The notes under the pieces: generated by a model
Told to the model about the DNA's origin: nothing
The model's database searches: none
What the model saw: the letters and a program-made list of their open reading frames with translations, nothing else
Shown here: piece after piece, positions 1 to 64,000 of the stretch
Position numbering within the stretch: position 1 is the first letter of the stretch
Layout: each line of letters opens with the position of its first letter
Virus record (IMG/VR): IMGVR_UViG_3300031963_000027
Coordinates: 62,001 to 126,000 of that record
Direction: 5' to 3' (one strand)
Source of the DNA: a virus
Length of the DNA: 64,000 bases
Made by a program: the position numbers and the translations under genes

Positions 1-2
1 CT

Positions 3-1394
3 GAAGAGAAGTGTGATCTTATTAATGAGATATATACTGACAAGTATTATAATAGCTGCTGGCCTCTTCACTTATATGGTCATCTAACATTTGATAGACC
101 TGTTAAGACTAGATTTAGTATTGGTCTTGACACTGGTGTTGGTTATGGTGGTGTGTTAACTGGTTATAATGTTGCTACTAGAAAGTTTATTATTGTTCAA
201 TCTACCTTAGATAATAGTCTTAAACAACTTGATAATCTTACTAAGTTTAAGTATCCTGTACAAGACTTAGAAGTTAAGTTAGATGATGATGATACTAGAA
301 AGTTAAGTAGTTTTATCAGAAACAAGGTGCCTTATATCAGTGGAACTATGTGTCCTGCTGATAAGACTGAAACAACCTTAGAAGATATTAAAACTGTGTT
401 AGCCTACTATGCTTCTACTGGACAAACACAAGTGTTAATACAACCTAAATACATGGGTAGTAGAGCACAAGTATTATTAACTAGAAATAGTTATGAGGTG
501 TTTACTAGAAGTGGCTTTAAGTTAAAACATACACCTGAATTAGACACTGCTATACAAGCACTAGAAGATAATGTATCCAATGAGTTAATGACTTGGCTTA
601 ATAGTTTAGGGCCTTATACTTCAACATTATTAGATTGTGAGTTGATGCCTTGGTCTTATCTTGGTAAAGGTTTAATTGAGGATACATTTGAATCTTATTA
701 TTATAGTCATAAGTTACACATTGAAGCTATGATTAAACATGGTTTTTATACTGATTTAGAATCTTATAAGATTAGTGATGATTATGTTAATAAGGTGCCA
801 TCAGCAAACAAACAAGTTGGTAATCTTAATCAATGGAGAAACACTAGTAATCTAGATAATCTAAATATCTTTGGCACTGAACTAGATAAGTATGCCTCAA
901 CTGAAGCACCTTACTTTGTTCCTTTTAATATTCTTAAAGTTGAGTCTGAAGATAAAATTCTTTATAGTAATAGTGAGTTTAATAGATTTAATAACTTTGA
1001 GTTGTTAAGCTTATTACAAACACCATTACATGTGGTTGATGTTAATGATTTAACAGAAGGGATAAAAGTACAAAACTTATATAGTCACCTCGAAGGTATT
1101 GTTGTTAAACCTTACTACAATATTGAAGGCCAAGCACCATATATTAAAGTTAGAAACATAGATTATTTAAGATTAGTTTATGGTCATGACTATACTTCTA
1201 AGTTGGATAAGTTCATTGATAAGAAAAACATTAAAGGTAAACTTAGGGTGTCTATTAATGAATGGCAACTTGGTAATGCTTTATTAGATATGCATTCCTC
1301 TGAGTTTGTTGAATCTAATAAAGAGTATGTTAATACTTTAATTAGACTAATGTTTGAGTTGAAAAAAGAACAAGGACTAGATCCAAAATTATAA
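3..1394 (+). CDS. pnkp: Polynucleotide kinase-phosphatase-ligase (Pnkp), 3' part; start lies outside the window
   Basis: The frame is open to the left edge, so the GTG at 153 is internal. Codons from position 3 encode the end of a calcineurin-like phosphatase domain: LYGHLTF, then LDTGVGYGGVLTGYN, matching the Pnkp pattern IDTGCVFGG-LTA. A complete Pnkp-type adenylyltransferase follows. It has motif I PKYMGSRA with the nucleotidyl lysine at 447-449 (family form EKxMGSRA), LLDCELMPW (family DAELxPW), motif IV EGIVVKP, and IKVRNIDYLRLVYGHDY (family KVRGREYLRIIYGPDY). The C-terminal helical module has the family's spacing. Known Pnkp enzymes heal RNA 2',3'-cyclic phosphate and 5'-OH ends; their ligase is activated by Hen1, whose homologue lies about 570 bp downstream. 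The N-terminal kinase domain should lie to the left and is not visible. The stop overlaps an (AAT)6 run. Confidence 0.92.
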   Translation, partial: EEKCDLINEIYTDKYYNSCWPLHLYGHLTFDRPVKTRFSIGLDTGVGYGGVLTGYNVATRKFIIVQSTLDNSLKQLDNLTKFKYPVQDLEVKLDDDDTRKLSSFIRNKVPYISGTMCPADKTETTLEDIKTVLAYYASTGQTQVLIQPKYMGSRAQVLLTRNSYEVFTRSGFKLKHTPELDTAIQALEDNVSNELMTWLNSLGPYTSTLLDCELMPWSYLGKGLIEDTFESYYYSHKLHIEAMIKHGFYTDLESYKISDDYVNKVPSANKQVGNLNQWRNTSNLDNLNIFGTELDKYASTEAPYFVPFNILKVESEDKILYSNSEFNRFNNFELLSLLQTPLHVVDVNDLTEGIKVQNLYSHLEGIVVKPYYNIEGQAPYIKVRNIDYLRLVYGHDYTSKLDKFIDKKNIKGKLRVSINEWQLGNALLDMHSSEFVESNKEYVNTLIRLMFELKKEQGLDPKL

Positions 1395-1411
1395 ATAATA
1401 ATAATAATAAT
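1394..1411 (+). repeat. (AAT)6 trinucleotide repeat
   Basis: Six perfect AAT units begin at the last base of the Pnkp stop and end directly against a strong Shine-Dalgarno sequence. Such a repeat can change length by slippage and would alter only the spacing between Pnkp and the next start. It could also be a neutral AT-rich leader. Confidence 0.8.
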
Positions 1412-1418
1412 AAAGGAG
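1412..1418 (+). promoter_or_regulatory. Strong ribosome binding site ahead of an interrupted ORF
   Basis: AAAGGAG lies 10 bases before the ATG at 1429. Most genes in this arm have weak or no Shine-Dalgarno sequence, so this is one of the clearest initiation signals here. Oddly, it serves an ORF that meets a TAA after 13 codons. Confidence 0.65.
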
Positions 1419-1428
1419 AAATAACAAT

Positions 1429-1644
1429 ATGCCTTTCTGGAAAGCAAGAGTACTTGATCATGATGATTAAGGTAGAGAGTCTGAATCTGTATACTATGTA
1501 TCAGAACCAGATGAATTAGAAGCTTTACTTACTACATATGATGTTCATAGTATGAGTGATGATTTGCATGAAGGGACAGATGATGTTCCTAATGTTGATT
1601 TAAAAGAGATTAATGATGATACTGCTAGTAAATCAGGCGGCTAG
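1429..1644 (+). pseudogene. Small acidic ORF interrupted by an in-frame TAA
   Basis: The start is supported by AAAGGAG at 1412-1418. The frame reads MPFWKARVLDHDD, then TAA at 1468-1470, then continues protein-like for 57 codons (GRESESVYYVSEPDELEA... to ...DTASKSGG) before TAG at 1642-1644. Beyond the TAG the frame stays open for eight more codons. The second part is acidic and has the amino-acid and codon make-up of its neighbours, which suggests one ancestral reading frame of about 71 codons. One base change (for example GAA or CAA to TAA) would explain it. Options are a recent pseudogene, stop readthrough, or a sequence error. No family was recognised. It sits between Pnkp and Hen1. Confidence 0.55.
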
Positions 1645-1740
1645 ATTAGTAACTTCTTTGGTAGGCAATAAATAAACTATTACAAGTTAGTTGTAGCAAT
1701 ATAATTAACTTGTAATAGCTATAATAAGGTATTAATTAAT

Positions 1741-1969
1741 ATGTATTTAATTGTGGCTGGTTTAAGTGATTTAGATGATATTGATACTGCTAAGTATGCA
1801 GATATAAACACCAATAAAAAAGGCTTCTGTTGCTATTAGGTATGCTCAAATAATGACAAGTAGAACTGATGAAGGTACTTATGATAATGCTTTTGTTTAT
1901 GAGTTAAAGAGTAATAGTATTAAATTGTTATCAGCAAGTTATAGACGTAAAGAGAATGGTTTAATATGA
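1741..1969 (+). pseudogene. Small ORF split by a frameshift at an A6 run, coupled to Hen1
   Basis: From ATG 1741 the frame reads MYLIVAGLSDLDDIDTAKYA and stops at TAG 1837-1839. The neighbouring frame carries the evident continuation, KASVAIRYAQIMTSRTDEGT... to RRKENGLI, ending at TGA 1967-1969, which overlaps the Hen1 ATG (1966) as ATGA. The frames would join exactly if the A6 run at 1816-1821 had five As, giving ...DINTNKKASVAIRYAQ. The break may be a true mutation, a programmed +1 shift or slippage, or a homopolymer sequencing error. An internal ATG at 1853 could also start the second half. The intact stop-start coupling to Hen1 suggests the second half is or was translated. No family recognised. 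Confidence 0.6.
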
Positions 1970-3174
1970 TAATTGACGTTAATTCTAGCAACTTTAACAT
2001 GTCTTACATTCTTAATAAGAATCCTAGTAGTGGCTTGCTTATTAGAGATTGTAGAAAGGGTTTTGTAGTGGGTAAGTATGTTAATCCTTTAACATATATG
2101 GCTGTCTTTGAAGAAGGTACTGGACAGGATTCCTTTGAGAAAGAAGGTAATTATTTAGTTTATAGAGGTTATTGTTCTGCTGAAGCTGCTCTTACAGTAA
2201 TAACAGCATTGTTTGATTGTATTAAAAAAGATAGTAATAATAAGTATGAGGAAGGACCTTCTTTAAATACTATTACTATTAAATGTTTAGATATTGATGT
2301 TAAACATTTATCTATATTTAACACTGAAAGCTTTAACATTACAGAGTATACAATAGCTGATAATTGTAATTTAGTACAATTAAATGTTACTAATAATAGT
2401 AGTTTAATTGATGTTTTAAGGTATACAGCTTTAATTCTATTCATGCAACTTGTTAAGGATAATGTGAGTTATCTAACACTTGATCAAGTTAATGTTTATG
2501 CTAACATCATCAAAAAAAATGACAACATTCCTTTTATTGTTAGACATAGATTTAGAGGCATTCTTGAAGATAATATGTCTAAAAAAGTAGTACCTTTATT
2601 AAATAATGATTCAATTAAACTATCTAATATTGGCAGAAATGAACAACAAAGATTTGCATTTGTAAGTCAACACATTTTATTTAAAAATAGTGTTTTAGAT
2701 ATTGGTTGTGGTCCTGGAAAATATATTAAAGTGTCTAAAGCTGCAAAATATGTTGGTGTAGATATAGATGAAAAGTGTATTGAAAAAGCTAAAACTAAGG
2801 CTAGCCATTTGAATGTAGATGCTTCCTTTTATACTGATTGGGCATTTGCTTTAGAACAATTAACAGAGCCTACAACAGTCCTTTTAATAGAGTTTATTGA
2901 ACATATTGAAAAGGATGTAGCAATGCTTATATTAGAAAAACTTTGTTTATGTGAACAGGTTAAGCAAATACTTATTAGTACTCCTAATAAAGATTTTAAT
3001 AAGCACTTTAATATTGCAGATGATGGTCTTAGGTTTGAAGACCATATCTATGAAATGACAGAAGAGGAGTTTAAAAGACTTCCTGGAAAAGATATAACTT
3101 GGGGAGATTCAGTTGATGGATGTCCTATGACTTTGTATAAAGATTTAAGATTAGAGGTAAGTATTCTTGACTAG
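1966..3174 (+). CDS. hen1: Hen1-type 3'-terminal RNA ribose 2'-O-methyltransferase
   Basis: This 402-residue protein has both halves of bacterial Hen1. The N-terminal ~230 residues fit the Pnkp-activating domain: FNMSYILNKNPSS near the start, VGKYVNPLTYMA, and a segment ending NIPFIVRHRFRG (family form ELIVRRYL). The C-terminal methyltransferase has the SAM loop VLDIGCGPG (243-251), the Mn-binding cluster E309-F-I-E312-H313, ISTPNKDFN, and H360 in FEDHIYEMTEEEF, which are the family's four metal ligands. Known bacterial Hen1 methylates the 2'-OH of the 3' end at a broken RNA before Pnkp seals it, making the site resistant to the same ribotoxin. It overlaps the upstream split ORF by ATGA and the next gene by 8 bases. 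Confidence 0.9.
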   Translation: MIIDVNSSNFNMSYILNKNPSSGLLIRDCRKGFVVGKYVNPLTYMAVFEEGTGQDSFEKEGNYLVYRGYCSAEAALTVITALFDCIKKDSNNKYEEGPSLNTITIKCLDIDVKHLSIFNTESFNITEYTIADNCNLVQLNVTNNSSLIDVLRYTALILFMQLVKDNVSYLTLDQVNVYANIIKKNDNIPFIVRHRFRGILEDNMSKKVVPLLNNDSIKLSNIGRNEQQRFAFVSQHILFKNSVLDIGCGPGKYIKVSKAAKYVGVDIDEKCIEKAKTKASHLNVDASFYTDWAFALEQLTEPTTVLLIEFIEHIEKDVAMLILEKLCLCEQVKQILISTPNKDFNKHFNIADDGLRFEDHIYEMTEEEFKRLPGKDITWGDSVDGCPMTLYKDLRLEVSILD

Positions 3175-4339
3175 TTTATTAGCATATCAACAACCAGATG
3201 GCAGTATTGATTTTAGAAGTAATGCTGCTACTTGTCCTAAGGTAAAAGCCGGCGTTTATAGAGCTTTAAATTCTATGGACAGAGGAATTTATTTAAGTCC
3301 TACAACTGAATTTAAATATCTAGATGAATACTTTCTATTAGATGAATTTGAAGAGTTAGTCTTAGAAAGTTTTAAACAGTCTAATAAGAGTTTAGCTGTT
3401 ATATATCTTGGTCTTAAGGGTAGTGGAAAAACTAAAAGGGCGCATAAACTGGCCCTAGACTCAGGAATGCCAGTGCTAATTATTGATAACTTAGATATTA
3501 TTAATAGTCAACGTTGGAATGATATTGTTGGCAGTGATACATTAAATAACTGGATCATCTTTGTGGATGAGTATGAAAAGAAGTTAGACAATGATAATTC
3601 AGTTGCCTTCTTAAATTGGCTAGACGGGTCAGTTAGTACTAAGCAATTGTTTATATTGATTGGCAATGAACAAGCTAAGACTAAGTATAGTGATCCTCTT
3701 TTAGATAGACTCTCAAGGGTCTTATGGAAGAAAGAATTTGGCTCATTAACCAATGAGCATGTTGAAACATTAGTAAATAAACTCTCCAAGAGAGAAGAAA
3801 AGTCTGAGTTATTAGATCTGCTTAATAATATTCCTGTGTTGTCTATGGATAATACGATGCAGATTATTAGAATAACTAATATGTTTCCAGATAGGTCTAT
3901 TGAGTCTTTACTTACTAAACTAAATATTAGCTTTAATAGTGTTGAAGAGTTTACATTTGTAGATGAGTTTTATAAACCTTTAACATATGGTGAAGATCAT
4001 ATTGGACTAACTATTACTAGAAGTGGTCCTATACTTAATGTTGCAAGAATTATTAGATTCTATATAGAATCTGATGATATTATAGAAAGGTTTAACCCTG
4101 AAGATAGTGATAAAAAGATCTATAGAATAAAGGTTGAAGCTCCTGCAAAGACTATTAAACTTACTAAAGTTAGTAGATTTATATATAAATTTGAAGCTCC
4201 TTATAGTGTTTGTTATAATTATACAGAGTGGGATGAAGATGCGTGGCAGCCTTCTGACAAAACTATGACTGTATTCTTATATAAAACAATGGCCTGGAAT
4301 TTATTAGCTAATCCTAATAGTAATACTTACTATATGTAG
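3167..4339 (+). CDS. AAA+-like P-loop ATPase
   Basis: This 390-residue protein starts at TTG 3167, preceded by AGAGGT; the next in-frame ATG is about 37 codons later and would shorten it. Walker A is GLKGSGKTKRA (about residues 83-93) and Walker B is NWIIFVDEYEK. ILIGNEQAKTKYSDPLLDRL fits sensor 1 plus a downstream arginine region. This is an AAA+ layout with no recognised partner domain. The C-terminal ~150 residues, rich in aromatics, are unfamiliar. It overlaps the Hen1 stop by 8 bases, so the two are probably made together. A role in remodelling RNA or in the repair complex is only inferred from that. Confidence 0.75.
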   Translation: MTSLLAYQQPDGSIDFRSNAATCPKVKAGVYRALNSMDRGIYLSPTTEFKYLDEYFLLDEFEELVLESFKQSNKSLAVIYLGLKGSGKTKRAHKLALDSGMPVLIIDNLDIINSQRWNDIVGSDTLNNWIIFVDEYEKKLDNDNSVAFLNWLDGSVSTKQLFILIGNEQAKTKYSDPLLDRLSRVLWKKEFGSLTNEHVETLVNKLSKREEKSELLDLLNNIPVLSMDNTMQIIRITNMFPDRSIESLLTKLNISFNSVEEFTFVDEFYKPLTYGEDHIGLTITRSGPILNVARIIRFYIESDDIIERFNPEDSDKKIYRIKVEAPAKTIKLTKVSRFIYKFEAPYSVCYNYTEWDEDAWQPSDKTMTVFLYKTMAWNLLANPNSNTYYM

Positions 4340-4344
4340 TAAAT

Positions 4345-4593
4345 ATGATTCAAAGACTTCCTAAGATTGGTGAGGTTATAAAGATATATTGGTCTTCTCC
4401 TGAAGGAGAACAAAGAGCTAGAGTAATTAGTATTGTTCCTTATACAGGAAGATATTCTAATCACTTTACTCATATTATTAGACTAACTTCTAATACTAAT
4501 AGAGGTTGGACTGAAATTGCTTGGAACAAAGATAAGCCTATTTGTGAGTGGTTTATACATAAAAAAATGTATAAGCATGTTATGTGTTTCTAG
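4345..4593 (+). CDS. Conserved small phage protein, SH3-like barrel suspected
   Basis: An 82-residue protein with PKIGEVIKIYW, ARVISIVPYTGRYSNHF and SNTNRGWTEIAWN. I associate this pattern with small conserved phage proteins of unknown function, mostly beta strand and probably a small barrel. It starts 5 bases after the ATPase stop. Its last 17 bases overlap the next gene. No catalytic motif is visible. Confidence 0.6.
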   Translation: MIQRLPKIGEVIKIYWSSPEGEQRARVISIVPYTGRYSNHFTHIIRLTSNTNRGWTEIAWNKDKPICEWFIHKKMYKHVMCF

Positions 4594-4780
4594 CTTTTAT
4601 TATGATCAAGCTTATTGGGTGTATAAATATTTAAATAATAGAAATATACCTTATAAGCTTGATTGTAATATTCATCTTGATGATGGCTTTCAATTGTTTG
4701 TACCAGAAGAATTTTTGTACAAGATTAGAAATGATTTGTGGTATATTGAAAGGCGGTTAGTGGAGTTAAATGATGGTTAA
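4577..4780 (+). CDS. Hypothetical small protein
   Basis: A 67-residue protein, unrecognised. The frame is open upstream to 4517, but ATG 4577 (MLCVSSFYYDQAYWVY) is preferred because an earlier start would mean a long overlap with the upstream gene. It is rich in Tyr, Trp and Leu and ends with an amphipathic helix (LYKIRNDLWYIERRLVEL). It overlaps the upstream gene by 17 bases and the phosphoesterase start by 11 bases, so it lies inside one polycistronic unit. Confidence 0.5.
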   Translation: MLCVSSFYYDQAYWVYKYLNNRNIPYKLDCNIHLDDGFQLFVPEEFLYKIRNDLWYIERRLVELNDG

Positions 4781-5306
4781 GATATATGTAATTAGTGACA
4801 CTCACTTTGGTCATGAGAACAGTCTTAAGTGGCTTGATAGTGAGGGTAATAAGCTAAGACCTTTTGATACAGTTGAAGAGCTAAACAACACTATGATTAC
4901 TAATTGGAATAATACTGTTAAGCCAGAAGATCATGTGTATCATTTAGGAGATGTTGTTATTAAAAAGGAGTACTTAGAGTTAGTAAAACAACTTAATGGT
5001 CATAAGCGTCTGGTCAAAGGTAATCATGACCAACAGACCCTTAAAGAGTATATAGCTGTAGGTTTTCAAGAGATCTATGGAGTAAGAGTATTCCCTGGTT
5101 TAAAGTGTATTTTAAGTCATATACCAATACATCCAGAATGTCTAAAAGAAGACTGGATAAATGTATCGGGCCACCTTCATTCCAACAACCTTTCTGACAG
5201 AAGATATATTAATGTTAGTGTTGAGCAGATAAATTATACTCCTGTTTTGCTAGAAGATATATTAAAACAAAGAAGAAATGAAAATATCAATTCAAGAAGA
5301 AGTTGA
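4770..5306 (+). CDS. Calcineurin-like metallophosphoesterase
   Basis: A 178-residue protein with the full dimetal phosphoesterase set: DTHFGH at the N-terminus, GDVVI, KGNHD, HIPIH and GHLHS. The size and layout match the small phage and bacterial single-domain phosphoesterase family, whose substrates vary (phosphodiesters, nucleotides). ATG 4773 is an equally possible start; GGAG lies upstream of both. It overlaps the preceding gene by 11 bases and the following 36-codon gene by 29. Close to Pnkp-Hen1 it could process RNA ends or degrade a signalling nucleotide, but the sequence does not decide. Confidence 0.85.
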   Translation: MMVKIYVISDTHFGHENSLKWLDSEGNKLRPFDTVEELNNTMITNWNNTVKPEDHVYHLGDVVIKKEYLELVKQLNGHKRLVKGNHDQQTLKEYIAVGFQEIYGVRVFPGLKCILSHIPIHPECLKEDWINVSGHLHSNNLSDRRYINVSVEQINYTPVLLEDILKQRRNENINSRRS

Positions 5307-5388
5307 TTTTATTTTTAGACATAGAAACAAAGCTAATTCAAAATACATTACTGTACTTTCAGAAGATACTCAATTACACTATAAATGA
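5278..5388 (+). CDS. Hypothetical 36-residue protein
   Basis: ATG 5278 to TGA 5386-5388 encodes MKISIQEEVDFIFRHRNKAN and ends LSEDTQLHYK. It overlaps the phosphoesterase by 29 bases and joins the next ATG by an ATGA overlap, which is the main support for it being translated. It is unrecognised. Confidence 0.45.
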   Translation: MKISIQEEVDFIFRHRNKANSKYITVLSEDTQLHYK

Positions 5389-5696
5389 CAAGTAATATTT
5401 ATTATCATGGCAGTCCTATACTTGATCTAACATATTTAGCTGCTAATAGTTACATTACTTCTTATTTATATTTAGTTATAGTCTTTGGTAGATATCATAT
5501 AAGTACAGGTAAAACATGGTGTGATAAAGATTTAATTAAGCCTTTTGATTTTATAAATAGCCCTTATTTTAGAGAGAATTGTATATCAATGGGAATTCCA
5601 ACTGTATACATGATTAAACCTAATGAAAAAGATATTGATTTTTTATCTAATCCATTTGAACATATAATAACTGTAGACATTAAAGTAGAAAAGTAG
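5385..5696 (+). CDS. Small protein with faint ADP-ribosyltransferase-like start
   Basis: A 103-residue protein. The N-terminal NIYYHGSPILDL followed by YITSYLYLVIVFGR recalls the YHGS...YxT...A..FG pattern of small ADP-ribosyltransferase-like proteins. The rest, including FENxIDFxSNPFEHIITVD-like C-terminal text, could not be matched and no acidic catalytic residue can be assigned with confidence. The match is weak and an unrelated fold is quite possible. It is coupled to the preceding 36-residue gene by ATGA. Confidence 0.5.
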   Translation: MTSNIYYHGSPILDLTYLAANSYITSYLYLVIVFGRYHISTGKTWCDKDLIKPFDFINSPYFRENCISMGIPTVYMIKPNEKDIDFLSNPFEHIITVDIKVEK

Positions 5697-5718
5697 AATT
5701 TTTAAATAAACCTGTTCT

Positions 5719-6480
5719 ATGCAACCTTTAAAATCATTAACATTTGTGAGAATTGGATCTGCTAATTCTCACAAATACACTGTTAATAAGAAACAACTAA
5801 GAGCTTTTAGAACTGTTTGTAATAAGATTAATACTAGTTGGAAAGAGTTTGGCATTGAGTATGATGTTATCTCTTGGAATGATGATGTATATGATGAACA
5901 TTGGTCTTATGCAGAGGGCGTTCAATATTATAAAGATAACATTGCACCACAACATCTAGTACAATACAAAGACAAACAAGAAACTCTCATTGATGATTGG
6001 AAAGAAGCTAATAAAGACTTATATGATACTTTTTATAAAGCTAAAACGTATATTGGTTTTAGTAAAGATAGTTATCACAGTCCACCTCAAACTAGAGGTT
6101 TGTATGCTTTTCCACAATATAGATTAGAGACTTTTTTAACTCATTGGGATAGTAATAAAGTTACTATAAAGCATTGTAATGTTGGCAAAGAAAATGAGTC
6201 TTATAGAACGAGGGTTAAAAAATATGTAACTATTAAGTATAATAAACCTACTCTTTGGTGTCATCTTATAGATGAAGCTAAGGAGTTAAAAGTGGATATT
6301 AAAGTTAATAAATATTGGGTTTTAATTAATAGTTGTGACTATTTAAAAGTGCTAGCTTTGTGGGAAAGAAGAAGGGTGAAACAACATAGAAATGAGATTA
6401 GTAATAAGTTTGGATTTATAAAACATTGCTATCAATATGGTAGTAAAGATGACCTAGAAGTATTTTTAGTAGGAGTTTAA
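5719..6480 (+). CDS. Hypothetical protein, 253 residues
   Basis: Unrecognised. It is a soluble, mixed alpha/beta-looking protein rich in Lys, Tyr and Trp (SWKEFGIEYDVISWNDD, TRGLYAFPQYRLETFL, LALWERRRVKQHRNEI). No signal peptide, membrane segment or nucleotide-binding loop is visible. It starts 22 bases after the previous stop and ends 2 bases before the next gene. Confidence 0.6.
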   Translation: MQPLKSLTFVRIGSANSHKYTVNKKQLRAFRTVCNKINTSWKEFGIEYDVISWNDDVYDEHWSYAEGVQYYKDNIAPQHLVQYKDKQETLIDDWKEANKDLYDTFYKAKTYIGFSKDSYHSPPQTRGLYAFPQYRLETFLTHWDSNKVTIKHCNVGKENESYRTRVKKYVTIKYNKPTLWCHLIDEAKELKVDIKVNKYWVLINSCDYLKVLALWERRRVKQHRNEISNKFGFIKHCYQYGSKDDLEVFLVGV

Positions 6481-6482
6481 TA

Positions 6483-6749
6483 ATGTCTAAAGAGATTGAT
6501 AAATATTGGCAAGAACAAATAACACATGTATTAAACAACTTGTTATTCTCTAGTATTAAGGCGGAAGATGCACCTTGTTCTAGCACTCAACATCTTGCAA
6601 CTGCTATGCAGTTATTACATAGATTAGTTCCTGATTACACTATTGATGATAAAGAATGCCAAGAGGAATTAGAATGGTTATTAGAGCTTAATGATATAAA
6701 AAAGGTGATAGATAATTTAGAAACATATAATGCTAGTAAAAAGATTTAA
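6483..6749 (+). CDS. Hypothetical helical small protein
   Basis: An 88-residue, mostly helical and acidic protein (KYWQEQITHVLNNLLFSSIK, CQEELEWLLELNDIKKVI) with one stretch holding Cys and His (PCSSTQHLATAMQLLHRL). Unrecognised. It begins 2 bases after the preceding stop, so it probably shares its transcript and translation. Confidence 0.55.
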   Translation: MSKEIDKYWQEQITHVLNNLLFSSIKAEDAPCSSTQHLATAMQLLHRLVPDYTIDDKECQEELEWLLELNDIKKVIDNLETYNASKKI

Positions 6750-6752
6750 TAC

Positions 6753-6860
6753 ATGCAACAAATACTTAATAAGTTTATAGAAAGATGGCATTTTTGTTTA
6801 GAGTATAAACAATGGTACTTAGAATATACTAGAGATAAAGGTATTAGAAGAAGACTATGA
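6753..6860 (+). CDS. Hypothetical 35-residue basic protein
   Basis: ATG 6753 to TGA 6858-6860 encodes MQQILNKFIERWHFCLEYKQ and ends RDKGIRRRL. It starts 3 bases after the upstream stop and overlaps the next gene by ATGA. The coupling on both sides supports it, although it is short. Unrecognised; aromatic and basic. Confidence 0.45.
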   Translation: MQQILNKFIERWHFCLEYKQWYLEYTRDKGIRRRL

Positions 6861-7300
6861 ACCCTAATATATTTAAATCTAAGTTATACAGGAAGAACAA
6901 CAATACCTGTCATGGTGCTCAATTAGGATGGGATTATACACCCTTATTTAAATATTTATTAAGTAAAGTGGGTCAGCCTTGGAACGATGTTTATAAGGAT
7001 GTTAAGGCTAGATTAAATAGTATTATACCTATTTACTGGATGGTTAATAGATATAAAAATGTTGATAATTTACTAGGATATATAAGGGTTGGTGAAAGCA
7101 CTTATTATAGTTCTTTGTATGTTGATGAGAAGGGCTTATTACAATATGTAGATAAGAATATTAATCACACCACCTTAGAACCTACTTGTAAGTGCTGTAC
7201 TCACACTTTTAATGGTAAAAGATTTACAAAGAAGTACAAAGAAAAGAATATTTTAGATAGAGAATTTGTTGGTAATTTAGGATCTAGTATAGATATATAA
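6857..7300 (+). CDS. Conserved hypothetical protein with C-x-CC-x-H motif
   Basis: A 147-residue protein. It contains SKVGQPWNDVYKDVKARLN and CKCCTHTFNGKRFTKKYKEK. The VGxPWDxVYxE text and a C-terminal CTHTFNGK-like motif recall a hypothetical family seen in bacteria and phages, with no known function. The three cysteines and histidine (CKCCTH) could bind a metal. It is coupled upstream by ATGA. Confidence 0.6.
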   Translation: MNPNIFKSKLYRKNNNTCHGAQLGWDYTPLFKYLLSKVGQPWNDVYKDVKARLNSIIPIYWMVNRYKNVDNLLGYIRVGESTYYSSLYVDEKGLLQYVDKNINHTTLEPTCKCCTHTFNGKRFTKKYKEKNILDREFVGNLGSSIDI

Positions 7301-7303
7301 AAA

Positions 7304-7660
7304 ATGAATAATAATATAAAAGATTTACAAACGCTACAAGATAATAATGTTGATGTTAATAGCATCAAATTTTTATATAAAAGAACTAGTACTGGGGCTA
7401 TTCAAATATGGGGCCAAGAGTTGCTACAAAATAAATATAGAAGTGTTATTGGTCAATTAGAAGGTAAGTTACAGGTTAGTGATTGGACCACTGCTAAGCC
7501 TAAGAACATTGGTAAAAAGAATGAAAGATTGGGGCCAGAACAAGCTAAATCTGAAGTAGATAATAACTATACTAAGAAGTTAAAAGAAGGTTACTTTGAG
7601 TTAACAGAAGATGGTGCTCCTAGATTTGGCAAGGTTAAAGAGTTAGATAGGAAGTGTTAA
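7304..7660 (+). CDS. Stand-alone WGR-like domain protein
   Basis: A 118-residue protein: FLYKRTSTGAIQIWGQEL, YRSVIGQLEGKLQVSDW, KNIGKKNERLGPEQAKSE and YTKKLKEGYFEL. This matches the small domain found at the front of many phage-type ATP-dependent DNA ligases and WGR-like proteins (YKRTSTGKIQ-W..., YGQ-GGK, KNIGKxNxTTPEQQA, KKLKKGY). Here the domain stands alone with no ligase fused, and no ligase gene follows it. A role in binding nucleic acid ends is inferred from WGR domains. A second WGR occurs in the PARP at 13746. Confidence 0.65.
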   Translation: MNNNIKDLQTLQDNNVDVNSIKFLYKRTSTGAIQIWGQELLQNKYRSVIGQLEGKLQVSDWTTAKPKNIGKKNERLGPEQAKSEVDNNYTKKLKEGYFELTEDGAPRFGKVKELDRKC

Positions 7661-7664
7661 TATT

Positions 7665-7835
7665 ATGCCTTTATCTAGAAAACCTAATAGTCATAAAGCT
7701 AGTAGAAAATGGAAAAGATGTGGCAAGGTTATAAAGCATATATTACTGAGTGAAGGTGGGTCTAATAAACGACCCACAAGAAAGTTAAAAGAATATATTG
7801 AAGAATTATTAGAAGAAGAAGAAGAGGAAGAATGA
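7665..7835 (+). CDS. Small basic protein with acidic tail
   Basis: ATG 7665 to TGA 7833-7835, 56 residues. The first ~45 are strongly basic (MPLSRKPNSHKASRKWKRCG) and the last 14 are almost all Glu (EELLEEEEEEE). This charge split is typical of small nucleic-acid-associated or chaperone-like phage proteins, but no family is recognised. It overlaps the next gene by ATGA. Confidence 0.5.
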   Translation: MPLSRKPNSHKASRKWKRCGKVIKHILLSEGGSNKRPTRKLKEYIEELLEEEEEEE

Positions 7836-8023
7836 TTAAAACATTAAGACAATACATTGAAGAACTAGAAAGACTGGCAGATAAACATGGAGATGATTTG
7901 CCTGTTGTTGTTAGAGTATATGATAGGTTTAATAATTATAGAAAATACACTTATGAAGATGTGTATAAATCAAAAGTTGTTTGTCCTAAAACTGATCCTA
8001 AAGTATTAGTAAATCCTATTTAG
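7832..8023 (+). CDS. Small paralogous phage protein A (TLRxYIExLE family)
   Basis: A 63-residue protein: TLRQYIEELERLADKHGDDL followed by PVVVRVYDRF, then KTDPKVLV. It is clearly related to the gene at 8329 (TLRKYIEDLEKIAGEFGDDL PVLLKF ... KTNPTVIV) and more distantly to 9628. It has a short helix-then-strand layout. I know similar small phage ORFs of unknown function. Coupled to the upstream gene by ATGA. Confidence 0.6.
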   Translation: MIKTLRQYIEELERLADKHGDDLPVVVRVYDRFNNYRKYTYEDVYKSKVVCPKTDPKVLVNPI

Positions 8024-8026
8024 TAA

Positions 8027-8332
8027 ATGGATAATAATCTTAAAACAATAGTAGATGAATACTTTAATAGTGTTTCTCCTCAAGAGGTGGTTAATAAATT
8101 AGAACTATTAAGAGGTCCTTGTGATGATTATTGTCCTTATATAACAGCAACTTGCTGTGGTCTACCAGAAGCTTTTGATCTATTACAAGCAGCTAAAAAA
8201 GGATTGTTTTGGGCTTGCCATAGTAATAATAAAGTGCCTTGTGTAGCAACTAATCATGATAAGTTTCCAGATAATGTTTTAATTATTACTAATGCTGAAG
8301 AATTTATTGAACTAAAGAACTATTTAAAATGA
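8027..8332 (+). CDS. Cysteine-rich hypothetical protein
   Basis: A 101-residue protein with CDDYCPYITATCCGLPEAF, ACHSNNKVPC and a final amphipathic helix. The spacing of the cysteines (C-x3-C, CC, C-x8-C) hints at metal binding. Unrecognised. It begins 3 bases after gene 7832 and overlaps gene 8329 by 4 bases, lying between two paralogues. Confidence 0.5.
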   Translation: MDNNLKTIVDEYFNSVSPQEVVNKLELLRGPCDDYCPYITATCCGLPEAFDLLQAAKKGLFWACHSNNKVPCVATNHDKFPDNVLIITNAEEFIELKNYLK

Positions 8333-8517
8333 CTATAACTCTTAGAAAGTATATTGAAGATTTAGAGAAGATTGCAGGAGAATTTGGAGATGATTTACCT
8401 GTATTACTTAAATTCACTCCATCTTATATACCTTATTGTCCTATTTATACAGATATTAAAGTAAGAGTTGAAAAGCCTAAAACCAACCCTACAGTAATTG
8501 TGTCAATTAAGAAATAA
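8329..8517 (+). CDS. Small paralogous phage protein B (TLRxYIExLE family)
   Basis: A 62-residue paralogue of the gene at 7832, sharing TLRxYIExLExxAxxxGDDLPV and a KTxPxVxV ending. An ATGA overlap couples it to gene 8027. It is the last + strand gene before the antisense membrane-protein gene; their 3' ends overlap by about 11 bases. Confidence 0.6.
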   Translation: MTITLRKYIEDLEKIAGEFGDDLPVLLKFTPSYIPYCPIYTDIKVRVEKPKTNPTVIVSIKK

Positions 8518-8983
8518 TCTTATTCTTATTAAGTGCAATCATTAAAGGCAGTCCTACAAGTATATTGTAAAAGAAGTGTAGTTCTATTCTTGGAAACCAC
8601 AGTTGACCTATGCTAATTGCTATTGTTTTATCAAAGAAGTAAACATGACTTATTGATTGTATGAGTAATAATAAATGTTCAAAGTGATGATAGAAAGCTA
8701 ATAGTAATGTTAGATTCATCCACCACAAAGAATGTTTGTTATACATATACTTAGTTAAATAGTATATACCTACTAACATAAATAAAGCATGTCCATAGTG
8801 TAAGTATTCTGAGTGAATTAGTTGTGGCCATATTAAGCCTAATAAGCCTAATGATTGTGGTCTTGTCCAGCCTAATACATATAGCTGGAACATTTGAGCT
8901 ATATGTTCAAATAGGTGTGAGTATACAACTATTAAAAAGTAATTTAAATAGTTTCTAATTTGTTTATAAGATGTTGATGACAT
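8507..8983 (-). CDS. Multi-pass membrane protein
   Basis: About 158 residues from ATG 8983 (MSSTSYKQIRNYLNYFL). A TTG at 9016 would add 11 residues but overlap the divergent gene and has no ribosome site. There are four to five membrane segments: YFLIVVYSHLFEHIAQMF, HALFMLVGIYYL, WWMNLTLLLAF, EHLLLLIQSISHVYFF, NILVGLPLMIAL. Histidines recur in YSHLFEHIAQMFQLYVLGW, HSEYLHYGHAL and FYHHFEHLL. I recall similar bacterial and environmental hypothetical proteins (HxxEHxxQxYQ, HSExLHYG) with no known role. It is one of only two - strand genes in the left arm and probably has its own promoter inside 8983-9100. Confidence 0.65.
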   Translation of the reverse strand: MSSTSYKQIRNYLNYFLIVVYSHLFEHIAQMFQLYVLGWTRPQSLGLLGLIWPQLIHSEYLHYGHALFMLVGIYYLTKYMYNKHSLWWMNLTLLLAFYHHFEHLLLLIQSISHVYFFDKTIAISIGQLWFPRIELHFFYNILVGLPLMIALNKNKIIS

Positions 8984-8989
8984 AAGTTT

Positions 8990-8996
8990 AGGAGGT
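8990..8996 (+). promoter_or_regulatory. Shine-Dalgarno that sets a TTG start
   Basis: AGGAGGT is followed after a short spacer by TTG at 9001. It is the best ribosome binding site in the left arm and decides the unusual TTG start of the ClpP-like gene. It falls in the 17-base gap between divergent genes. Confidence 0.7.
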
Positions 8997-9000
8997 AAGT

Positions 9001-9555
9001 TTGATAAGTATTTCAAGTAATAAAGAAAATGGATTTAAGCCAGATCATGAAGCAAATATTAACGTTATAGGTAATGATATTTGGTTTACTGGTGATATAA
9101 GTTTAGTAGCAATGAGTGATTTAATTAAAGAGATTCAAGTGCGTCTTAATAATAAAGATGTTAATCTTAAAGTCAATTTATTTATAGCTAGTAGTGGCGG
9201 CTGTAGTACATCTGCTATGTTATTATATAACTATTTAAATTTAAATTATAAAGATGTAACAGTAGTAGGTACTAGCAAGTTATGTAGTAGTGCTACTTAT
9301 TTCTTATTTACTAAGTGTGATACATTTGTATATCCAAATATGTATGCCTTGTTTCATCCAATGAACTTTGAGTTTAATGATAATCAACAAGCTGTAAGTA
9401 AAAGAAATGGTTTTTATAAAAGGCTTATTAGAATGGTTAATGATATATACAAGTCAAAGAATTTTAGATGTAATTGGAATACAACAGATACATATTTATA
9501 TGCTAATGATTTGATTAAAAAAGGTATTATTGAAGGAATTTGGAGAACTATTTAA
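9001..9555 (+). CDS. ClpP-like serine protease
   Basis: A 184-residue protein starting at TTG 9001 behind AGGAGGT. It has a crotonase/ClpP layout: IWFTGDI (27-33), LFIASSGGCSTSAMLLYNYL (60-79; family SxGG-V-AA--IYD), VVGTSKLCSSATYFLF (88-103) with the likely nucleophile Ser96/97, and ALFHPMNF with the catalytic His119. The third triad residue cannot be fixed by eye. The length matches phage ClpP-like proteases, which usually mature capsids or act as small head proteases. Here it lies in the early-type arm, far from any structural gene, so a regulatory role is as likely. Isolated cysteines near the nucleophile are unusual. Confidence 0.75.
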   Translation: MISISSNKENGFKPDHEANINVIGNDIWFTGDISLVAMSDLIKEIQVRLNNKDVNLKVNLFIASSGGCSTSAMLLYNYLNLNYKDVTVVGTSKLCSSATYFLFTKCDTFVYPNMYALFHPMNFEFNDNQQAVSKRNGFYKRLIRMVNDIYKSKNFRCNWNTTDTYLYANDLIKKGIIEGIWRTI

Positions 9556-9627
9556 TATGAGTGCTGTTCAATTTAAAGTTGTTGATTTTGTGGATAATAA
9601 TTAATTTTTATATTATAAGGATTTAAA

Positions 9628-9828
9628 ATGATACTTAATGAAGTAATTTCTCAGTTACAAGTACTAGCGTCTCAAGGACATGGTGAATTAGATGTTGTGG
9701 TTTATGAAGATGAGAATGCAGACTACAACGTTGATAATGTGAAGCCTCAATTAATAGTGGGTCTTAGAAAGAAAAAGAATGGAATTACTATTAATGGTAA
9801 TGCTAAGTTTATATGTCTTAATATCTAA
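9628..9828 (+). CDS. Small phage protein related to the TLRxYIExLE family
   Basis: A 66-residue protein with a helix, GHGELDVVVYEDENADYNVD and a beta C-terminus. The layout (LNEVISQLQVLASQGHGELDVVV) resembles the paralogues at 7832 and 8329, though it is more diverged. TAAGG precedes the ATG. Its 3' end overlaps the convergent HNH gene by 4 bases. Confidence 0.55.
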   Translation: MILNEVISQLQVLASQGHGELDVVVYEDENADYNVDNVKPQLIVGLRKKKNGITINGNAKFICLNI

Positions 9829-10166
9829 AGTCTTTTATTAGTGTTTAGCTTAGTGCAAATATACTTCTCACTAGCTTCATTGTAAAACTCTTGTTGTTTA
9901 TACCAGACTTTCCAGTAATTTGTTCCTTTGCTGGTGTTACATGTTTGACATGCACCTACTAGATTACTTTGGAGAGAGCTACCACCTCCGCATTTAGGTA
10001 TTATATGATCTAATGTTGTAGCTAACTTAGAACAGTAAATACATCTATAATGTGTCTCTTGTAGTATCTTACTTTTAAATAATAACTTATATAGCTTTGT
10101 ATAAAAGTTCTTAGATTCAGGATTGTTATTAGTAACAAACTGTTCTATTTGATTTGTTATAAACAT
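9825..10166 (-). CDS. HNH endonuclease
   Basis: A 113-residue protein with RCIYCSKLATTLDHIIPKCG, then GSSLQSNLVGACQTCNTSKG. This has the DHxxP core, the NLxxxCxxCNxxKG second half and two CxxC zinc pairs of the classical HNH fold (about residues 42-82). Small free-standing HNH proteins in phages are often homing endonucleases; some act in packaging. It is antisense between two + strand genes and shares 4 bases of 3' end with the left one, which fits a mobile insertion. No intron boundary is visible. Confidence 0.85.
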   Translation of the reverse strand: MFITNQIEQFVTNNNPESKNFYTKLYKLLFKSKILQETHYRCIYCSKLATTLDHIIPKCGGGSSLQSNLVGACQTCNTSKGTNYWKVWYKQQEFYNEASEKYICTKLNTNKRL

Positions 10167-10228
10167 GCAGTTTTATAAGTGACAACTGATAGTATAAACA
10201 TATAAACAATTATATAAATAGGAGACTT

Positions 10229-10699
10229 ATGTTTGATATATATGTGCACTCAAGAATGTCTATTGAACAAGTTCAAACTGATAAACAATTTAGTTTAATT
10301 AGTATTATTGAGCCTGTTGATAAAAGAGTGCCAACTAATGATTGGCAAACCAGTCATATGAGTTTTCCTAGTATGGCAGCAAATAAACCTAATTGTGTTA
10401 GTAGTCTATACTTAAGATTCTATGATACAGATAAACATATAGAATGTGATAATGGATTAGTTATTAGTCCAATTAATGAATTTCAAAGTAATCTTATAGC
10501 TTTATTTGCCATTAATTGTTTTCAACAAAACATAGAACATTTGTATGTTAACTGTGCTGCCGGCATTAGTAGAAGTGCTGGTGTGGCGGCTGCTATTAGT
10601 AAGTTTTATACTGGGGATGATGAGAGATTTTATAAGGAATACATACCTAATAGATATGTATATATGAAAGTGTTAGAGGCATTACATGAGCTTACATAA
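10229..10699 (+). CDS. Dual-specificity protein phosphatase-like protein
   Basis: A 156-residue protein with the cysteine phosphatase loop at VNCAAGISRSAGVAAAI: C109 and R115 in the C-x5-R signature. The usual His before the Cys is Asn (NC, not HC). The downstream PNRYVYMKVLEAL fits the family's C-terminal helix. Phage members of this family are known, with substrates unproven. GGAG precedes the ATG. A likely role is to dephosphorylate host proteins or RNA ends. It overlaps the next gene by 14 bases. Confidence 0.75.
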   Translation: MFDIYVHSRMSIEQVQTDKQFSLISIIEPVDKRVPTNDWQTSHMSFPSMAANKPNCVSSLYLRFYDTDKHIECDNGLVISPINEFQSNLIALFAINCFQQNIEHLYVNCAAGISRSAGVAAAISKFYTGDDERFYKEYIPNRYVYMKVLEALHELT

Positions 10700-10934
10700 G
10701 GTTTATTGTAATGTTTGTAATGTTTGTAATGATATAGTTACAGTTGGATTAGCTGGCAAGCCTCATGATTTTATGAGTTGGTTTATAGAATGTCCTTGTG
10801 AGAAAAAAGAAGAAGTTGTTATTAAACAAGTATTAAATGGTTATGGCTTATTTAATATATGTAATTTAGAAGTGCCTAATAATATACAACAAAATATACT
10901 TGAATATTGTAGAAGCACTGGTAATTACTTTTAA
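10686..10934 (+). CDS. Cysteine-rich hypothetical protein
   Basis: An 82-residue protein with CNVCNVCND near the start and ECPCEKKEE in the middle. Two CxxC-like pairs suggest a zinc ribbon. A DNA tandem repeat (TGTAATGTTTG twice) underlies the CNVCNVC text. Unrecognised. It overlaps the phosphatase by 14 bases. Confidence 0.55.
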   Translation: MSLHKVYCNVCNVCNDIVTVGLAGKPHDFMSWFIECPCEKKEEVVIKQVLNGYGLFNICNLEVPNNIQQNILEYCRSTGNYF

Positions 10935-10939
10935 ATTTT

Positions 10940-11110
10940 ATGAAAAGATCTAAGATATTAAAACCAGAACATTGTAAAAGAGTTAGATTAAAAGATACTA
11001 ATAAGTATGGCTCTCTTGTTGAATTTATTTGTTATAAGTCCTTAGTTAAGTGGGATGGAACAGATAGAGTTATAAAGGTATTAAATAATAAGTTAGATTT
11101 TATATCTTAA
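10940..11110 (+). CDS. Hypothetical 56-residue basic protein
   Basis: ATG 10940 to TAA 11108-11110 encodes MKRSKILKPEHCKRVRLKDT, with a beta-rich remainder (KYGSLVEFICYKSLVKW, RVIKVLNNKLDFIS). It begins 5 bases after the previous stop. Its composition and spacing support a real gene of unknown function. Confidence 0.5.
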   Translation: MKRSKILKPEHCKRVRLKDTNKYGSLVEFICYKSLVKWDGTDRVIKVLNNKLDFIS

Positions 11111-11164
11111 GTTGTATTTATTAAGTTTGTTTATTTAAGTAATTAATTATTTAAAATAAATACA

Positions 11165-11743
11165 ATGCAGAGACAAGATATTACTTATAGAATCGTTGTT
11201 AAAGATCCAGAACTTAAACAGGCTTATATTGATAGTTATAATACTAACTACAAGTTCGGTGATAGAGGATTTGATCTAATTGTGCCAAAGGATTACAAGA
11301 TCAATGTGTTTAGTGGTAGTAATAAGATTGATCATGAGATTCAAGTTGCTGGTTATTATGTATATGAAAGGGGTGAAATATTTACAGAAGAAGCAACATT
11401 AACTACTGTTTCTATTGAACATGAAGTAGGTTATGACTTGAGAGTTAGATCTGGAACAGGTGCTAATACTAGATTAAGACTTGCTAATGCAACAGGTACT
11501 ATTGATTTATATAGAGGTAATATCATTGCTTTGATAGATCATATTCCTTTTACTAATGATTATGTTAAAGAAGATAAAAGACTTGATCTAGCTACCGGTA
11601 AGGAGTATATTTTCATACCTAAAGGCACTAGATTAGTACAACTTGTTAACCCTAATGGTTATGGTGTTTTAGTAGAGTTTGTAGATGAGTTACCTCCAAC
11701 TGAAAGGGGTGATAGAGGCTTTGCTAGTAGTGGTGGTTTGTAA
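11165..11743 (+). CDS. dut: dUTPase (dUTP diphosphatase)
   Basis: A 192-residue trimeric-type dUTPase. Motif I: DRGFDLIVP (33-41). Motif II: VRSGTGANTRL (94-104). Motif III: ANATGTIDLYRGNI with catalytic Asp114. Motif IV: GTRLVQLVNP. Motif V: ERGDRGFASSGGL at the C-terminus, which closes the active site. It is longer than the typical 150 residues because of insertions between motifs I and II. It hydrolyses dUTP to dUMP, the substrate of ThyX at 12692, and keeps uracil out of phage DNA. Confidence 0.85.
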   Translation: MQRQDITYRIVVKDPELKQAYIDSYNTNYKFGDRGFDLIVPKDYKINVFSGSNKIDHEIQVAGYYVYERGEIFTEEATLTTVSIEHEVGYDLRVRSGTGANTRLRLANATGTIDLYRGNIIALIDHIPFTNDYVKEDKRLDLATGKEYIFIPKGTRLVQLVNPNGYGVLVEFVDELPPTERGDRGFASSGGL

Positions 11744-11759
11744 TTTATATGGCAATTCA

Positions 11760-12158
11760 GTGAGTACAGATTTAAAAATAAAAGGCACTAGATTAATTAC
11801 TATAAATAAAACTGGGAATGTAGAAACCCAGTTTTATAGTTTATATCCAACTGAATTTACAGCAGAAATTAATAAGTTAATCGTTAATAGTAATGAGCCA
11901 TTTGATGAATGGTGTAAGTATATTAGAAGAGACTATAATATAAATGATATTGTTTATATTTGGGACTTAGAAGATAACTATAATGTGCCTGAAATAGTAG
12001 AAAGAGAAAGGGCTTTTTATGAGGAACTTAATGAAATAGCTAGTCCAGAAGATATAGTTAGATATGAAATTAGATCTGAATATATTATTAATGAAATAAC
12101 TCAAGATATACAAGAGCTTATAGATAGAAGTTGGGATTTTGAATGGGTATTAGAATAA
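11760..12158 (+). CDS. Hypothetical protein, paralogue of the gene at 13333
   Basis: About 132 residues. The start is taken as GTG 11760 because VSTDLKIKGTRLI aligns with MSNDLHLQATRDI at the start of gene 13333. The frame stays open further upstream, but that part overlaps the dUTPase. Both proteins share an aromatic YxxY core (FDEWCKYIRRDYN / FKAYCEYLRKVEK), the block DIVYIWDLED / EPIYLWDVDKS, and a C-terminal ...W-FEWV-like ending. No function is known. A 10-bp hairpin lies inside its first part. Confidence 0.6.
   Translation: MSTDLKIKGTRLITINKTGNVETQFYSLYPTEFTAEINKLIVNSNEPFDEWCKYIRRDYNINDIVYIWDLEDNYNVPEIVERERAFYEELNEIASPEDIVRYEIRSEYIINEITQDIQELIDRSWDFEWVLE
11807..11836 (+). other. 10-bp hairpin inside a coding region
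   Basis: TAAAACTGGG (11807-11816) pairs perfectly with CCCAGTTTTA (11827-11836) around a 10-base loop. It has the A-stem-T form of an intrinsic terminator and lies about 65 bases after the dUTPase stop, yet it is inside the next gene, near its 5' end. It could attenuate transcription or slow translation. Confidence 0.5.
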
Positions 12159-12159
12159 T

Positions 12160-12702
12160 ATGGGTTGTTGGACTGAGACTTGTGTTTTATCTGATAGACC
12201 TTTAGGCTACAAACATACAGAAGAAAGTAAAAAGATTATGTCTGAAAAGAAAAAAGGTATTAAACAAACTTCTGAAAATATAGCAAAAAGGATAGAGGGT
12301 ATGAAAGGTCGTAAACATTCAGAACAGACTAAAGAAAAAATGCGTCAGAGTAAATTAGGAGAAAAGAATCCTATGTTTGGTGTAAAATATTCTGAAGAAA
12401 AAAGAAATGAAAAAGTAGCAAATATGCTATCAGTTACTAGATGGAATAAAGGTAAAACAAAAGAAACTGATCCTTTAATGGCTAAACTTTCAGAGAAATT
12501 AAAAGGTCGTTCTGTCTACAACAGTTTAAAATGCAGATTAATTAATTTAGAATCTCTTGAAGAGTGGATTGCTGATTCTATAATAAAACTATCAGAAGGA
12601 TGTCCATTAAGTTTAGCTTCTTTAAATAGATTAAAATCAAATAAAAACTGTCAAACAAAATTACTCAAGCAATATAAATTGGAAATTATTAATGAAAGTT
12701 GA
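12160..12702 (+). CDS. NUMOD3 DNA-binding protein with a borrowed N-terminus
   Basis: A 180-residue protein. Residues from about 17 to 90 carry tandem NUMOD3 repeats: YKHTEESKKIMSEKKKG, KQTSENIAKRIEG, RKHSEQTKEKMRQSKLG, KNPMFGVKYSEEKR, the DNA-reading segments of GIY-YIG and HNH homing endonucleases. No nuclease core is present. The first 15 residues, MGCWTETCVLSDRPL, do not belong to NUMOD3; they resemble the start of a separate small phage family (MGCWNxTCxLxxLPI) from which the rest is missing. This looks like a homing-endonuclease remnant that fused onto, and truncated, that gene. The last ~60 residues are unrecognised. It starts 2 bases after gene 11760 and overlaps thyX by 11 bases. Confidence 0.65.
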   Translation: MGCWTETCVLSDRPLGYKHTEESKKIMSEKKKGIKQTSENIAKRIEGMKGRKHSEQTKEKMRQSKLGEKNPMFGVKYSEEKRNEKVANMLSVTRWNKGKTKETDPLMAKLSEKLKGRSVYNSLKCRLINLESLEEWIADSIIKLSEGCPLSLASLNRLKSNKNCQTKLLKQYKLEIINES

Positions 12703-13333
12703 ATTGTTATCATATTTTGGTTCTGATACAATGGTAGCAAATGTAGCCCGTGTCAGTTATCAAAAAGAAGCTTCTAATTACACTGAACAACAAAATGCTA
12801 AGCTTATAAATTATTTATATAGTCATAAACATACTAGTTGTTTTAGACATCCACAACTACAGTTTAGAGTTAGATGTAGTTTATATGTTGAGCGTCAATT
12901 ATTTAAGCATCAAGTTGGGATTTCAGTTAACTCAATTAGTGGAAGATATGTTGATTTTAGTGATAGTTATTACTATATAGATGAGTGGAGAAAACAATCT
13001 AAGTCATCTAAACAAGGTAGTGAAGGGTTAATTGAAAATCAGGAAAGAGCTAATCAAATACAAGATGAAGTAATTGAGTTTTGTAAAGCTAAATATAAAG
13101 AGTTATTAGAATTAGAAGTTGCTAAAGAACAAGCTAGATCAGCACTTCCTTTATCATTAGAAACAGAGTTTATATGGACTGGTAGCTTTTTAGCTTTTAT
13201 GCATTTATGCAATCTTAGAATCAAAGATGATGTGCAAAAAGAAACTAGAGATGTAGCAGAGCAAATGCTTGAATTAGTTAAAAATATAGAAAGTAATCCC
13301 TTTGAATATACTATTAAAGCTTGGGGTTATTAA
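12692..13333 (+). CDS. thyX: Flavin-dependent thymidylate synthase ThyX
   Basis: A 213-residue protein. The signature region is RQLFKHQVGISVNSISGRYV (68-87), corresponding to the ThyX motif RHRxxSxNxxSxR, but with KHQ and one extra residue before the Ser; some phage-type ThyX proteins have a KHQxG form. C-terminal LPLSLETEFIWTG and VQKETRDVAEQM match the family's LPxxxxTE and AQxEIR blocks. It would methylate dUMP to dTMP using methylene-tetrahydrofolate and FAD. The dUTPase 0.9 kb upstream supplies dUMP. It overlaps the preceding gene by 11 bases and the next by 1 base (TAATG). Confidence 0.85.
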   Translation: MKVELLSYFGSDTMVANVARVSYQKEASNYTEQQNAKLINYLYSHKHTSCFRHPQLQFRVRCSLYVERQLFKHQVGISVNSISGRYVDFSDSYYYIDEWRKQSKSSKQGSEGLIENQERANQIQDEVIEFCKAKYKELLELEVAKEQARSALPLSLETEFIWTGSFLAFMHLCNLRIKDDVQKETRDVAEQMLELVKNIESNPFEYTIKAWGY

Positions 13334-13731
13334 TGAGTAATGATCTACACTTACAAGCTACCAGAGACATAGTTGTTAAAGGTAAAAATATAGAAGAACA
13401 ACAGTCTTATTATATTGGTTTAATACAGATAAAAGAGTCTCAAGGTGCTATTGAAATAGCTAATAGTAAATATCCTTTTAAAGCTTATTGTGAATATCTT
13501 AGAAAGGTTGAAAAGGAGTATGAGTGGGAAGAAGAGCCAATATATTTATGGGATGTTGATAAGTCTAAAGAAGCTTATAAAATATTAATAAGTTGTGCTT
13601 GTGATTTTGAAGAACTTGATAAGCATATTATAGGTTATAAAAAAACTTCTGTTAGATTAATTAAATCACTAGAAGAAGAAATAAAAGAAGCATTGATTAA
13701 TGGATATAAATTAAATTGGGAAGTTTGGTAA
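13333..13731 (+). CDS. Hypothetical protein, paralogue of the gene at 11760
   Basis: 132 residues from ATG 13333, which shares one base with the ThyX stop (TAATG). The frame is open upstream to TTG 13321, but the coupled ATG is preferred. It is related along its whole length to gene 11760, including the start (MSNDLHLQATRDI), the PIYLWDVDKS block and the final aromatic motif NWEVW. Unrecognised function. The pair flanks the NUMOD3 and thyX genes. Confidence 0.6.
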   Translation: MSNDLHLQATRDIVVKGKNIEEQQSYYIGLIQIKESQGAIEIANSKYPFKAYCEYLRKVEKEYEWEEEPIYLWDVDKSKEAYKILISCACDFEELDKHIIGYKKTSVRLIKSLEEEIKEALINGYKLNWEVW

Positions 13732-13745
13732 TAGGTTGTTTATAA

Positions 13746-14930
13746 ATGACAGATTATAGATACTGTAAACTTATTATGATTACAGATGATAATCATAATA
13801 AGTATTATGAAATGCAGGAAACTAGTGAAAACATACAAATTAAATATGGGCGAGTTGATAGCTCTTGTATTACTATTACTAAGCCTATAAGTCAGTGGAA
13901 TTCTTTAATTAAAAGTAAGTTAAAGAAAGGATATAAAGATGTTACTGATTTAGTTGCTATTGTTAAGGATGACAGTAAACCTAGAACTTTATTGTATAGC
14001 CAAGAATTATATGATATTTTTCTTAAAAAGATGATGGATTATAGAGATGGTCTTGTATCTTCTACTTACAGTGTTAAGGCTAATCAAGTTACTAGAAAGC
14101 AACTAGAACAGGCTCAGTTGTACATTAATGAATTAGCAAAAATAAAGACTGATTATGAATTAACAGAAGAAGATATAAAGAGTATTAATAACTTATTAAT
14201 ACAGTTATATACAGTCATTCCTAGGTATATGAATAAGGTTCAAAACTATTTAATACCTAATATTAGTCTTAATAACTTAGTACAAAAAGAACAAGATAAT
14301 CTAGATGCTATTTCTTCTCAAGTTATAGAAGAGATACAGGAAAATACAGATGAGAAAACTACATATTCTCCAGCAGAGCAGTTAGGTATAAAGATATCTA
14401 AAGTTGATAGTTCACCCACTGAAATTGAATATATCACTAAGCAAATATCCAAAAAGATAAAAGGTTTGTTTGAAGTAGAAATACCAAAACATAAAAATAA
14501 ATACAGATCTTATTTAGAGTCTAATGCACAAAAACAACAAGATAACTCTAAATACTTAATACACGGTACTAGATGTAGTTCTGTTATTCCTATTATTGAG
14601 CAAGGCTTAAAGATTAGGCCTAGCGGCAATTATCATTATTCTGGAAAGGTATATGGAGATGGTAATTACTTCTCAGAAGTAGTTAATAAATCCTTAGGAT
14701 ATACAGGCAATGATAATGATAAGATATTATTAATATATCAAGTATATATTGGTACTCCTTTTATTTATAAAGGATGGTTTAGAGGTAATTCATTTGAACT
14801 AAGCTATGATGAATTAAAGAGTAGAGGTTATGATAGTACCTTTGTAAAGGCTGGCAACGGTCTTTTAAATAGTGAGATTATTGTTTATAAAGAAGAACAA
14901 GCTCACCTTAGATATATAATTTGGCTCTAA
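13746..14930 (+). CDS. WGR-PARP: poly(ADP-ribose) polymerase homologue
   Basis: A 394-residue protein in the order of eukaryotic-type PARPs. It has a WGR domain (about 15-75; KYYEMQETSENIQIKYGRVD and KLKKGYKDVTDL) and a helical regulatory-like region (about 85-170). After a linker rich in Gln and Ser comes a catalytic domain (about 268-394). The triad is intact: H273 in HGTR, Y308 in YGDGNYFSE, and E377 in LLNSEIIVY (PARP1: LLYNEYIVY). A Glu at this place is the hallmark of polymer-forming members. KSLGY and AHLRYIIWL also fit. PARPs attach ADP-ribose from NAD+ to proteins or nucleic acid ends; WGR domains sense DNA breaks. Phage PARPs are rare (I recall one in Aeromonas phage Aeh1). Confidence 0.88.
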   Translation: MTDYRYCKLIMITDDNHNKYYEMQETSENIQIKYGRVDSSCITITKPISQWNSLIKSKLKKGYKDVTDLVAIVKDDSKPRTLLYSQELYDIFLKKMMDYRDGLVSSTYSVKANQVTRKQLEQAQLYINELAKIKTDYELTEEDIKSINNLLIQLYTVIPRYMNKVQNYLIPNISLNNLVQKEQDNLDAISSQVIEEIQENTDEKTTYSPAEQLGIKISKVDSSPTEIEYITKQISKKIKGLFEVEIPKHKNKYRSYLESNAQKQQDNSKYLIHGTRCSSVIPIIEQGLKIRPSGNYHYSGKVYGDGNYFSEVVNKSLGYTGNDNDKILLIYQVYIGTPFIYKGWFRGNSFELSYDELKSRGYDSTFVKAGNGLLNSEIIVYKEEQAHLRYIIWL

Positions 14931-14951
14931 TAAATAACACAGAATAAAACA

Positions 14952-15491
14952 ATGACAGATATTACAGACCTTGCAAGTGACTTAGTACTATCAACAGCAC
15001 ATAGATTAATATATTTTAATCGTCAAACAACTACTAAAGAAATAAAAGAAGAAATTAGAATTAGACATCCTCAAGTTTGGATAACACAAAATATAGTCTC
15101 TGATTTAATGTTGATATTTGAAGGTATGAATATGTTTACCTTTACTGATAATGGAACATATAGAACTTACTATTTAAATATTGAATATTATCTTGAGCAG
15201 ATACAAAATGAAGAGCATAATACTCATGAAGAAATATCTGTGTCTAAGAAGGAAGCTTTAGATATTATTAATACGCTGCAAGCTGGTGACTTTATCAAAG
15301 CAACCTTTACAAAGAAGGATAAGAATAAGAGAGTCTTAAATGGGCAGGTTCATACACCTAATAAAGGTGATGGCTTTTTATTAGTATATGACCAAGATCT
15401 AGCTGAGGATAATATTAGAAACATAGATCTAAGAAGACTTATTAGCTTTAACATTGGTCAAACTGATTATATTATAACTAAAGCTAAATAA
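14952..15491 (+). CDS. Putative winged-helix plus SH3-like barrel protein
   Basis: A 179-residue protein. The N-terminal ~80 residues look like a winged helix (TTKEIKEEIRIRHPQVWITQ). The C-terminal half, DFIKATFTKKDKNKRVLNGQ and RNIDLRRLISFNIG, matches a small phage SH3-like barrel family (TFTKKDGSxRxMxG, YRxINLxxI). Between them is an acidic linker (EQIQNEEHNTHEEIS). A DNA- or RNA-binding regulator is plausible but unproven. It starts 21 bases after the PARP stop. Confidence 0.55.
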   Translation: MTDITDLASDLVLSTAHRLIYFNRQTTTKEIKEEIRIRHPQVWITQNIVSDLMLIFEGMNMFTFTDNGTYRTYYLNIEYYLEQIQNEEHNTHEEISVSKKEALDIINTLQAGDFIKATFTKKDKNKRVLNGQVHTPNKGDGFLLVYDQDLAEDNIRNIDLRRLISFNIGQTDYIITKAK

Positions 15492-15507
15492 ACTCTCATT
15501 TATATGA

Positions 15508-15551
15508 ATATTCTTGTGTTATATTTTTTATATAAATTGACACAAGAATAT
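15508..15551 (+). promoter_or_regulatory. 12-bp inverted repeat abutting a start codon
   Basis: ATATTCTTGTGT (15508-15519) is the exact reverse complement of ACACAAGAATAT (15540-15551), with a 20-base AT-rich loop. The right arm ends 4 bases before the ATG at 15556 and would cover the ribosome site. It may act as a translation-controlling hairpin or a regulator-binding palindrome. TTGACA overlaps the right arm but no well-spaced -10 is visible. Confidence 0.5.
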
Positions 15552-15555
15552 AAAA

Positions 15556-16383
15556 ATGAAGTTAGAAGTATTTGAAAGAAATTTACATGCTAATGCTTCT
15601 ATAAAAGTAATAGAAGCGCCAAAGAGTGTAGAAACTATAAAAATAATAAGTAAGCAAGAACCTTCTTTATTCTTTGAACTAAAGAAACTTATAGGAGTTG
15701 AAGCTTACTCTGATACTAGTTTTTTACTATATGTATTAATATCCTTATATGGGTTTCAAAAGATTACAGAGCTTTATAAGTTTATAGTTAATCTAATAGC
15801 TTTGCCTAAACAAGTGTCAGAGGTTTACAACTTTATAACAAAAGAAGACATTATCCTATTAGATAAAATTGATGATTTAATGCATCAACTAATGGGTGTT
15901 ACTGGAGCAGATAGAATAGCTATAGCTAAGATTCATAATGGTACATATGATGTCACTGGAAGTCATCAAATGAAGTTTAGTATCATATATGAAATAACTA
16001 ATAGACTCTCTCCTATTAGACATAACACTCAGAACATTCCTCTTGATTATATAAAAGAAGAAATTGTTTTAGGCTCTTGGTTAACCTTTGAAAGATATGA
16101 AAGAAGCTCTTTAGACTCTTTATGTGATCTTTACTTAGATAAGATTGGCATTAAGGCTAAAGATTATAAACTATTAGCTATTAATAAAGTTATATATGGA
16201 ATATTAGATATTCATTATATTGAGCTACCTGATGTGGACTTTACTCAGAATAAACAACTAGAAAGAAGAGTCGTTAAAATTACAAAAGAGATTGAAGAGT
16301 GTTTAGAAAGTATATTACTAAAAAGAAATTGGGCACAAAAACTATTTAGTAAGACTTTTAAAATAAATCCTTTATTTAGATAA
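15556..16383 (+). CDS. Membrane-anchored GAF-like protein
   Basis: A 275-residue protein. A hydrophobic stretch near residues 57-85 (SFLLYVLISLYGFQKI) is a probable membrane or amphipathic anchor. It is followed by a helix and a GAF-like domain: GADRIAIAKIHNGTYDVTG, KFSIIYEITNRLSPIRHNTQ, PLDYIKEEIVLGSW. The pattern GADRxxIxxxHNG...G....K.S..YE is common in phage membrane proteins annotated as GAF-like. The C-terminus is basic (KRNWAQKLFSKTFK). It may be a membrane-bound sensor or lysis-associated protein. It is the last + strand gene, and a hairpin masks its start. Confidence 0.65.
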   Translation: MKLEVFERNLHANASIKVIEAPKSVETIKIISKQEPSLFFELKKLIGVEAYSDTSFLLYVLISLYGFQKITELYKFIVNLIALPKQVSEVYNFITKEDIILLDKIDDLMHQLMGVTGADRIAIAKIHNGTYDVTGSHQMKFSIIYEITNRLSPIRHNTQNIPLDYIKEEIVLGSWLTFERYERSSLDSLCDLYLDKIGIKAKDYKLLAINKVIYGILDIHYIELPDVDFTQNKQLERRVVKITKEIEECLESILLKRNWAQKLFSKTFKINPLFR

Positions 16384-16386
16384 ATT

Positions 16387-16424
16387 AAAAGAAGCTGTTG
16401 GTTTAATCATCAACAGCTTCTTTT
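16387..16424. terminator. Bidirectional terminator between converging arms
   Basis: AAAAGAAGCTGTTG (16387-16400) is perfectly complementary to CAACAGCTTCTTTT (16411-16424) with a 10-base loop. A runs on the left and T runs on the right let it stop transcripts from both strands. It lies where the + strand arm (stop 16383) meets the - strand arm and forms the last codons of gene 16403. Confidence 0.88.
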
Positions 16425-17182
16425 AATTCTTCTCTATGTGTTTTTATTGTTTGTTTGTCTACTTGATGTAGGACTGGTTGAGATATTCCTCCTAATAATA
16501 AAGCATCCCATAAAGAACTCTTCATCTTTATTATTGTTATTAAATCTCTAGCTACTATTGGATTATAAGCTCCAATAGTATTAACTATATCAGCTATAAG
16601 TGTTCTCATAGACTGCGCTCTTATTTGTGTTGAAACAAACTTATCTGCTGTTTCAGTTAACTGTCTCATCTCTTTGAAGAGTTCAATTAATACTTGTTCT
16701 TTTGTAGTAGATTTATTTTTAAAAGCTTTATTACCAACTAAGGAAATATCATCTAATAAAGTAGATAACTTTTCATATAAGTCTTGATATCTGGAACTTG
16801 CATCAAAGATTGATCCAATTTTATTCTCATTTGGTTTTACATATAAACTGTTAGTTTCTTTATATGTAGTCAACCACTTATCTATATCTTCTGGTGTTAT
16901 TGTCATTCCAGCTAATGTAGATAAAGAATTAGCCATACTTGCTACTGTCTGTCCTGCTTGATAAAACTGAATTAAATAACTGGCCAAACCAGCTTGATCA
17001 ATTACATTAGTAGGAATAATATTAGGCATGTCTAATTTATTTGATTCTTTTAAATTATCTTCTAAATAATCTATGTCTGCTAATATTAGTTGATAAGCTT
17101 CTTCTCCAATTCTCTCATCAATAGTTAGTTGATCTCTTAAATCTTGCTTAATCTTTTTAACAAATAAATGAGCATCAATCAT
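16403..17182 (-). CDS. Hypothetical protein, 259 residues, helical
   Basis: Unrecognised. It is almost wholly helical, with no membrane segment. SMANSLSTLAGMTITPEDIDKW looks like a short helix-turn-helix and LIADIVNTIGAYNPIVARDL is an amphipathic segment. It is the last gene of the - strand arm; its 3' end forms the bidirectional terminator. It touches the upstream gene by one base, so the two small genes may work together, for example as DNA-binding packaging or regulatory proteins. No signature proves this. Confidence 0.55.
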   Translation of the reverse strand: MIDAHLFVKKIKQDLRDQLTIDERIGEEAYQLILADIDYLEDNLKESNKLDMPNIIPTNVIDQAGLASYLIQFYQAGQTVASMANSLSTLAGMTITPEDIDKWLTTYKETNSLYVKPNENKIGSIFDASSRYQDLYEKLSTLLDDISLVGNKAFKNKSTTKEQVLIELFKEMRQLTETADKFVSTQIRAQSMRTLIADIVNTIGAYNPIVARDLITIIKMKSSLWDALLLGGISQPVLHQVDKQTIKTHREELKEAVDD

Positions 17183-17580
17183 TATTCAAGACCTTTTTCC
17201 ATTCTAATTCTTATGTCTATTGGTTCTAAAATAGTGTCAAAGTCTTCTAGATTTACATACCTTGCAATTAGATATTGCATTATTTGATCTACTGCTTTGT
17301 CTGCTCTTCTTTTAACAGTAGAACTGTTTAAGAATTGAGAGTCTGCTATTGCTTGTCTACTTCTATCGCTAGTTGTTAGATACATTAGAATTTTATAATT
17401 CTCTGGATTTATACTTGCCATCCATTTTTTAGCGGAGTTTACCTGATTCCAACTAAATTCATGTATTAAAATTCTTCCTTCTTCTTCAAACTTATATAAA
17501 AAAGGCATCTTCCACGGATACTCCTTTTTTAAATAATTAAAAAGCTTGATTCTTCCTGAGTGCGGCTGAGCCATTTTCAT
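17182..17580 (-). CDS. Helix-turn-helix protein
   Basis: A 132-residue protein. RQAIADSQFLNSSTVKRRAD (about residues 74-93) reads as a helix-turn-helix of the sigma-4 or LuxR-like type. The N-terminus is basic and aromatic (KLFNYLKKEYPWKMPFLYKF). It could be a transcription regulator or a small-terminase-like DNA binder; TerL and the nuclease lie upstream. ATG 17580 and ATG 17574 are both possible starts. A 21-bp palindrome lies 51 bases upstream. Confidence 0.55.
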   Translation of the reverse strand: MKMAQPHSGRIKLFNYLKKEYPWKMPFLYKFEEEGRILIHEFSWNQVNSAKKWMASINPENYKILMYLTTSDRSRQAIADSQFLNSSTVKRRADKAVDQIMQYLIARYVNLEDFDTILEPIDIRIRMEKGLE

Positions 17581-17630
17581 GTTTCCTTTATGTTTATGTT
17601 TTAAAATCTTTGACTTATTTATATATAAAT

Positions 17631-17680
17631 AATATAAATGCCTATATAGTAAATGATTATACTATATAGGCATTTATATT
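17631..17680. repeat. Perfect 21-bp inverted repeat
   Basis: The left arm, 17631-17651, is an exact reverse complement of the right arm, 17660-17680, with an 8-base loop. The core is AATGCCTATATAGTA. It lies between the nuclease gene and gene 17182. On the - strand it could end the nuclease transcript, but no long U tract follows. TATAAT is formed across the loop, so it could be an operator or promoter palindrome. Confidence 0.75.
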
Positions 17681-17700
17681 GCAACTAATTATGTGTTAGA

Positions 17701-18759
17701 TTAAATTAACTTAGCTGCTATTTCAGGATGACATAAAGCTAAAAAAGCACAAGGCCTATGAAACTGATCTAAGCATGGAGAAGAGTTAGTCATTTGTTTA
17801 TTTGGAATTTTCTTCTCATACTTTTCTGCAATTATATCTTTATGCACAGAGGTTAGTTGAGATATTGCTTGCTCTCTAAATGTAGGAACCATCTCAGATA
17901 AGATTAGTTTATTACTTCTAAGATTATAAACTCCAATATACTTTGGCTGTTCTCCTGTTAATTCTTCATATGCGTGACTATACATTAATAGTTGATCATT
18001 GTAAGCTATATCAACTTCTTGATAGTCTTGTGCGCCACTCTTATAATCTATAATAGCAATTTGTCCATCTTGCAACTCTGCTACCAAGTCTATATAAGCT
18101 TCTAGTATTGGCCCATCTTTTCCAGTATTAGGAGTAATAATTACATTTGTTTCTGGTGAAAATGCTAACTCAACTCCTAGTATTTTCTTAATTCTAGGAT
18201 CTAGATTAAACTTATTAGCAACCTTTATTACTGTGAGAACTAAGTCAAAAAAGTCTATGTTTTCCCATCTACCATCAACTGATCTAATATATCTATTTAT
18301 ATTATCTTGTAAATCTGATAGTTTTAATTTGGCTATTTCTTTTTTCCAAGCGGCTGTCATTTCAGGTGCTTGTGCTACTGTTCCATCACCCTTTCTAATT
18401 GGGAAATTACCTGTATAGCCTTCTGAAGCTCTTTCATATAATTCTTTTATTATGTTGTAATAAGCTTCTACTTGTTTAATTTGTTCTGTTAAATCATGTA
18501 CAAATACTTTACTTAATACTTCATTGGTTGAAGAAAGTATAGTTGAATCAGATAGGGTGCAAGGAGGATTATCTATGCCAATAAAAGGAGAATAGTTATC
18601 TTCTAATATCTGGTGTAATGAACTGCCAATTAGTGTGGCTTTAGATAAACTATTATCTCTTAGTTTATCTACATATTTATATTTAAATAAGGTAGAACAT
18701 ACATGATATGTTCTAAGGCGGCTTACTGAATAAGTGGCAGATCTTGTAGTGTCAGACAT
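17701..18759 (-). CDS. Cas4/RecB-like PD-(D/E)XK nuclease with Fe-S cysteines
   Basis: A 352-residue protein. The N-terminal SVSRLRTYHVCSTLFKYKYV contains C21. GSSLHQILEDNY holds the family His (49). The active site is YIDLVAELQDGQIAIIDYKS (motif II D, motif III DYK). A C-terminal Cys triplet, C329, C337 and C343 (PCLDQFHRPCAFLALC), matches the one-plus-three cysteine Fe-S staple of AddB and Cas4 nucleases. Phage members act in recombination or DNA end processing. It is coded in the packaging region, downstream of the giant protein. Confidence 0.82.
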   Translation of the reverse strand: MSDTTRSATYSVSRLRTYHVCSTLFKYKYVDKLRDNSLSKATLIGSSLHQILEDNYSPFIGIDNPPCTLSDSTILSSTNEVLSKVFVHDLTEQIKQVEAYYNIIKELYERASEGYTGNFPIRKGDGTVAQAPEMTAAWKKEIAKLKLSDLQDNINRYIRSVDGRWENIDFFDLVLTVIKVANKFNLDPRIKKILGVELAFSPETNVIITPNTGKDGPILEAYIDLVAELQDGQIAIIDYKSGAQDYQEVDIAYNDQLLMYSHAYEELTGEQPKYIGVYNLRSNKLILSEMVPTFREQAISQLTSVHKDIIAEKYEKKIPNKQMTNSSPCLDQFHRPCAFLALCHPEIAAKLI

Positions 18760-18802
18760 TATTTGTGTTGTTTGGTTTATTTGAATATATTATAACATAT
18801 AT

Positions 18803-21800
18803 TTAGGTATTAATAATTCCATCAATAACTTTAGTTCCTCTCTTTATATTGAACTGTTGTAATGCAATTTGTTCACTATCTCTAGAACTTGTTTGTGTAA
18901 ATTCTAAGGTTGTTTGACCTTTATCTGTTTTTCCTTTAGTAACCTTTGTTGCTGCTTGAATGTTTGGTGTTCCATCATTTATAAGTTGAATGTGTGGATT
19001 AGGTACTATATGACTTCCAACTACATTTAATGCTAAGTTTTTCTTAGTATTAATCTCATTAACATCATTAGCCATTTGACCCATCTTAGTACTAACCTCT
19101 CCTAACTTAACAATTGCTTCTCTTGTTATAGCGTTTATCTCTGTTGATCCTATAATAGGAGCAGAGGTTATCTTTCTATTTTCAAGTTCTACAACTCTAT
19201 TGATCTGACCTTCCCATGCTTGTATTTGTAATCTTTCTGTAACAGACATATATTTAGATACTAATGCATGATTTAACTTGTCATCCATTCTTGTGTTCCA
19301 AAATTGTTTACCTGTTACTAGTTGATTATAAGCTTTACCTCTAATAGCAAATGCAAAGTCCTGAGATGGATCAACAGATCCTGGTCCATATCCTTCAGCA
19401 GTAGCAGCATATCCAGTCATAGGAGCATCAAAAGATGTAACAAATCTACCAGCAGTCTTTCTGCCAGTTGGATCATCTAAGGTGTCTATTTGTGCCATCC
19501 ATTCTTGTTTCATTGCATCATTTACTGTGCCTTGAAATAGAGGATTTCTATAGTCTTTATCCCTATACTTTGTATCATTATATATTTGATTGGCAGGTTT
19601 AAATAGATAAGATCCTGGCGCTCCAAACATCTGTGTTGGTAAGTTACTAAGATTAGATGCAAAGTCATCTGCTGTCTCAGGACTGTTAAGTATCCAAACA
19701 ATTTGTACTGCAGTTAATACTAAAGAAGCAACTAAACCCCAAGGTCCTGCTGCTACTCCAGAAATAGCTTTTAATCCAGCTCCTGCAAATTTTGCACCAG
19801 TTACTAATCCTTTAATTGCCATTCCTTGTGCTGTCTTTTGTATTGCAGCGTTTCTTATTGCTGTACTAGCACTCTGTATAAGACCTACCTTAGCAACTTG
19901 TTCTGTTATCTTAGAAGTGATAGTCTTTGCAACTATAGTTTGTCCAATCTTATTGGCTATAAATGGAGTTACTAATGTACTACTTAAAGAATCTAATGCC
20001 TGTAAACTAGCACCTTCTAATCTGTTATTCTTAGAGTCTAATGAGTGTCCTAAACCAACTCCAAATATTAAAGCACCAATAGCTGCAACTCCCGCATTAA
20101 TTAGATTGCCTGTCTTTAAGTAGTTAAGAGTTCCTCCAATACCTAAAGCTAAACCTCCAACAATGTTTATAACTCCACTTTGGTTTTGAATATTTCTTAT
20201 TACTTGTCTTCCTCCTTGATAAAAGTCATCCATCTTAGAAGTAATATATCCACCCAACTCAGGACTTAAAGAAGATAGGGATGATCCAGCTAAGTCAAAT
20301 ACACTTCTACCAGCTAAGGTTAAACCAGCTAATCCTATAGAAACTCCCCAAGTTTTACTTGCTTTGAATAATGCTATAGATGATGCAGCTAAAGTAATAC
20401 CTACAGCACCAGCAGTAATTCTTCCTCCAGTTCCATTATTCTTAAATAGTAAATCATAGCCAAAGAAACCAGCAGCTAGTCCTCCTATTCCAGGAATAAT
20501 ACTCTTCTGAATTGACTGATTCATTAATAATGTACCAAAGAATAAAGCCCCCCATATATTGTCAAAGCTTTCTTTGGCCATTTCTTCTCTGGCCATTTCT
20601 TTTTCTCTTTCTCCTGTTTTACTAGAAGCTACACTAGCTGCAGCTCTAAATGTTAATAAGTTAGTACTAACAAACATAGCCATTTGATAGCCATTCATTA
20701 GTACTGTTCCCATTCTAGATAAACCCTCTAGAAATGTTAAACCTGCAGTAGTCTGTAATGCTTTAGGTGGCACTCCTACTGGCATACTTCCCTGAAGTCC
20801 AGATCTAGTATTTTGTTTTATATCAAGTTCAATAGCTTTTGCAACTTCTTCTTGTAACTCTTTAGTGGGGACATTAAACATACCTCCACCATATTTTCTT
20901 ACATTGTCTAATACTTCTTTAGATGCATCTGTTGCTTCTAAAGTCATTCTGGTTATTAGATCTCTGTTAGTTCCTCCACTAACTATATTTAATAATCTAT
21001 CAAAGACAGCAGTTAAACCAGTTCTCTTTGTTGAAATGATTGTGGTTAATCTATCTTTAATCTGTTCTCTAAGATGTAACTTGTTATTAAATCTTTGATC
21101 TACTGATACTTTATTAACATAATCTTCATCAATTATTGCTGTGCTGTTTAACTCCCTTCTAACAGAATTAGTATAAATATTGTCTGCATCTTGTATAAAA
21201 GCTGCTTTAATTCTTTCATCAATAACATCATAGTAACTATCAATAACAATATCAAATTTGGCAGCATATACTTCTGTCATAAGATCAATAGAATGTCTCA
21301 TATTAGGGCTTCTATCTTTGCCAAATATATTGAAACCTCCTCCAAATTTTCCTGCCGCTTTAGATATGAATTTATCAGCTTTAGCTTCTAATAAATCATC
21401 ATAAGTAAAGCCTTTATAATATTTATCTACAAAGTCTGCTTTAGCTATAGGAGTTTTAGATTCAGCATTATAAGCATCATATTGACCCTCTAAATAAGCA
21501 TCAAGAACTTGCTTATTAGTATAATCATCTAATAAGTGTTCTGTTATTTTATGTGTTGTATGATTATAAGTTATAGTTTCATCTAGGGTTTCTGAGAACA
21601 TTACAGATTTAAATTCTCTAGCATGAGTTCTAGCTATTCTGTCATCTCTAGTAGATAATCTAGTTGTTTGACTTGGTGCTGATCTAGTTTCTAACTCATC
21701 ATAAAAGTCATTTAATCTTGTTATTTGTTGAGTGTGTGCTTGTCCATAGTTCTTTGAATAGTCTCTATAAGCACTATCAAACTTCATAGATAAAGCTCCA

Positions 21801-24800
21801 CTTAATTCATTGATTTGACTTGTATATTTCTTAGCTTGATGATCTGTTAAGCCTTCAGCTATTGCAAATACAACTTGTGTTCTTCTTAGTAATAAGAATT
21901 TACCTGCCGCCGCTTTTAATTCTTCTGCTTCATATAAATGTTTAGAGAACCACTTTCCTTCATCAAAGTACTTATGTTGTTGTTCCCATAATAATGTATT
22001 GTCTTTTGTTACTTGACCTTGACTGGCTTTAGTGGCAGCAACAACTGATATAGCAGCAGTAACTAAACCAAGAGAACCTATTCCAACTGCCATTATAGGC
22101 AGCCACATAAATGGTGGAAGAGCTTGAGTTAATCCTTGCAATGAAGATGTGTCTCTAACTTTTGTTAGAAATTCTCCAGCTCTTTCAAAGAAGCTTTTAT
22201 TTGAATCATATTGATTTGCTGTTGATTGAATTGCAATTCCTTGCATCTCCATAAAAGCATTTTCATTATCACTGTCTTGTATAGACATTTTAGCTGCTAT
22301 AAAAGGATTAGAGTTAGATGCTAAACCACCTATTTGTTTTACAGTTATTTCACCTCCCATAAAGAAATTTTGATTTATCTCTCCTAATCCAGTCTGACTT
22401 CCATTGCTTGATATATCTTTTAATGCTTTATAGAACTTACCTTGCATATCTGGTGAAGCTATGTTCATATTATTCATTAAGGTATATAAAGCTATGTTTA
22501 CATTAGTACCATAAGATAATGCTTGTAGTCTCTTATATCTTTGGTTGAGAGACATTGCTAAAGCTTTATTAGTAGTCATAGCTTCTAATGTATATTTATT
22601 AGGAGATGTAAACTTAATTCTATCTTTACCTGATCTTGTTGGTTGGCTATATACAGCAGTAATAATGTTAGAAGCAAACTGTCTTAGTTGTGCTTGATTG
22701 TGTCCAGCAGCATCATCAATTCCTCTTAAATTAGCAATAATATTCTGTGCTAAGAAACCTTTCTTAGCTAATTCTTGTAGTCCAAATACAGATGACATAC
22801 TATACATTGCAGATGAGAAATCTTGTGATGCTGATTGTATTTGGAAATAGTCTCTAAGTCTTACATCACTATCATCTGGTCTTATTGTTATACCACCAAC
22901 AGCCACACCAATAAAGGTATTTGGTGAATTTACAATTATTAAATTACTCAATTGTTTTAGTGAGTTGTTTATTGCTCCTTTAGTTGTACTGTCTGGATTT
23001 ATTAAGAATTCACCTTTACTATTATGTAAATTAGGTCCTACTAAACCTTTAGCAATGTCATAAGAATGGGCTCTATCATACTTTGTTTGTAGTTTAACAA
23101 AGTCTACTACACCTTTTCTAAAGTTTGCCCAAGGTGTGTTGCTGTCTTCATCTGCTCCTATTAAAGCATCTTGAAAGTCCTTATAACCCATGCCTTGAGA
23201 TGCCCAATTTAAGCCATGAAATGTTAGTCCAAGTAAGGCTGTAGTTCCGCCTAATCTAGCCCATCTTTCTATATGAACTCTATTACTAGCAGATCTATTT
23301 ATACTCATTCCTTTTAACACTGCTGAGGCTGGTTGATTGTTAGCAGGATTACTAAACTTATCTAACTCAGCTAATACTGCTGAAGCTTGGTTATTCTTTA
23401 TAATTGAGTTTAAGTCTGTACCAGCACTTATATCTAAGGACTGTAAACCTTTATAGACATTATTAGATCTATTACTTGTTATTTGTTTAATGTTTGAATA
23501 TGGATCACTTACATTAAAAGCATTTTTGAATATCTTTCCTTGTGCATCTTCTACTGCTTGAATAATAGGAGAGTTGCCCATTCCTTCTTCTATTATTATT
23601 TGTACTTCTCTTGCTTCCATGTTTAACTTATATGTTTCATACTTTAAGCTTAGAGATTGTATAAAGCCAATATTCTTCTTTCCTATTGGCACTTGTTGTA
23701 GTCTTTCTACAACAGTTAATCTATTCCTAAATCTCTCAACAATTTGTTCAGGATTAATATCTGCAAAGATTAAACTCTTAGGATTAAAGGATGTAACTCC
23801 TGCTGTTAATGCGAATAAGGTTGCACCAAAAGCAACAGTTGTCATTCTTCTTGTATTGTCATATTTATCTTCTGTTTGTTTTGTTAAATCTCCAAATGCT
23901 ATTTCTGGATTTACTTTGCCTGATGTTGGATCTGTTATAAAATGATTCCACAAAGCTCCAACAGCTAGTAAGCCTAATCCTTTTCCTACTTTATTTTCTA
24001 ATGTTCCTGTTTGGAATACAGCACTTTGTTTTACAAAGCCTCCAAACTTGCCTAATGTATTTCTATATAAACCTTTAAGACTGTTATTAGAATACATCCA
24101 AGCAACTAAAGGATCTATCTTTGTTTTGTCAAATCTTGCACTTGTAATATTTAATTCTGACTCTAACATTGCTAGTCTTCTAGAGGCTGCTATTGTACCT
24201 TTAGCATAACTAATACCTCCTATAAGAGCAGCTCCTGCCATAATAGAAGCACCTCTTAAAGCAAAGTTTCCATCTTTATCTTCTTTCTTATTTGTAAAAG
24301 GTTGAGATAATGTATTAATAACACTATATAAGTGATTACCAATAGCACCTCCCATAAAGGCACTAAATACAACAGGCACAAATGATGTTGATCTTAATCT
24401 TAAGCCTGGCATCCTAAAGTCACCAGTTGTTAGATTAAGAGACTGAGCAGCTATATAGAAAGGCAATGTAGCAATCCCTAAGAACTTATCTCTGGCAGCC
24501 CTTGTTGATTGTGTTATTAAAGATTCAGTGGCAACAACAGTTCCAGTTGATTTAAGTATTTGATGGTTTCTTCCCCATATTCTATTCCTTACTAAGGTGT
24601 TAGATACTCCTATACCAACTCCACTCCATAAGGCTACTTGGCTATAGATGTTATAATAATCTTGTAAGCTTAAGGAGTCCTTATTCCCTTCATTAAGTAT
24701 TAGACCAGTTCCTAGATAACCAGTTTTAATGGTTACATTATCAGCACTCTTAGCATTCATTGCAAATGCAATTGGAAAGCTTACATTAATAGGTGCTACT

Positions 24801-27800
24801 CCAACAGCAGGAGGTCCTTGTAAACCTAAGTTAACAGTTGTATAACTACTACCATTACTATCTACTACCTTTTTAATTACACTGTAATATTGAAATATAG
24901 GCAGAGGAGATTGTGTAGCAGTTACATATGCAGTGCTACCTTTTTGAGATGATGTAATTGGATTAATAATCTTACCTAAAGCTACTGCTAATAAGGCAGC
25001 ATTAACTTCAAGTGGTGATATAGAATCACTAATAGAAGCTGAACCACCATCTGAGGTTCTAGCTTGATCTATTCTTTTATTAACATGTTCTACATAACTT
25101 CCAAGTCTAGCTATAGCTGTTTGATTTGTTTCATCTAGTTTTGGCCCATTTATATCACCTTGGAAAGGGCTTAGTCTGTTCCAATAAGCTATTCCTAATC
25201 CTATAAGACTAATTGCTGTAGTTGTAATAGGATTTCTACCAAATAGGTTAGCCGCTCCTTGTAATCCTTTTAGTAATGTATTACCTAACATACTTGTAAC
25301 TTTGTAGTTACTATATCCAAGTTTACTACCACTAACCATATGTAATGAGTGAGCCATATTATCTATAGTTGTAGTAACACCAAATGCTATGGCAGGAGCA
25401 GCTAAAAATGCAGTAGATAAAACAGCAGAACCCATTAAGTTTCTTTCATTGTTAATGGTAGAACTAATCACATATCTAGCAGTTTGCATTGCTGCTAAGG
25501 TTAAGCCTAAACTAATAGAGAAAGATGTCCAGTTCTTTGCAACTTTAGCATTAAGAGCACTTAGTCCTGTTATATTTCCATTTTCCCTTACAACATTAAA
25601 ACTTAATTCTTTACCACTAATTAATTTAACTGTAACTGCATTTTTACCAGCAGACAAAGTTGTAAGTTCAGCCATAGTTGCAGACTGAACAGCTTGACCA
25701 TTTACTTCTGCTATATTATCTAATAAAGCTTGTCCAGTAAACATCTTTCCATGTATTTCAGGTGTGCTAGTAGATGCATGATCATACGCCCATCTAACTA
25801 TTCCAGCCATTGTAACTAAACTTTGAGTACCTAATACAAAGTTAGCAACATGATCATTAGCACCAGCCATCTTTACTAATTCAGCAGCAGAGAAGAAGTT
25901 AGTGCTTTGTAATTCAATTGATGTGTTAGTTGTTCCTCTATTTAGTTGTATTTGAGCTAAGGTAGATGTTAGTAAGGAGGCTCCAGTTGATTGAGCAAAC
26001 TCTGTTAATACTAATTGAGGTATGAATAAAGCACCAATAATCCACTTAGCAGCAGCTAATTTAGTACTAGATATCTTCATACCTACATAACTATTTCCCT
26101 TGTCTAAATGGTTTAATAAGAAACCAACACCACCTGAGCTGTGTGTTTTATTAGCATAAGTATATAAAGCATCGTCTAAAGTTATAGTTCTAAGGCCTAC
26201 TCTTTTGCTTGATAAAGCTTTCCATTTAGCCTGATATGTTGCTTCATTGTCTAATAATTCTTCCACTGATACCGCATCTAATGCATTAGTATTAAACACA
26301 TCAAAACCTCTAGCAGATCTATTCTTTGCAGAATCTATAGAGTTATTTGTTCTTACTTTTACATTATCTTCTAAGTTTATTTCTGCTTGTGAGTATGTTT
26401 TACTAATCTTACTAATGTCTTCTAAGTCTCTTTTAGATTGGCCACCTCTAGTATTAAAAGATAATATAGATCTGGTCATTGTTGCTATATGATTCATTAT
26501 TCTGAAGGCAGGATAGGAGGCTTTAGTACCATTCTCACTGAACAACATAAACTCATTAGCTGCGCCCCAAAAACCTTGATTGTTTAATGATGCATTAACA
26601 TATCTGGCAAAACCTTCAATGTCTAATAAGTTACCAATCATAGGAGCTGTTACATTGTCTTTTCTGCCAGCAAATATTCCCCATGCCCAAGGCATAGGGA
26701 CTAAGTTGATTACTCCTTGTATCTTCTTAGCAAGCATCATGTTTCTTTCTATAGAAACATTGGTTATCTTTAATTCATATTGTTTGTTAACTGCATCATT
26801 AATCTCCTTAACAACATCAGATGTTGGTTTGATAGTTGCATCATTACCTCTAAGAATATCTATGGCTCTGGGTATATTAAAAGTTTTACCAGAAGCTGTT
26901 GTTATGTTTACTGTGTTCCAATCAATTGATTTGGCTCCACTAGTTATAACTTCTCCAGCTCTATCAATAATCTTTATGTCAGCAGGTGATTGTAATACTT
27001 CTAGGTAATCATTAGTAGCAGAAATTAAGGCTTTAGATTTATTAGAGCCTAATGTATATGGATTAATCTTACTTATTAAGAATTCTCTTGCAGTTGCTGA
27101 GAAGAAGAAACCACCTCTTTGTCTTTGATAGTTATCTAAATAATAAAGAGAGAATGTAGGATTATCTAATGAATAGTAAGCAGTTGTTGCACCCTTAACT
27201 TGTCTTTCAATGACAGACATTTTAAAGCCAATATTATCATTGTCTGTTCCTCCTAATGCCCACTTAGCAGCTTTATTTGTATCAGCAGCTTTAATAAGAG
27301 CCTCTTGACTATTAAGTAAAGCTCTAGAAGCCATTGCTTTAAGTGGCTCTCCAACTGCTAGATAAACTCCAATAGAGGAGGCGGTAGCCAATACAGTAGC
27401 AGCACTATTTGCAAGTAAATCTTGAAAGAAACTTGTCTTAGTTGTAAAGTAATTTTCTCCATCATCTTTGTAGCTTCTTAGTACTGGATTATTAGTTAAA
27501 TATGATTGATCAATGAGCGCACCAACTGCACTAAATAGAGAAGGAATTGGTCCTCTTTCTTCTTGTAATACTCTACCCATACCATTAGGTATAAAGAAGA
27601 ATTCATTTATTCTACTCATTAATGATGGTGAATTGACAGCAAAATCAAATGCTTTAGCTACTGCTACTTCATCTCTTGATAAGTTATTATTAGTCTTACT
27701 AGCTCTAAGTATGCCTTCATATGTTCCCATATCTTCAGCATCAACAACAGATGTAAACCTACCTGATGCTCTCATAGAAGCATTATATCTAGCTAATTCA

Positions 27801-29089
27801 AATTGTTGTGAATGAGTTTTCTTATTACTAATAACTAAACCTCTATATTCCTTATCAGTGTCATATAAAGGAGCTAATAAAGGATTGTGTATACCCTTAG
27901 CTCTAGCATTAATAACAGCCTTACTCTCAAAACTACTGTTTATATCATCTAAGTTTACATGTAATAATCCTTTACCATCTTTAGGCGCATCATATACATT
28001 TTGTAATATTTGTTCTTCTACTTCTGGATCTAGATGAGGAAATAACCTTTTCATTCCTGTTAGTTCTCTAATCTGTCTACCATCTGCAAGTTTATAATCC
28101 TTCCAATTATCTTTTACATTTTGACTGTTAGGCATTATAACAGCAATAGTTTTTGTGTCTTTTGTTATTGTTGTTTGTCCTGGCTCTAATACAACGGCTA
28201 CCTTCCATAAAACTTTAGGTACTTCTACTCCATTAATACTCTCAACATAACCATTCTTACCAATACCTCCTTTACCAGCACCACCTGTTATAATTTGAAT
28301 CTCTCTTTCGGTATAACCAAATAAAGGAATGCCAAAAGGTCCTTTACCTTCATGTACTTTATTGTTTAAATAGTGTTCTAAATCTGCCCAAGGACCTGCA
28401 TTAACTTCATGTGCTTGTGCTAACATGTTAGTCATTACATATGTAGAAGAGTTAATTCCTACAGTACTTGTAAATGCAGCAGAGTTAGCCAAGTGACCTC
28501 TATCAAATCCTTTAAATCCTGTAAAGTCAACCTTCTTAAAGTTAGACGGTAGATTTGTATCATTTCTAAAATCATTCTGTCTACTAACATTACCTAAGTT
28601 ATTTTTTGTCAGTTTAAAAGCAACCCAATTAGGCCTGCCTTTTTCATTGTTGTAACTAGTAACAAATTGAGATCTGCCTTCTACTTTATTTTCTAATATG
28701 TAGTTATTACTGTCAGATGTATTAGCTCCCGTTGGATTGCCAATAAGTGATAGATTAGAATTGTTTTTATAGTTATAGCTGTCATTGCCAATATAACTTT
28801 GTTCTACTATTCTTTTATTTGTCTCTACATGTACATCTAAACCAGTTAGATCAAAAGAATAACCAACCTTAGGAGCATTTCCATAGCCTCTTAGATAATC
28901 ATTGTATCTACTTTTATTATCACTAAATGCAGAGAAGTTTCCTACTCTATCCTCAAATAACTTTCCTTTATATTGCCAATCCCAATTACCTTTGTTATAA
29001 GATGATGTTGCATCCTTAATAGCAAATGAGCCATAACCTAAAGTTGTGGCTCCTATTCCAGTGGCAATTGCAATATTAAGTAAACTCAT
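18803..29089 (-). CDS. Giant 3428-residue protein: N-terminal DNA/RNA non-specific nuclease plus many hydrophobic segments
   Basis: The N-terminus (about 95-335) is a complete DNA/RNA non-specific endonuclease domain: GFDRGHLANSAAF with the DRGH catalytic His at ~199, TNMLAQ, and N230 in VNAGPWADLE, the metal-binding Asn. The remaining ~3000 residues are helical and hold more than twenty hydrophobic stretches, for example PPFMWLPIMAVGIGSLGLV, GIGGLAAGFFGYDLLF and WGLVASLVLTAVQIVWIL, separated by polar, often coiled segments. No conventional tape measure lies between tube and hub, so this may be the tape measure; at about 0.15 nm per residue that would mean a tail near 510 nm. The alternative is an ejected pilot or channel protein that delivers a nuclease. 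It lies right after TerL and a 275-residue gene. Confidence 0.8.
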   Translation of the reverse strand: MSLLNIAIATGIGATTLGYGSFAIKDATSSYNKGNWDWQYKGKLFEDRVGNFSAFSDNKSRYNDYLRGYGNAPKVGYSFDLTGLDVHVETNKRIVEQSYIGNDSYNYKNNSNLSLIGNPTGANTSDSNNYILENKVEGRSQFVTSYNNEKGRPNWVAFKLTKNNLGNVSRQNDFRNDTNLPSNFKKVDFTGFKGFDRGHLANSAAFTSTVGINSSTYVMTNMLAQAHEVNAGPWADLEHYLNNKVHEGKGPFGIPLFGYTEREIQIITGGAGKGGIGKNGYVESINGVEVPKVLWKVAVVLEPGQTTITKDTKTIAVIMPNSQNVKDNWKDYKLADGRQIRELTGMKRLFPHLDPEVEEQILQNVYDAPKDGKGLLHVNLDDINSSFESKAVINARAKGIHNPLLAPLYDTDKEYRGLVISNKKTHSQQFELARYNASMRASGRFTSVVDAEDMGTYEGILRASKTNNNLSRDEVAVAKAFDFAVNSPSLMSRINEFFFIPNGMGRVLQEERGPIPSLFSAVGALIDQSYLTNNPVLRSYKDDGENYFTTKTSFFQDLLANSAATVLATASSIGVYLAVGEPLKAMASRALLNSQEALIKAADTNKAAKWALGGTDNDNIGFKMSVIERQVKGATTAYYSLDNPTFSLYYLDNYQRQRGGFFFSATAREFLISKINPYTLGSNKSKALISATNDYLEVLQSPADIKIIDRAGEVITSGAKSIDWNTVNITTASGKTFNIPRAIDILRGNDATIKPTSDVVKEINDAVNKQYELKITNVSIERNMMLAKKIQGVINLVPMPWAWGIFAGRKDNVTAPMIGNLLDIEGFARYVNASLNNQGFWGAANEFMLFSENGTKASYPAFRIMNHIATMTRSILSFNTRGGQSKRDLEDISKISKTYSQAEINLEDNVKVRTNNSIDSAKNRSARGFDVFNTNALDAVSVEELLDNEATYQAKWKALSSKRVGLRTITLDDALYTYANKTHSSGGVGFLLNHLDKGNSYVGMKISSTKLAAAKWIIGALFIPQLVLTEFAQSTGASLLTSTLAQIQLNRGTTNTSIELQSTNFFSAAELVKMAGANDHVANFVLGTQSLVTMAGIVRWAYDHASTSTPEIHGKMFTGQALLDNIAEVNGQAVQSATMAELTTLSAGKNAVTVKLISGKELSFNVVRENGNITGLSALNAKVAKNWTSFSISLGLTLAAMQTARYVISSTINNERNLMGSAVLSTAFLAAPAIAFGVTTTIDNMAHSLHMVSGSKLGYSNYKVTSMLGNTLLKGLQGAANLFGRNPITTTAISLIGLGIAYWNRLSPFQGDINGPKLDETNQTAIARLGSYVEHVNKRIDQARTSDGGSASISDSISPLEVNAALLAVALGKIINPITSSQKGSTAYVTATQSPLPIFQYYSVIKKVVDSNGSSYTTVNLGLQGPPAVGVAPINVSFPIAFAMNAKSADNVTIKTGYLGTGLILNEGNKDSLSLQDYYNIYSQVALWSGVGIGVSNTLVRNRIWGRNHQILKSTGTVVATESLITQSTRAARDKFLGIATLPFYIAAQSLNLTTGDFRMPGLRLRSTSFVPVVFSAFMGGAIGNHLYSVINTLSQPFTNKKEDKDGNFALRGASIMAGAALIGGISYAKGTIAASRRLAMLESELNITSARFDKTKIDPLVAWMYSNNSLKGLYRNTLGKFGGFVKQSAVFQTGTLENKVGKGLGLLAVGALWNHFITDPTSGKVNPEIAFGDLTKQTEDKYDNTRRMTTVAFGATLFALTAGVTSFNPKSLIFADINPEQIVERFRNRLTVVERLQQVPIGKKNIGFIQSLSLKYETYKLNMEAREVQIIIEEGMGNSPIIQAVEDAQGKIFKNAFNVSDPYSNIKQITSNRSNNVYKGLQSLDISAGTDLNSIIKNNQASAVLAELDKFSNPANNQPASAVLKGMSINRSASNRVHIERWARLGGTTALLGLTFHGLNWASQGMGYKDFQDALIGADEDSNTPWANFRKGVVDFVKLQTKYDRAHSYDIAKGLVGPNLHNSKGEFLINPDSTTKGAINNSLKQLSNLIIVNSPNTFIGVAVGGITIRPDDSDVRLRDYFQIQSASQDFSSAMYSMSSVFGLQELAKKGFLAQNIIANLRGIDDAAGHNQAQLRQFASNIITAVYSQPTRSGKDRIKFTSPNKYTLEAMTTNKALAMSLNQRYKRLQALSYGTNVNIALYTLMNNMNIASPDMQGKFYKALKDISSNGSQTGLGEINQNFFMGGEITVKQIGGLASNSNPFIAAKMSIQDSDNENAFMEMQGIAIQSTANQYDSNKSFFERAGEFLTKVRDTSSLQGLTQALPPFMWLPIMAVGIGSLGLVTAAISVVAATKASQGQVTKDNTLLWEQQHKYFDEGKWFSKHLYEAEELKAAAGKFLLLRRTQVVFAIAEGLTDHQAKKYTSQINELSGALSMKFDSAYRDYSKNYGQAHTQQITRLNDFYDELETRSAPSQTTRLSTRDDRIARTHAREFKSVMFSETLDETITYNHTTHKITEHLLDDYTNKQVLDAYLEGQYDAYNAESKTPIAKADFVDKYYKGFTYDDLLEAKADKFISKAAGKFGGGFNIFGKDRSPNMRHSIDLMTEVYAAKFDIVIDSYYDVIDERIKAAFIQDADNIYTNSVRRELNSTAIIDEDYVNKVSVDQRFNNKLHLREQIKDRLTTIISTKRTGLTAVFDRLLNIVSGGTNRDLITRMTLEATDASKEVLDNVRKYGGGMFNVPTKELQEEVAKAIELDIKQNTRSGLQGSMPVGVPPKALQTTAGLTFLEGLSRMGTVLMNGYQMAMFVSTNLLTFRAAASVASSKTGEREKEMAREEMAKESFDNIWGALFFGTLLMNQSIQKSIIPGIGGLAAGFFGYDLLFKNNGTGGRITAGAVGITLAASSIALFKASKTWGVSIGLAGLTLAGRSVFDLAGSSLSSLSPELGGYITSKMDDFYQGGRQVIRNIQNQSGVINIVGGLALGIGGTLNYLKTGNLINAGVAAIGALIFGVGLGHSLDSKNNRLEGASLQALDSLSSTLVTPFIANKIGQTIVAKTITSKITEQVAKVGLIQSASTAIRNAAIQKTAQGMAIKGLVTGAKFAGAGLKAISGVAAGPWGLVASLVLTAVQIVWILNSPETADDFASNLSNLPTQMFGAPGSYLFKPANQIYNDTKYRDKDYRNPLFQGTVNDAMKQEWMAQIDTLDDPTGRKTAGRFVTSFDAPMTGYAATAEGYGPGSVDPSQDFAFAIRGKAYNQLVTGKQFWNTRMDDKLNHALVSKYMSVTERLQIQAWEGQINRVVELENRKITSAPIIGSTEINAITREAIVKLGEVSTKMGQMANDVNEINTKKNLALNVVGSHIVPNPHIQLINDGTPNIQAATKVTKGKTDKGQTTLEFTQTSSRDSEQIALQQFNIKRGTKVIDGIINT

Positions 29090-29100
29090 TTTTTTATTAG

Positions 29101-29928
29101 TTAGAAAGAAGAAACAGTATTTTGTAAGAATGAACTATTATTAATATAAATGTTCTGAGGAAATAAACTATTCTTAAATAGTATTTGTTTAATATCAACT
29201 GGCTTTACATAGTTAATTGTAAACACTTGGCCCAGAGGAACATTAGTTGTTAGAAGAGTATCAGTTGTATTTTTATAGTTTATTGCTGCTTGTATAAGTG
29301 CATGTTCTGTTAGAGTTGTATCTACTGTAATAGTGTTACTAATTGAATATGTAACTGGATTTACAGTTGGAGATGTAACAGTATATAGTACATGTATATC
29401 AGGATGATCTAATAAGGATATGGGCGCTCCAGTAGATGTTAGAGATAAGCTTAAAGACTTGAAAGATCTTGATAAATTTAAGTATTGATAATTTACTAAA
29501 TATCTATTAGATGGATGTGGTATTAACCAATACTCAGTCTTTAATAGTCTATGTCTTAGTGGTGGTCTTTTATATGATTTAGGAAATATCATAGGCTGCC
29601 ATTCCCAGTATTCAACAATATAACAAGAGCCTTCTCCCCATCCAACTGTAGGTTGTAACCCTACTCTTATTTGATTTTTATATATGCCTTCCCAAGGAAT
29701 ATTATAAACAAAGGTTCTAGGAATATACTCAGTATCATTTCTAATAGATGTTGGTGGTTTTATTTTTAAGTAATATCTAGGGGCTAATTTTATTGGTTTA
29801 GTTACTAGATTTAATATGTTATCAGTTGTTAATGGTGTTTGTAGTGTGCCTACTGGAATAGGAATGATAGGGTCTACTGATTCTTCTATAAATTCCTCTA
29901 CTGTAAATATAACTGGTGTCTTAATCAT
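29101..29928 (-). CDS. Hypothetical structural-type protein
   Basis: A 275-residue, beta-rich protein, high in Thr, Asn and Tyr, with no transmembrane segment (PRYYLKIKPPTSIRND, PSNRYLVNYQYLNLSRSF). The composition resembles the neighbouring virion proteins, so a tail or connector component is likely. It is directly behind TerL, with only the stop and ATG touching, and ends 12 bases before the giant gene. Unrecognised. Confidence 0.5.
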   Translation of the reverse strand: MIKTPVIFTVEEFIEESVDPIIPIPVGTLQTPLTTDNILNLVTKPIKLAPRYYLKIKPPTSIRNDTEYIPRTFVYNIPWEGIYKNQIRVGLQPTVGWGEGSCYIVEYWEWQPMIFPKSYKRPPLRHRLLKTEYWLIPHPSNRYLVNYQYLNLSRSFKSLSLSLTSTGAPISLLDHPDIHVLYTVTSPTVNPVTYSISNTITVDTTLTEHALIQAAINYKNTTDTLLTTNVPLGQVFTINYVKPVDIKQILFKNSLFPQNIYINNSSFLQNTVSSF

Positions 29929-32115
29929 TTAATAGCCTCTATATGTATTTCTTTCTTTATGTTGCTGTAATCTATTTATAGAGCTTCCTACAGTTATTTT
30001 TCTAGGAGTATTAATATTAATAAGTTTAGGAGCTTTTAGTTCAATCTTATTAATTAGATTACAATTAGAACCATATGTATAAGCTTCAAATACTGATACT
30101 GCTAATGCATCTGGTAAGTCCTTTGTACCATATGGGTGAACTATTTGACCATTATCTTTAATAACTAAAGAAGGTAAATCTGTTTTTATAAGAGCTGTCC
30201 AAGGACTATCAATAGGAAATAATACATCTCCTCTTTGTATTAATTGTCTTAATAAGTTGTAGTAAGCTAATTGTTTTTCTCTAGAGAATGAAACAATTTT
30301 AGTATTAAGTCCTCTACTATATAAGTTTTGATTGAGAGAAGAAGAGTTAAAACCATCAAATGATATAGACATGATGTTCATATATTGGCTTATATATATT
30401 AGTATTTCTTCTATATTTATATAAGATACTTCTCTAAATTTACCCTTCTCATCAATGCCTGGTGTCCAACATGCAATGCCAATAACTTCTATTTGTCCTC
30501 TATTATTAATAGTAGCTATAGACATAGCAGTAGCATCTTTCTTTAAACTTGTATCTACATGTATAAAACAAGCTGTATTTACATTAGATATTCTATTGAT
30601 TTTAATGCCTCTATAATGTCTATCTTCTATGTCTAAGTTATATTCCATTACATCTATTGAAGACTGTAAAGAACATAATTTATCTAATAAATCAGCTTCT
30701 AGAAAGGAATTATCATTACTGCTTCTTATATTTTCATATTCTAATCTTGCTCTTTTAGGTTCTGAAGAATAATCAGATATAATGTCTGGATTACTTCTAG
30801 TTATAGTAGGATTAACATCAAAACAAGTTAGTTCTAATATAAGCGAGTAAGGGTCACCAGCAGCTTGATGTTTTAATGTTACCATTGGATCTGTAAAAGA
30901 CCATGCAGAAGATACTACTATTTTTTTACCTTCTCCTTTGAATCTGTTGAGTGCGCGGCCCACATTTTGATAAATGTTAAGTCCTGTGTTTAAACCATCA
31001 CCAGTAGTTTCAAAACGAGCCATTTCATCTATAAATAATAACTTTAAGTTATATCCTACAAGTGCTTTTGAATTTGTATGCTTAGCATAAAGAGATATAA
31101 ATTTATCAGGACATCTAATCTCATCACTAAGTACTACTATTTTCTTCTTTTTAATCAGGGATTTAAAAAAGTTAGAACTATCAAGAAATGATTTAATAGC
31201 TTTGAAACTAGTTTCTAATACTTGTGCTTCTGTTTGTGCTATAGCAAAAAGGGCAATTGGAGAGAATGACATTAGACCATAATGTAAACCTGGATCAGGC
31301 AATGAAATTAATTTGTAAAATTCATATAGACAAATAATAGAACTCATTGATGATTTACTGCTGTTATGACTAACAATAGAATTGCCTATTATATGAGTGT
31401 CTTCTACTTCAAATCCAATAATGTTTTTATATCCAATAGCTTTAACTTTAACTACTTCTTCCCATTCAATAACATACTCTGTGTTGGAAGAGGCAAATGT
31501 TAAATTGTTTAATACAGCTACTTTATCTTTCTTATTTAAGTCTTTTATTTGTATCCAACAAGGGCCAAATGCAGTTTTTACTAAGTAAGGATGATCACTT
31601 GTTACTTCCTCTGTTTTACCTGATTTAAGTGTAATACTATAAGCTTTTTGTAAGCCCTGATCCCATGTTCTAAATTTGTTAGTTGTAAATACTTTATAAG
31701 TTATTGAATCAACTGTATAAATGTATATATCTTCATCTTTTCTCTCATGCAATTCTTTATATGTAATAGTGCCAACAGAGGTAATTATGTTAGAAGTTTC
31801 TACTGGGCAGCCACGTCCTGCTTCTAGTATTAAGTTTGTATACTTTCTTCCATTGATCCAATTAGTCTTTCCTTGTTCTCTCCATCTGTCTAATATATCT
31901 ATATGTACTTGATCTAGTGGCTCATTATAGATGGCTTTTAATATTGCCTCTTGTGTGGGCCATAGCTTCGTTGTAGAGTCATTAAATAGTATTGAATTAG
32001 CAAAGGTAACAATGTCTATATTGCTACCTTGTGGAGTGTTTATTGAGGCTTCTGTGAGATCTGTTAATAGATCATTTAAGAAGTCTTTAGTTGTATAATC
32101 TGCTTGTGGTCGCAT
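29929..32115 (-). CDS. terL: Terminase large subunit with an in-frame mini-intein
   Basis: A 728-residue precursor. After removal of residues 103-251 the extein is 579 residues, a usual TerL size. The spliced P-loop reads EAGRG-SSKSSMSSI. Walker B is LLFIDEMARF, and KIVVSSAW fits the coupling motif. The C-terminal nuclease has FIHVDTSLKKDATAMSI, SISFDGFNSSSLN and KDLPDALAVSVFEA. TerL is the motor that packages DNA into heads. Unusually, it lies downstream of the tail genes and next to the giant protein. Confidence 0.92.
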   Translation of the reverse strand: MRPQADYTTKDFLNDLLTDLTEASINTPQGSNIDIVTFANSILFNDSTTKLWPTQEAILKAIYNEPLDQVHIDILDRWREQGKTNWINGRKYTNLILEAGRGCPVETSNIITSVGTITYKELHERKDEDIYIYTVDSITYKVFTTNKFRTWDQGLQKAYSITLKSGKTEEVTSDHPYLVKTAFGPCWIQIKDLNKKDKVAVLNNLTFASSNTEYVIEWEEVVKVKAIGYKNIIGFEVEDTHIIGNSIVSHNSSKSSMSSIICLYEFYKLISLPDPGLHYGLMSFSPIALFAIAQTEAQVLETSFKAIKSFLDSSNFFKSLIKKKKIVVLSDEIRCPDKFISLYAKHTNSKALVGYNLKLLFIDEMARFETTGDGLNTGLNIYQNVGRALNRFKGEGKKIVVSSAWSFTDPMVTLKHQAAGDPYSLILELTCFDVNPTITRSNPDIISDYSSEPKRARLEYENIRSSNDNSFLEADLLDKLCSLQSSIDVMEYNLDIEDRHYRGIKINRISNVNTACFIHVDTSLKKDATAMSIATINNRGQIEVIGIACWTPGIDEKGKFREVSYINIEEILIYISQYMNIMSISFDGFNSSSLNQNLYSRGLNTKIVSFSREKQLAYYNLLRQLIQRGDVLFPIDSPWTALIKTDLPSLVIKDNGQIVHPYGTKDLPDALAVSVFEAYTYGSNCNLINKIELKAPKLININTPRKITVGSSINRLQQHKERNTYRGY
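31363..31809 (-). mobile_element. Mini-intein (149 residues) inside TerL
   Basis: Block A starts with Cys103 (CPVETSNIITSVGTITYKEL). Block B is VTSDHPYLV with the TxxH histidine. Block F/G is GFEVEDTHIIGNSIVSHN, ending His-Asn251, and the +1 residue is Ser252. Both splice-junction codons were checked in the DNA (TGC at 31809-31807 and AAC at 31365-31363). All splicing residues are present, so it should be active. No homing endonuclease is present. It sits in the Walker A loop, a known hot spot where splicing is needed for activity. Confidence 0.92.
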
Positions 32116-32123
32116 GTTGTTTT

Positions 32124-32828
32124 TTATATTGTAATAAATAAATCTAATTCATTTTTTATAGTAGATATAGAATTCCCTGTTAGTTTTGCTGCTTGTGCTT
32201 TTGTATAATTAGTAGGACAAACTAATAAGAAGTAATCATTTACAACTTTAGTTCTAGTGTTACTTGTATTAAATTGTACGGGTCCTAATGCTGTTCTTAT
32301 AAATAGGTAAAATGCAAAAGTAGGCTGTATTACTTCAATTACTCCAGCTTCAATTTCAATCAATGAAGATGGCTCAACAGGTTCAGATGTATAACTATAG
32401 TAAATTGATTGTTGCGTTGTATTGTTTATATTTATAGTACTTTTTTGAGGAGTATTTATAAATATCTGTTCCTCTATAAAAGGAGTTGTTACAGCATTCT
32501 TAGACACAAACAACATATAAGTAGATACTTCATTCTTCAAATATGCTATAAATGTTCCATATTTAAAAAGGGATTCAGTAGCAGTAAATATATCTGGAGT
32601 ATTATTAGTTGCTAATACATTGCCGCATAAATCAAACACTTTGTAAGGCCCGTAGAACCCTTCAATTGAAGGTGAAAGAGGATTAACATAGTATGTTTTA
32701 TTGGGGTATGTACAGAAGGTAAATCTATCTTGCTCAGATAATACTGTCCAATTAAAATCTATATCTTGTATTACCTCAGATACTTCTGTATATGTATTAA
32801 ATGATTGCTTAACTATTTCTCTAGCCAT
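32124..32828 (-). CDS. Hypothetical structural-type protein
   Basis: A 234-residue, beta-rich protein with many Thr, Asn and Tyr (TYYVNPLSPSIEGFYGPYKV, SVSKNAVTTPFIEE-like text) and no membrane segment. Unrecognised. It shares one base with the upstream gene (TAATG) and lies 9 bases before TerL. With the two small genes upstream it probably forms a set of tail or connector parts. Confidence 0.45.
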   Translation of the reverse strand: MAREIVKQSFNTYTEVSEVIQDIDFNWTVLSEQDRFTFCTYPNKTYYVNPLSPSIEGFYGPYKVFDLCGNVLATNNTPDIFTATESLFKYGTFIAYLKNEVSTYMLFVSKNAVTTPFIEEQIFINTPQKSTININNTTQQSIYYSYTSEPVEPSSLIEIEAGVIEVIQPTFAFYLFIRTALGPVQFNTSNTRTKVVNDYFLLVCPTNYTKAQAAKLTGNSISTIKNELDLFITI

Positions 32829-33292
32829 TAGCCACTTCCAAGTTTTATATTAAATGTATAATCTAATGTTGCTGGTGGATTTAGTGTAATTGGTGTATTA
32901 GAAATTGGCTTTACAAGTAATGGTATGCCTTGTACATTTCCTCTGTTGTTAAAGTTTATTTCTGTTGCTCCTGTTACTAAAGCTTTATATACATAACATA
33001 TATGTGTTGCATTAACTATTGCTGTTGTGAATGATACTGGTGCTTCTATTGTTGCAAATATTTGATCTCCAATTGTTTCTTCTACTAATAAAAGGGGTGG
33101 GAATATAAATCTTTTATATGTTCCTGTTAGTTCATACTTGACTATATCTTCCATTTTTATTGCATCTAATGCTTGAAGCTGAGATAGGTTTGGTGTGGTT
33201 CCTCCATATATAGGTGCATTAATAAGTATAGCAACTGCATCAGTTGTTACTTGAGTTATAATGTCTTTTCTTGATTCTAATGTATATCTCAT
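32828..33292 (-). CDS. Hypothetical structural-type protein
   Basis: A 154-residue protein. YTLESRKDIITQVTTDAVAI is a helix; the rest is beta-rich with Thr and Asn (PISNTPITLNPPATLDYTFN). Unrecognised. It has one-base coupling to the next gene and lies in the chain of small proteins before TerL. Confidence 0.45.
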   Translation of the reverse strand: MRYTLESRKDIITQVTTDAVAILINAPIYGGTTPNLSQLQALDAIKMEDIVKYELTGTYKRFIFPPLLLVEETIGDQIFATIEAPVSFTTAIVNATHICYVYKALVTGATEINFNNRGNVQGIPLLVKPISNTPITLNPPATLDYTFNIKLGSG

Positions 33293-33293
33293 G

Positions 33294-33719
33294 TTAGTCC
33301 GTTGTTAATAATAAGTTTGCATCATCTAAATTAGTTAGTTTTATACCTATATATTGATTAGTTAAATCTGTTTCTAATATTAAATTAGAGGACTTAGTTG
33401 GTGTTTTAAATGTAGGTGTTGGAGGATATATTGATTGAAATAATATATCTGTATTAAATTGTTTATATATAAATAGTATAGTATTGGTTGGAGTATAACT
33501 AACTCCATAATATCTCCCTTCATAGTTTGGATCTTCATATGTATATCCTGAATAACAAGGATCTTGTACTACTGGTAATGTAATTGGATACAAGTTATAT
33601 AAAGTTGGCGGGCGGTAAGAAAGCCAACTAGTATTAAAATAATAGAACTGTTTAAAGTCCTCAGAAATAAATCCAGAATATTCAACATCATTATCTATTT
33701 GATTATTATAAAAATTCAT
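33294..33719 (-). CDS. Hypothetical structural-type protein
   Basis: A 141-residue protein rich in Tyr, Pro and Asn (WLSYRPPTLYNLYPITLPVV, DPCYSGYTYEDPNYEGRYYG). Such aromatic and proline-rich text is common in exposed tail parts. It overlaps the upstream gene by 14 bases. Unrecognised. Confidence 0.45.
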   Translation of the reverse strand: MNFYNNQIDNDVEYSGFISEDFKQFYYFNTSWLSYRPPTLYNLYPITLPVVQDPCYSGYTYEDPNYEGRYYGVSYTPTNTILFIYKQFNTDILFQSIYPPTPTFKTPTKSSNLILETDLTNQYIGIKLTNLDDANLLLTTD

Positions 33720-35064
33720 TGTTGACTCTTCTTTTTAATGTAAAACTTGAGTTAGTTGTGTCGTTTGGCACTAGATATACAAGACTTCCAGTCTTTGTTG
33801 TAAAAGCTAAGTAAGCTTTTGTTGGAGGATAACTTCCTGTTGGTTGAGGAATGTCTACTTTATTATCAAATTTATATTCACTACTAATAGAAGAGTTAGT
33901 AACATAAGGTGCTAAATCACTTGATTTTATAACTCCTTCATTCTTAGTTAATATTTTTGTTATATTTAATCCTGCAGGACTATTACCTAAATTATCATTA
34001 ACTATTTCATAATTTCTTGATATAGAAGTTGGAGTAACTGGAACAGGAGTAGAATTTAATATATTGTTAACTGAATTAGAAAAGTTAGTGCTTGGTGTAA
34101 AAGAAGGACTAGATTTAAAATCAGTTTTATCTGCTTTTAGTCTATCAAGGAGATTTGATAGACCTGTTGGTTGATAATAACTATTTGCTCTAACTATAGC
34201 CTCTCCTACTTGAGCTTCTGTTGGATTAGAGTTGCTAGGTAAGAATCCTTTTTCTTTAAGTAAGTCTTTATATATATTTTTATTTGCTGTAGATAATTTA
34301 TTATATTCTAAAACTAATGCATCTCCTTTACAGGGATTTGTACTAGGTGTTGTTGTAGTTGGTGTGGCTGGTTTAGCACTCTTACATTGATTAGTTCCAA
34401 GATCTATAATCTCAAATTTAATCATGTAATAGTTTCTATCTTGTCTTACATATACAAGTTCAAATTCTTTAACATAGCCTTTAAACTTAATGTTAGAACT
34501 ACTATCTCTAAAGGTTGTGGACTCACTTTTCTTAGGTATAAAAGAACCATCAGATGTGGCTATGTTAACTTCTATAAGAGCTTTATTTTTAACTGCAAAG
34601 TCATAAAACTCACAGGCAGGTGTATAACTATCTTGCCCTTCTTTTACAGTTAAATCCTGCCATCCTTCCCATTTAGCTGCATCAGATAAGTTTGATATAC
34701 CATCATATCCAGTAAACATTCCAGATAAGGATACTGTTAATGATTCAACTCCTAAATGTTGATAGATAGGAAAAAAGCCAGGAATCTTTAATTTAGATAT
34801 GGCAATTCCTGCTTTTATTAGTAAGCCGGGCAATTGTATTGGATTACTTCTACCAGGATGTTTAGACTCAATAGATGGCGGTAATAACATATTAAATGTT
34901 TTACCATTGGCTATCATCTTTACTTTATATACAGATGTTTGTGCGCCAGCAGCAGCATTAACTATATTAGATTGTGCTACTTTAGCTGGCATAAATAAAG
35001 GACTATTAACAGTTCCAGTCTGAGGTAATGCTCTACCAGCAACAAGTATAGGACTATCTGACAT
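33706..35064 (-). CDS. Baseplate- or tail-tip-type protein
   Basis: A 452-residue protein. Residues ~100-235 hold a beta domain (QHLGVESLTVSLSGMFTG and FKGYVKEFELVYVRQDRNYY followed by MIKFEII) that resembles DNA-circularisation or baseplate tip proteins. The middle is low in complexity (Thr-Pro repeats near 240, PVPVTPTS near 340). The C-terminal part is unrecognised. It overlaps genes on both sides by about 11-14 bases. Confidence 0.5.
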   Translation of the reverse strand: MSDSPILVAGRALPQTGTVNSPLFMPAKVAQSNIVNAAAGAQTSVYKVKMIANGKTFNMLLPPSIESKHPGRSNPIQLPGLLIKAGIAISKLKIPGFFPIYQHLGVESLTVSLSGMFTGYDGISNLSDAAKWEGWQDLTVKEGQDSYTPACEFYDFAVKNKALIEVNIATSDGSFIPKKSESTTFRDSSSNIKFKGYVKEFELVYVRQDRNYYMIKFEIIDLGTNQCKSAKPATPTTTTPSTNPCKGDALVLEYNKLSTANKNIYKDLLKEKGFLPSNSNPTEAQVGEAIVRANSYYQPTGLSNLLDRLKADKTDFKSSPSFTPSTNFSNSVNNILNSTPVPVTPTSISRNYEIVNDNLGNSPAGLNITKILTKNEGVIKSSDLAPYVTNSSISSEYKFDNKVDIPQPTGSYPPTKAYLAFTTKTGSLVYLVPNDTTNSSFTLKRRVNNEFL

Positions 35065-37414
35065 ATGATTTATATCCTTTTACTATAGGTTTGTTATTAG
35101 ATTCTGTACTTAAATCAATTCTAATTGTGAGATAGTTTCTTGTTGCATCAGTTATTTTTCCTTCTCTATTTATAATAGATACAATTTCAGTTAAATTTTT
35201 ATCATATAAATATCTATAGGTTTGATCATTGCCATCTACTAAATATCTAGAGGGATTTGTTAGTTCTTCCCATGTATATCCTTCATTAGATGATAGATAA
35301 ACACTAACTGCCGTTGAATCTAATATAATTGCATCTAGTTCTAAATATATATTAGAGTACTTAAAGTTTGTTCTTATTGTCTTAGATATATAAGTAGATA
35401 GTGTTTTATTACTGCTAATAAGAACTGGATATACATAAGCATATTTGTTGATATTAAATATCAAGTCTACTGAATCTGTTTTGTTTATCTCAGCTTCATT
35501 GGTATATTCAATGTTGTTTATATTGAATTTGCCAGGATAATAAATGTGCTCAAATCTGTCAATATTATCATTAACTGTAATTGTATTTGTAACACTAGCT
35601 GTGGCATAGATTGCAGTATTTAGTTTAAACTTTAAATCTTTATTTAGTTGAGTTGTTATGTTAGTTTGATTTGCATCTAAGGAGAATAAATAAGAATTGG
35701 CTAAAGTAGATGTAGTAGATATAAATATATCTGTTGGAGAATTTATAGAAGAAATAAGGAGGCTGTATCTTCCTTTTGACAAAGTTATTGGAACATCCCA
35801 TGTGAAATCTGTAGATGTTTTACCATCTACACTTGTAGTGATTTGATTGTTGTTAACTACTGCCTGTGCAACGACTTCTTGAGGCTTATCATTAAACTTA
35901 GTTAACAATATCTTAATAAGAGGAGTAGCAGAGTTTACTTTTCTAATGTAAATACTACCTCCAACTAAAGTTGTATTGTCTTCTTCTATGTTAATGGTTT
36001 GTCCTACATAACTAGTATCTATAGGATAATTAGAATTATATAAGGATGATGTTGCTGAGGAGCTATTATTCTGAACTGTTATAACATCATTTAAAGATGA
36101 ATTAGAAGGAAGTGTAAATGAAAAAGAAGCCTCTCCTTTAGCATTAGTTGTTATAATAGTTGAAATTAATTTATCTCCTATTGTTAGTCTAAAGTCAGAA
36201 GAATTTGGAGTTAAGCCGTATGCTTGAGCATTTACAATAGTTTGAGTTAATATTATTTCTCTATCACTAAGTCTTTGATATATACTAGTGTCTAATCTAG
36301 TTGGTCCAACTATTAACACACCTTTTTTAGTCAAGCCAATTGTTACAAAGGAGTCTGAAACTTGCTGAGATATATACTCTTTAGAAGTATATTCCTGTAT
36401 TATTACATTTGGAGCGCCGTTTATTATTTTTGTATTTGTATCTACATTATTAATAAAAACATCTTTAGTTATTCTACTAAACTTGTTTAATATTAGATTT
36501 CCTTGTTCTATATCACAGTCAAATAATGGATGGTTTATATCAGCATTATCTGTGTTATTAAAAGTATCTGTTATTAAGTTGGAAGTTGTATCAATAGGTT
36601 TTAGTAAAGTTGTTTCTAATAAGTAATCTCTAAGCTTATTTAAATTGCCCTCCAGTAGTAAAATATCTTTGTTTTTTATCTGTTTATTTTGTAATGCTGG
36701 AATCCAAGTACTTTGTTTGTATGTACCAATTTCTAAGTCATTTATTGGATCTAATTTAGTTTTTGGATCAATAACAATAATAGCTTTATCTCTAATAATT
36801 ACTCTATAAAATGTTAACTCAGTAGTTATTTGAGTATGATATGGAAAGTATGTTTTATTCCCATTTATATAAGCTACTCCAGGACTAACACAGCCATTTT
36901 TAAATACTAATCCCCAACTAATAAAGTTGCCATATATCTCAAATAATTGCTGCTTAATATAGTCTTTGCTTCTATTACTAATTAAAAACTTATAACTTCC
37001 ATTTATCACTTGTATTAAAGGATAACCTTCTTGTGTGTTAAAAGTATAAGAAGCTATATATTTATTATCTTGTTCTGTTATATCAATCTTTATATAAACT
37101 ATATAAGAGGTTAATATACTTTCTATTGTGGTTTGCTCAGTTTCTATAATAATAGGAAAATTATTTAGTAATATTCTTGAGCTACTAAGTGTTATTAAAT
37201 TAGATTCAATATTAATAACCTTTAATCCACAAAGCACTTCATAATCATTAAAATTACATTTAGTATAATTATGAATAGGATTAATAATTATGTCTTGTGC
37301 ATCTTCAAATTCTGTTGCTTGTGGAGGTCTTTCTCTAGAAGCAACAGGAAGAAGCTTTAAGTAGTAGGGATTATATCTACTACTTTTAAAGTTATATAAA
37401 TTGAGGATTGACAT
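35054..37414 (-). CDS. Large tail/baseplate protein, fibre-like
   Basis: A 786-residue, beta-rich protein with Asn, Thr and Ile repeats and several Ig-like stretches. The N-terminus is short and basic (ILNLYNFKSSRYNPYYLKLL) and may attach to the baseplate. No enzyme motif or membrane segment is present. It overlaps the 1342-residue protein by 23 bases. It could be a side fibre or wedge component. Confidence 0.55.
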   Translation of the reverse strand: MSILNLYNFKSSRYNPYYLKLLPVASRERPPQATEFEDAQDIIINPIHNYTKCNFNDYEVLCGLKVINIESNLITLSSSRILLNNFPIIIETEQTTIESILTSYIVYIKIDITEQDNKYIASYTFNTQEGYPLIQVINGSYKFLISNRSKDYIKQQLFEIYGNFISWGLVFKNGCVSPGVAYINGNKTYFPYHTQITTELTFYRVIIRDKAIIVIDPKTKLDPINDLEIGTYKQSTWIPALQNKQIKNKDILLLEGNLNKLRDYLLETTLLKPIDTTSNLITDTFNNTDNADINHPLFDCDIEQGNLILNKFSRITKDVFINNVDTNTKIINGAPNVIIQEYTSKEYISQQVSDSFVTIGLTKKGVLIVGPTRLDTSIYQRLSDREIILTQTIVNAQAYGLTPNSSDFRLTIGDKLISTIITTNAKGEASFSFTLPSNSSLNDVITVQNNSSSATSSLYNSNYPIDTSYVGQTINIEEDNTTLVGGSIYIRKVNSATPLIKILLTKFNDKPQEVVAQAVVNNNQITTSVDGKTSTDFTWDVPITLSKGRYSLLISSINSPTDIFISTTSTLANSYLFSLDANQTNITTQLNKDLKFKLNTAIYATASVTNTITVNDNIDRFEHIYYPGKFNINNIEYTNEAEINKTDSVDLIFNINKYAYVYPVLISSNKTLSTYISKTIRTNFKYSNIYLELDAIILDSTAVSVYLSSNEGYTWEELTNPSRYLVDGNDQTYRYLYDKNLTEIVSIINREGKITDATRNYLTIRIDLSTESNNKPIVKGYKSYVR

Positions 37415-40400
37415 AAATGTATTTTATAGTTACTGGTTTTGTTGAGTCATTAGTTACTAAGTCTATTCTATACTTAGAGCCTACTGCTGCTACATCATAA
37501 GATACTGTATAAATAGCTTCATAAAGACTAATGTTTTCATCTACTAAAGATGATGTTGTTCTAATACATGGCTTCCAAGTTTCACTAGTAGATTGTTGTG
37601 AGTGATAAACTAAGATTGAAGAGTCAACTGTTTTTATATATCCAATCTTTATACTTACAGTAGAATAGTTATTACCATGTTGTATATACTTAGAGACTAA
37701 TGTACTTGTATTATTATTTGAATATAAACTAATAGAAGAACCTTTTAATAATAGTAAAGGACTTATATCTAAAGAACTACTATATAAAGTTGCTCTAATT
37801 GAAATCTGATTTGAAGCAAAGTCTAACTGAGTATTTCTATTAGTAATAAACTCTTTCCAAATACCATCTTCTGTAGCATATTCATATGTTATAGAAGTCA
37901 AAGGAGGTATTATATCTCTGGTATTTAATGCAAATGATGTAACTAAATTTACAGTATATGTGCCTAGATTTACTGTCTTTGTTTGAGATGTAAAGGTGTC
38001 TTTATATATGTTATAAGTTAAATCATAGTCTGTAAGTTGTAAGGTATTTATACCATCTTTAGATATATATAAACTACCTTGACTAAACAATTGATTACCA
38101 TAATAACTTCCAGTATTTAAGTCTGGCTCATTTATCTTAGCAATAGAAAATGAGAAGCCTGCTTGAGGAGATTTTATAGCAATAATATATTCTTTATCCT
38201 TTTCTACTAAAGCGGGATTTAAGAACTTTACATTTACTTTATCACTTACAAATGTTGTTGTTTCACCATAGCTAATAATGTTTCTATTATCATCTAATAA
38301 TAATACTGTTAGTTCAGATGAGACAGATGGTGTAATAGAAGTAAATAAATCAACACTATTTAATAAATAATAGTTAGAAGATGTAAAAGTTTGTTCTATA
38401 TTATATTGAGAAGGTTCTTCTAATAAATAAGGAGGAATAATTGCAGTATTAACATCCTTATTTGTTGCATCAAATACTACATGATTTAATAAGTTGTTAT
38501 ATATACTAAACTTACTTTTTATATTGTAGTTTAGATTTCTTACTTCTATTGTATGTGTTCCAGTTGTTATAGTGTTTGGTAATAAAACTCTTACAACTGC
38601 TTTACCAGAACTATTAGATTTAAAGCTATTTACTAATGTCCCGGCTAAAGTACCACTAAGTAAAACTAAGTTTGTCTGAACAAGAATATTATCTATATAT
38701 ATTTTGTAGTTAGTTGATGTAGGATCTAAGTCAGTTAAGTAAAGATCTATTGATAAACCATTTAAGATTGTTACATTATTAGATATATAATTTTCTGATT
38801 CTTGATCATAAGAATTAGAGTTAAATGCATTATTTATTTGAAGAGCTTCTTCTAAGTCATTACTAAGAATTCCAAAGAGGCTTTGGTTGTTTATATCAAT
38901 TCTATTTAATATTTTACTTGAGGTTCCTATAATTGAGCTTGAAGGATTAATCTTAGCTTTGTTTTCATTGAAGAATAAAGAATAAGAGCTTAGTCTTAAT
39001 ATTGGCTTGTATGTTGAAGGTGTTAGAACTTTATATTCTGTAACTCTTTCTTGTTCAATATATTTAGTAGGAAGATTAGCTGTAGGCAAACTAACATAGT
39101 TATCTAATATATATCTATAAGGCTCAGTTGTATTTAAACTGACTTCTCTATAAGAACATCCGTTAGTTATACTTTGTTTATTAGGACATAATGAGGCTGT
39201 GTATGAAGTATTCTCAACATCTTGATTGTTATAAGTCAAGAAGTTATCTGATATTAATTCAGGCTTATCTTCAAGGGCAAAGACTGCTTCAGTTAGCCTT
39301 CTAGATAAGTTATATAAGTCTTTATTTGTAAATCTATTTAGTCCTAAAGATTGAAATATTGAATTACCAATTTGTAATTTAAAAGTGGCTAATGCTAATA
39401 AATACTCAGGAATAGAAGGAACTGGTGGATTAATACCTGCACTAGACAATACATAATCTATGTTACCATTCTTATCTAAAGTTATTACTCCAGTCTTAGT
39501 TTGAAAGTATGAATAATCTACGCTAAAGCTTTGTCCAATTGCAGGAGTTCTATTTATAAACTTAATAGAATCATTTTGTAATGTGTAATCTACATTGTTT
39601 GTTAATAAAGAAGAATATAAGTATGTAACAAAGTATGTTGTTCCTGGTTCAGGCTCATTTGTAGATGGTAAAGACCAATCAATTTGACTTTGATTAGTTA
39701 ATCTATAATCAACACCTTCAATATAACTTGTCAAGTTTTGACCAACAGATATTATTTTAGATATTGTTGCTTGTCCTAAATTATCGACTGTTCCTGGAAC
39801 TGCTCCTCTAATTATTGGTTTACTATTACTTATTAATGTTGCATTTAATCTGTTAACACTTGATACAGGTGTAAAGCCTAGTTTATATGTGTTTAAGGAT
39901 GATGATGAAGTGTTTGTCAAAACTTTAGTTATAGTTAAGCCTTCTCCTGCTCCTATAATTGTATTGTTAATATCTCTCTTTAATAAAGAAATATTAATGT
40001 TTGGCACACTAGAAGAATTTCTAAGGGTTATAAATTTAAAAGTTATTGTGGTGCTATTAGTAAGAATTATCTCATAGTTTTGTTTTATAACAGAGAGTAA
40101 GTCATTATTGTTTAAAGATAAAGTAGTACAACTTAATGTGCTAGAAGTAATAGTATTGTTAAACTCATTAACAATAAACAAGACAATATCAGAGATAGTT
40201 GTAATAGTTAAAGGTATACTAATGTCTACTTGTATAACATGTTCAACACCATTGAAAACTACATTGGCAATTAATAGTCTTACTAAAGGTCTACTACTAA
40301 TAAAAGCAGGTAATGTTAAGTTACTTAATTGATATGAAACATATGAGGAGGTTCCATCATATGTAAAAGTAGCATTATATATTTGTGATACAGGTAGATT

Positions 40401-41420
40401 TTTTTGAATAGTAAGTAAAGTGTTATCTGTTTTTACTATTCTATTTCCTTCAACATAACCTATTCCAGAAGATACTGATATTGTTTCAATATTAATTTGA
40501 GTATTTCTTTCAACATTAATATCTTGTTGAATAAGTAAATTACTTTGTTCAATTGGTGTTAGTTTATTCTTTAACTCTAATATTGAATTAGTATTTTGTT
40601 GTATTAAAGCTTCAGTTGAAACAATTAAAGAAGCTAAAGCTTGTGTATATTGAAGTACAATTTGTTGTTTATAGTCAACTAATAGATTATTTAATCTATT
40701 ATTAGTTTCAGTTAATGATTGAATTTCTCCATTTATACTATTGATATTATTTGTTAGCGTCTCTTGTTCTGTTAATAAACTAGTTAGGTTGTTTGTATTT
40801 GAAGTACCTGTTGCAGAGTTAATGGAAGTTACATTAAAACCTTTAATAATAAAATTACCTTCAGCATCATATATATAGTCTGCTAATAGTTGTTTGTTTG
40901 GATCAACTGGCTGAATTTTTATAATTTTATTATTTTCAATTCTTGCAATAGGATACATTGAAGATTCATTTACTGCTATAGAACCAACCCATCTCAGTCT
41001 ATAGGCTCCTGCTGCACCCCAAAGTTCACCACCTTTTTCTGGATCATTTAAGGAGGCATCTTCTAATTCTGTAATTATTTGTTCATTTATTAAAATTCCC
41101 ACTGTTGCTGCTTTATCTACAACAGTAAAAGTAGAATTTGGAATCTCTATAAAGTTACCTTCAATATAAACAACACCCTTTGTACATGCAAAGGATCTAA
41201 CACCAGAAGGATATTGAAGGTTTAAAGTTATATCTAAACCAGAAACAACTGTGCCATTTTTATATATTGTATCTAATACTTTTTTGCTGTTAGATTGTAA
41301 TATTCCTTGTAACTCTAATAATTCTCTGGATTGAATAGGCCTATCATTGTTGAATAATAGTTTAATCCAGTCCTCTTTATAAGTGTCTGGAAAATCATTT
41401 TTATATGTATTTGGTTTCAT
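37392..41420 (-). CDS. DUF4815-like giant tail protein
   Basis: 1342 residues from ATG 41420 (MKPNTYKNDFPDTYKEDW). The frame reaches a TTG at 41432, but ATG follows the preceding stop by one base. The N-terminus, NNDRPIQSRELLELQGILQS then KNGTVVSGLDITL, matches DUF4815, a domain found in phage tail or baseplate wedges. About residues 200-300 form a coiled coil. The rest is beta-rich with Ig-like repeats, typical of long side fibres or a collar. It is made in one unit with the gp53-like wedge and the flavoprotein upstream. Confidence 0.7.
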   Translation of the reverse strand: MKPNTYKNDFPDTYKEDWIKLLFNNDRPIQSRELLELQGILQSNSKKVLDTIYKNGTVVSGLDITLNLQYPSGVRSFACTKGVVYIEGNFIEIPNSTFTVVDKAATVGILINEQIITELEDASLNDPEKGGELWGAAGAYRLRWVGSIAVNESSMYPIARIENNKIIKIQPVDPNKQLLADYIYDAEGNFIIKGFNVTSINSATGTSNTNNLTSLLTEQETLTNNINSINGEIQSLTETNNRLNNLLVDYKQQIVLQYTQALASLIVSTEALIQQNTNSILELKNKLTPIEQSNLLIQQDINVERNTQINIETISVSSGIGYVEGNRIVKTDNTLLTIQKNLPVSQIYNATFTYDGTSSYVSYQLSNLTLPAFISSRPLVRLLIANVVFNGVEHVIQVDISIPLTITTISDIVLFIVNEFNNTITSSTLSCTTLSLNNNDLLSVIKQNYEIILTNSTTITFKFITLRNSSSVPNINISLLKRDINNTIIGAGEGLTITKVLTNTSSSSLNTYKLGFTPVSSVNRLNATLISNSKPIIRGAVPGTVDNLGQATISKIISVGQNLTSYIEGVDYRLTNQSQIDWSLPSTNEPEPGTTYFVTYLYSSLLTNNVDYTLQNDSIKFINRTPAIGQSFSVDYSYFQTKTGVITLDKNGNIDYVLSSAGINPPVPSIPEYLLALATFKLQIGNSIFQSLGLNRFTNKDLYNLSRRLTEAVFALEDKPELISDNFLTYNNQDVENTSYTASLCPNKQSITNGCSYREVSLNTTEPYRYILDNYVSLPTANLPTKYIEQERVTEYKVLTPSTYKPILRLSSYSLFFNENKAKINPSSSIIGTSSKILNRIDINNQSLFGILSNDLEEALQINNAFNSNSYDQESENYISNNVTILNGLSIDLYLTDLDPTSTNYKIYIDNILVQTNLVLLSGTLAGTLVNSFKSNSSGKAVVRVLLPNTITTGTHTIEVRNLNYNIKSKFSIYNNLLNHVVFDATNKDVNTAIIPPYLLEEPSQYNIEQTFTSSNYYLLNSVDLFTSITPSVSSELTVLLLDDNRNIISYGETTTFVSDKVNVKFLNPALVEKDKEYIIAIKSPQAGFSFSIAKINEPDLNTGSYYGNQLFSQGSLYISKDGINTLQLTDYDLTYNIYKDTFTSQTKTVNLGTYTVNLVTSFALNTRDIIPPLTSITYEYATEDGIWKEFITNRNTQLDFASNQISIRATLYSSSLDISPLLLLKGSSISLYSNNNTSTLVSKYIQHGNNYSTVSIKIGYIKTVDSSILVYHSQQSTSETWKPCIRTTSSLVDENISLYEAIYTVSYDVAAVGSKYRIDLVTNDSTKPVTIKYIYVNPQFI

Positions 41421-41421
41421 T

Positions 41422-41955
41422 TTATAACTCAATAAGTTGTTTTATTAGATGTCTTTGATTATCTTCTCTGGTAATTCTTGTGTGATTAGTACTTAAATAT
41501 ACTTCTCCTTTGTTTAGCATATCCTCTGGTTTAAATAGTGGTTTATTTAATGTGGGAGCTTCTGCTCCAATAACAATAGAAGATGTTCTAAAGTAAGCAC
41601 AAGTGTAGTCTAAATATCTTATATCTCCTTCTATATAAATATAGTTTGCATTTGATGCAACTAAATCAGAATTATTTGGATCTATTAAATAATACTTTTC
41701 ATTGCTTAATATTTGACTTCCACATGATATACCACCACAATTTGTTTTTGTTGCTAACATGATAAGTCTTGGTCGCTTATATATAATGACTTCATCTGTT
41801 GAGGTAAACTCTGTTACATCAGGGGGTTGTGTTTCATTTTCCCATTCAGTATATTTACCTATTGTTATAAAACAACTTTGTTTTAAATATTCTACTATTC
41901 CTTTTAGAAATAAAGCTCTTCCTTTATTTAGTCTATTAAACTTAAAAACTTGCAT
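41422..41955 (-). CDS. Baseplate wedge, gp53-like
   Basis: 177 residues from ATG 41955 (MQVFKFNRLNKGRALFLKGI), whose A shares the flavoprotein stop (TAATG). An earlier in-frame ATG at 41997 would overlap the flavoprotein coding region. FITIGKYTEWENETQPPDVTE and KRPRLIMLATK fit the T4 gp53-type wedge pattern (TIGKxxPWxxExxPP). YIYIEGDIRYLDYTCAYFRT is the second block. It probably joins inner and outer baseplate parts. Confidence 0.6.
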   Translation of the reverse strand: MQVFKFNRLNKGRALFLKGIVEYLKQSCFITIGKYTEWENETQPPDVTEFTSTDEVIIYKRPRLIMLATKTNCGGISCGSQILSNEKYYLIDPNNSDLVASNANYIYIEGDIRYLDYTCAYFRTSSIVIGAEAPTLNKPLFKPEDMLNKGEVYLSTNHTRITREDNQRHLIKQLIEL

Positions 41956-43007
41956 TAACCTACCTCTTCTATTTCTTTTATTATTTGAACTGCACATTTA
42001 CTACTAGATATAATAGAATTGCTTCTAGGGCCATCATATAAAGTTGTTAGAGGACCACTAACAAATATGTTAGTATCTAACAACCTAAAGTTTCTATTTA
42101 TATCTGTTTGCTTTATATTTAAAATATTTATAGGCGTGACTCCTACTCTAGACACAAATCTATTATCATATTTATTAATTATTTCTGTAACATTAATGTT
42201 CTTATATATTGGTATATCTAATAGTAAATGTTGATTGTTTGGTGTTATAGAAGGCCCCCAAGATTTTACACTGTCTATGTATCTTTGTTTTGATACTGTA
42301 GAAACTAATGTTGAACAGTATGGACCTAAAGCTGTTCTTGCTTTCCATAAACTATAATCAGGTATAGGATATTGATTTATTTTTGCATCTTTTGTTATAT
42401 ATAAACCAACTCTTACCCCTTTATTATATAAATAACTAGCAATATCATATGCTCCTTGTCCACTACCAATGATCAATAAAGATTTATATTCATTTTCTAT
42501 TAAATCTTTGTTATCTATCCTTTTATATTTTAATAAGTTAGACGGAACCTGTTTTTCTTTACTACCTAATGCAAGTATTAAATAATCAAATTTAATATCA
42601 CCGCTTTGAGTATGTGCTGTACTATTATCTATACTAAGTAAATTAGTATATATAAACTGTACATTGTTATCCTGTAACTTCTTCTTTATCCAACATATAT
42701 AATTATAGAACTCAGCTCTATTTACTCTTCTACTATCTTTTTCTATGTCTCTTTGAGTGGTGAAAAATATATCCTCTTTATATAAAAAGGTGCTTAAAGA
42801 CCAATCTCTTTTTGTTAAGCTATATGTCACTAAGTCAAAAGATACAGGAGATCTAAGTTCAAAGTTAGCTACTGTTGACAAAGAGTTCCAAGAGTCAGTT
42901 GGAGCAGAATCAATAATATAGATTGAACTAAACTTACCTATAGCTTCTATTGCACAGGCTAAGCCTCTAGGTCCACCACCAGCTATTAATAATGTTTTAT
43001 GCAACAT
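41955..43007 (-). CDS. FAD/NAD(P)-binding oxidoreductase embedded in the baseplate operon
   Basis: A 350-residue protein. The first Rossmann motif is LLIAGGGPRGLACAIEA (6-22), then IYIIDSAP (29-36). The second dinucleotide motif is LLIIGSGQGAYDIASYL (177-193). DYLILALGS (141-149) is the ATG-like turn and NIFVSGPL near the C-terminus is the flavin loop. This two-domain layout fits flavoprotein monooxygenases and pyridine-nucleotide oxidoreductases. It is translationally coupled on both sides: it overlaps the fibre gene by 11 bases and the gp53-like wedge by one. No Cys pair of the disulphide type is apparent. Substrate unknown; it could act on the virion, the host surface or an accessory metabolite. 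Confidence 0.78.
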   Translation of the reverse strand: MLHKTLLIAGGGPRGLACAIEAIGKFSSIYIIDSAPTDSWNSLSTVANFELRSPVSFDLVTYSLTKRDWSLSTFLYKEDIFFTTQRDIEKDSRRVNRAEFYNYICWIKKKLQDNNVQFIYTNLLSIDNSTAHTQSGDIKFDYLILALGSKEKQVPSNLLKYKRIDNKDLIENEYKSLLIIGSGQGAYDIASYLYNKGVRVGLYITKDAKINQYPIPDYSLWKARTALGPYCSTLVSTVSKQRYIDSVKSWGPSITPNNQHLLLDIPIYKNINVTEIINKYDNRFVSRVGVTPINILNIKQTDINRNFRLLDTNIFVSGPLTTLYDGPRSNSIISSSKCAVQIIKEIEEVG

Positions 43008-44619
43008 AAGGTTTAAACCATAATGTAGTTGTGTTTAACGCTACTCCAACAACAATAGAACTAGGAGTTGTTGATATAACAGAGCCACCAGTTAAATAAT
43101 ATATAGTTCCAGCTACTAAGTCTGTTAATCCATCTACTGTATTTCCACTTAAATAGATCTTACCTGCACTAAAGAAACCTAAAAAGTTAATAAGAGGACT
43201 AGTACTATCAGTAAGATTAGCTAAACTCCAGGTATTAACTCCAGATACTTTAAACACCTCTCCATTAGAAGGAATATGAGAACCAAAAGATTGTTGAACT
43301 AAATACCTAGTAGATAAGTTATTTGGGGTTCCAGTTATATAATCTGTTCCTCTATATACTAATAAAGACTCTTGTTCAGGTTGAATTGGACTAATTGGAA
43401 AAACAATAGGAATGTTGTTTATTTTGTTAGCATTCCATCTATTATTATTATTTAATATATTTATAGTTAGATTGTCTGAGTTATTAGTAATTGTAGCAAC
43501 ATTACTATCTGCAGCATTTATAACTTTTAATGTAGTAAGACTTCCTACTTGTGAAGATATTAAAGTATTTGTTGAATTAGTTGAATTTAATGATGTAGTA
43601 CTGTTTCCTCTTATAACTATTTCATTTGCGTTTAGATTCTCAACAATTAAACCATTTTGACCAACTAATGTCTTAAACTCATGTCTGTCTATTGAAGAGT
43701 TAAATCCCTTATAGGTAGTAGTTCCAGAACCCACATTTCCTAAGTCATTGCCAGCATTTGTTGATAAAGTTAAACTGTCTTCAGTGTCTAAAATTAATAT
43801 TCCATCTCCAGGAATTAATGTTTTTAATTCTCCTGAGTTATTTAATATCTTACTTCCAATCCCATCTGTATTAGTAACTCCACTAGCTTCTGAGCCTAAA
43901 GAAGCTATGATTATTTCAGATGCAGATTCATTAATCAGTACATTTGCTCCAGCTTTTATAGATTTGAATCTCAGAGTTGAAGCTACATTGTTTACATATA
44001 TTCTTCCTGCTCCTGTTCCTATGTTTTGGCCTGTAGCTAAAGAACCTCCTCCAGTACTGTTAATGGTTATTTGATTAGGATTTGATGTATCAAATGATAT
44101 ATTATTACCAGCAACTAATGTTTTAAACTCAAAGTTGCTGCCAGTTTTTTGTTTAAATACTGTCACTCCTGAACCTAGATTAGAAGCTGTATTTACTTCT
44201 CCAGGATTAATAAGATCTATTAAAACAGTGTCAGTGTTTGAGGTTATATTAACATTTGGACCACCTTCTAGGCTCTTAAAATTATATGAGGTTGTAAAGT
44301 TTTTATATAAGCCAGCTCCTGTTCCAACGTTAGCAACTACAAGTGGATTAGGAATTGTACTGTTTAATGTAATATTAAAATAATTAGGATTAGTAGAAGT
44401 AGTAAATGTTATATTACTTCCAGCTATAAGATTTAAAGCTGGATAAGTTCCACTCAAAACATTATTTAGATATAACTTTGTTTTAGGTTCAACATAACTA
44501 AGTATTGTAGTTAAAGTTGTATTTTGTGTTTGATTTAATAGAGTATTTTCAAATGGAAATAAACTATTTAAAGGTAGTGAGCTTGCTGTAGCTAACTCTG
44601 GTATTGTTATTTGTGCCAT
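42997..44619 (-). CDS. Repeat-containing tail fibre or collar protein
   Basis: A 540-residue protein with about five degenerate repeats of the form NVGTGAGLYK...FKSLEGGPNVNI (for example GVTVFKQKTGSNFEFKTLVA, GTTTYKGFNSSIDRHEFKTL). These are typical of phage tail fibres that form beta-helix shafts. The C-terminal part (LSGNTVDGLTDLVAGTIYYL and VVGVALNTTTLWFKPYV) matches a fibre tip. It is the probable host-recognition protein. It follows the 720-residue gene by 4 bases. Confidence 0.68.
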   Translation of the reverse strand: MAQITIPELATASSLPLNSLFPFENTLLNQTQNTTLTTILSYVEPKTKLYLNNVLSGTYPALNLIAGSNITFTTSTNPNYFNITLNSTIPNPLVVANVGTGAGLYKNFTTSYNFKSLEGGPNVNITSNTDTVLIDLINPGEVNTASNLGSGVTVFKQKTGSNFEFKTLVAGNNISFDTSNPNQITINSTGGGSLATGQNIGTGAGRIYVNNVASTLRFKSIKAGANVLINESASEIIIASLGSEASGVTNTDGIGSKILNNSGELKTLIPGDGILILDTEDSLTLSTNAGNDLGNVGSGTTTYKGFNSSIDRHEFKTLVGQNGLIVENLNANEIVIRGNSTTSLNSTNSTNTLISSQVGSLTTLKVINAADSNVATITNNSDNLTINILNNNNRWNANKINNIPIVFPISPIQPEQESLLVYRGTDYITGTPNNLSTRYLVQQSFGSHIPSNGEVFKVSGVNTWSLANLTDSTSPLINFLGFFSAGKIYLSGNTVDGLTDLVAGTIYYLTGGSVISTTPSSIVVGVALNTTTLWFKPYVA

Positions 44620-44623
44620 TTAT

Positions 44624-46786
44624 TTATAATATAAAGTAGTCATTGATTGATGTTTCTTGTGTAACTGGGAAGGTGTTTTCTTGCAGTAAGATTGATTCTT
44701 CTGGAGGTGCCAAATCACATTGACCATCACTTAAGAGTATTAATTGTCCATTTATATCTACTTGACATCTATAGTCTTCTAATTTTGATATGTCAAAACA
44801 AAGATTAAAGTTAGATACTATTGGCATTTCTAAACTGCTAACTAAATTGGTTTCTATTCCTAAAGACTTTACTTGATTATTTATATAACTTAGTATCTCA
44901 GTATCATAAAAACCTTTAACCTCTAAATCTATAGAATTACTATATCTTCCAGGCCATAAACTATTAGTAACTCTTTTGCCAAATGTTATTGTTTTCTCTA
45001 ATAGTTCTTTTGTATTAGCAATTAAACTGTCTTTGTAAATGTTAGTTAGAGCCTGCTTTTCAATATAAGTGTCTTGAATATATTTACTATGAAGATATAA
45101 ATCTATTATTGGTTTTATAACACTTCTTATAATTAAATCTTGAGTGGGAGTTGTATCACTTAACCAACCAAAGTCTATAGGTATATAACTCTTAAACTTA
45201 GTAAAAACTTCTTGTTTAAATAAAGATAAACTATTTAAAATATCTGTGTTTAATTGCTTTGTAGTTTCAAGATTTAACACATCAATAATTAACTTATTGT
45301 TTATAGATAAGCTGTGTTTTAAATTGCAGTTTATAAGTTTTAAAACTAAAAGATTGATTGAATTATATGTAATTAAAGTTGGCTGGTTTGTTAGATACAA
45401 TACTTCAGTTGTATCTGTTATATATGTTATATCTTCTAATACATACTCTTTTATATTTATTGGTTTGTTATTAATATAACTACTTAATAAATCTCCAAAT
45501 ACTTTTGATGTTGTAGTTATTGTAGGATTATCTAAAGACTCAATATAAACATCATCTTTTATTTTATATAACTTATCTATATTTTCTATTAACGTTGTAG
45601 CTATTGATAAATGATATACATCTTTTGTTATTTTATAAGTCTCTACTAAAGCTATAAGTTTTAATACATCTTCTTTTAACGTGCTAGTTTTTAAGTTAAT
45701 ACATAATTCTATATATTCTAGTAACTTCGGTCTTAAAGAATCTTTATTTATTTTAGCTAGGCATAATAACATTAGTATAGTAGTAATGTTATTACTAGAC
45801 AGCTCCTTATATGTTGTTGTTGAATATACAGCAGGATTTATTATTATTTCTTCTAGTTCATCTAATTCATGAGTAACTAAACTGTTGAATTCATATGGGG
45901 TTGTTACATTCTTTATATAGGAATAAGGATTAGAATTGCTAGTAGAAATACTATTAATAGTATTTACTATTACATTTATTAATAACTCTTGTTCTTGTTT
46001 ATATAATACTAATTCATTTTTATTCTTAATTTCTAAGCTAGTATATAATAAATAAACTATAGATAATAATACTTCTTCAGTATTATTATTTAAGGATTGC
46101 CAAGGTAAATTTGTATTCCAATCTGATCTAAAAAACAAGGGATTACTTACAAATTTATAAGTGGTTATTACTTGTTCAATGTCAAACTTTGTTATGGTAA
46201 TACAAGGATTAAATCCTTCAGGAACTCCTTGATTCCAGATTATAATAGAATCAAGTAAACCTTTATTTTTAATTATTATAATCTCCTCTCCTGTTTCTTC
46301 ATGAATTAAACTTACATTATAAATATAAGAGTATCCATATCTATCTGAATTGGCTTTTACAAAATAATAAGTATCTTCCTCTATTAATACACTCTTATTT
46401 GTTACTATTGCTTTTGTCCATATTCCATATTCCTCTACACAGCTTTCACCAATACAACCTTCTTCTATATAATTAGGTTGCTGAATGAGATCTAAGTTGT
46501 TTAATGTAATTAATAATTGATGAGGGCTTTTAGAGAATGTTGGATATATTAAATTCTGCTTCTTTTGTAGTATTTCTATGGATTGTTGTTCGCTTTCTAT
46601 TATTTCAGAACATATAGGATTGCAGTCCACATCAATACATTCAGCACCTAAACCATTTCCATTTATTATTAGCTCAGCAGTAGCTTGAGAGGAAATAACA
46701 TTATTTGCAGACCACCAAATGTTATTTCCTCCTTGATCTAGATAACTAAGAACATAGTTAAAATAGTTATTACTTTGATTTAACAT
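44624..46786 (-). CDS. Large baseplate-associated protein, unrecognised
   Basis: A 720-residue protein. The N-terminal ~130 residues are Cys-rich (AECIDVDCNPICSEI, EEGCIGESCVEE), which suggests disulphides or metal sites. The middle is long helical, Ile/Leu/Asn-rich (residues ~200-560). The C-terminus is mixed. No catalytic motif. The position after J, where P2 gpI would be, suggests a baseplate or fibre-attachment role. It overlaps J by 17 bases. Confidence 0.45.
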   Translation of the reverse strand: MLNQSNNYFNYVLSYLDQGGNNIWWSANNVISSQATAELIINGNGLGAECIDVDCNPICSEIIESEQQSIEILQKKQNLIYPTFSKSPHQLLITLNNLDLIQQPNYIEEGCIGESCVEEYGIWTKAIVTNKSVLIEEDTYYFVKANSDRYGYSYIYNVSLIHEETGEEIIIIKNKGLLDSIIIWNQGVPEGFNPCITITKFDIEQVITTYKFVSNPLFFRSDWNTNLPWQSLNNNTEEVLLSIVYLLYTSLEIKNKNELVLYKQEQELLINVIVNTINSISTSNSNPYSYIKNVTTPYEFNSLVTHELDELEEIIINPAVYSTTTYKELSSNNITTILMLLCLAKINKDSLRPKLLEYIELCINLKTSTLKEDVLKLIALVETYKITKDVYHLSIATTLIENIDKLYKIKDDVYIESLDNPTITTTSKVFGDLLSSYINNKPINIKEYVLEDITYITDTTEVLYLTNQPTLITYNSINLLVLKLINCNLKHSLSINNKLIIDVLNLETTKQLNTDILNSLSLFKQEVFTKFKSYIPIDFGWLSDTTPTQDLIIRSVIKPIIDLYLHSKYIQDTYIEKQALTNIYKDSLIANTKELLEKTITFGKRVTNSLWPGRYSNSIDLEVKGFYDTEILSYINNQVKSLGIETNLVSSLEMPIVSNFNLCFDISKLEDYRCQVDINGQLILLSDGQCDLAPPEESILLQENTFPVTQETSINDYFIL

Positions 46787-47831
46787 TTATTGTTACCTCA
46801 TTTGGCTTTAATAAATATTCATTTATAAGAGGTGAAATATTAGTTGTAGGCTTTGTTATCTTGTTTCTATAACCTGTATAAGAAGATATAAAACTAGATA
46901 GTTCATTAATAATTAAAGTTTCACCAATAGATAAATTACTAAAGTAAATGTTTACTGCTTGTTTAATATTATTAGAAATAGTAGTTATACTATCAGATAT
47001 AAATGAATCAATTATTACATCAATTGATAAATCTATAGACTGATACTGAATAGGTTTAATTAATAAGAGTACTCCTAGTGGTTTGATCTCTTCTAGTTTA
47101 TTTGACAGCAAATCAATAGTTAACTGATCAGAAGTATTTATATATACTGATGTATATCCAGCAGCAGGCCTTCCTTCAACAAAGTAAACATCACTTACAT
47201 AATTTTGAATGATTGCTTTTATAGTAGGTAAAGTAACTACTCCTTTATTATTAATATATGTACTAAGTCTACTTCTTAGATTTTCATCACTCTCACTAGA
47301 AGATCCACCAGAAAGATATCCAACAATTTGATTATCTGTGTTTCTAAACTCTCCAACAACTATTGTTAGTTGAGGAAAATTAGGACTAGTTAAAGATACT
47401 TGTGAGAATAAATTTGCATCAAATGATTTAGTAATTGATACAATAGGAACTGTTATCTCTTTATTAAGTGGAATATTTACAGCCTTGGTAGTCTGAAAAG
47501 TTAAGAAGCCATTATTAGTTTGTAATAAAGTTCCAATGGGAATACTTAGTTGTGTTGATGATTTAATAATAACTGAACCAAAAGCACTTGTTCCTGCTCT
47601 TCTAACTAATCCATAGTTATTTGCATATAAGTCCAATTGAGTTCCAGACACTGTTGATACTAGTTTTGTATCTATAATTTGTTGGATGACTTGTTCTTGA
47701 TTAAAGCAAGTTAAAGCCATGCCTCTCATAAGAACATATAAGTTACCTGTGTTGTTTGCTGCAGTTTCTAATGGTGTGTCTCTAAACTGAATTTTTATAT
47801 CTTCTAATATTTGTTCTACTGTTCTAGACAT
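46770..47831 (-). CDS. Baseplate assembly protein J-like
   Basis: A 353-residue protein with the baseplate J pattern: EDIKIQFRDTPLET, LDLYANNYGLVRRAGTSAFG, SIPIGTLLQTNNGFLTFQTT, and GGSSSESDENLRSRLSTYIN. The C-terminal GVLLLIKPIQYQSIDLSIDV is typical. J proteins make the inner wedge of contractile baseplates. It overlaps the W-like gene upstream by 8 bases. Confidence 0.85.
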   Translation of the reverse strand: MSRTVEQILEDIKIQFRDTPLETAANNTGNLYVLMRGMALTCFNQEQVIQQIIDTKLVSTVSGTQLDLYANNYGLVRRAGTSAFGSVIIKSSTQLSIPIGTLLQTNNGFLTFQTTKAVNIPLNKEITVPIVSITKSFDANLFSQVSLTSPNFPQLTIVVGEFRNTDNQIVGYLSGGSSSESDENLRSRLSTYINNKGVVTLPTIKAIIQNYVSDVYFVEGRPAAGYTSVYINTSDQLTIDLLSNKLEEIKPLGVLLLIKPIQYQSIDLSIDVIIDSFISDSITTISNNIKQAVNIYFSNLSIGETLIINELSSFISSYTGYRNKITKPTTNISPLINEYLLKPNEVTINVKSK

Positions 47832-48183
47832 TTATATTTATCCTTTGTTGAGTATTATCTGTATAGGTAATTAAATAGTTTATTGTTGATAAAGAGTCTA
47901 AAGATGCTTCTAAATTGCTAATTGGTATATTTACAAAGCTTGTTGCATCTTTTACATCAGAGCTAATATTAGCTAATAAACTATTGTTTATATTTTCTCT
48001 AATCTTATAGTATACTGCATTTCCATATGTCTCATTTATATATGTACTGGGGCTATATTCAACTGCTATATAACCTTTAGGAGTTATAACACCCTTCTCA
48101 AATAAACTGCCAGGCGTTAGTTCTAATATTAAATCTCCATTAATATCTAGCTCTATATCACTAGAACCTTTTATGTCATACAT
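47824..48183 (-). CDS. Baseplate wedge W/gp25-like protein
   Basis: A 119-residue protein: IKGSSDIELDINGDLILELT, SPSTYINETYGNAVYYKIRE and a C-terminal strand-helix region. The gene order (directly before J) and the DIxLxxNGDLxL start are those of gp25/gpW-like wedges, but the RLxT-type conserved block is not clearly seen, so the call rests mostly on position. Confidence 0.5.
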   Translation of the reverse strand: MYDIKGSSDIELDINGDLILELTPGSLFEKGVITPKGYIAVEYSPSTYINETYGNAVYYKIRENINNSLLANISSDVKDATSFVNIPISNLEASLDSLSTINYLITYTDNTQQRININV

Positions 48184-48192
48184 TTGCTGCCT

Positions 48193-48546
48193 CTATATTA
48201 ATTTATATGCTGACTGAGGAAAGTTGATATGTACTTGTTTCTCTCCTTTTGTTAGACCTATAGTTATTGTCTGATTATCAACAACATATAAGCCATTTTT
48301 GTAGGATATATCTACTGTGTAGTAACCTTTTACTATCTTATAATTAATAGGTATTATCCTTGGTTCTGTAGAAGTAATAATTGATTCTTCATCATAAATT
48401 AGTAATGGGTTATTACATTTAACCCACTCTAATAAAGGATTTATATCAGAGTAAGTGATCTTTATTTGCATGTTATCAGCTTGTTTTATTGCTGTTAAAT
48501 ATATGGCAAATCCTTCAGTTATATATTTTGTAGCTGGTATAAACAT
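48193..48546 (-). CDS. Hypothetical baseplate-region protein
   Basis: A 117-residue, beta-rich, single-domain protein (KYITEGFAIYLTAIKQADNM, TIGLTKGEKQVHINFPQ). Unrecognised. It lies 9 bases before the W-like gene and 11 after the 1055-residue gene, so it is in the baseplate operon. Confidence 0.45.
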   Translation of the reverse strand: MFIPATKYITEGFAIYLTAIKQADNMQIKITYSDINPLLEWVKCNNPLLIYDEESIITSTEPRIIPINYKIVKGYYTVDISYKNGLYVVDNQTITIGLTKGEKQVHINFPQSAYKLI

Positions 48547-48557
48547 TGTTGTTTTTC

Positions 48558-51500
48558 TTATAATAAAATGTATGAATCTAATACATAAGGAATAAGTCTA
48601 TTTCCTATATCATTAGTTGTATATTGATAAAGAGAACCGCTTATTGTATCTTCTAAGACTAAGTCAATACTTGGATCATTAATTACTGCTGTATAAACAT
48701 CATTAAGTTTGTTGGATATTCTGTACTCTAATACATTTGATGTAAATTGAGAACTTAATTTATATGGCGCTAATACCTTATTTGTTATTCTGTCAGTATA
48801 ATATTCTGAATATATGTTTACATAATTACCTATATTTGGGAGAGGATTATTATTAAACTTAATTAGATTTTTATTAGATAGTTTAAATTTAATATATGTA
48901 ATACCAATTTCTGTAATATCTATTGTCGCTTCTTCAGCAGTTAAAGAAAACACTTGACCACAATTAGAAGGTGTTATATTTAATACTTCTTTTCTCTTAA
49001 CTGGATCAACTGTTTGTATTATTCTAGGTAAGTAGTCAATTATATCTTGTAGATCTGAATTAGATATGTTTTGTAAAAAGGGATCCTGTTGTTTTAGAGA
49101 ATCAATACAACCTAATAACTTTGCTAATTCATCTAATAAAGGAATTCCAATACCTGTTAAAGATGTAAAAATAGATCCAACAACTGAGTAGATATCTTGA
49201 TCAGTTATGTTTTTCTTACTTATTAAGCCTAATACTTTAGATGCAATTGCTGTCCCTTGTGAACTCAGTACATTACTTATTCCAGGAATGCTTAATAAAG
49301 AAGAATAGTTTCCTTGTTGTACCTCATTATAGATGCTCATTGCTTGTTGTGCATAACTAATATAACCACTTACATCTCCTCCAACTAAGGCTGCTAATCT
49401 AGTTGCATACTGCTCAGGAGTTGTTATTCTACCTGCTACTATGTCTTGAGTTAAAGATAAAGCAGATTGTATACTAGAGTCTGGTATAGCTTGTTTAATA
49501 ATATCAACATACTGGTTGTTTAATAATTCTGATATACCTGATATTTGTTCATTGTCTATTAATTCATCGCCAAAACTAATATCACTATCTGTAATACTTT
49601 CTGGTTTAAACCAGTCTTCAGTTGTTTCACTAATTACTTCAGGTGATTGATTAGCTAAGTTTAAAGCTGTAAGAACATCAAGTATTCCCTGTCCTGGTGT
49701 TGGTGGAGTTTTTCCTATGCCAATTGCTGAAGATAAAGAACTTGATATATCATCTTGTATATTAGGTGGTTGTTGACCGCCAACTCCTTTAGGTCTTAAG
49801 GTGTTTAGAAAAGTATTGATCTGTTCAATATAACTTTTATTTTTTAATATATCTAATACTGTTTTTGAGTAGTTAGCTGAGTTATTAGTTATCTCTTGTT
49901 GTAAGTTTTTGCCAAATACATCTACTATAGAAGAAGCTTTTACAAAGTCAGTATAATTATCTTTTATAAAACCTCTTTGACTTGTATTAAAGAAGTTAAT
50001 GACTTCTGATTGTTGTAAAGCAGTTATACTTTTTACTGATTCTGTTAAAGACTGTGCAGGAGTTATTTGACTTACATCAGAGGTAGTAACAGTTGTTGTA
50101 GTTTTATCAATAGGTCCTTCAGGAGGATCAAATACCTTATGCAATAATCCTAATCTAGCTCCATTAGTTACAGCCTTTCTATTTGTAAAGACTGTTTCTT
50201 TGGTATCTTTATCTGTCTTTGTAGTAGGTGTTGTTGTAACATCCCTATCTTTATGAGTGGACTTTACTCCTTTTACAGCTTTGGGTTCTTGGGCTTCTGT
50301 ACTGGAATCTTCTAATGCAACAGGATTATCAATTGATCCTTTGTCTTGTATAACAAGAGGATCTTCTAAAGATATTAAGATGTCTTCTTCTGGGCCATCT
50401 GATTGTTCCTCAGAAGGTCCATCAGGATTGGTTTCACTGTCTCCACCACCTTCTTCTAATCCTCCTGTGCCTAGATCTATAACATTTGCAAAGGGTAAAC
50501 ATTTAGCTAAAAAGTCTGCTAAACTTCCAAATGGAAACTCTGGAAGTTCTGGTATATCAATAGTTATAGCAGGTAATTGTTCAGCTAAAAATGGAATTAA
50601 AGGGGCTATTCCTGTGCCAGCTAATATACCAAAAGGGTTGATGCTTATACCTACATTTCTATTGCCAGTGTAGGTAGTTCCATCACTAGATAGAGTGCTT
50701 TGAGTTTTACTTTGTATTGTAGTTGTTGTTGAATTTAATGCTGTATCTACAGAGGTGACACCAAATTTAGCTACAGTTGCACCATATGTGTCAGCTTGAT
50801 TAGCAATAGTTCCAGGAGTACTAGTTGTTATATTTCCTGTAGATAATATCTTAATACTACCTCCAGTATTTAAGTCTGATATAGGATTACTTATGTCATC
50901 AGTGCTAGCTCCAGAAGCTACATCTTCCTTATTTGTTTGTCCAGCACCAATTATTAAATCACTTTGAGTTATTAAACTTGTGCTTCCTTTACTGCCAAAC
51001 AAGCTACTTTCAGATGTAAGTGTTGTGTGAGTATTGCTATATTGATTCTGTTCACTTGCAACTACTTGATGATCCTCTGTTGCTGTAGCTTTATTAGACT
51101 TAGAAGCAATTGAAGTTGTGTTAGTAACTGCACTATGTTTATTACTTAAAGACTTTAATTCTTGATCACTAACTAATATTCTTTCCTTAGTCTTAGTAAA
51201 ATCTGTATCACTAAAATTTATAGAGGTTGCTGCATTTGTTACACTTACATTAGTAGTAGTACTAATAGAAGGACTTTTAGTTGATATACCCATATCTGCT
51301 GTTGTATTAATAGCGCCTGTAACAGTATTAACAGCAGTAGTACTTATAAAATTAATTGCTCCACTATAATTAGTTATCTCTGTCATTGCAGCAGCACTAG
51401 CAGCAAAGTCTTTTACACCTTCTGTTACTTTCTTAGAAGAGTCTTTGAAAGCAGCAGAATCAGGCGCTGCCTTTTTAGTAGCATCAACAACTTTCTTATC

Positions 51501-51725
51501 CGCTTTAACTTTAGTAGATGTTTCTTTTACATCTTTTACTATTTCAGATGCATTGTTTTCTATTGTTGATAGCCACTCCTTAGAAGAATGAAGTAAGAAG
51601 TTATCATATGTAACATTACTCTTTTCTTGGGTTGTAGCAGATGTGTTATCAGATGCTTTAGTTACTTCATTATAAACCGTTCCATCAAAGGTTATTTCAC
51701 TTAAATCATTAAAGTTTATTGTCAT
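48558..51725 (-). CDS. Large Ser/Thr-rich baseplate or tail protein
   Basis: A 1055-residue protein. Residues 1-340 are low-complexity, rich in Thr, Ser, Ala and Asn with coil-like stretches (VKETSTKVKADKKVVDATKK), similar to spike-like shafts. At about 360-400 is a short helical segment (LAGTGIAPLIPFLAEQLPAI). It is followed by an acidic linker (~425-470), then a helical C-terminal half and a final beta domain. No enzyme signature. It could be a spike-shaft or tape-measure-associated protein. Confidence 0.5.
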   Translation of the reverse strand: MTINFNDLSEITFDGTVYNEVTKASDNTSATTQEKSNVTYDNFLLHSSKEWLSTIENNASEIVKDVKETSTKVKADKKVVDATKKAAPDSAAFKDSSKKVTEGVKDFAASAAAMTEITNYSGAINFISTTAVNTVTGAINTTADMGISTKSPSISTTTNVSVTNAATSINFSDTDFTKTKERILVSDQELKSLSNKHSAVTNTTSIASKSNKATATEDHQVVASEQNQYSNTHTTLTSESSLFGSKGSTSLITQSDLIIGAGQTNKEDVASGASTDDISNPISDLNTGGSIKILSTGNITTSTPGTIANQADTYGATVAKFGVTSVDTALNSTTTTIQSKTQSTLSSDGTTYTGNRNVGISINPFGILAGTGIAPLIPFLAEQLPAITIDIPELPEFPFGSLADFLAKCLPFANVIDLGTGGLEEGGGDSETNPDGPSEEQSDGPEEDILISLEDPLVIQDKGSIDNPVALEDSSTEAQEPKAVKGVKSTHKDRDVTTTPTTKTDKDTKETVFTNRKAVTNGARLGLLHKVFDPPEGPIDKTTTTVTTSDVSQITPAQSLTESVKSITALQQSEVINFFNTSQRGFIKDNYTDFVKASSIVDVFGKNLQQEITNNSANYSKTVLDILKNKSYIEQINTFLNTLRPKGVGGQQPPNIQDDISSSLSSAIGIGKTPPTPGQGILDVLTALNLANQSPEVISETTEDWFKPESITDSDISFGDELIDNEQISGISELLNNQYVDIIKQAIPDSSIQSALSLTQDIVAGRITTPEQYATRLAALVGGDVSGYISYAQQAMSIYNEVQQGNYSSLLSIPGISNVLSSQGTAIASKVLGLISKKNITDQDIYSVVGSIFTSLTGIGIPLLDELAKLLGCIDSLKQQDPFLQNISNSDLQDIIDYLPRIIQTVDPVKRKEVLNITPSNCGQVFSLTAEEATIDITEIGITYIKFKLSNKNLIKFNNNPLPNIGNYVNIYSEYYTDRITNKVLAPYKLSSQFTSNVLEYRISNKLNDVYTAVINDPSIDLVLEDTISGSLYQYTTNDIGNRLIPYVLDSYILL

Positions 51726-52740
51726 ATTGTTCTATCTCATTTGTTGTAATCATTGCTAACTTTTCTCCAATACTTGAAGTTAGAGGACTAAATAATAGTA
51801 ATGATGTAGCTTTATCAATTAAGTCTTCTATTCTTGTTGCATTGTTTACATAATCTATATTACATAAATAATGCGCTCTTCTTATAAGAGTTGAAGCTAG
51901 TAAAACAATAAGAGTATGTATTCCTCCTGGTCCTAATAATGCTTCATTGTAGTCATATAAAAGTTTAATTGGATCAATATAAGTCTCTTCTAGTGGTATA
52001 ACTCCTATCAATTCAGGTATCTTATCTTCTTGAACTGCCTTATATATTTCCTGTAAGAAGTACATATAATTAGTAGATAAGATTTGGAATATTAGTTCAA
52101 TATGCTGATCTTTTTTAAATTGACTTAATAAGTAATTAGATCCATATTCTTTTAAATTATACTCATTAAGTATTTTTAAATGTCTAATAACCACAGGCAT
52201 TTCTGGTATCTTTCTTATAAGTTCTAATATGTAATTATATATAAATTCATCATAAAACTTATCCTCATTTACAATAGCTTCTAATAAGTCTTTATAGTTA
52301 GGATATAGTTTTAATAGACATAAATTAGCATAATAACTTTGCTCAGAAGGACTTAAATAAGAAGCGTTTTTAGCTGTTATAAATCCCAAATAATAACCTA
52401 GTGAGCCATAACTTGTAATCCATCCCTTCTCATTATTAAACATTCTAATTGAGTGTTCTTTTATAGATAAGACTTCCTTTGTGCCAATTGATTGTTCTCT
52501 AATATCATATATAGAAGGCTCAATTGTATTAATTATATTAAGAGTTAATAATACTTCTTCTAGCTTATAAATAAGTTTATATATTCCAATAGTAGTTGTA
52601 CTAGAATTAAATATATTAGTTAGTTTATAAATATTGTTAGCAGCTTCATTCATTGATATTGCTAAGTCAACTATAGTTGACTTTTGATCACCATTTAAAT
52701 TAGTTGTGCTAATTGGTAAAACATTTATTGATTTATACAT
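51709..52740 (-). CDS. Hypothetical baseplate-region protein, helical
   Basis: A 343-residue helical protein with no membrane segment (IYKLIYKLEEVLLTLNI, IVVLLASTLIRRAHYL-like text). Unrecognised. It overlaps the 1055-residue gene by 17 bases, so the two may form one complex. Confidence 0.45.
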   Translation of the reverse strand: MYKSINVLPISTTNLNGDQKSTIVDLAISMNEAANNIYKLTNIFNSSTTTIGIYKLIYKLEEVLLTLNIINTIEPSIYDIREQSIGTKEVLSIKEHSIRMFNNEKGWITSYGSLGYYLGFITAKNASYLSPSEQSYYANLCLLKLYPNYKDLLEAIVNEDKFYDEFIYNYILELIRKIPEMPVVIRHLKILNEYNLKEYGSNYLLSQFKKDQHIELIFQILSTNYMYFLQEIYKAVQEDKIPELIGVIPLEETYIDPIKLLYDYNEALLGPGGIHTLIVLLASTLIRRAHYLCNIDYVNNATRIEDLIDKATSLLLFSPLTSSIGEKLAMITTNEIEQYDNKL

Positions 52741-52742
52741 TG

Positions 52743-53249
52743 TTATTTAAGTTTATATGTCTTTTGATAAAGACCCAATAAAGGATCAGCTATATTAGTG
52801 TTTAGATATATATCTATCTGTTTTAAAGCCTCATATTTATTAAAAACTACTAAACTCATATCATATTGTTTAGGTTTAATGTCTAACAGTAAAGTTGCAT
52901 CTATTTCCCATCTATTTAAATTAGCAACTAGAAATATTACATCATATACAGAATAATTGTTTTGATATACTACATCATTAAATAAATAATCATCTTCATC
53001 AGCCTTCATTTGTAATATATAACTAAGTACTTCTTTATACTTAGTTAATGGTGTAGTAATAAGTAAGTTAACTATAGAAGCTTTATAATCAAAGTAAACA
53101 ATATTATCTACAAAGTATGTTGGAGTTAATAAAAAGTCTATTAATTGTTTCTTTTTAGGATTTAAATTAGCTGCCCCAATTATCTTGGAAGAGTAAAAAT
53201 CCCATTCAGAACAACAATTATTGAATGTGTTTGTGTCTATATAATTCAT
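52743..53249 (-). CDS. Hypothetical baseplate-region protein
   Basis: A 168-residue protein, Tyr- and Leu-rich (DTNTFNNCCSEWDFYSSKII, YDMSLVVFNKYEALKQIDIY). Unrecognised. It lies 9 bases after the lysin gene and 2 bases before gene 51709. Confidence 0.45.
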   Translation of the reverse strand: MNYIDTNTFNNCCSEWDFYSSKIIGAANLNPKKKQLIDFLLTPTYFVDNIVYFDYKASIVNLLITTPLTKYKEVLSYILQMKADEDDYLFNDVVYQNNYSVYDVIFLVANLNRWEIDATLLLDIKPKQYDMSLVVFNKYEALKQIDIYLNTNIADPLLGLYQKTYKLK

Positions 53250-53258
53250 ATGTTTAGG

Positions 53259-54404
53259 CTAAAAGGTCATACATGATTGTGGATCTATAGGATTCCCTCC
53301 TATTCTTATTTCAAAGTGAAGGTGAGGTCCTGTAGATCTTCCTGTAGTTCCACAATCTCCAATTTGCTGTCCTACTGTTACAGTTTGTCCTACACTGCAT
53401 TTAATTTTATCTAAGTGTGCATATCTAGTTTCTATATTTTCTGGACTTATTATAATTACTAAATTACCATAACCTCCATCATTCCAACTAGCATAATCTA
53501 CTTTACCATTGCTAGCTGCATATACTGGTGTTCCAATAGGTGCAGCTAAATCAGTTCCTGCATGTAATCTTCCCCATCTCTGTCCAAACCCAGAGCTAAT
53601 TGTATATTCTTTCATAGGATTTCTAAGGCTAGAACATTGAGCTGTACCTTGAGCATTAACAGAAAAACCAACACTGTTATTAGTTGCATTAGACGCTCTA
53701 ACAGTTCCACCATTAGTATTAGGTCCTGTTATTGGTTGAACTGGCCCAGTTATTTTACAGCCGGGATTACTTATTTGAAAGTTTGCTCTATATAAGTCTT
53801 CTTCTTTTATTGGTGGACAATTAATATCAGAGAAGTTGGCAGATGAATATGGTGATAAACCTGTTAAGGCAAAGGCAGCTCCAGTATTTGCTATTGGTGA
53901 ATTATCATTAACAATAGGTCCTTTTGGTAGTGTTGTACCTTTTAAACTATTAACTAAATTGCAGAAGCCTTGTGCATCATATTTACTTCCTTGTCCTCCA
54001 TATCTAAAGTTAGAAGATGAGTCTGGTAATGATGCCCATTCATAAGAGTTATTATCTAATGTTGCTATACAATTACCAGCTATAACATCATTTAATGTGC
54101 CTCTATAATCAAGTAAGTATATTGCAGCTATATCTTGATCTCTAGGTTCTCTAATATCTAAAGGTCCTATTGCTGGTAGTATAGTACCATTCCAAGTATT
54201 TGGCATAAATTGATATCTACCAAAAGCAGCAGTAACCCCTCCACTAAATACTGTATCTGGATGAGCACTACTTGAAGGTATATGAACAACACCTCCTTGA
54301 GCAGTGTAATATGTAGGAGCTTCAACAGAACTAATAGCATTTAAATAGGCTACTACATTTGCATTACTTAAAAGCTGTCTATAATATTCCTTGTCTTTTG
54401 CCAT
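53259..54404 (-). CDS. Two-domain tail lysin: lysozyme-like domain plus M23 endopeptidase
   Basis: A 381-residue protein. The N-terminal ~20-170 has AISSVEAP with the likely catalytic Glu28, and AAFGRYQFMPNTWNG, as in lambda-lysozyme-like tail muramidases/transglycosylases. The C-terminal M23 domain (261-378) has the zinc ligands: H281 and D285 (HAGTD), and H361/H363 (GPHLHFEI), with YAHLD between. Such dual enzymes cut both the glycan strands and the peptide cross-links when the tail enters the envelope. It is coded next to a separate amidase. Confidence 0.88.
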   Translation of the reverse strand: MAKDKEYYRQLLSNANVVAYLNAISSVEAPTYYTAQGGVVHIPSSSAHPDTVFSGGVTAAFGRYQFMPNTWNGTILPAIGPLDIREPRDQDIAAIYLLDYRGTLNDVIAGNCIATLDNNSYEWASLPDSSSNFRYGGQGSKYDAQGFCNLVNSLKGTTLPKGPIVNDNSPIANTGAAFALTGLSPYSSANFSDINCPPIKEEDLYRANFQISNPGCKITGPVQPITGPNTNGGTVRASNATNNSVGFSVNAQGTAQCSSLRNPMKEYTISSGFGQRWGRLHAGTDLAAPIGTPVYAASNGKVDYASWNDGGYGNLVIIISPENIETRYAHLDKIKCSVGQTVTVGQQIGDCGTTGRSTGPHLHFEIRIGGNPIDPQSCMTF

Positions 54405-54817
54405 TATTCTAGTCCTGTATATATTGTCTTGTTAGGTATAAACTTATTAAAAGCTTTTATTAGTTTATCTCTATCTATTAGTTCTAAGTCTGTTGATGGT
54501 GATATATCTGAATGAGTATATGTATCATTTAACTTAACATCTAAGTTAGATAATAAATAACCAATAGACATATATTGTTGATCTGTTAAACTTCCATCAG
54601 TAGATTCTAAACATATCTGATAAGCATATTTATCAACGGAATCAATACCCTCTATTTGACAGTTGGCACATGCTAATGCTTGTCTACTAGAAGGCACTAA
54701 ATATGTAATATCTCCTAACTTATTTATAAAAGCATGATAACTATAAGATGCCGTTGAAATTGCTTCTAAGAAAGAAGCTGCTTCTGTTGTTGTTTGATGT
54801 AGTACTACTACTAACAT
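54404..54817 (-). CDS. N-acetylmuramoyl-L-alanine amidase-like protein
   Basis: A 137-residue single-domain amidase-2/PGRP-type protein. VVVLHQTT holds zinc ligand H7, YSYHAFINKLGDITYLVPSS is the substrate-side block, and THSDISPSTD holds H102 and D110. The metal set is H, H and Asp or Cys in this family. It would cut the muramic acid-peptide bond. No signal peptide; it is probably loaded into the tail. It overlaps the spike gene by one base and the lysin by one base. Confidence 0.78.
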   Translation of the reverse strand: MLVVVLHQTTTEAASFLEAISTASYSYHAFINKLGDITYLVPSSRQALACANCQIEGIDSVDKYAYQICLESTDGSLTDQQYMSIGYLLSNLDVKLNDTYTHSDISPSTDLELIDRDKLIKAFNKFIPNKTIYTGLE

Positions 54818-56007
54818 TATCCTTGTCCTTTAAATACTTTATATTTAGGGTCTGCTAATATCTTATCAATTAAGTTTTGATTAATAGTTCTTTCACCACT
54901 TAATCCCTCTTTTAGTTTATAAAACAAATACATAGACTGTATTGCTTCAGGTATTTGAGTGTCTTTTAATTGATTATTCCATTGACTATAATTAATAAAT
55001 TTTATAACTTCTTCATTGGATAGGGTTGTTCTTGCTTCTGAGGTATTTGTAGCTAATGTGGTTTCTTTAGGTTTGTAATCAGTAGGTACTTTTACTCCAC
55101 TTACAATATTATTAGCAGCAGTTAAAGCTGTTACTGCTTGTTTAGTTGAGGTTGCTTTAGCATTACATTTTTTAGCACTTTCTAAGGACAGTTCATGTAT
55201 CTTTTGATGTTGTTCTGCTCTATACTTAGCTGTTATAAGACTGTTACTATTTCTAGGACTATCTCCAATTTCTTTTAGTTTATTAGCGGCATCTAATGCA
55301 ACCTTAGCTATCTTTGATGCTTTAGCACATTCATCTTCTTTGTCTGCAACTACAACATGATAGTAACTACCATTAATATATTTATATTCTAACCCTCTAA
55401 AATAAGTTCCTTTATCTCCTAAGCCTGAGTCTAATTCAATTGAATTAGGTAGTGATTGCTCTTGGACAAGTTTAGTTCTATCTTGTGATGAATTAATAAT
55501 ATCTGTATTTTTATATGTATCTTTATCCATCTGAGTCGCTCCAATTGCAATTTTATATGCAGATGGATTCTGTGCTCTGTCTGGATTTATAATTGGTTGT
55601 GGTGCATAAGAATCATCAGACTGTAGCTTTCTAAGTGCTGTTCTCTTTGTATCTTTACCCATTAGTTCTTCCATGTTTCCTGGAAGAGAGATGGCACCTA
55701 ATATAATTACATTGTCAAAGCCATTATATAAACAACTTACAACTACGGCATCTCCAACTTTATATGTTGCATATTCTCCAACACCATTACCAGAAAAACT
55801 TGTTGTTATTGGTATACAACCTTTAGCAACAAAGTTATTCATATTATGAATTAATACATCATATCTTTGTATTAATCCACTTTGATATTCTCCATCTTGG
55901 GAGAGATTAACTATCTCTCCCATGGCTATCCAGTTGCTCTGTACAGCCTCATATCCTTTGATATTGGTAAAGTATCCACCAGGATTAAATAGGGGGTTAT
56001 CAAGCAT
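54817..56007 (-). CDS. Baseplate spike/OB-fold protein, gp5/gpV-like
   Basis: A 396-residue protein. The N-terminal ~120 residues form the OB-fold: MGEIVNLSQDGEYQSGLIQR, FVAKGCIPITTSFSGNGVGE, and YKVGDAVVVSCLYNGFDNVI. The rest is helical with a coiled-coil-like region. It forms the base of the membrane-piercing spike. It overlaps the amidase by one base, so the spike and enzymes are probably made together. Confidence 0.72.
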   Translation of the reverse strand: MLDNPLFNPGGYFTNIKGYEAVQSNWIAMGEIVNLSQDGEYQSGLIQRYDVLIHNMNNFVAKGCIPITTSFSGNGVGEYATYKVGDAVVVSCLYNGFDNVIILGAISLPGNMEELMGKDTKRTALRKLQSDDSYAPQPIINPDRAQNPSAYKIAIGATQMDKDTYKNTDIINSSQDRTKLVQEQSLPNSIELDSGLGDKGTYFRGLEYKYINGSYYHVVVADKEDECAKASKIAKVALDAANKLKEIGDSPRNSNSLITAKYRAEQHQKIHELSLESAKKCNAKATSTKQAVTALTAANNIVSGVKVPTDYKPKETTLATNTSEARTTLSNEEVIKFINYSQWNNQLKDTQIPEAIQSMYLFYKLKEGLSGERTINQNLIDKILADPKYKVFKGQG

Positions 56008-58500
56008 TTAAAGTATGTCTCCTATTGCTATTATTTTTGTTGTATATCCTGCATCATTTCCACCAGCTTTAAGAGAGTGGGTTATTGCTCTTATTTTATA
56101 CATTGGTAAAACATCATTTACTTGGCTAGTTTCTTCTCCAGAAGTTTGTCTTATGTTTGATAAGGCTTGATCTAAAGTAACTATCTTTTCTTGTTGTCCA
56201 ACTTGTTTTATTTGTTGAGACTTAATCTTTTGAACTTCATCATATAATGTCTTTAAGAATAAAGATTGAGCACCATCATTCTTAAAGGTTAAAATACCAT
56301 TACTATGAAGTACTGTATTATAAACTCTAATAGCTTCACCAGGATAAAATGATGAGTCTCCAATTACCTTCATTATCACTGTTACATTGTCTCTAGCCAT
56401 AGTAGAAGCTGTTGTTAAAGCTAGGGCTTGAGCGGCTGCTGCAGTACTTGTACCAACTAACTCTTTGCTAGCATTTTTGATTTTAGGATCAACTATTATA
56501 TGTTGTTTGATTGGTATCTTTTTATTCTTTGTATTAGCAGAAGCAACATCTACAACACTTACAATATCCTTTAATGAAGAGTTAGTAGGATTATTAAAGT
56601 CAGCACTAGACACAGTGAATCTGTTATATACTCCAATAGTACTTGTTGTAACTCTTATATCTTTTATAAGACTTCTTGACTCTGGTACTTTGTCAAAACA
56701 ATCAAAGAAGAAGTACAGTCTATTACCTCTTTCTTCATCTGTTAATCCGGCTGTATCTAATATTCTTGGCGCAAACATAAAGTGTCCATTAACATGAGAA
56801 CAAAAGAAATCAATTGGCATTACTTCTGTATTAGCTAAATAACTTAATATCTCAAAGGGGGACTTATTAATTATCTGCATTGTTGTAGGGCCACTTCCAG
56901 CTACTAAGGGTGGTTGTAAAGTCCATATATGAAATAAAGGATCATAGGGATTAGCTTCATTCTGTAGAAAAGAATTGGCTATAACCCATCTTGCTGGATC
57001 TTCTATTGCAGCCGCAAACTTTATTCTTTCTTCTGCTAATGCATTTGTATTTTCTTGTATTGATTTAACTTGATCTGATACTCTGCCTTTCTTAGGATCT
57101 TTTGAATCCTTATAAGCATTATCCCATAAGGTAATAATAGAACCAGGATTAAAGTTTTCCCTCCACTGAGATGATGTTGCACTGGTATAACTATTATCTA
57201 AATAAATACCTCCATTAGATGCTCTATATACTCCTTCAATTGTTTTATGTCTAAGTCCTTCAAAAACTCCTTTTTCATCACTTCCAGTATTTAAAAAAGG
57301 AATAGTTATAATTTTTGTATCAGCAAGTATTCTACTTCTGTCTCTTAGATTGTATATAATTTGTACTCCTGCAGAGATGTTGCCAATAAAGTCTACAGAG
57401 TCAATAAACCCCCAGAATATAGGTGCTAAAGGTTTTTTAGAATCATATTCTCCAATAGCAACTTTATTAAATAGTTGATACTTACTTATTAACAATTCAA
57501 GTTGACCTTTAGCATTATTAATAAATGCTTTAAAGGAGTTGTCATCTGTTATTACTAGGTTTGTCTTTCTTTCTAATAGCTTAAATTCAACTGCAAATGG
57601 GACTAACTTAGCTCTTCCAACTTCAGGAGCAACAACAAACTCTCCATTTATATTAGTTAATACTTGTTTTATCTTATCTAAGTCTTTACTGTTTTGTGCT
57701 CTAAAAGGAGTATCTACACTTATATCTGCAATCTTATCTAGATCTTTTAATATAGTTTCATAATTAGTTACTGTTTTAACTTGATCTTCTGTTAATTCTT
57801 GTTTATTATCTGTTTTAAAATAGTTAAATTTAAAGGGATATTGTCCTAAATCATCCATGCTTACACAAGTATTAGATTTATAACCAGCATATATTCTAAC
57901 TTCATCATCTACTCCTAAAAATCTACCTCTAGGTAATAAACTATATTCCACTTGTTTACCTGTACTGTCTCCTTTCTTTGGACTTAGTTGATAGTTAAAA
58001 CCTTGTTCAATCTCTTTTAAAGAAGGTATACTTCCATCATTATTTAACTTACAAGTAATAATTAGTTTAGCTTTACATATAGGCCAATCTCTAGTTACTT
58101 CTACTTCTGCATCTCTTAAGAACCAGCTAGATTGTATTGATAAATCACTAGAAGATGTTGGCTGAATTTCTACATTAGAGTATACTAAATACTCTGTATC
58201 TAAAACTTTTGATTTATTATTATTACTTGTTAAATTTAAACCAGTTAATTTAAGCTCAAGATCTGATTTCTCTTTTCTAGCTTTTTCCTTTCCTGCGAAG
58301 GCAGAATCACTAAAAGCAATATCACTAATATACTCATCTAACTTTTTTATTTCTTCTTTTAATTTTGCAATTTCTACTGTATTATCAATTCCTGTTGGTT
58401 TTGTAGAGTCTTTAGGTTCTGGCACAATTCCTTTTCTATTACTTACAAATGTAACTGCAAATACTGGAGTTGGTTCTTCTGGTGTGTAATGTTTAGCCAT
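56008..58500 (-). CDS. Baseplate hub protein, gp27/gpD-like
   Basis: An 830-residue protein. The first ~110 residues are a helical and acidic front part. The N-terminal hub domain has LLPRGRFLGVDDEVRIYAGY and PIFWGFIDSVDFIG, a pattern common to baseplate hub (late-control D/gp27-like) proteins. NEANPYDPLFHIWTL and SPFEILSYLANTEVMPIDFF fit hub domain two. KVIGDSSFYPGEAIRVYNTV is the last OB-like part. It is the first gene after two tandem terminators. It ends one base before the spike gene. Confidence 0.75.
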   Translation of the reverse strand: MAKHYTPEEPTPVFAVTFVSNRKGIVPEPKDSTKPTGIDNTVEIAKLKEEIKKLDEYISDIAFSDSAFAGKEKARKEKSDLELKLTGLNLTSNNNKSKVLDTEYLVYSNVEIQPTSSSDLSIQSSWFLRDAEVEVTRDWPICKAKLIITCKLNNDGSIPSLKEIEQGFNYQLSPKKGDSTGKQVEYSLLPRGRFLGVDDEVRIYAGYKSNTCVSMDDLGQYPFKFNYFKTDNKQELTEDQVKTVTNYETILKDLDKIADISVDTPFRAQNSKDLDKIKQVLTNINGEFVVAPEVGRAKLVPFAVEFKLLERKTNLVITDDNSFKAFINNAKGQLELLISKYQLFNKVAIGEYDSKKPLAPIFWGFIDSVDFIGNISAGVQIIYNLRDRSRILADTKIITIPFLNTGSDEKGVFEGLRHKTIEGVYRASNGGIYLDNSYTSATSSQWRENFNPGSIITLWDNAYKDSKDPKKGRVSDQVKSIQENTNALAEERIKFAAAIEDPARWVIANSFLQNEANPYDPLFHIWTLQPPLVAGSGPTTMQIINKSPFEILSYLANTEVMPIDFFCSHVNGHFMFAPRILDTAGLTDEERGNRLYFFFDCFDKVPESRSLIKDIRVTTSTIGVYNRFTVSSADFNNPTNSSLKDIVSVVDVASANTKNKKIPIKQHIIVDPKIKNASKELVGTSTAAAAQALALTTASTMARDNVTVIMKVIGDSSFYPGEAIRVYNTVLHSNGILTFKNDGAQSLFLKTLYDEVQKIKSQQIKQVGQQEKIVTLDQALSNIRQTSGEETSQVNDVLPMYKIRAITHSLKAGGNDAGYTTKIIAIGDIL

Positions 58501-58535
58501 GTATTATCCCTTTATATAATGTTTATGTACATATT

Positions 58536-58572
58536 AAAAAAGCTGTGTATATTACTATAGTACAGCTTTTTT
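58536..58572 (-). terminator. Intrinsic terminator or attenuator upstream of the hub gene
   Basis: AAAAAAGCTGT (58536-58546) and ACAGCTTTTTT (58562-58572) form an 11-bp stem with a 15-base loop. On the - strand a U6 tract follows. Only 35 bases remain before the hub ATG, so it lies in the leader of the hub gene and could act as an attenuator. Confidence 0.72.
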
Positions 58573-58688
58573 AGTTATATATTTGTATGCTTAATTATAA
58601 ATTATAGTGTTTATATTATAAATATATCCCAAAACCATCTTTAGGATCTAAGGTACGTTTGAATTTTGTTATATTATATACTTAATAA
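58573..58688 (-). other. 115-base gap between two terminators
   Basis: AT-rich sequence with no ORF, lying between two terminators read on the - strand. It contains TATAAT (- strand) near 58614-58619 and a small G-U paired hairpin at 58639-58653. It could hold the promoter of the hub operon, with a short attenuated or non-coding transcript ending at 58536. No clear -35 box was found. Confidence 0.4.
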
Positions 58689-58722
58689 AAAAAGCTGTGT
58701 CTTTATATTAACACAGCTTTTT
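58689..58722 (-). terminator. Intrinsic terminator after the tail tube gene
   Basis: AAAAAGCTGTGT (58689-58700) pairs with ACACAGCTTTTT (58711-58722) with a 10-base loop. On the - strand the stem ends in a U7 run. It lies 26 bases past the tube stop and should cap the abundant sheath-tube transcript. Its core, AAAAAGCTGTGT, is the same as that of the next hairpin. Confidence 0.85.
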
Positions 58723-58747
58723 ATTATACTATTTATATTCTTTTAAA

Positions 58748-59542
58748 TTAGAATATTTGAGCTTTAAGAGGACCGCTTGGAATGGCCGATGGATTAGCAG
58801 TACTAAGAGTATTACTACCATTAAATGAAGGCCCAACAGCAGCATTATCTCTAAAGTTTTGAAGTGTCTCAGGAATGAATCTAATTCCCTCAGCAACACC
58901 CTCCCAACGTTGTGCTATAACTCTTCTACCAGGCATGATACCAACTGATAGAGAGTCTATTTTGCATCTTTGTAGTTCATATCTACCTTGTGCAACTGGC
59001 ACTGGTTTGTCATAAGAAGCTTGTGAACCGTTAACTCCTTTTAACTTATTAGATACATAAGACTGGTTGTTACCACCAACAATTTGATTGAAGGAAGTAC
59101 CACCTAATCTATAGATATCATAGTTGGAGTTACCAGGAGTTTTACCAGCTTGGCTTGTTCCACTGTTGGCAATACCAGCATAGTTTTTATTTAATTCATA
59201 TGCTGATACGTCCCAAGTAAGTTGAAATCTAGGACCTCTAGTTACAAGTTGTTCTCTACTCATGTTTTGAACGCCAAAGGTTCTTTGTAAGAAGTTCATG
59301 TCAACCAGACCTTGTTCAATAACAAATGCTATTTGAACTTCACCATTTAGATATACTGGAAACCTAGTACCCAAAGGTAAATAGGTTTCTGTACTATCTC
59401 TGATTGTTAAGGTAATAGACTGAAAGTCGCCAAACAATGCAATTTGACCTGAAGCTGCATCTTGCATCCAAGCTGCAACGTCAAAACCTTGCATAGGATC
59501 TAATCCTACATTATTAATCGGAGCTTGATAAATATCTAACAT
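58748..59542 (-). CDS. Tail tube protein
   Basis: A 264-residue protein with the gp19-like tube pattern (PMQGFDVAAWMQDAASG, ALFGDFQSITLTIRDSTETY, LPLGTRFPVYLNGEVQIAFV, VDMNFLQRTFGVQNM). It is larger than T4 gp19 (163 residues), with extra Gly/Asn-rich loops (residues ~125-180). It is directly downstream of the sheath and terminated by 58689-58722. It forms the inner tube and would be driven through the envelope on contraction. Confidence 0.75.
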   Translation of the reverse strand: MLDIYQAPINNVGLDPMQGFDVAAWMQDAASGQIALFGDFQSITLTIRDSTETYLPLGTRFPVYLNGEVQIAFVIEQGLVDMNFLQRTFGVQNMSREQLVTRGPRFQLTWDVSAYELNKNYAGIANSGTSQAGKTPGNSNYDIYRLGGTSFNQIVGGNNQSYVSNKLKGVNGSQASYDKPVPVAQGRYELQRCKIDSLSVGIMPGRRVIAQRWEGVAEGIRFIPETLQNFRDNAAVGPSFNGSNTLSTANPSAIPSGPLKAQIF

Positions 59543-59570
59543 TTTTTATACTATATTTTACTATTTGTTG

Positions 59571-62333
59571 TTAACTTAGTGAGACATTACCAGATACATC
59601 TCTTGTTAAAGTGACTACAATTCTTTCAATAGGAGCTGTTGGTCTATAACTTAAAGAGATGTTTAATATACCACTGTAATAGGCTTCTGCTGGATTATTG
59701 CTTTCATCAATTTGAGGTTGATCATAAGAAACAATAAAGTTACTTCTGGTTTGTAAATTCATATAAGCAGAAATAGCAGCAGCTATCTTAGTTCTAATAG
59801 TTCTAGTATTAGGTTCTCCTTTATAGCTTTGAAGATTGAAGAAGATATCTTTTCTAATCTTGTCATTAACTCTTACAATTGAGATTTGGTTCTTACCAAT
59901 TGTGTCTGTCATTGTCCTACCTTGTACTACAAAGTAACCAGATAAAGCAGGGTCAATTGCAATCAAGTCAACCTTAGCATCAATGAATAGTTGTTTAGCA
60001 CTAATAGATCTATAACCATCAGTATCTGCTTCTATGATTCCTTGAATAGATCCTGCACTTGTTCTAGCAGCAGGGCTAATATTCTCAGGAATAGCGGCTA
60101 ACTTACCAGCATAAAAAGCTGCAAGTGGTACTGTAAATCTACCAATGTTAGAACCACCACCATAGGTTGCCCAACCACCAATATAAACCCCTCTTTCAGT
60201 GTTAATACCTGCTGTTTCTGTTCTTGCAAGACCGGGAGTTAAGTTTCTAGTAGATGTAAGAATAGCTAACTTTCTACCTTCTAATTCACCACTGTTGTTA
60301 GCAACAGATAGTTGAGCTTGTCTTACTGCTGGCATAGCACCTAGTTCACTAGCAACAACAATAAAGTTTACTCTTTCTTCTGCTAAAGACTTAATAGCTG
60401 CAATATAATCTTCTTCTGTTGGTAGGGGACCATCATAACCTTTCTTTAAGAATAGACCAGATAGTTTAGCATTACCTACATATAAAGGATTTCTAATGTC
60501 AGTTACACTTGTAATGAATGGATTAGCAGGAGCTAGCCTTTGGGGTGTTCTAGTTACAATTTGAGCAGGGAATAAATTGCTACCAGTTGTAACTGGAATG
60601 TAATCAGCTCTAACATATGAGGAGCCAATTGAGTTAATAGTTCCATCACTTGCAACGTCTCTTAATAGATCTACATTGAATGACTCAACTTGTTTATCAT
60701 TAGTGTTAGTATTTGCATCTTCAATAGTTACAGAGAACTTACTTGAACCAGTACTATTTACACTAATAGATAAGTTATTTCCCCATTGTCCAGGACTAAG
60801 AGCAGTAAATCTAACTAAAGGATAGCCATCAGCACTGTATAGAGTTAAGAAGGCGTTTCTTGCACTATTAGATGTTGAAGAGAAGCCAGTCTTATTTAAT
60901 GGGCCGTAATTACTAAAGTTTATACCATTCAAGTTATTGAATGTTACAGTTCCACTTACAATGTTTGCAGAGACTGGATCACTTAATGTAAGAACATTAC
61001 CTACTTTGTTAATAACTGTAGTTCCTTGAATGATACTTGTACCAACAACAATTGAATCAATTGCAATGTTTGTAGCATCTGCAACAGTTAAAGTTACACC
61101 GCCAGAGGTTGCTGAACCAGTTGTAACTACTTGTCCATCAGGCTCATTTAAGTCAATCCATAAGCTATAACCACTAGAAATAGTTACTCTATCTGGATCT
61201 TCTAGGTCAAAGAATTCTAGAGGTTGACCAACAATATCTTCTGATAAATAGATTCTTGCACCAGCTTCTGAAGGTAATCTATCAACAATACCAATAGGTG
61301 AAACTCCACCAGTTATGTCTTGAATGTTGTTGATAACATCTGAAGCGGTTGCACCTTCAGCAATAGGAATATAATACTCAGCAGAGTTAGCTCTTACTGT
61401 GAATGAATCTCCAGGATATAATTCAATTGGAATGCCAGTTGTACTAAATTTTAATGAGATACCTTCTGCAATTAATTTTACAATTCCAGCATCTGTAGTT
61501 AAATCTAAAGCGGTTCCTATAACTCCACCAGTTATTGTGGCTGAAAGTGTGTCTACATATGTAGGTACATCAGCACTGTCATTACCCCAGTTTACCGTAG
61601 GAATGTTGTATAAGAATGGATACTGATCAATAGGTAAAGCTACCCACTTTAGTGTTGCTTTGTTGGTAAGAGTAAATCCTCCATATCCAGCTACCGCAGT
61701 AACTAAAGGAGCAGATAATGTTACAACTCCAGTTAGAGGATTAACACCTGTTACAGTAGTTGTTGTTGGTAAAGTCAAAACACCAGAATCTGTACTAGCA
61801 ATTTTAGACCCGATTACAATCTTTTCAGCGTTGGCAATTGATGTTGTAATTGTAGATGCAGATGTTGCTTGATTATAAGTAGCATTTAAGGTGATAGGAC
61901 CTTGTGTTACTTTAAACAAGTATCTTTTATCTACATTGCCAGTGTAACTACCTTCAGCAGCAATAAATGTTTCAATAAAGCTTGTTGTTGTACTTACTGG
62001 TTGACCTACAAACTTTAAGTTGACAGTTAGAGTGTTAGCTTTTGTAGCAACTCCACCAACATATAAATCAACTTTAGGAGACTGTGATCTTCCAATTACT
62101 CTTTTTATACCAAATTCTCTAGCTCCTTGATCATAAGCTGCTTGGAAAGATAGGTTAGCAATACCTGTATCATATCCATATATTCTGGCAAAATCTCTAA
62201 ATTCAGATAACAGAACAGTGTTTATTGGTCCTCTTGTGAATTCACCTACAATAGCGACTCTGTTAGAAGCATCAGTATTAATTGGTGCGCCTAAGCTAGG
62301 AGTCTCGTTAAAAATAACTTCAGGAACTCTCAT
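59571..62333 (-). CDS. Tail sheath protein
   Basis: A 920-residue protein, large for a sheath (T4 gp18 is 659). The N-terminus, PEVIFNETPSLGAPINTDAS then VAIVGEFTRGPINTVLLSEF, and the following FARIYGYD are typical. The central block AERTSAG-like region (SPAARTSAGSIQGIIEAD) and C-terminal ISAYMNLQTRSNFIVSYDQP, then LNISLSYRPTAPIERIVVTL, fit the family's domains I and IV. Beta-rich insertions at about 150-480 make it long and are probably surface domains. It starts inside the end of gene 62320. Confidence 0.85.
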   Translation of the reverse strand: MRVPEVIFNETPSLGAPINTDASNRVAIVGEFTRGPINTVLLSEFRDFARIYGYDTGIANLSFQAAYDQGAREFGIKRVIGRSQSPKVDLYVGGVATKANTLTVNLKFVGQPVSTTTSFIETFIAAEGSYTGNVDKRYLFKVTQGPITLNATYNQATSASTITTSIANAEKIVIGSKIASTDSGVLTLPTTTTVTGVNPLTGVVTLSAPLVTAVAGYGGFTLTNKATLKWVALPIDQYPFLYNIPTVNWGNDSADVPTYVDTLSATITGGVIGTALDLTTDAGIVKLIAEGISLKFSTTGIPIELYPGDSFTVRANSAEYYIPIAEGATASDVINNIQDITGGVSPIGIVDRLPSEAGARIYLSEDIVGQPLEFFDLEDPDRVTISSGYSLWIDLNEPDGQVVTTGSATSGGVTLTVADATNIAIDSIVVGTSIIQGTTVINKVGNVLTLSDPVSANIVSGTVTFNNLNGINFSNYGPLNKTGFSSTSNSARNAFLTLYSADGYPLVRFTALSPGQWGNNLSISVNSTGSSKFSVTIEDANTNTNDKQVESFNVDLLRDVASDGTINSIGSSYVRADYIPVTTGSNLFPAQIVTRTPQRLAPANPFITSVTDIRNPLYVGNAKLSGLFLKKGYDGPLPTEEDYIAAIKSLAEERVNFIVVASELGAMPAVRQAQLSVANNSGELEGRKLAILTSTRNLTPGLARTETAGINTERGVYIGGWATYGGGSNIGRFTVPLAAFYAGKLAAIPENISPAARTSAGSIQGIIEADTDGYRSISAKQLFIDAKVDLIAIDPALSGYFVVQGRTMTDTIGKNQISIVRVNDKIRKDIFFNLQSYKGEPNTRTIRTKIAAAISAYMNLQTRSNFIVSYDQPQIDESNNPAEAYYSGILNISLSYRPTAPIERIVVTLTRDVSGNVSLS

Positions 62334-62991
62334 TGATTTTATAGTTTATATTATTTATAGTTGTACTAAGTTTTGATGCTTTTGGTGGGTAGGTTGTAAT
62401 TAAACAAGCTGTCATAGCTTCCTTGAAATAAGGATTCTTTTCCCACTCACCACCGATAAAAGAAGACCTTAATAATTCAATTTTAGAATTAGTCCAAGGT
62501 AATTTAATGTCATATATAATTAGTCTTAATAATTCAGTACATTGACTTAATATATGCATTGCTACATCAGTGTATAATTCTATGTTTATACTATTTTCTA
62601 TAACTATTTCATCATTAGTTATGGGTAATTGTGTGGGCATATTTTGTAGTATTATAGGCGTTGACTGAGCACCAGCAGTTACACTGTTATAATAAAAACT
62701 AATATGAATCATTGACATTACTTCATCTGTTTCTTGTCCTAATGTATAAGGCTTATATACCATAGTAGCTGTTTGAGATGTTGCACTCTTAGCAGTTAAA
62801 GAGTTAACAGGGGCAGGATAAACTGCACAGGCTAATGTATCATTACTTGTCTCAATACCGCCATATAGTCTAAAACTAGATATAGGTATCTTTAATCCAG
62901 TTATAGGATTTTCTATTAGGTTTGCAAGTATTAAAGGATGACTAGCTATTTGTTGAGCTATATTAATACATATTTGATCTATTCCAAACAT
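62320..62991 (-). CDS. Tail completion/terminator-like protein
   Basis: A 223-residue protein, upstream of the sheath in the order seen for tail terminators and neck proteins. It shows mixed helix and strand (CINIAQQIASHPLILANLIE, HISFYYNSVTAGAQSTPIIL). No clear family signature was recognised; the call is from position. It overlaps the sheath by 14 bases and the upstream gene by 29. Confidence 0.5.
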   Translation of the reverse strand: MFGIDQICINIAQQIASHPLILANLIENPITGLKIPISSFRLYGGIETSNDTLACAVYPAPVNSLTAKSATSQTATMVYKPYTLGQETDEVMSMIHISFYYNSVTAGAQSTPIILQNMPTQLPITNDEIVIENSINIELYTDVAMHILSQCTELLRLIIYDIKLPWTNSKIELLRSSFIGGEWEKNPYFKEAMTACLITTYPPKASKLSTTINNINYKINESS

Positions 62992-64000
62992 ATTGTGATC
63001 CTATTACATCATTTAACATTCCTATCTTATCTTGTACTTTAGACATTTTACTAGCCTTATTAACTCCTAAGTTAACTGTAGATGCTCCTACACTAGGAGG
63101 AAGTAGCTCTGATAATAAGGAGGTAGATCCTAATATTCTTAATATTGTTGTAATTGCAACAGATCTAGGAGCTGCACTGAAAGAGGTTAAAGCAGGTGCG
63201 ACCAAGTGATAATAGGAAGCTACTGTTATACCTTCAACTCCTTCAAACTTAACATCTACTACTATCTTTACTTCTGGATTAGTTATTTTATATGCATTAA
63301 TATATACTGCATCTTTGTATATCTGTGCTCCAACAACTTTAGTATCTTCTGCTATTCTATAGTCTAAGATTCCTTGAACTAGTTTAAATGCTACATCTTC
63401 TGGCTGATCACCTAAGGCTATTGCTACTGTCTTCCAAGGCGCACCTTCTGGCATTGTAGATATCCTAAATGATAAATTACCAGCTACTGTACAGAAGGGA
63501 TTTAAAGGATCAGAATAGCTAAAGTAGAATGTATCTATTTCAACTTTGTGATCAATTGTAGTCTTTCCAGTTGTTACTGCAGATGCAGATGATGTAGTTC
63601 CTTTATTTACATCTACAATTGCTGATAAAGGTCCTTCTTGTTGTAATGATTGATAGTTAAAAAAGCTAGAGCTTTGTTTACCAACTAATAGACCTTCTAT
63701 ATAATTCTTTATGTATGTTGACTTTCTAATTATAAGTTCATTAGATGTATAGTTAACTGCTGATAAATCTAATAACTCCCAGTGAGTTGGATTAGTTATA
63801 CTTGCTAGAGGAGGTACTGTAAGTGCTTTATATCCTTGATCATTATATACAACTATATCTCCAATTGCATATACAACATTAACCTTATAAGCACCTCTAT
63901 ATGATGTATATGGAGATACTAAAGCTGCCTTGTGTATAGTTAAAGGTCTAATTGTTATTGCTTCTCTAGATACTATTGTTGATAATCTTCTGGCAGCAAA
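62963..64000 (-). CDS. Neck or tail protein, 5' part outside window, with carbohydrate-binding-like module
   Basis: The frame is open from 64000, so ATG 63454 is internal and the protein is at least 345 residues. The upstream part contains YKVNVVYAIGDIVVYNDQGY and NPTHWELLD, a pattern (GDxVxYxxxxYxA...PxxxxxWxLL) found in chitin-binding type 5/12-like modules. The remaining part is beta-rich (KTVAIALGDQPEDVAFKLVQ, PEVKIVVDVKFEGVEGITVA). No enzyme motif. It may be a neck, collar or tail-surface protein that binds a sugar. It overlaps gene 62320 by 29 bases. Confidence 0.55.
   Translation of the reverse strand, partial: FAARRLSTIVSREAITIRPLTIHKAALVSPYTSYRGAYKVNVVYAIGDIVVYNDQGYKALTVPPLASITNPTHWELLDLSAVNYTSNELIIRKSTYIKNYIEGLLVGKQSSSFFNYQSLQQEGPLSAIVDVNKGTTSSASAVTTGKTTIDHKVEIDTFYFSYSDPLNPFCTVAGNLSFRISTMPEGAPWKTVAIALGDQPEDVAFKLVQGILDYRIAEDTKVVGAQIYKDAVYINAYKITNPEVKIVVDVKFEGVEGITVASYYHLVAPALTSFSAAPRSVAITTILRILGSTSLLSELLPPSVGASTVNLGVNKASKMSKVQDKIGMLNDVIGSQYVWNRSNMY

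What the first reader, a model, noticed from the sequence alone, without database searches (positions are those of the whole stretch)
3..3174. A phage-encoded Pnkp-Hen1 RNA repair pair
Sequence: a Pnkp ligase and phosphatase C-terminus (PKYMGSRA, DCELMPW, EGIVVKP, YLRLVYGHDY) and, 572 bp later on the same strand, a full Hen1 with its N-terminal Pnkp-activating domain and all four metal ligands (E309, E312, H313, H360). Established: bacterial Pnkp-Hen1 repairs ribotoxin-cut RNA and adds a 2'-O-methyl so the site cannot be cut again; T4 uses a simpler Pnkp-Rnl1 pair to undo PrrC tRNA cleavage. Inference: the phage uses it to immunise tRNAs against host anticodon nucleases. I know of no characterised phage Pnkp-Hen1.
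Basis: partly seen in the sequence, partly recalled or inferred. Interest (0 to 1): 0.93.

Follow-up and report, generated by a model that had tools for sequence, protein, structure and literature searches.

The report
Phage RNA-repair pair with 2'-O-methyl seal
A large freshwater phage carries a complete toolkit that can re-join RNA cut by bacterial toxins and chemically mark the mended site; it is a rarely noticed third form of the known Pnkp-Hen1 repair systems, and its kinase gene is split by a probable self-splicing intron exactly inside the ATP-binding motif.

Summary
The window starts inside a gene for a kinase-phosphatase-ligase (KPL) protein; Hen1 follows 571 bp later. Outside the window the gene is complete once a 1,313-bp insert is removed. 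This insert, a LAGLIDADG-bearing group I-like intron, lies exactly in the Walker A codons (GPSNCG|KS). The rejoined protein has 803 aa with every catalytic motif kept.

It is not the textbook Pnkp. It scores 156 bits against NCBI's Pnkp model (cut-off 750). Its ligase and Hen1 are nearest to Capnocytophaga Rnl and Hen1 (PDB 4xrp/4xru). Its fused layout and metallophosphoesterase phosphatase follow classical Pnkp. It is therefore a third form, intermediate between the two characterised Hen1 systems.

It is not unique. I found the same fused form in about a dozen IMG/VR contigs and in Bacillota chromosomes (Listeria, Paenibacillus, Brevibacillus, Enterococcus). Other layouts occur in five isolated phages, including XacN1, whose 2018 paper already names PNKP and Hen1.

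Most likely it heals, 2'-O-methylates and seals RNA cut by host ribotoxins. The chemistry is well supported by homology; the tRNA target and the counter-defence role are inference. New variant of a known kind.

The parts
3..1394 (+). 3' part of the kinase-phosphatase-ligase (KPL) gene, inside exon 2. The rest lies left of the window: exon 1 at record 59670-59741, intron 59742-61054, exon 2 61055-63394 (window = record 62001-126000). Rejoined protein 803 aa.
300..1391 (+). Rnl-class RNA ligase domain; nucleotidyl-lysine motif KYMGSR at 447-464
   Evidence: PF16542 5.3e-26; 4xru_B 8.7e-45 against CthPnkp 9.4e-15; Foldseek 4xru_B TM 0.77
3..260 (+). C-terminal part of the metallophosphoesterase (MPE) phosphatase domain (approximate end); contains the GHLTFDR motif; the other motifs lie left of the window
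   Evidence: PF00149 1.4e-11 and 4j6o 1.2e-8 on the rejoined protein
1395..1965 (+). Spacer with two small ORFs, each with one lesion (an in-frame TAA; a frame change at an A-run); not part of the repair system as far as known
   Evidence: spacer identical in the second contig L008
1966..3174 (+). Hen1: N-terminal ligase-activating domain (1966-2553) and 2'-O-methyltransferase domain (about 2680-3080)
   Evidence: PF22032 1.9e-27; 4xrp_C 6e-21; AF2 pLDDT 86, Foldseek 4xrp_F E 3.8e-26, TM 0.78
2890..2904 (+). Codons of metal ligands E309 (2890-2892), E312 (2899-2901), H313 (2902-2904)
   Evidence: invariant in 18-21 homologues
3043..3045 (+). Codon of metal ligand H360
   Evidence: invariant in 18-21 homologues

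Best explanation
The phage encodes a two-protein RNA-repair complex. KPL removes the 2',3'-cyclic/3'-phosphate (metallophosphoesterase domain) and phosphorylates the 5'-OH (kinase domain) of RNA broken by a ribotoxin. Hen1 binds and activates the ligase domain through its N-terminal domain and puts a 2'-O-methyl on the healed 3' end; the ligase then seals, leaving a junction that a 2'-OH-dependent nuclease cannot cut again. Active KPL is made only after a group I intron has spliced out of the Walker A codons. In vivo this most likely lets the phage keep tRNAs (host's and its own) usable when the cell responds to infection by cleaving RNA. Shown: gene content, domain classes, catalytic motifs, fold matches, evolutionary class. 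Inferred: complex formation, activities, splicing, substrate, counter-defence role.
For: Every domain needed is present with its motifs: Walker A GPSNCGKS, MPE motifs GDVHGC/GDWID/GNHE/HAPC, ligase KYMGSR/ELMPW/EGIVVK/KVRN, Hen1 E309/E312/H313/H360. Structure matches: KPL to 4xru Rnl, CthPnkp phosphatase 4j6o and CthPnkp kinase 4jt2/4gp6; Hen1 to CgiHen1 over the whole chain. The homologous C. gingivalis complex repairs ribotoxin-cut tRNA only when all three proteins are present, and 2'-O-methylated product resists colicin D (PMC4411300). Hen1 adjoins or lies near the ligase gene in most related phage and Bacillota loci. The phage has 8 tRNA genes by Rfam, and 13 of 15 viral records with the system carry tRNA genes (no control).
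Against: No expression, splicing or activity data. No ribotoxin or anticodon nuclease of the host is known; the host itself is only inferred (relatives of Microcystis and Microcoleus phages). PADLOC holds no model for it, and no search for host nucleases was possible. The tRNA co-occurrence is weak, because large phages often carry tRNA genes.
Confidence: 0.68

Rival explanations
1. The pair is a working RNA-repair complex but serves general maintenance (repairing RNA broken by stress or by the phage's own nucleases), not a counter to host ribotoxins.
For: Wang et al. argue the bacterial complexes look like generic repair systems with unknown in vivo substrates (PMC4411300). The system is chromosomal in some Bacillota and Bacteroidota, where it need not be a phage counter-defence.
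Against: 2'-O-methyl marking makes most sense against recurrent site-specific cleavage. Phage occurrences are scattered over unrelated large phages, as expected for accessory conflict genes (inference).
Confidence: 0.2
2. The KPL gene is inactivated: the insert is not an intron, and only a Walker A-less kinase plus phosphatase and ligase is made from an internal start, or nothing.
For: Rfam finds no group I intron even at permissive thresholds. An in-frame TTG start lies next to the junction. Small ORFs in the spacer carry lesions.
Against: The 779 codons of exon 2 are intact. Exactly one of 1,107 U/G junction pairs restores an in-frame Walker A. A related insert interrupts DNA polymerase III alpha in L117 with a similar 3' end and the same junction rules. 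The core shares 73% over 136 nt with L118, which carries recognisable group I elements.
Confidence: 0.1
3. The pair protects the infected host from ribotoxins released by competing bacteria or phages during a long infection or pseudolysogeny.
For: The C. gingivalis authors assume that bacterial homologues meet ribotoxins released by nearby species (PMC4411300).
Against: Nothing here points to a long-lived infection: no lysogeny genes were seen (none were specifically sought), and the tail genes resemble those of contractile cyanophages.
Confidence: 0.05

Closest known systems
Pnkp1-Rnl-Hen1 heterohexamer of Capnocytophaga gingivalis (PDB 4xrp/4xru; PMC4411300)
   Same: Ligase (E 8e-45) and full-length Hen1 (E 6e-21; Foldseek TM 0.78) are the closest characterised relatives; same Hen1_N family PF22032.
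   Different: In the phage all end-healing and sealing domains are one chain; the phosphatase is a metallophosphoesterase, not a HAD; the kinase profile is nearest to CthPnkp.
Classical bacterial Pnkp-Hen1 (Clostridium thermocellum, Anabaena variabilis; TIGR04075/TIGR04074)
   Same: Kinase-MPE-ligase order in one chain, adjacent Hen1, kinase and phosphatase folds (4jt2, 4j6o).
   Different: 156 against a 750-bit cut-off for Pnkp, 54 against 340 for Hen1; ligase on the other side of a 100/100 branch.
K-MPE-L + Hen1 operons of Bacillota (Listeria rustica, Paenibacillus, Brevibacillus, Enterococcus)
   Same: Same fused architecture and same ligase and Hen1 class; also fail TIGR04075 (188 bits).
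   Different: Hen1 lies upstream and the genes nearly abut; no comparable intron seen; about 30% identity to the phage.
Xanthomonas phage XacN1 ORF197-199; Stenotrophomonas phages RAS14 and CM1; Vibrio phages RYC and sm033
   Same: Phage-encoded Rnl-class ligase next to Hen1; XacN1 authors named PNKP and Hen1.
   Different: None has the fused K-MPE-L: RYC and sm033 have a Hen1-kinase-HAD fusion plus separate ligase; XacN1 has a separate kinase, and no HAD_PNKP domain was found in its record.
T4 Pnkp + Rnl1
   Same: Same general task of mending nuclease-cut tRNA.
   Different: From established knowledge, the T4 pair has no Hen1 and a HAD phosphatase.

Membership tests
Classical Pnkp-Hen1 | kinase, MPE phosphatase and ligase in one chain | tested here: met
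   (after removing the intron)
Classical Pnkp-Hen1 | passes NCBIfam equivalog cut-offs TIGR04075 (750) and TIGR04074 (340) | tested here: not met
   KPL 156 bits; Hen1 54 bits; a classical Planctomycete Pnkp 1423 bits
Classical Pnkp-Hen1 | ligase groups with classical Pnkp ligases | tested here: not met
   100/100 branch separates them
Classical Pnkp-Hen1 | heterotetramer, Hen1-dependent ligation | not testable with these tools
   no multimer prediction or bench work
Pnkp1-Rnl-Hen1 | Rnl-class ligase and PF22032-type Hen1 | tested here: met
Pnkp1-Rnl-Hen1 | separate Rnl and T4-like Pnkp1 with HAD phosphatase | tested here: not met
   single chain with PF00149 phosphatase
Hen1 2'-O-methyltransferase | E-x-x-E-H plus distal H metal ligands | tested here: met
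   E309, E312, H313, H360 invariant
Group I intron | 5' exon ends in U, intron ends in G, exons rejoin in frame | tested here: met
   same rule in the related insert of L117
Group I intron | match to the Rfam covariance model | tested here: not met
   no match; the related inserts in L117 and L118 also give none, so the test appears insensitive here
Group I intron | conserved core elements P, Q, R, S | tested here: inconclusive
   73% identity over 136 nt to L118, which shows GGTTCAACGACTATCC...GATATAGTC; P7 of the window read by eye only
Group I intron | self-splicing | not testable with these tools
   needs RNA work

The most novel reading that the evidence does not exclude
Fused kinase-MPE-Rnl plus Hen1 is the ancestral layout of all bacterial Hen1 repair systems and has been kept and diversified mainly in large phages. 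The structurally solved Capnocytophaga heterohexamer, with its unexplained HAD phosphatase, and the unnamed Bacillota operons would be separate offshoots of phage systems, the HAD half being a later replacement of kinase-MPE.
Probability: 0.33. Interest if true: 0.75.

Novelty: new variant of a known kind. Interest (0 to 1): 0.6.

Why it matters
It shows that phages carry repair that not only undoes RNA cleavage but could also make the repaired RNA resistant, one step beyond T4's Pnkp-Rnl1. The fused K-MPE-Rnl form links two characterised systems whose different phosphatases were unexplained, and it flags a family in Bacillota and phages that public models do not name. A probable intron sitting on the kinase's ATP-binding codons makes repair activity depend on RNA splicing, a directly testable point.

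Tried and rejected
Classical Pnkp-Hen1 label: rejected by NCBIfam scores and tree. Phage-only invention: rejected, same architecture in Bacillota. 'First phage Pnkp-Hen1': rejected. Two independent HAD replacements: the free tree suggested two, but one HAD clade is not rejected (p-AU 0.56), so not claimed. One single bacterial clade is rejected (p-AU 8e-48). Rfam proof of the intron: none found. Exact place of the window protein in the trees: unresolved, long branch of 2.2 (ligase) and 3.5 (Hen1). Defence annotation with PADLOC: only weak methyltransferase matches. Single-sequence scans of IMG/VR gave only a near-identical contig. Literature: no held paper combines Hen1, Paenibacillus and RNA repair; Burroughs and Aravind 2016 (NAR), which from memory surveys RNA-repair operons and may anticipate part of this, is not held.

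Full report
WHAT IS THERE. The window opens inside a plus-strand gene whose visible part (3-1394) encodes the end of a metallophosphoesterase domain and a complete PNKP_ligase domain; Hen1 follows at 1966-3174. The window is bases 62001-126000 of a 128,561-bp virus record. Reading left in that record, the open frame continues to residue 'KSFISKELELQ', just short of a Walker A motif. The missing start, MTKPFSIVCEDYTVYMMVGPSNCG, lies 1,313 bp further left in another frame. Joining record 59670-59741 to 61055-63394 gives an 803-aa kinase-phosphatase-ligase with GPSNCGKS restored.

THE INSERT. The 1,313 bp hold a 318-aa LAGLIDADG endonuclease gene (PF14528 1.4e-14) followed by a 283-nt tail. Of 1,107 possible pairs of a U-ending 5' site and a G-ending 3' site near the junction, exactly one gives an in-frame Walker A. 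A homologous insert in viral contig L117 (35% identical endonuclease) interrupts a gene that, rejoined by the same rule, is DNA polymerase III alpha (DNA_pol3_alpha 5.5e-22, finger domain 1e-15); the two inserts share their 3' ends (GATAAAAAGCCTnTAGGnTAACA...TTG). The tail matches another contig, L118, at 72.8% over 136 nt (E 2.8e-10), and L118 carries recognisable group I elements (read by eye). The 5'-exon and guide trios GGU:GCC (window) and GCU:GGC (L117) covary (read by eye). Rfam recognises none of the three. I conclude group I intron, likely but not proven.

WHICH FAMILY. phmmer places the ligase with CgiRnl (8.7e-45) far ahead of CthPnkp (9.4e-15). A profile of eleven phage KPL proteins gives Rnl 2.4e-78, CthPnkp ligase 1.8e-38, CthPnkp phosphatase 5.9e-23 and CthPnkp kinase 3.3e-14. 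An AlphaFold2 model of exon 2 (pLDDT 74.6) matches Rnl 4xru (TM 0.77), CthPnkp phosphatase 4j6o and CthPnkp kinase 4jt2/4gp6. Hen1 (pLDDT 86, pTM 0.82) matches CgiHen1 over its whole length and classical Hen1 only by halves. NCBI's equivalog models reject both proteins. So it works like Pnkp-Hen1 but is not a member of the classical family.

WHO ELSE HAS IT. Isolated phages with an Rnl-class ligase beside Hen1: Vibrio RYC and sm033, Stenotrophomonas RAS14 and CM1, Xanthomonas XacN1. In RYC and sm033 Hen1 is fused to kinase and HAD phosphatase. XacN1's authors noted PNKP and Hen1 as tRNA repair (PMC5852040). Borg elements carry a putative Pnkp1-Rnl-Hen1 (PMC11208441). Among IMG/VR contigs the fused K-MPE-L form with Hen1 is the commonest (L014-L016, L020-L022, L026, L029, L032; L017 with Hen1 elsewhere in its record; L019 without Hen1 in the short piece held). 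A Hen1 followed by the same fused protein is chromosomal in Listeria, Paenibacillus, Brevibacillus, Enterococcus and others, and on a few plasmids annotated 'AAA family ATPase' or 'metallophosphoesterase'. The marker domain PF22032 occurs in 2 of 300 Bacillota and 4 of 297 Bacteroidota genomes (each count includes the centre genome) and not in a genome with a classical Pnkp.

TREES. In the ligase tree classical Pnkp and the Rnl class are split at 100/100. Within the Rnl class Capnocytophaga joins viral L031 and L033 (100/100), and Bacillota join viral L016, L026, L029 and L030 (90/96). One bacterial clade is rejected (p-AU 8e-48), so genes moved between phages and bacteria more than once; direction is not shown. 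Since the outgroup and most of the Rnl class are fused with MPE, fused K-MPE-L is the simpler ancestor and HAD a later replacement; one replacement is enough (p-AU 0.56). The window proteins sit on long branches and cannot be placed.

HOW IT LIKELY WORKS. By homology: phosphatase and kinase heal the ends, Hen1 activates the ligase and methylates the 3' ribose, the ligase seals. In C. gingivalis all proteins are needed to mend a ribotoxin-cut tRNA and methylated product resists colicin D (PMC4411300). For a phage whose nearest relatives infect freshwater cyanobacteria (sheath, terminase and tail protein 25-41% identical to Microcystis and Microcoleus phages) the likely use is to keep translation going when the host cuts RNA. 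This step is inference.

LIMITS. No expression, splicing, activity or host data. The near-identical contig (L007/L008; 2 mismatches in 13,171 bp) gives no test of selection.

Noticed in passing
parent record 59742-61054 (left of window); L117 2077-3377: Related LAGLIDADG-bearing introns sit on the Walker A codons of KPL in this phage and within DNA polymerase III alpha in another viral contig; Rfam misses both.
   Followed up: partly
L030 8116-9511 and L023 4390-5730: Two other viral KPL genes are also interrupted, by a reverse-strand LAGLIDADG gene (L030, phosphatase domain) and by a TnpB-like gene (L023, ligase domain): the gene is a repeated target of mobile elements.
   Followed up: partly
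window 1395-1965: Two small ORFs each carry one lesion (in-frame TAA; frame change at AATAAAAAAGG), identical in a second contig; decay, frameshifting or recoding not resolved.
   Followed up: partly
window 3167-4339: AAA ATPase gene (phrog_2376, 4.5e-30) starting 8 bases before the end of Hen1, which suggests translational coupling.
   Followed up: no
window 4770-5306: A second, separate metallophosphoesterase (phrog_547, 8e-52) shortly downstream of the repair pair.
   Followed up: no
parent record 30001-50000 (L003): Eight tRNA genes by Rfam (Trp, Pro, Gln, Gly, Ser and three that ARAGORN missed), scattered upstream of the repair genes.
   Followed up: no
parent record 52895-54112 (L002 2896-4113): A phage-encoded DNA photolyase homologue (PF03441 1.5e-11).
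   Followed up: no
Bacillota loci L036-L105: Chromosomal Hen1 + K-MPE-L operons that NCBIfam does not name (about 188 of the 750 bits required).
   Followed up: partly
window 18803-29089 (-): A 3,428-aa ORF, by far the longest in the window; not analysed.
   Followed up: no

Follow-up and report, generated by a model that had tools for sequence, protein, structure and literature searches.

A giant cysteine-free protein with an exchangeable N-terminal nuclease module beside the terminase gene of a cyanophage-like virus

Tape measures and ejected pilot proteins are the two classes that come to mind for a viral protein in which a complete nuclease is followed by about 3000 further residues, and the question raised by this locus is whether such a protein belongs to either. 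The window analysed here, i.e. the whole stretch of 64,000 nucleotides, derives from a cyanophage-like virus and contains the giant gene as a single unbroken open reading frame on the minus strand, with its start ATG at 29089, the end of its stop codon at 18803 and a product of 3428 residues (Table 1). A plus-strand reading of the same interval is ruled out by stops throughout, so the gene sits on the minus strand. Two contigs from other metagenomes (L011 and L012) encode the protein with no amino-acid difference, which excludes an assembly accident and bears out the 3428-residue product of the initial annotation.

Table 1. Positions of the giant gene, its parts and its relevant neighbours in the window
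Feature	Position	Strand	Remarks
Giant gene, family PHROG 29513	18803..29089	(-)	3428 aa, 0 Cys; identical in L011 and L012
Exchangeable N-terminal module, residues 1-389	27923..29089	(-)	Family body alignment starts near residue 390; module of 212-2327 aa in relatives
NucA-type DNA/RNA non-specific endonuclease domain (predicted), residues 133-345	28055..28693	(-)	PF01223 E=2.1e-33; PDB 2o3b/1zm8 E~1e-33
DRGH motif, residues 196-199	28493..28504	(-)	Read from sequence
Conserved body, residues 390-3428	18803..27922	(-)	Colinear across family; pairwise BLAST
Conserved body block 1, residues 481-839, immediately behind the nuclease slot	26573..27649	(-)	
Conserved body block 2, residues 1950-2223	22421..23242	(-)	
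C-terminal conserved block, residues 3086-3388	18926..19834	(-)	
275-aa gene just upstream of the giant	29101..29928	(-)	L041 counterpart 31% identical, E=1e-23; Ma-LMM01 gp119 counterpart weak
Terminase large subunit, upstream neighbour of the giant in the family	29929..32115	(-)	
830-aa gene between tube and hub	56008..58500	(-)	Hub-like by eye; 5 Cys, no hydrophobic segment

The nuclease is matched nearly end to end by the Pfam profile Endonuclease_NS (116.3 bits against a curated cut-off of 23, profile positions 15-213 of 223), which is the only Pfam domain found in the protein. The nearest solved structures, PDB 2o3b and 1zm8 (both entitled 'Nuclease'), match over the whole domain; we take them to be NucA of Anabaena. 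In the alignment to 2o3b the catalytic set is present as D196-R-G-H199, N230 (the metal-binding Asn) and E238, and the complete DRGH nuclease claimed from the letters of the window is thereby confirmed. Judged by its sequence, the domain is a NucA-like DNA/RNA endonuclease, complete and with intact catalytic residues, and is predicted to be active. NucA is a free-standing enzyme, whereas the window domain is part of a giant phage protein. The DRGH motif is replaced by QRGH in the related contig L015 and by DMGH in L066, with the His, Asn and Glu kept in both, so the activity may be weak or different in some members. The NuiA inhibitor was not found in the window's own contig, and the control genomes are equally silent.

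The approximately 3040 residues that follow the nuclease module belong, by profile similarity, to the uncharacterised family PHROG 29513 ('unknown function', E=1.5e-21), which corresponds to gp120 of Ma-LMM01, a hypothetical protein of 2898 aa. Homologues occur in Microcystis phages, in the Microcoleus phage My-WqHQDG and in metagenomic phages; IMG/VR searches that used a body block and the terminase as queries recovered L015, L066, L031/L032, L041, L057 and L072 besides many Ma-LMM01-like contigs. Nine divergent members were compared. The body is colinear from approximately residue 390 to the end in all family members, its conserved length being kept at 2500-3000 residues among the relatives, and wherever a terminase is seen the giant lies downstream of that gene, separated from it by one gene or a few; in nearly all cases its position is one or two genes downstream. 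Ma-LMM01 gp120 shares with the window giant the body, the place behind the terminase and the absence of cysteine, but no nuclease is detectable in its N-terminal module (about 440 aa), the part that holds NUC in the window giant.

Beyond this family the body is isolated. No relatives of the giant were found in GTDB genomes, profile searches of the body against the PDB gave no match, and seven body blocks proved too diverged for one joint search pattern. A link to phrog_8809 (2317 aa), matched via SNase and M23 parts, was rejected as not specific, the same matches occurring in 11 of 14 control genomes. No NblA was found as a clue to the host. A description of a giant of the PHROG 29513 type was not found in the open literature, many subscription papers, the Ma-LMM01 genome paper among them, lying outside that search; we tentatively regard the family as undescribed. 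The neighbouring terminase carries in its ATPase P-loop (31363-31809, minus strand) a mini-intein-like insert of approximately 148 residues (GRG|CPVET...SHN|SSKSS), which matches an intein-splicing profile below the curated cut-off (E=2.5e-8); the insert is absent from L015, and L040 and L066 also match there. A second intein match (PF14890, E=4.5e-11, above cut-off) is located outside the window on the same contig (G000:26333-27334, plus strand), inside a 1182-aa frame that by our reading is likely a ribonucleotide reductase.

The module ahead of the body ranges from 212 to 2327 residues among the relatives and differs in its enzyme. NUC is present in the window, L015 and L066. Staphylococcal nuclease (SNase) takes its place in L031 (E=3.9e-12), L041 (E=9.2e-14) and L057 (E=1.4e-9), whose active-site Arg and Glu are by eye present, whereas the Microcoleus phage (E=1.1e-9) and L072 (E=3.4e-21) carry PLD, the latter alongside a GDSL lipase (E=6.9e-23). 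The L072 member (L072:2774-19228, plus strand) is a cysteine-free protein of 5484 aa in which GDSL lipase, HELAH peptidase-like motifs and long proline-rich linkers precede the PLD. L031 and the Microcoleus phage have bodies that are 71% identical over 2963 aligned columns, yet one carries SNase and the other PLD; at the very start the two proteins share 82% identity over 22 residues. The L031 version of the giant was found in two assemblies, and the body and terminase trees both pair it with the Microcoleus phage (100/100). On either tree the nuclease type changes at least four times if Ma-LMM01 is scored as PLD, and three times without that scoring (hand count, body tree). A PLD in Ma-LMM01 gp120, suggested by eye from HSK/HYNK motifs, was rejected, Pfam being silent and hhalign giving a probability of 0.65% (E=0.09); neither method detects a nuclease domain in this protein. 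From these comparisons we conclude that three unrelated nuclease folds are exchanged in the front module, ahead of a body that keeps its colinearity. A giant beside the terminase (11954-21724, plus strand) is also encoded by L062, a GC-rich and more distant phage; it contains PLD (E=2.5e-6) as well as a glucosaminidase in an internal position (E=5.8e-21). BLAST detects no body similarity between this giant and the family, and it may be a convergent or very distant case. Its glucosaminidase is a cell-wall enzyme, as expected of an entry protein.

The second peculiarity of the family is its composition. The nine members together contain no cysteine in 28,968 residues (L066 and L057 read in part). 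For the 3428 residues of the window giant approximately 25-27 cysteines are expected from the other ORFs of the window (0.80%) and from the late minus-strand ORFs (0.72%), and the chance of finding none is approximately 1e-11 to 1e-12. Among established ejected or tail-lumen proteins, cysteine is likewise absent from N4 vRNAP (3500 aa), T7 gp15 and gp16, lambda H, TM4 gp17 and P22 gp7, gp16 and gp20, and occurs once each in T7 gp14 and P2 gpT; two of the three tape measures checked lack it. By contrast, 1-11 cysteines were counted in the tail fibre, sheath, portal, hub and minor tail proteins examined from the same phages. By this analogy the lack of cysteine supports, but does not prove, ejection, the comparison set being small; nor is the argument absolute, because two other proteins of the window, the sheath (920 aa) and the product of a gene of 540 aa, are cysteine-free as well.

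The initial annotation described the body as membrane-channel-like, with more than 20 hydrophobic segments. This count is overstated: in a Kyte-Doolittle analysis with a window of 19 residues, the whole giant has 6 segments at a threshold of >1.6, 13 at >1.4 and 20 at >1.2. In the body alone there are 6, 13 and 19 segments against means of 4.2, 8.0 and 14.1 in composition-preserving shuffles at the same thresholds, only slightly above chance, and a membrane-channel-like body does not follow. AlphaFold models of two body pieces (1162 and 1180 aa) are largely helical, at a confidence too poor for use (pLDDT 36.5 and 41.8), and fold searches with them yield nothing at E<=0.001. Among the weak BFVD hits are several tape measures, close to worthless at E>0.001 and TM-scores of approximately 0.07.

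Concerning the tape measure, the window has the gene order sheath, tube, 830-aa gene, baseplate and peptidase, the same as in Ma-LMM01, and its tube is 51% identical to Ma-LMM01 gp92. The earlier statement that no normal tape measure lies between tube and hub mostly holds. The 830-aa gene located there was considered as a tape measure and rejected: in addition to its cysteines and its lack of a hydrophobic segment (Table 1), it matches no tape-measure profile and resembles a baseplate hub by eye. Outside the window no plausible tape measure of suitable size is present in the incomplete 128,561-bp contig, so the search for such a gene elsewhere, proposed with the initial annotation, leaves the giant a candidate by exclusion. 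In the same baseplate region, a gene at 53259-54404 (minus strand) combines a lysozyme-like part with an M23-type peptidase, and the adjoining 137-aa gene (54404-54817, minus strand) has a weak endolysin match (E=4e-4); both are read as local cell-wall enzymes for entry.

We consider the window giant to be, probably, a cysteine-free entry protein of the pilot or tape-measure class, carried inside the virion and ejected into the host by way of the contractile tail. We infer its virion location, ejection and orientation, as well as the activity and the target of its nuclease, from the combination of a complete nuclease, a colinear body, a locus beside the terminase, a slot with three folds, the missing cysteine and the glucosaminidase of the L062 giant. 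The alternative offered at the outset, a tape measure or an unusual ejected pilot protein, agrees best with the absence of cysteine, the late-operon place by the terminase and the lack of a better tape gene, and either branch would be a sub-case of the entry protein. As a tape measure proper, the giant would act as a rod within the tail tube, fixing the length of the tail and being ejected ahead of the DNA, with the nuclease at the head-proximal N terminus. This is possible rather than probable. It is favoured by the lack of another plausible candidate in the available contig, the gene between tube and hub not being tape-like, by zero cysteine, low proline and the largely helical low-confidence models, and nominally by the BFVD hits; lambda H, TM4 gp17 and P2 gpT are likewise long chains with no or one cysteine, and TM4 gp17 is annotated as an endolysin, hence also enzyme-bearing. 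However, the window giant has no detected homology to these proteins and matches no tape-measure family profile, and its gene is situated next to the terminase, approximately 27 kb from the tube and hub region, instead of in the usual position of a tape-measure gene. The ratio of length to tail is doubtful too: at approximately 0.15 nm per residue a tail of 435 nm is predicted for the Ma-LMM01-type giant of 2898 aa, versus 230-260 nm in the relative MaMV-DH01 (PMC9927357), which makes the 510-nm tail predicted earlier by the same rule doubtful. Nor would the nuclease be the first part injected, as had been supposed. In phage 80alpha (PMC11661146) the tape measure is oriented with its C terminus at the baseplate and its N terminus in the neck, next to the end of the DNA, and by analogy the N-terminal nuclease of a tape measure would leave last, just before the DNA.

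Packaging in the head as a pilot protein like N4 vRNAP or T7 gp16, with a smaller gene setting tail length, is the other sub-case and is likewise possible rather than probable. The gene adjoins the terminase, size and cysteine-free composition match N4 vRNAP, and a second giant of the clade combines polymerase-like with nuclease-like motifs and has 0-1 cysteines; on the other hand, the window giant matches no known ejection protein by sequence or by fold, and no inner body is known for these phages. It is unlikely that the nuclease acts only extracellularly or in the periplasm, e.g. on DNA in cyanobacterial mucilage or on the incoming DNA of a rival phage, and never reaches the cytoplasm. NUC, SNase and PLD-type enzymes are commonly secreted or periplasmic, and the phage's own intracellular DNA would be spared, but no secretion or surface-anchoring feature was found in the giant. 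Least credible, and very improbable, is a late non-virion protein that works inside the infected cell, e.g. in packaging or in host DNA breakdown. Its constant proximity to the terminase would suit such a role, as would a PD-(D/E)XK nuclease gene that adjoins the giant in the window and lies near it in several relatives; giant size, conservation of the whole body and family-wide lack of cysteine are unexpected for a cytoplasmic nuclease, however, and the terminase has, by eye, retained an acidic RNase H-like motif of its own at the C terminus.

For the ejected entry protein preferred here, the C-terminal ~3040 residues would represent a conserved delivery scaffold and the N-terminal ~390 residues an exchangeable effector slot, occupied in the window by the NucA-type DNA/RNA endonuclease. 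The giant would be made late and loaded into the particle. During infection it would pass the tail largely unfolded, the scaffold would engage the envelope, and the nuclease would refold at the DNA entry point and attack nucleic acid there, be it the host chromosome, RNA or a competing genome. The main difficulty is the DNA of the phage itself, which a nonspecific nuclease would put at risk where it enters; it could possibly survive by DNA modification, by delayed refolding or by action of the nuclease on the outside of the membrane. The motif changes in L015 and L066, the lack of a nuclease in Ma-LMM01 gp120 and the cysteine-free sheath of the window also count against the entry protein, as does a search of the open literature that yielded no proteomic sign of such a giant in virions.

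Three known systems offer comparisons. The N4 virion RNA polymerase gp50 (3500 aa, ejected; PMC12633501) is likewise a giant cysteine-free phage chain in which an enzyme is joined to non-enzymatic parts, but it is an RNA polymerase of a podovirus with no fold exchange and no detectable sequence relation to the window giant. Sle1-type effectors are tape-measure-related cargo of actinobacterial contractile injection systems with diverse exchangeable domains (PMC13277306). They resemble the window family in that functionally diverse domains are exchanged on a tape-measure-like scaffold, and differ in that these domains are C-terminal and belong to a bacterial nanomachine, whereas the window family has an N-terminal nuclease and occurs in phages. 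The likeness to N4 vRNAP and Sle1 would concern the working mode; homology to either is not claimed. Polyvalent proteins (Iyer et al. 2017, PMC5512222) are also giant phage proteins with several domains, and their delivery together with the DNA has been proposed, but their description makes no mention of SNase, phospholipase D, tape measures or Ma-LMM01, and none of their signature domains is found in the window giant by Pfam.

The second giant of the clade is represented by Ma-LMM01 gp080 (3562 aa), with orthologues of 3674-4838 aa as read in the contigs of L057, L041, L015 (a 3923-aa frame, read in part) and L072; the loci listed for this family are L068:8701-19389 (minus strand), L089, L090, L091 and L092. 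No match to this family is present in the window's incomplete contig. These proteins have 0-1 cysteines, an N-terminal HKD-like motif H-x-K-x4-[DN] and an invariant LGDFDGD, which by eye resembles the DbDGD motif of two-barrel RNA polymerases. On these motifs it is possible that the gp080 family is a giant virion RNA polymerase with a nuclease. Should this reading of the motifs hold, two giants may be ejected by the clade, both of them headed by a nuclease.

Giant ejected proteins and tape-measure-based effectors are known; the swap of nuclease folds on a conserved giant phage body appears to be new. Tentatively, at somewhat less than even confidence, we propose that this cyanophage clade and its relatives use cysteine-free ejected scaffolds with an exchangeable N-terminal nuclease (NUC, SNase or PLD, sometimes with lipase- or peptidase-like domains) as a phage counterpart to polymorphic-toxin cargo that attacks host or rival nucleic acids at genome entry, besides a second, DbDGD-bearing giant with its own N-terminal HKD-like nuclease motif. 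Ma-LMM01 gp120, among the largest unannotated proteins of Microcystis phages, thereby receives a function hypothesis in a phage that is culturable in the laboratory. Subject to systematic testing, the absence of cysteine over a giant chain may help to flag ejected proteins in phage genomes that lack annotation. If the giant enters the cell, it becomes testable how phage DNA is shielded from a nonspecific nuclease located where it enters, and whether the nuclease serves host takeover, exclusion of rivals or counter-defence; these phages would then carry ready-made nucleases on their infection machinery, in a position that evolves as a cassette slot.
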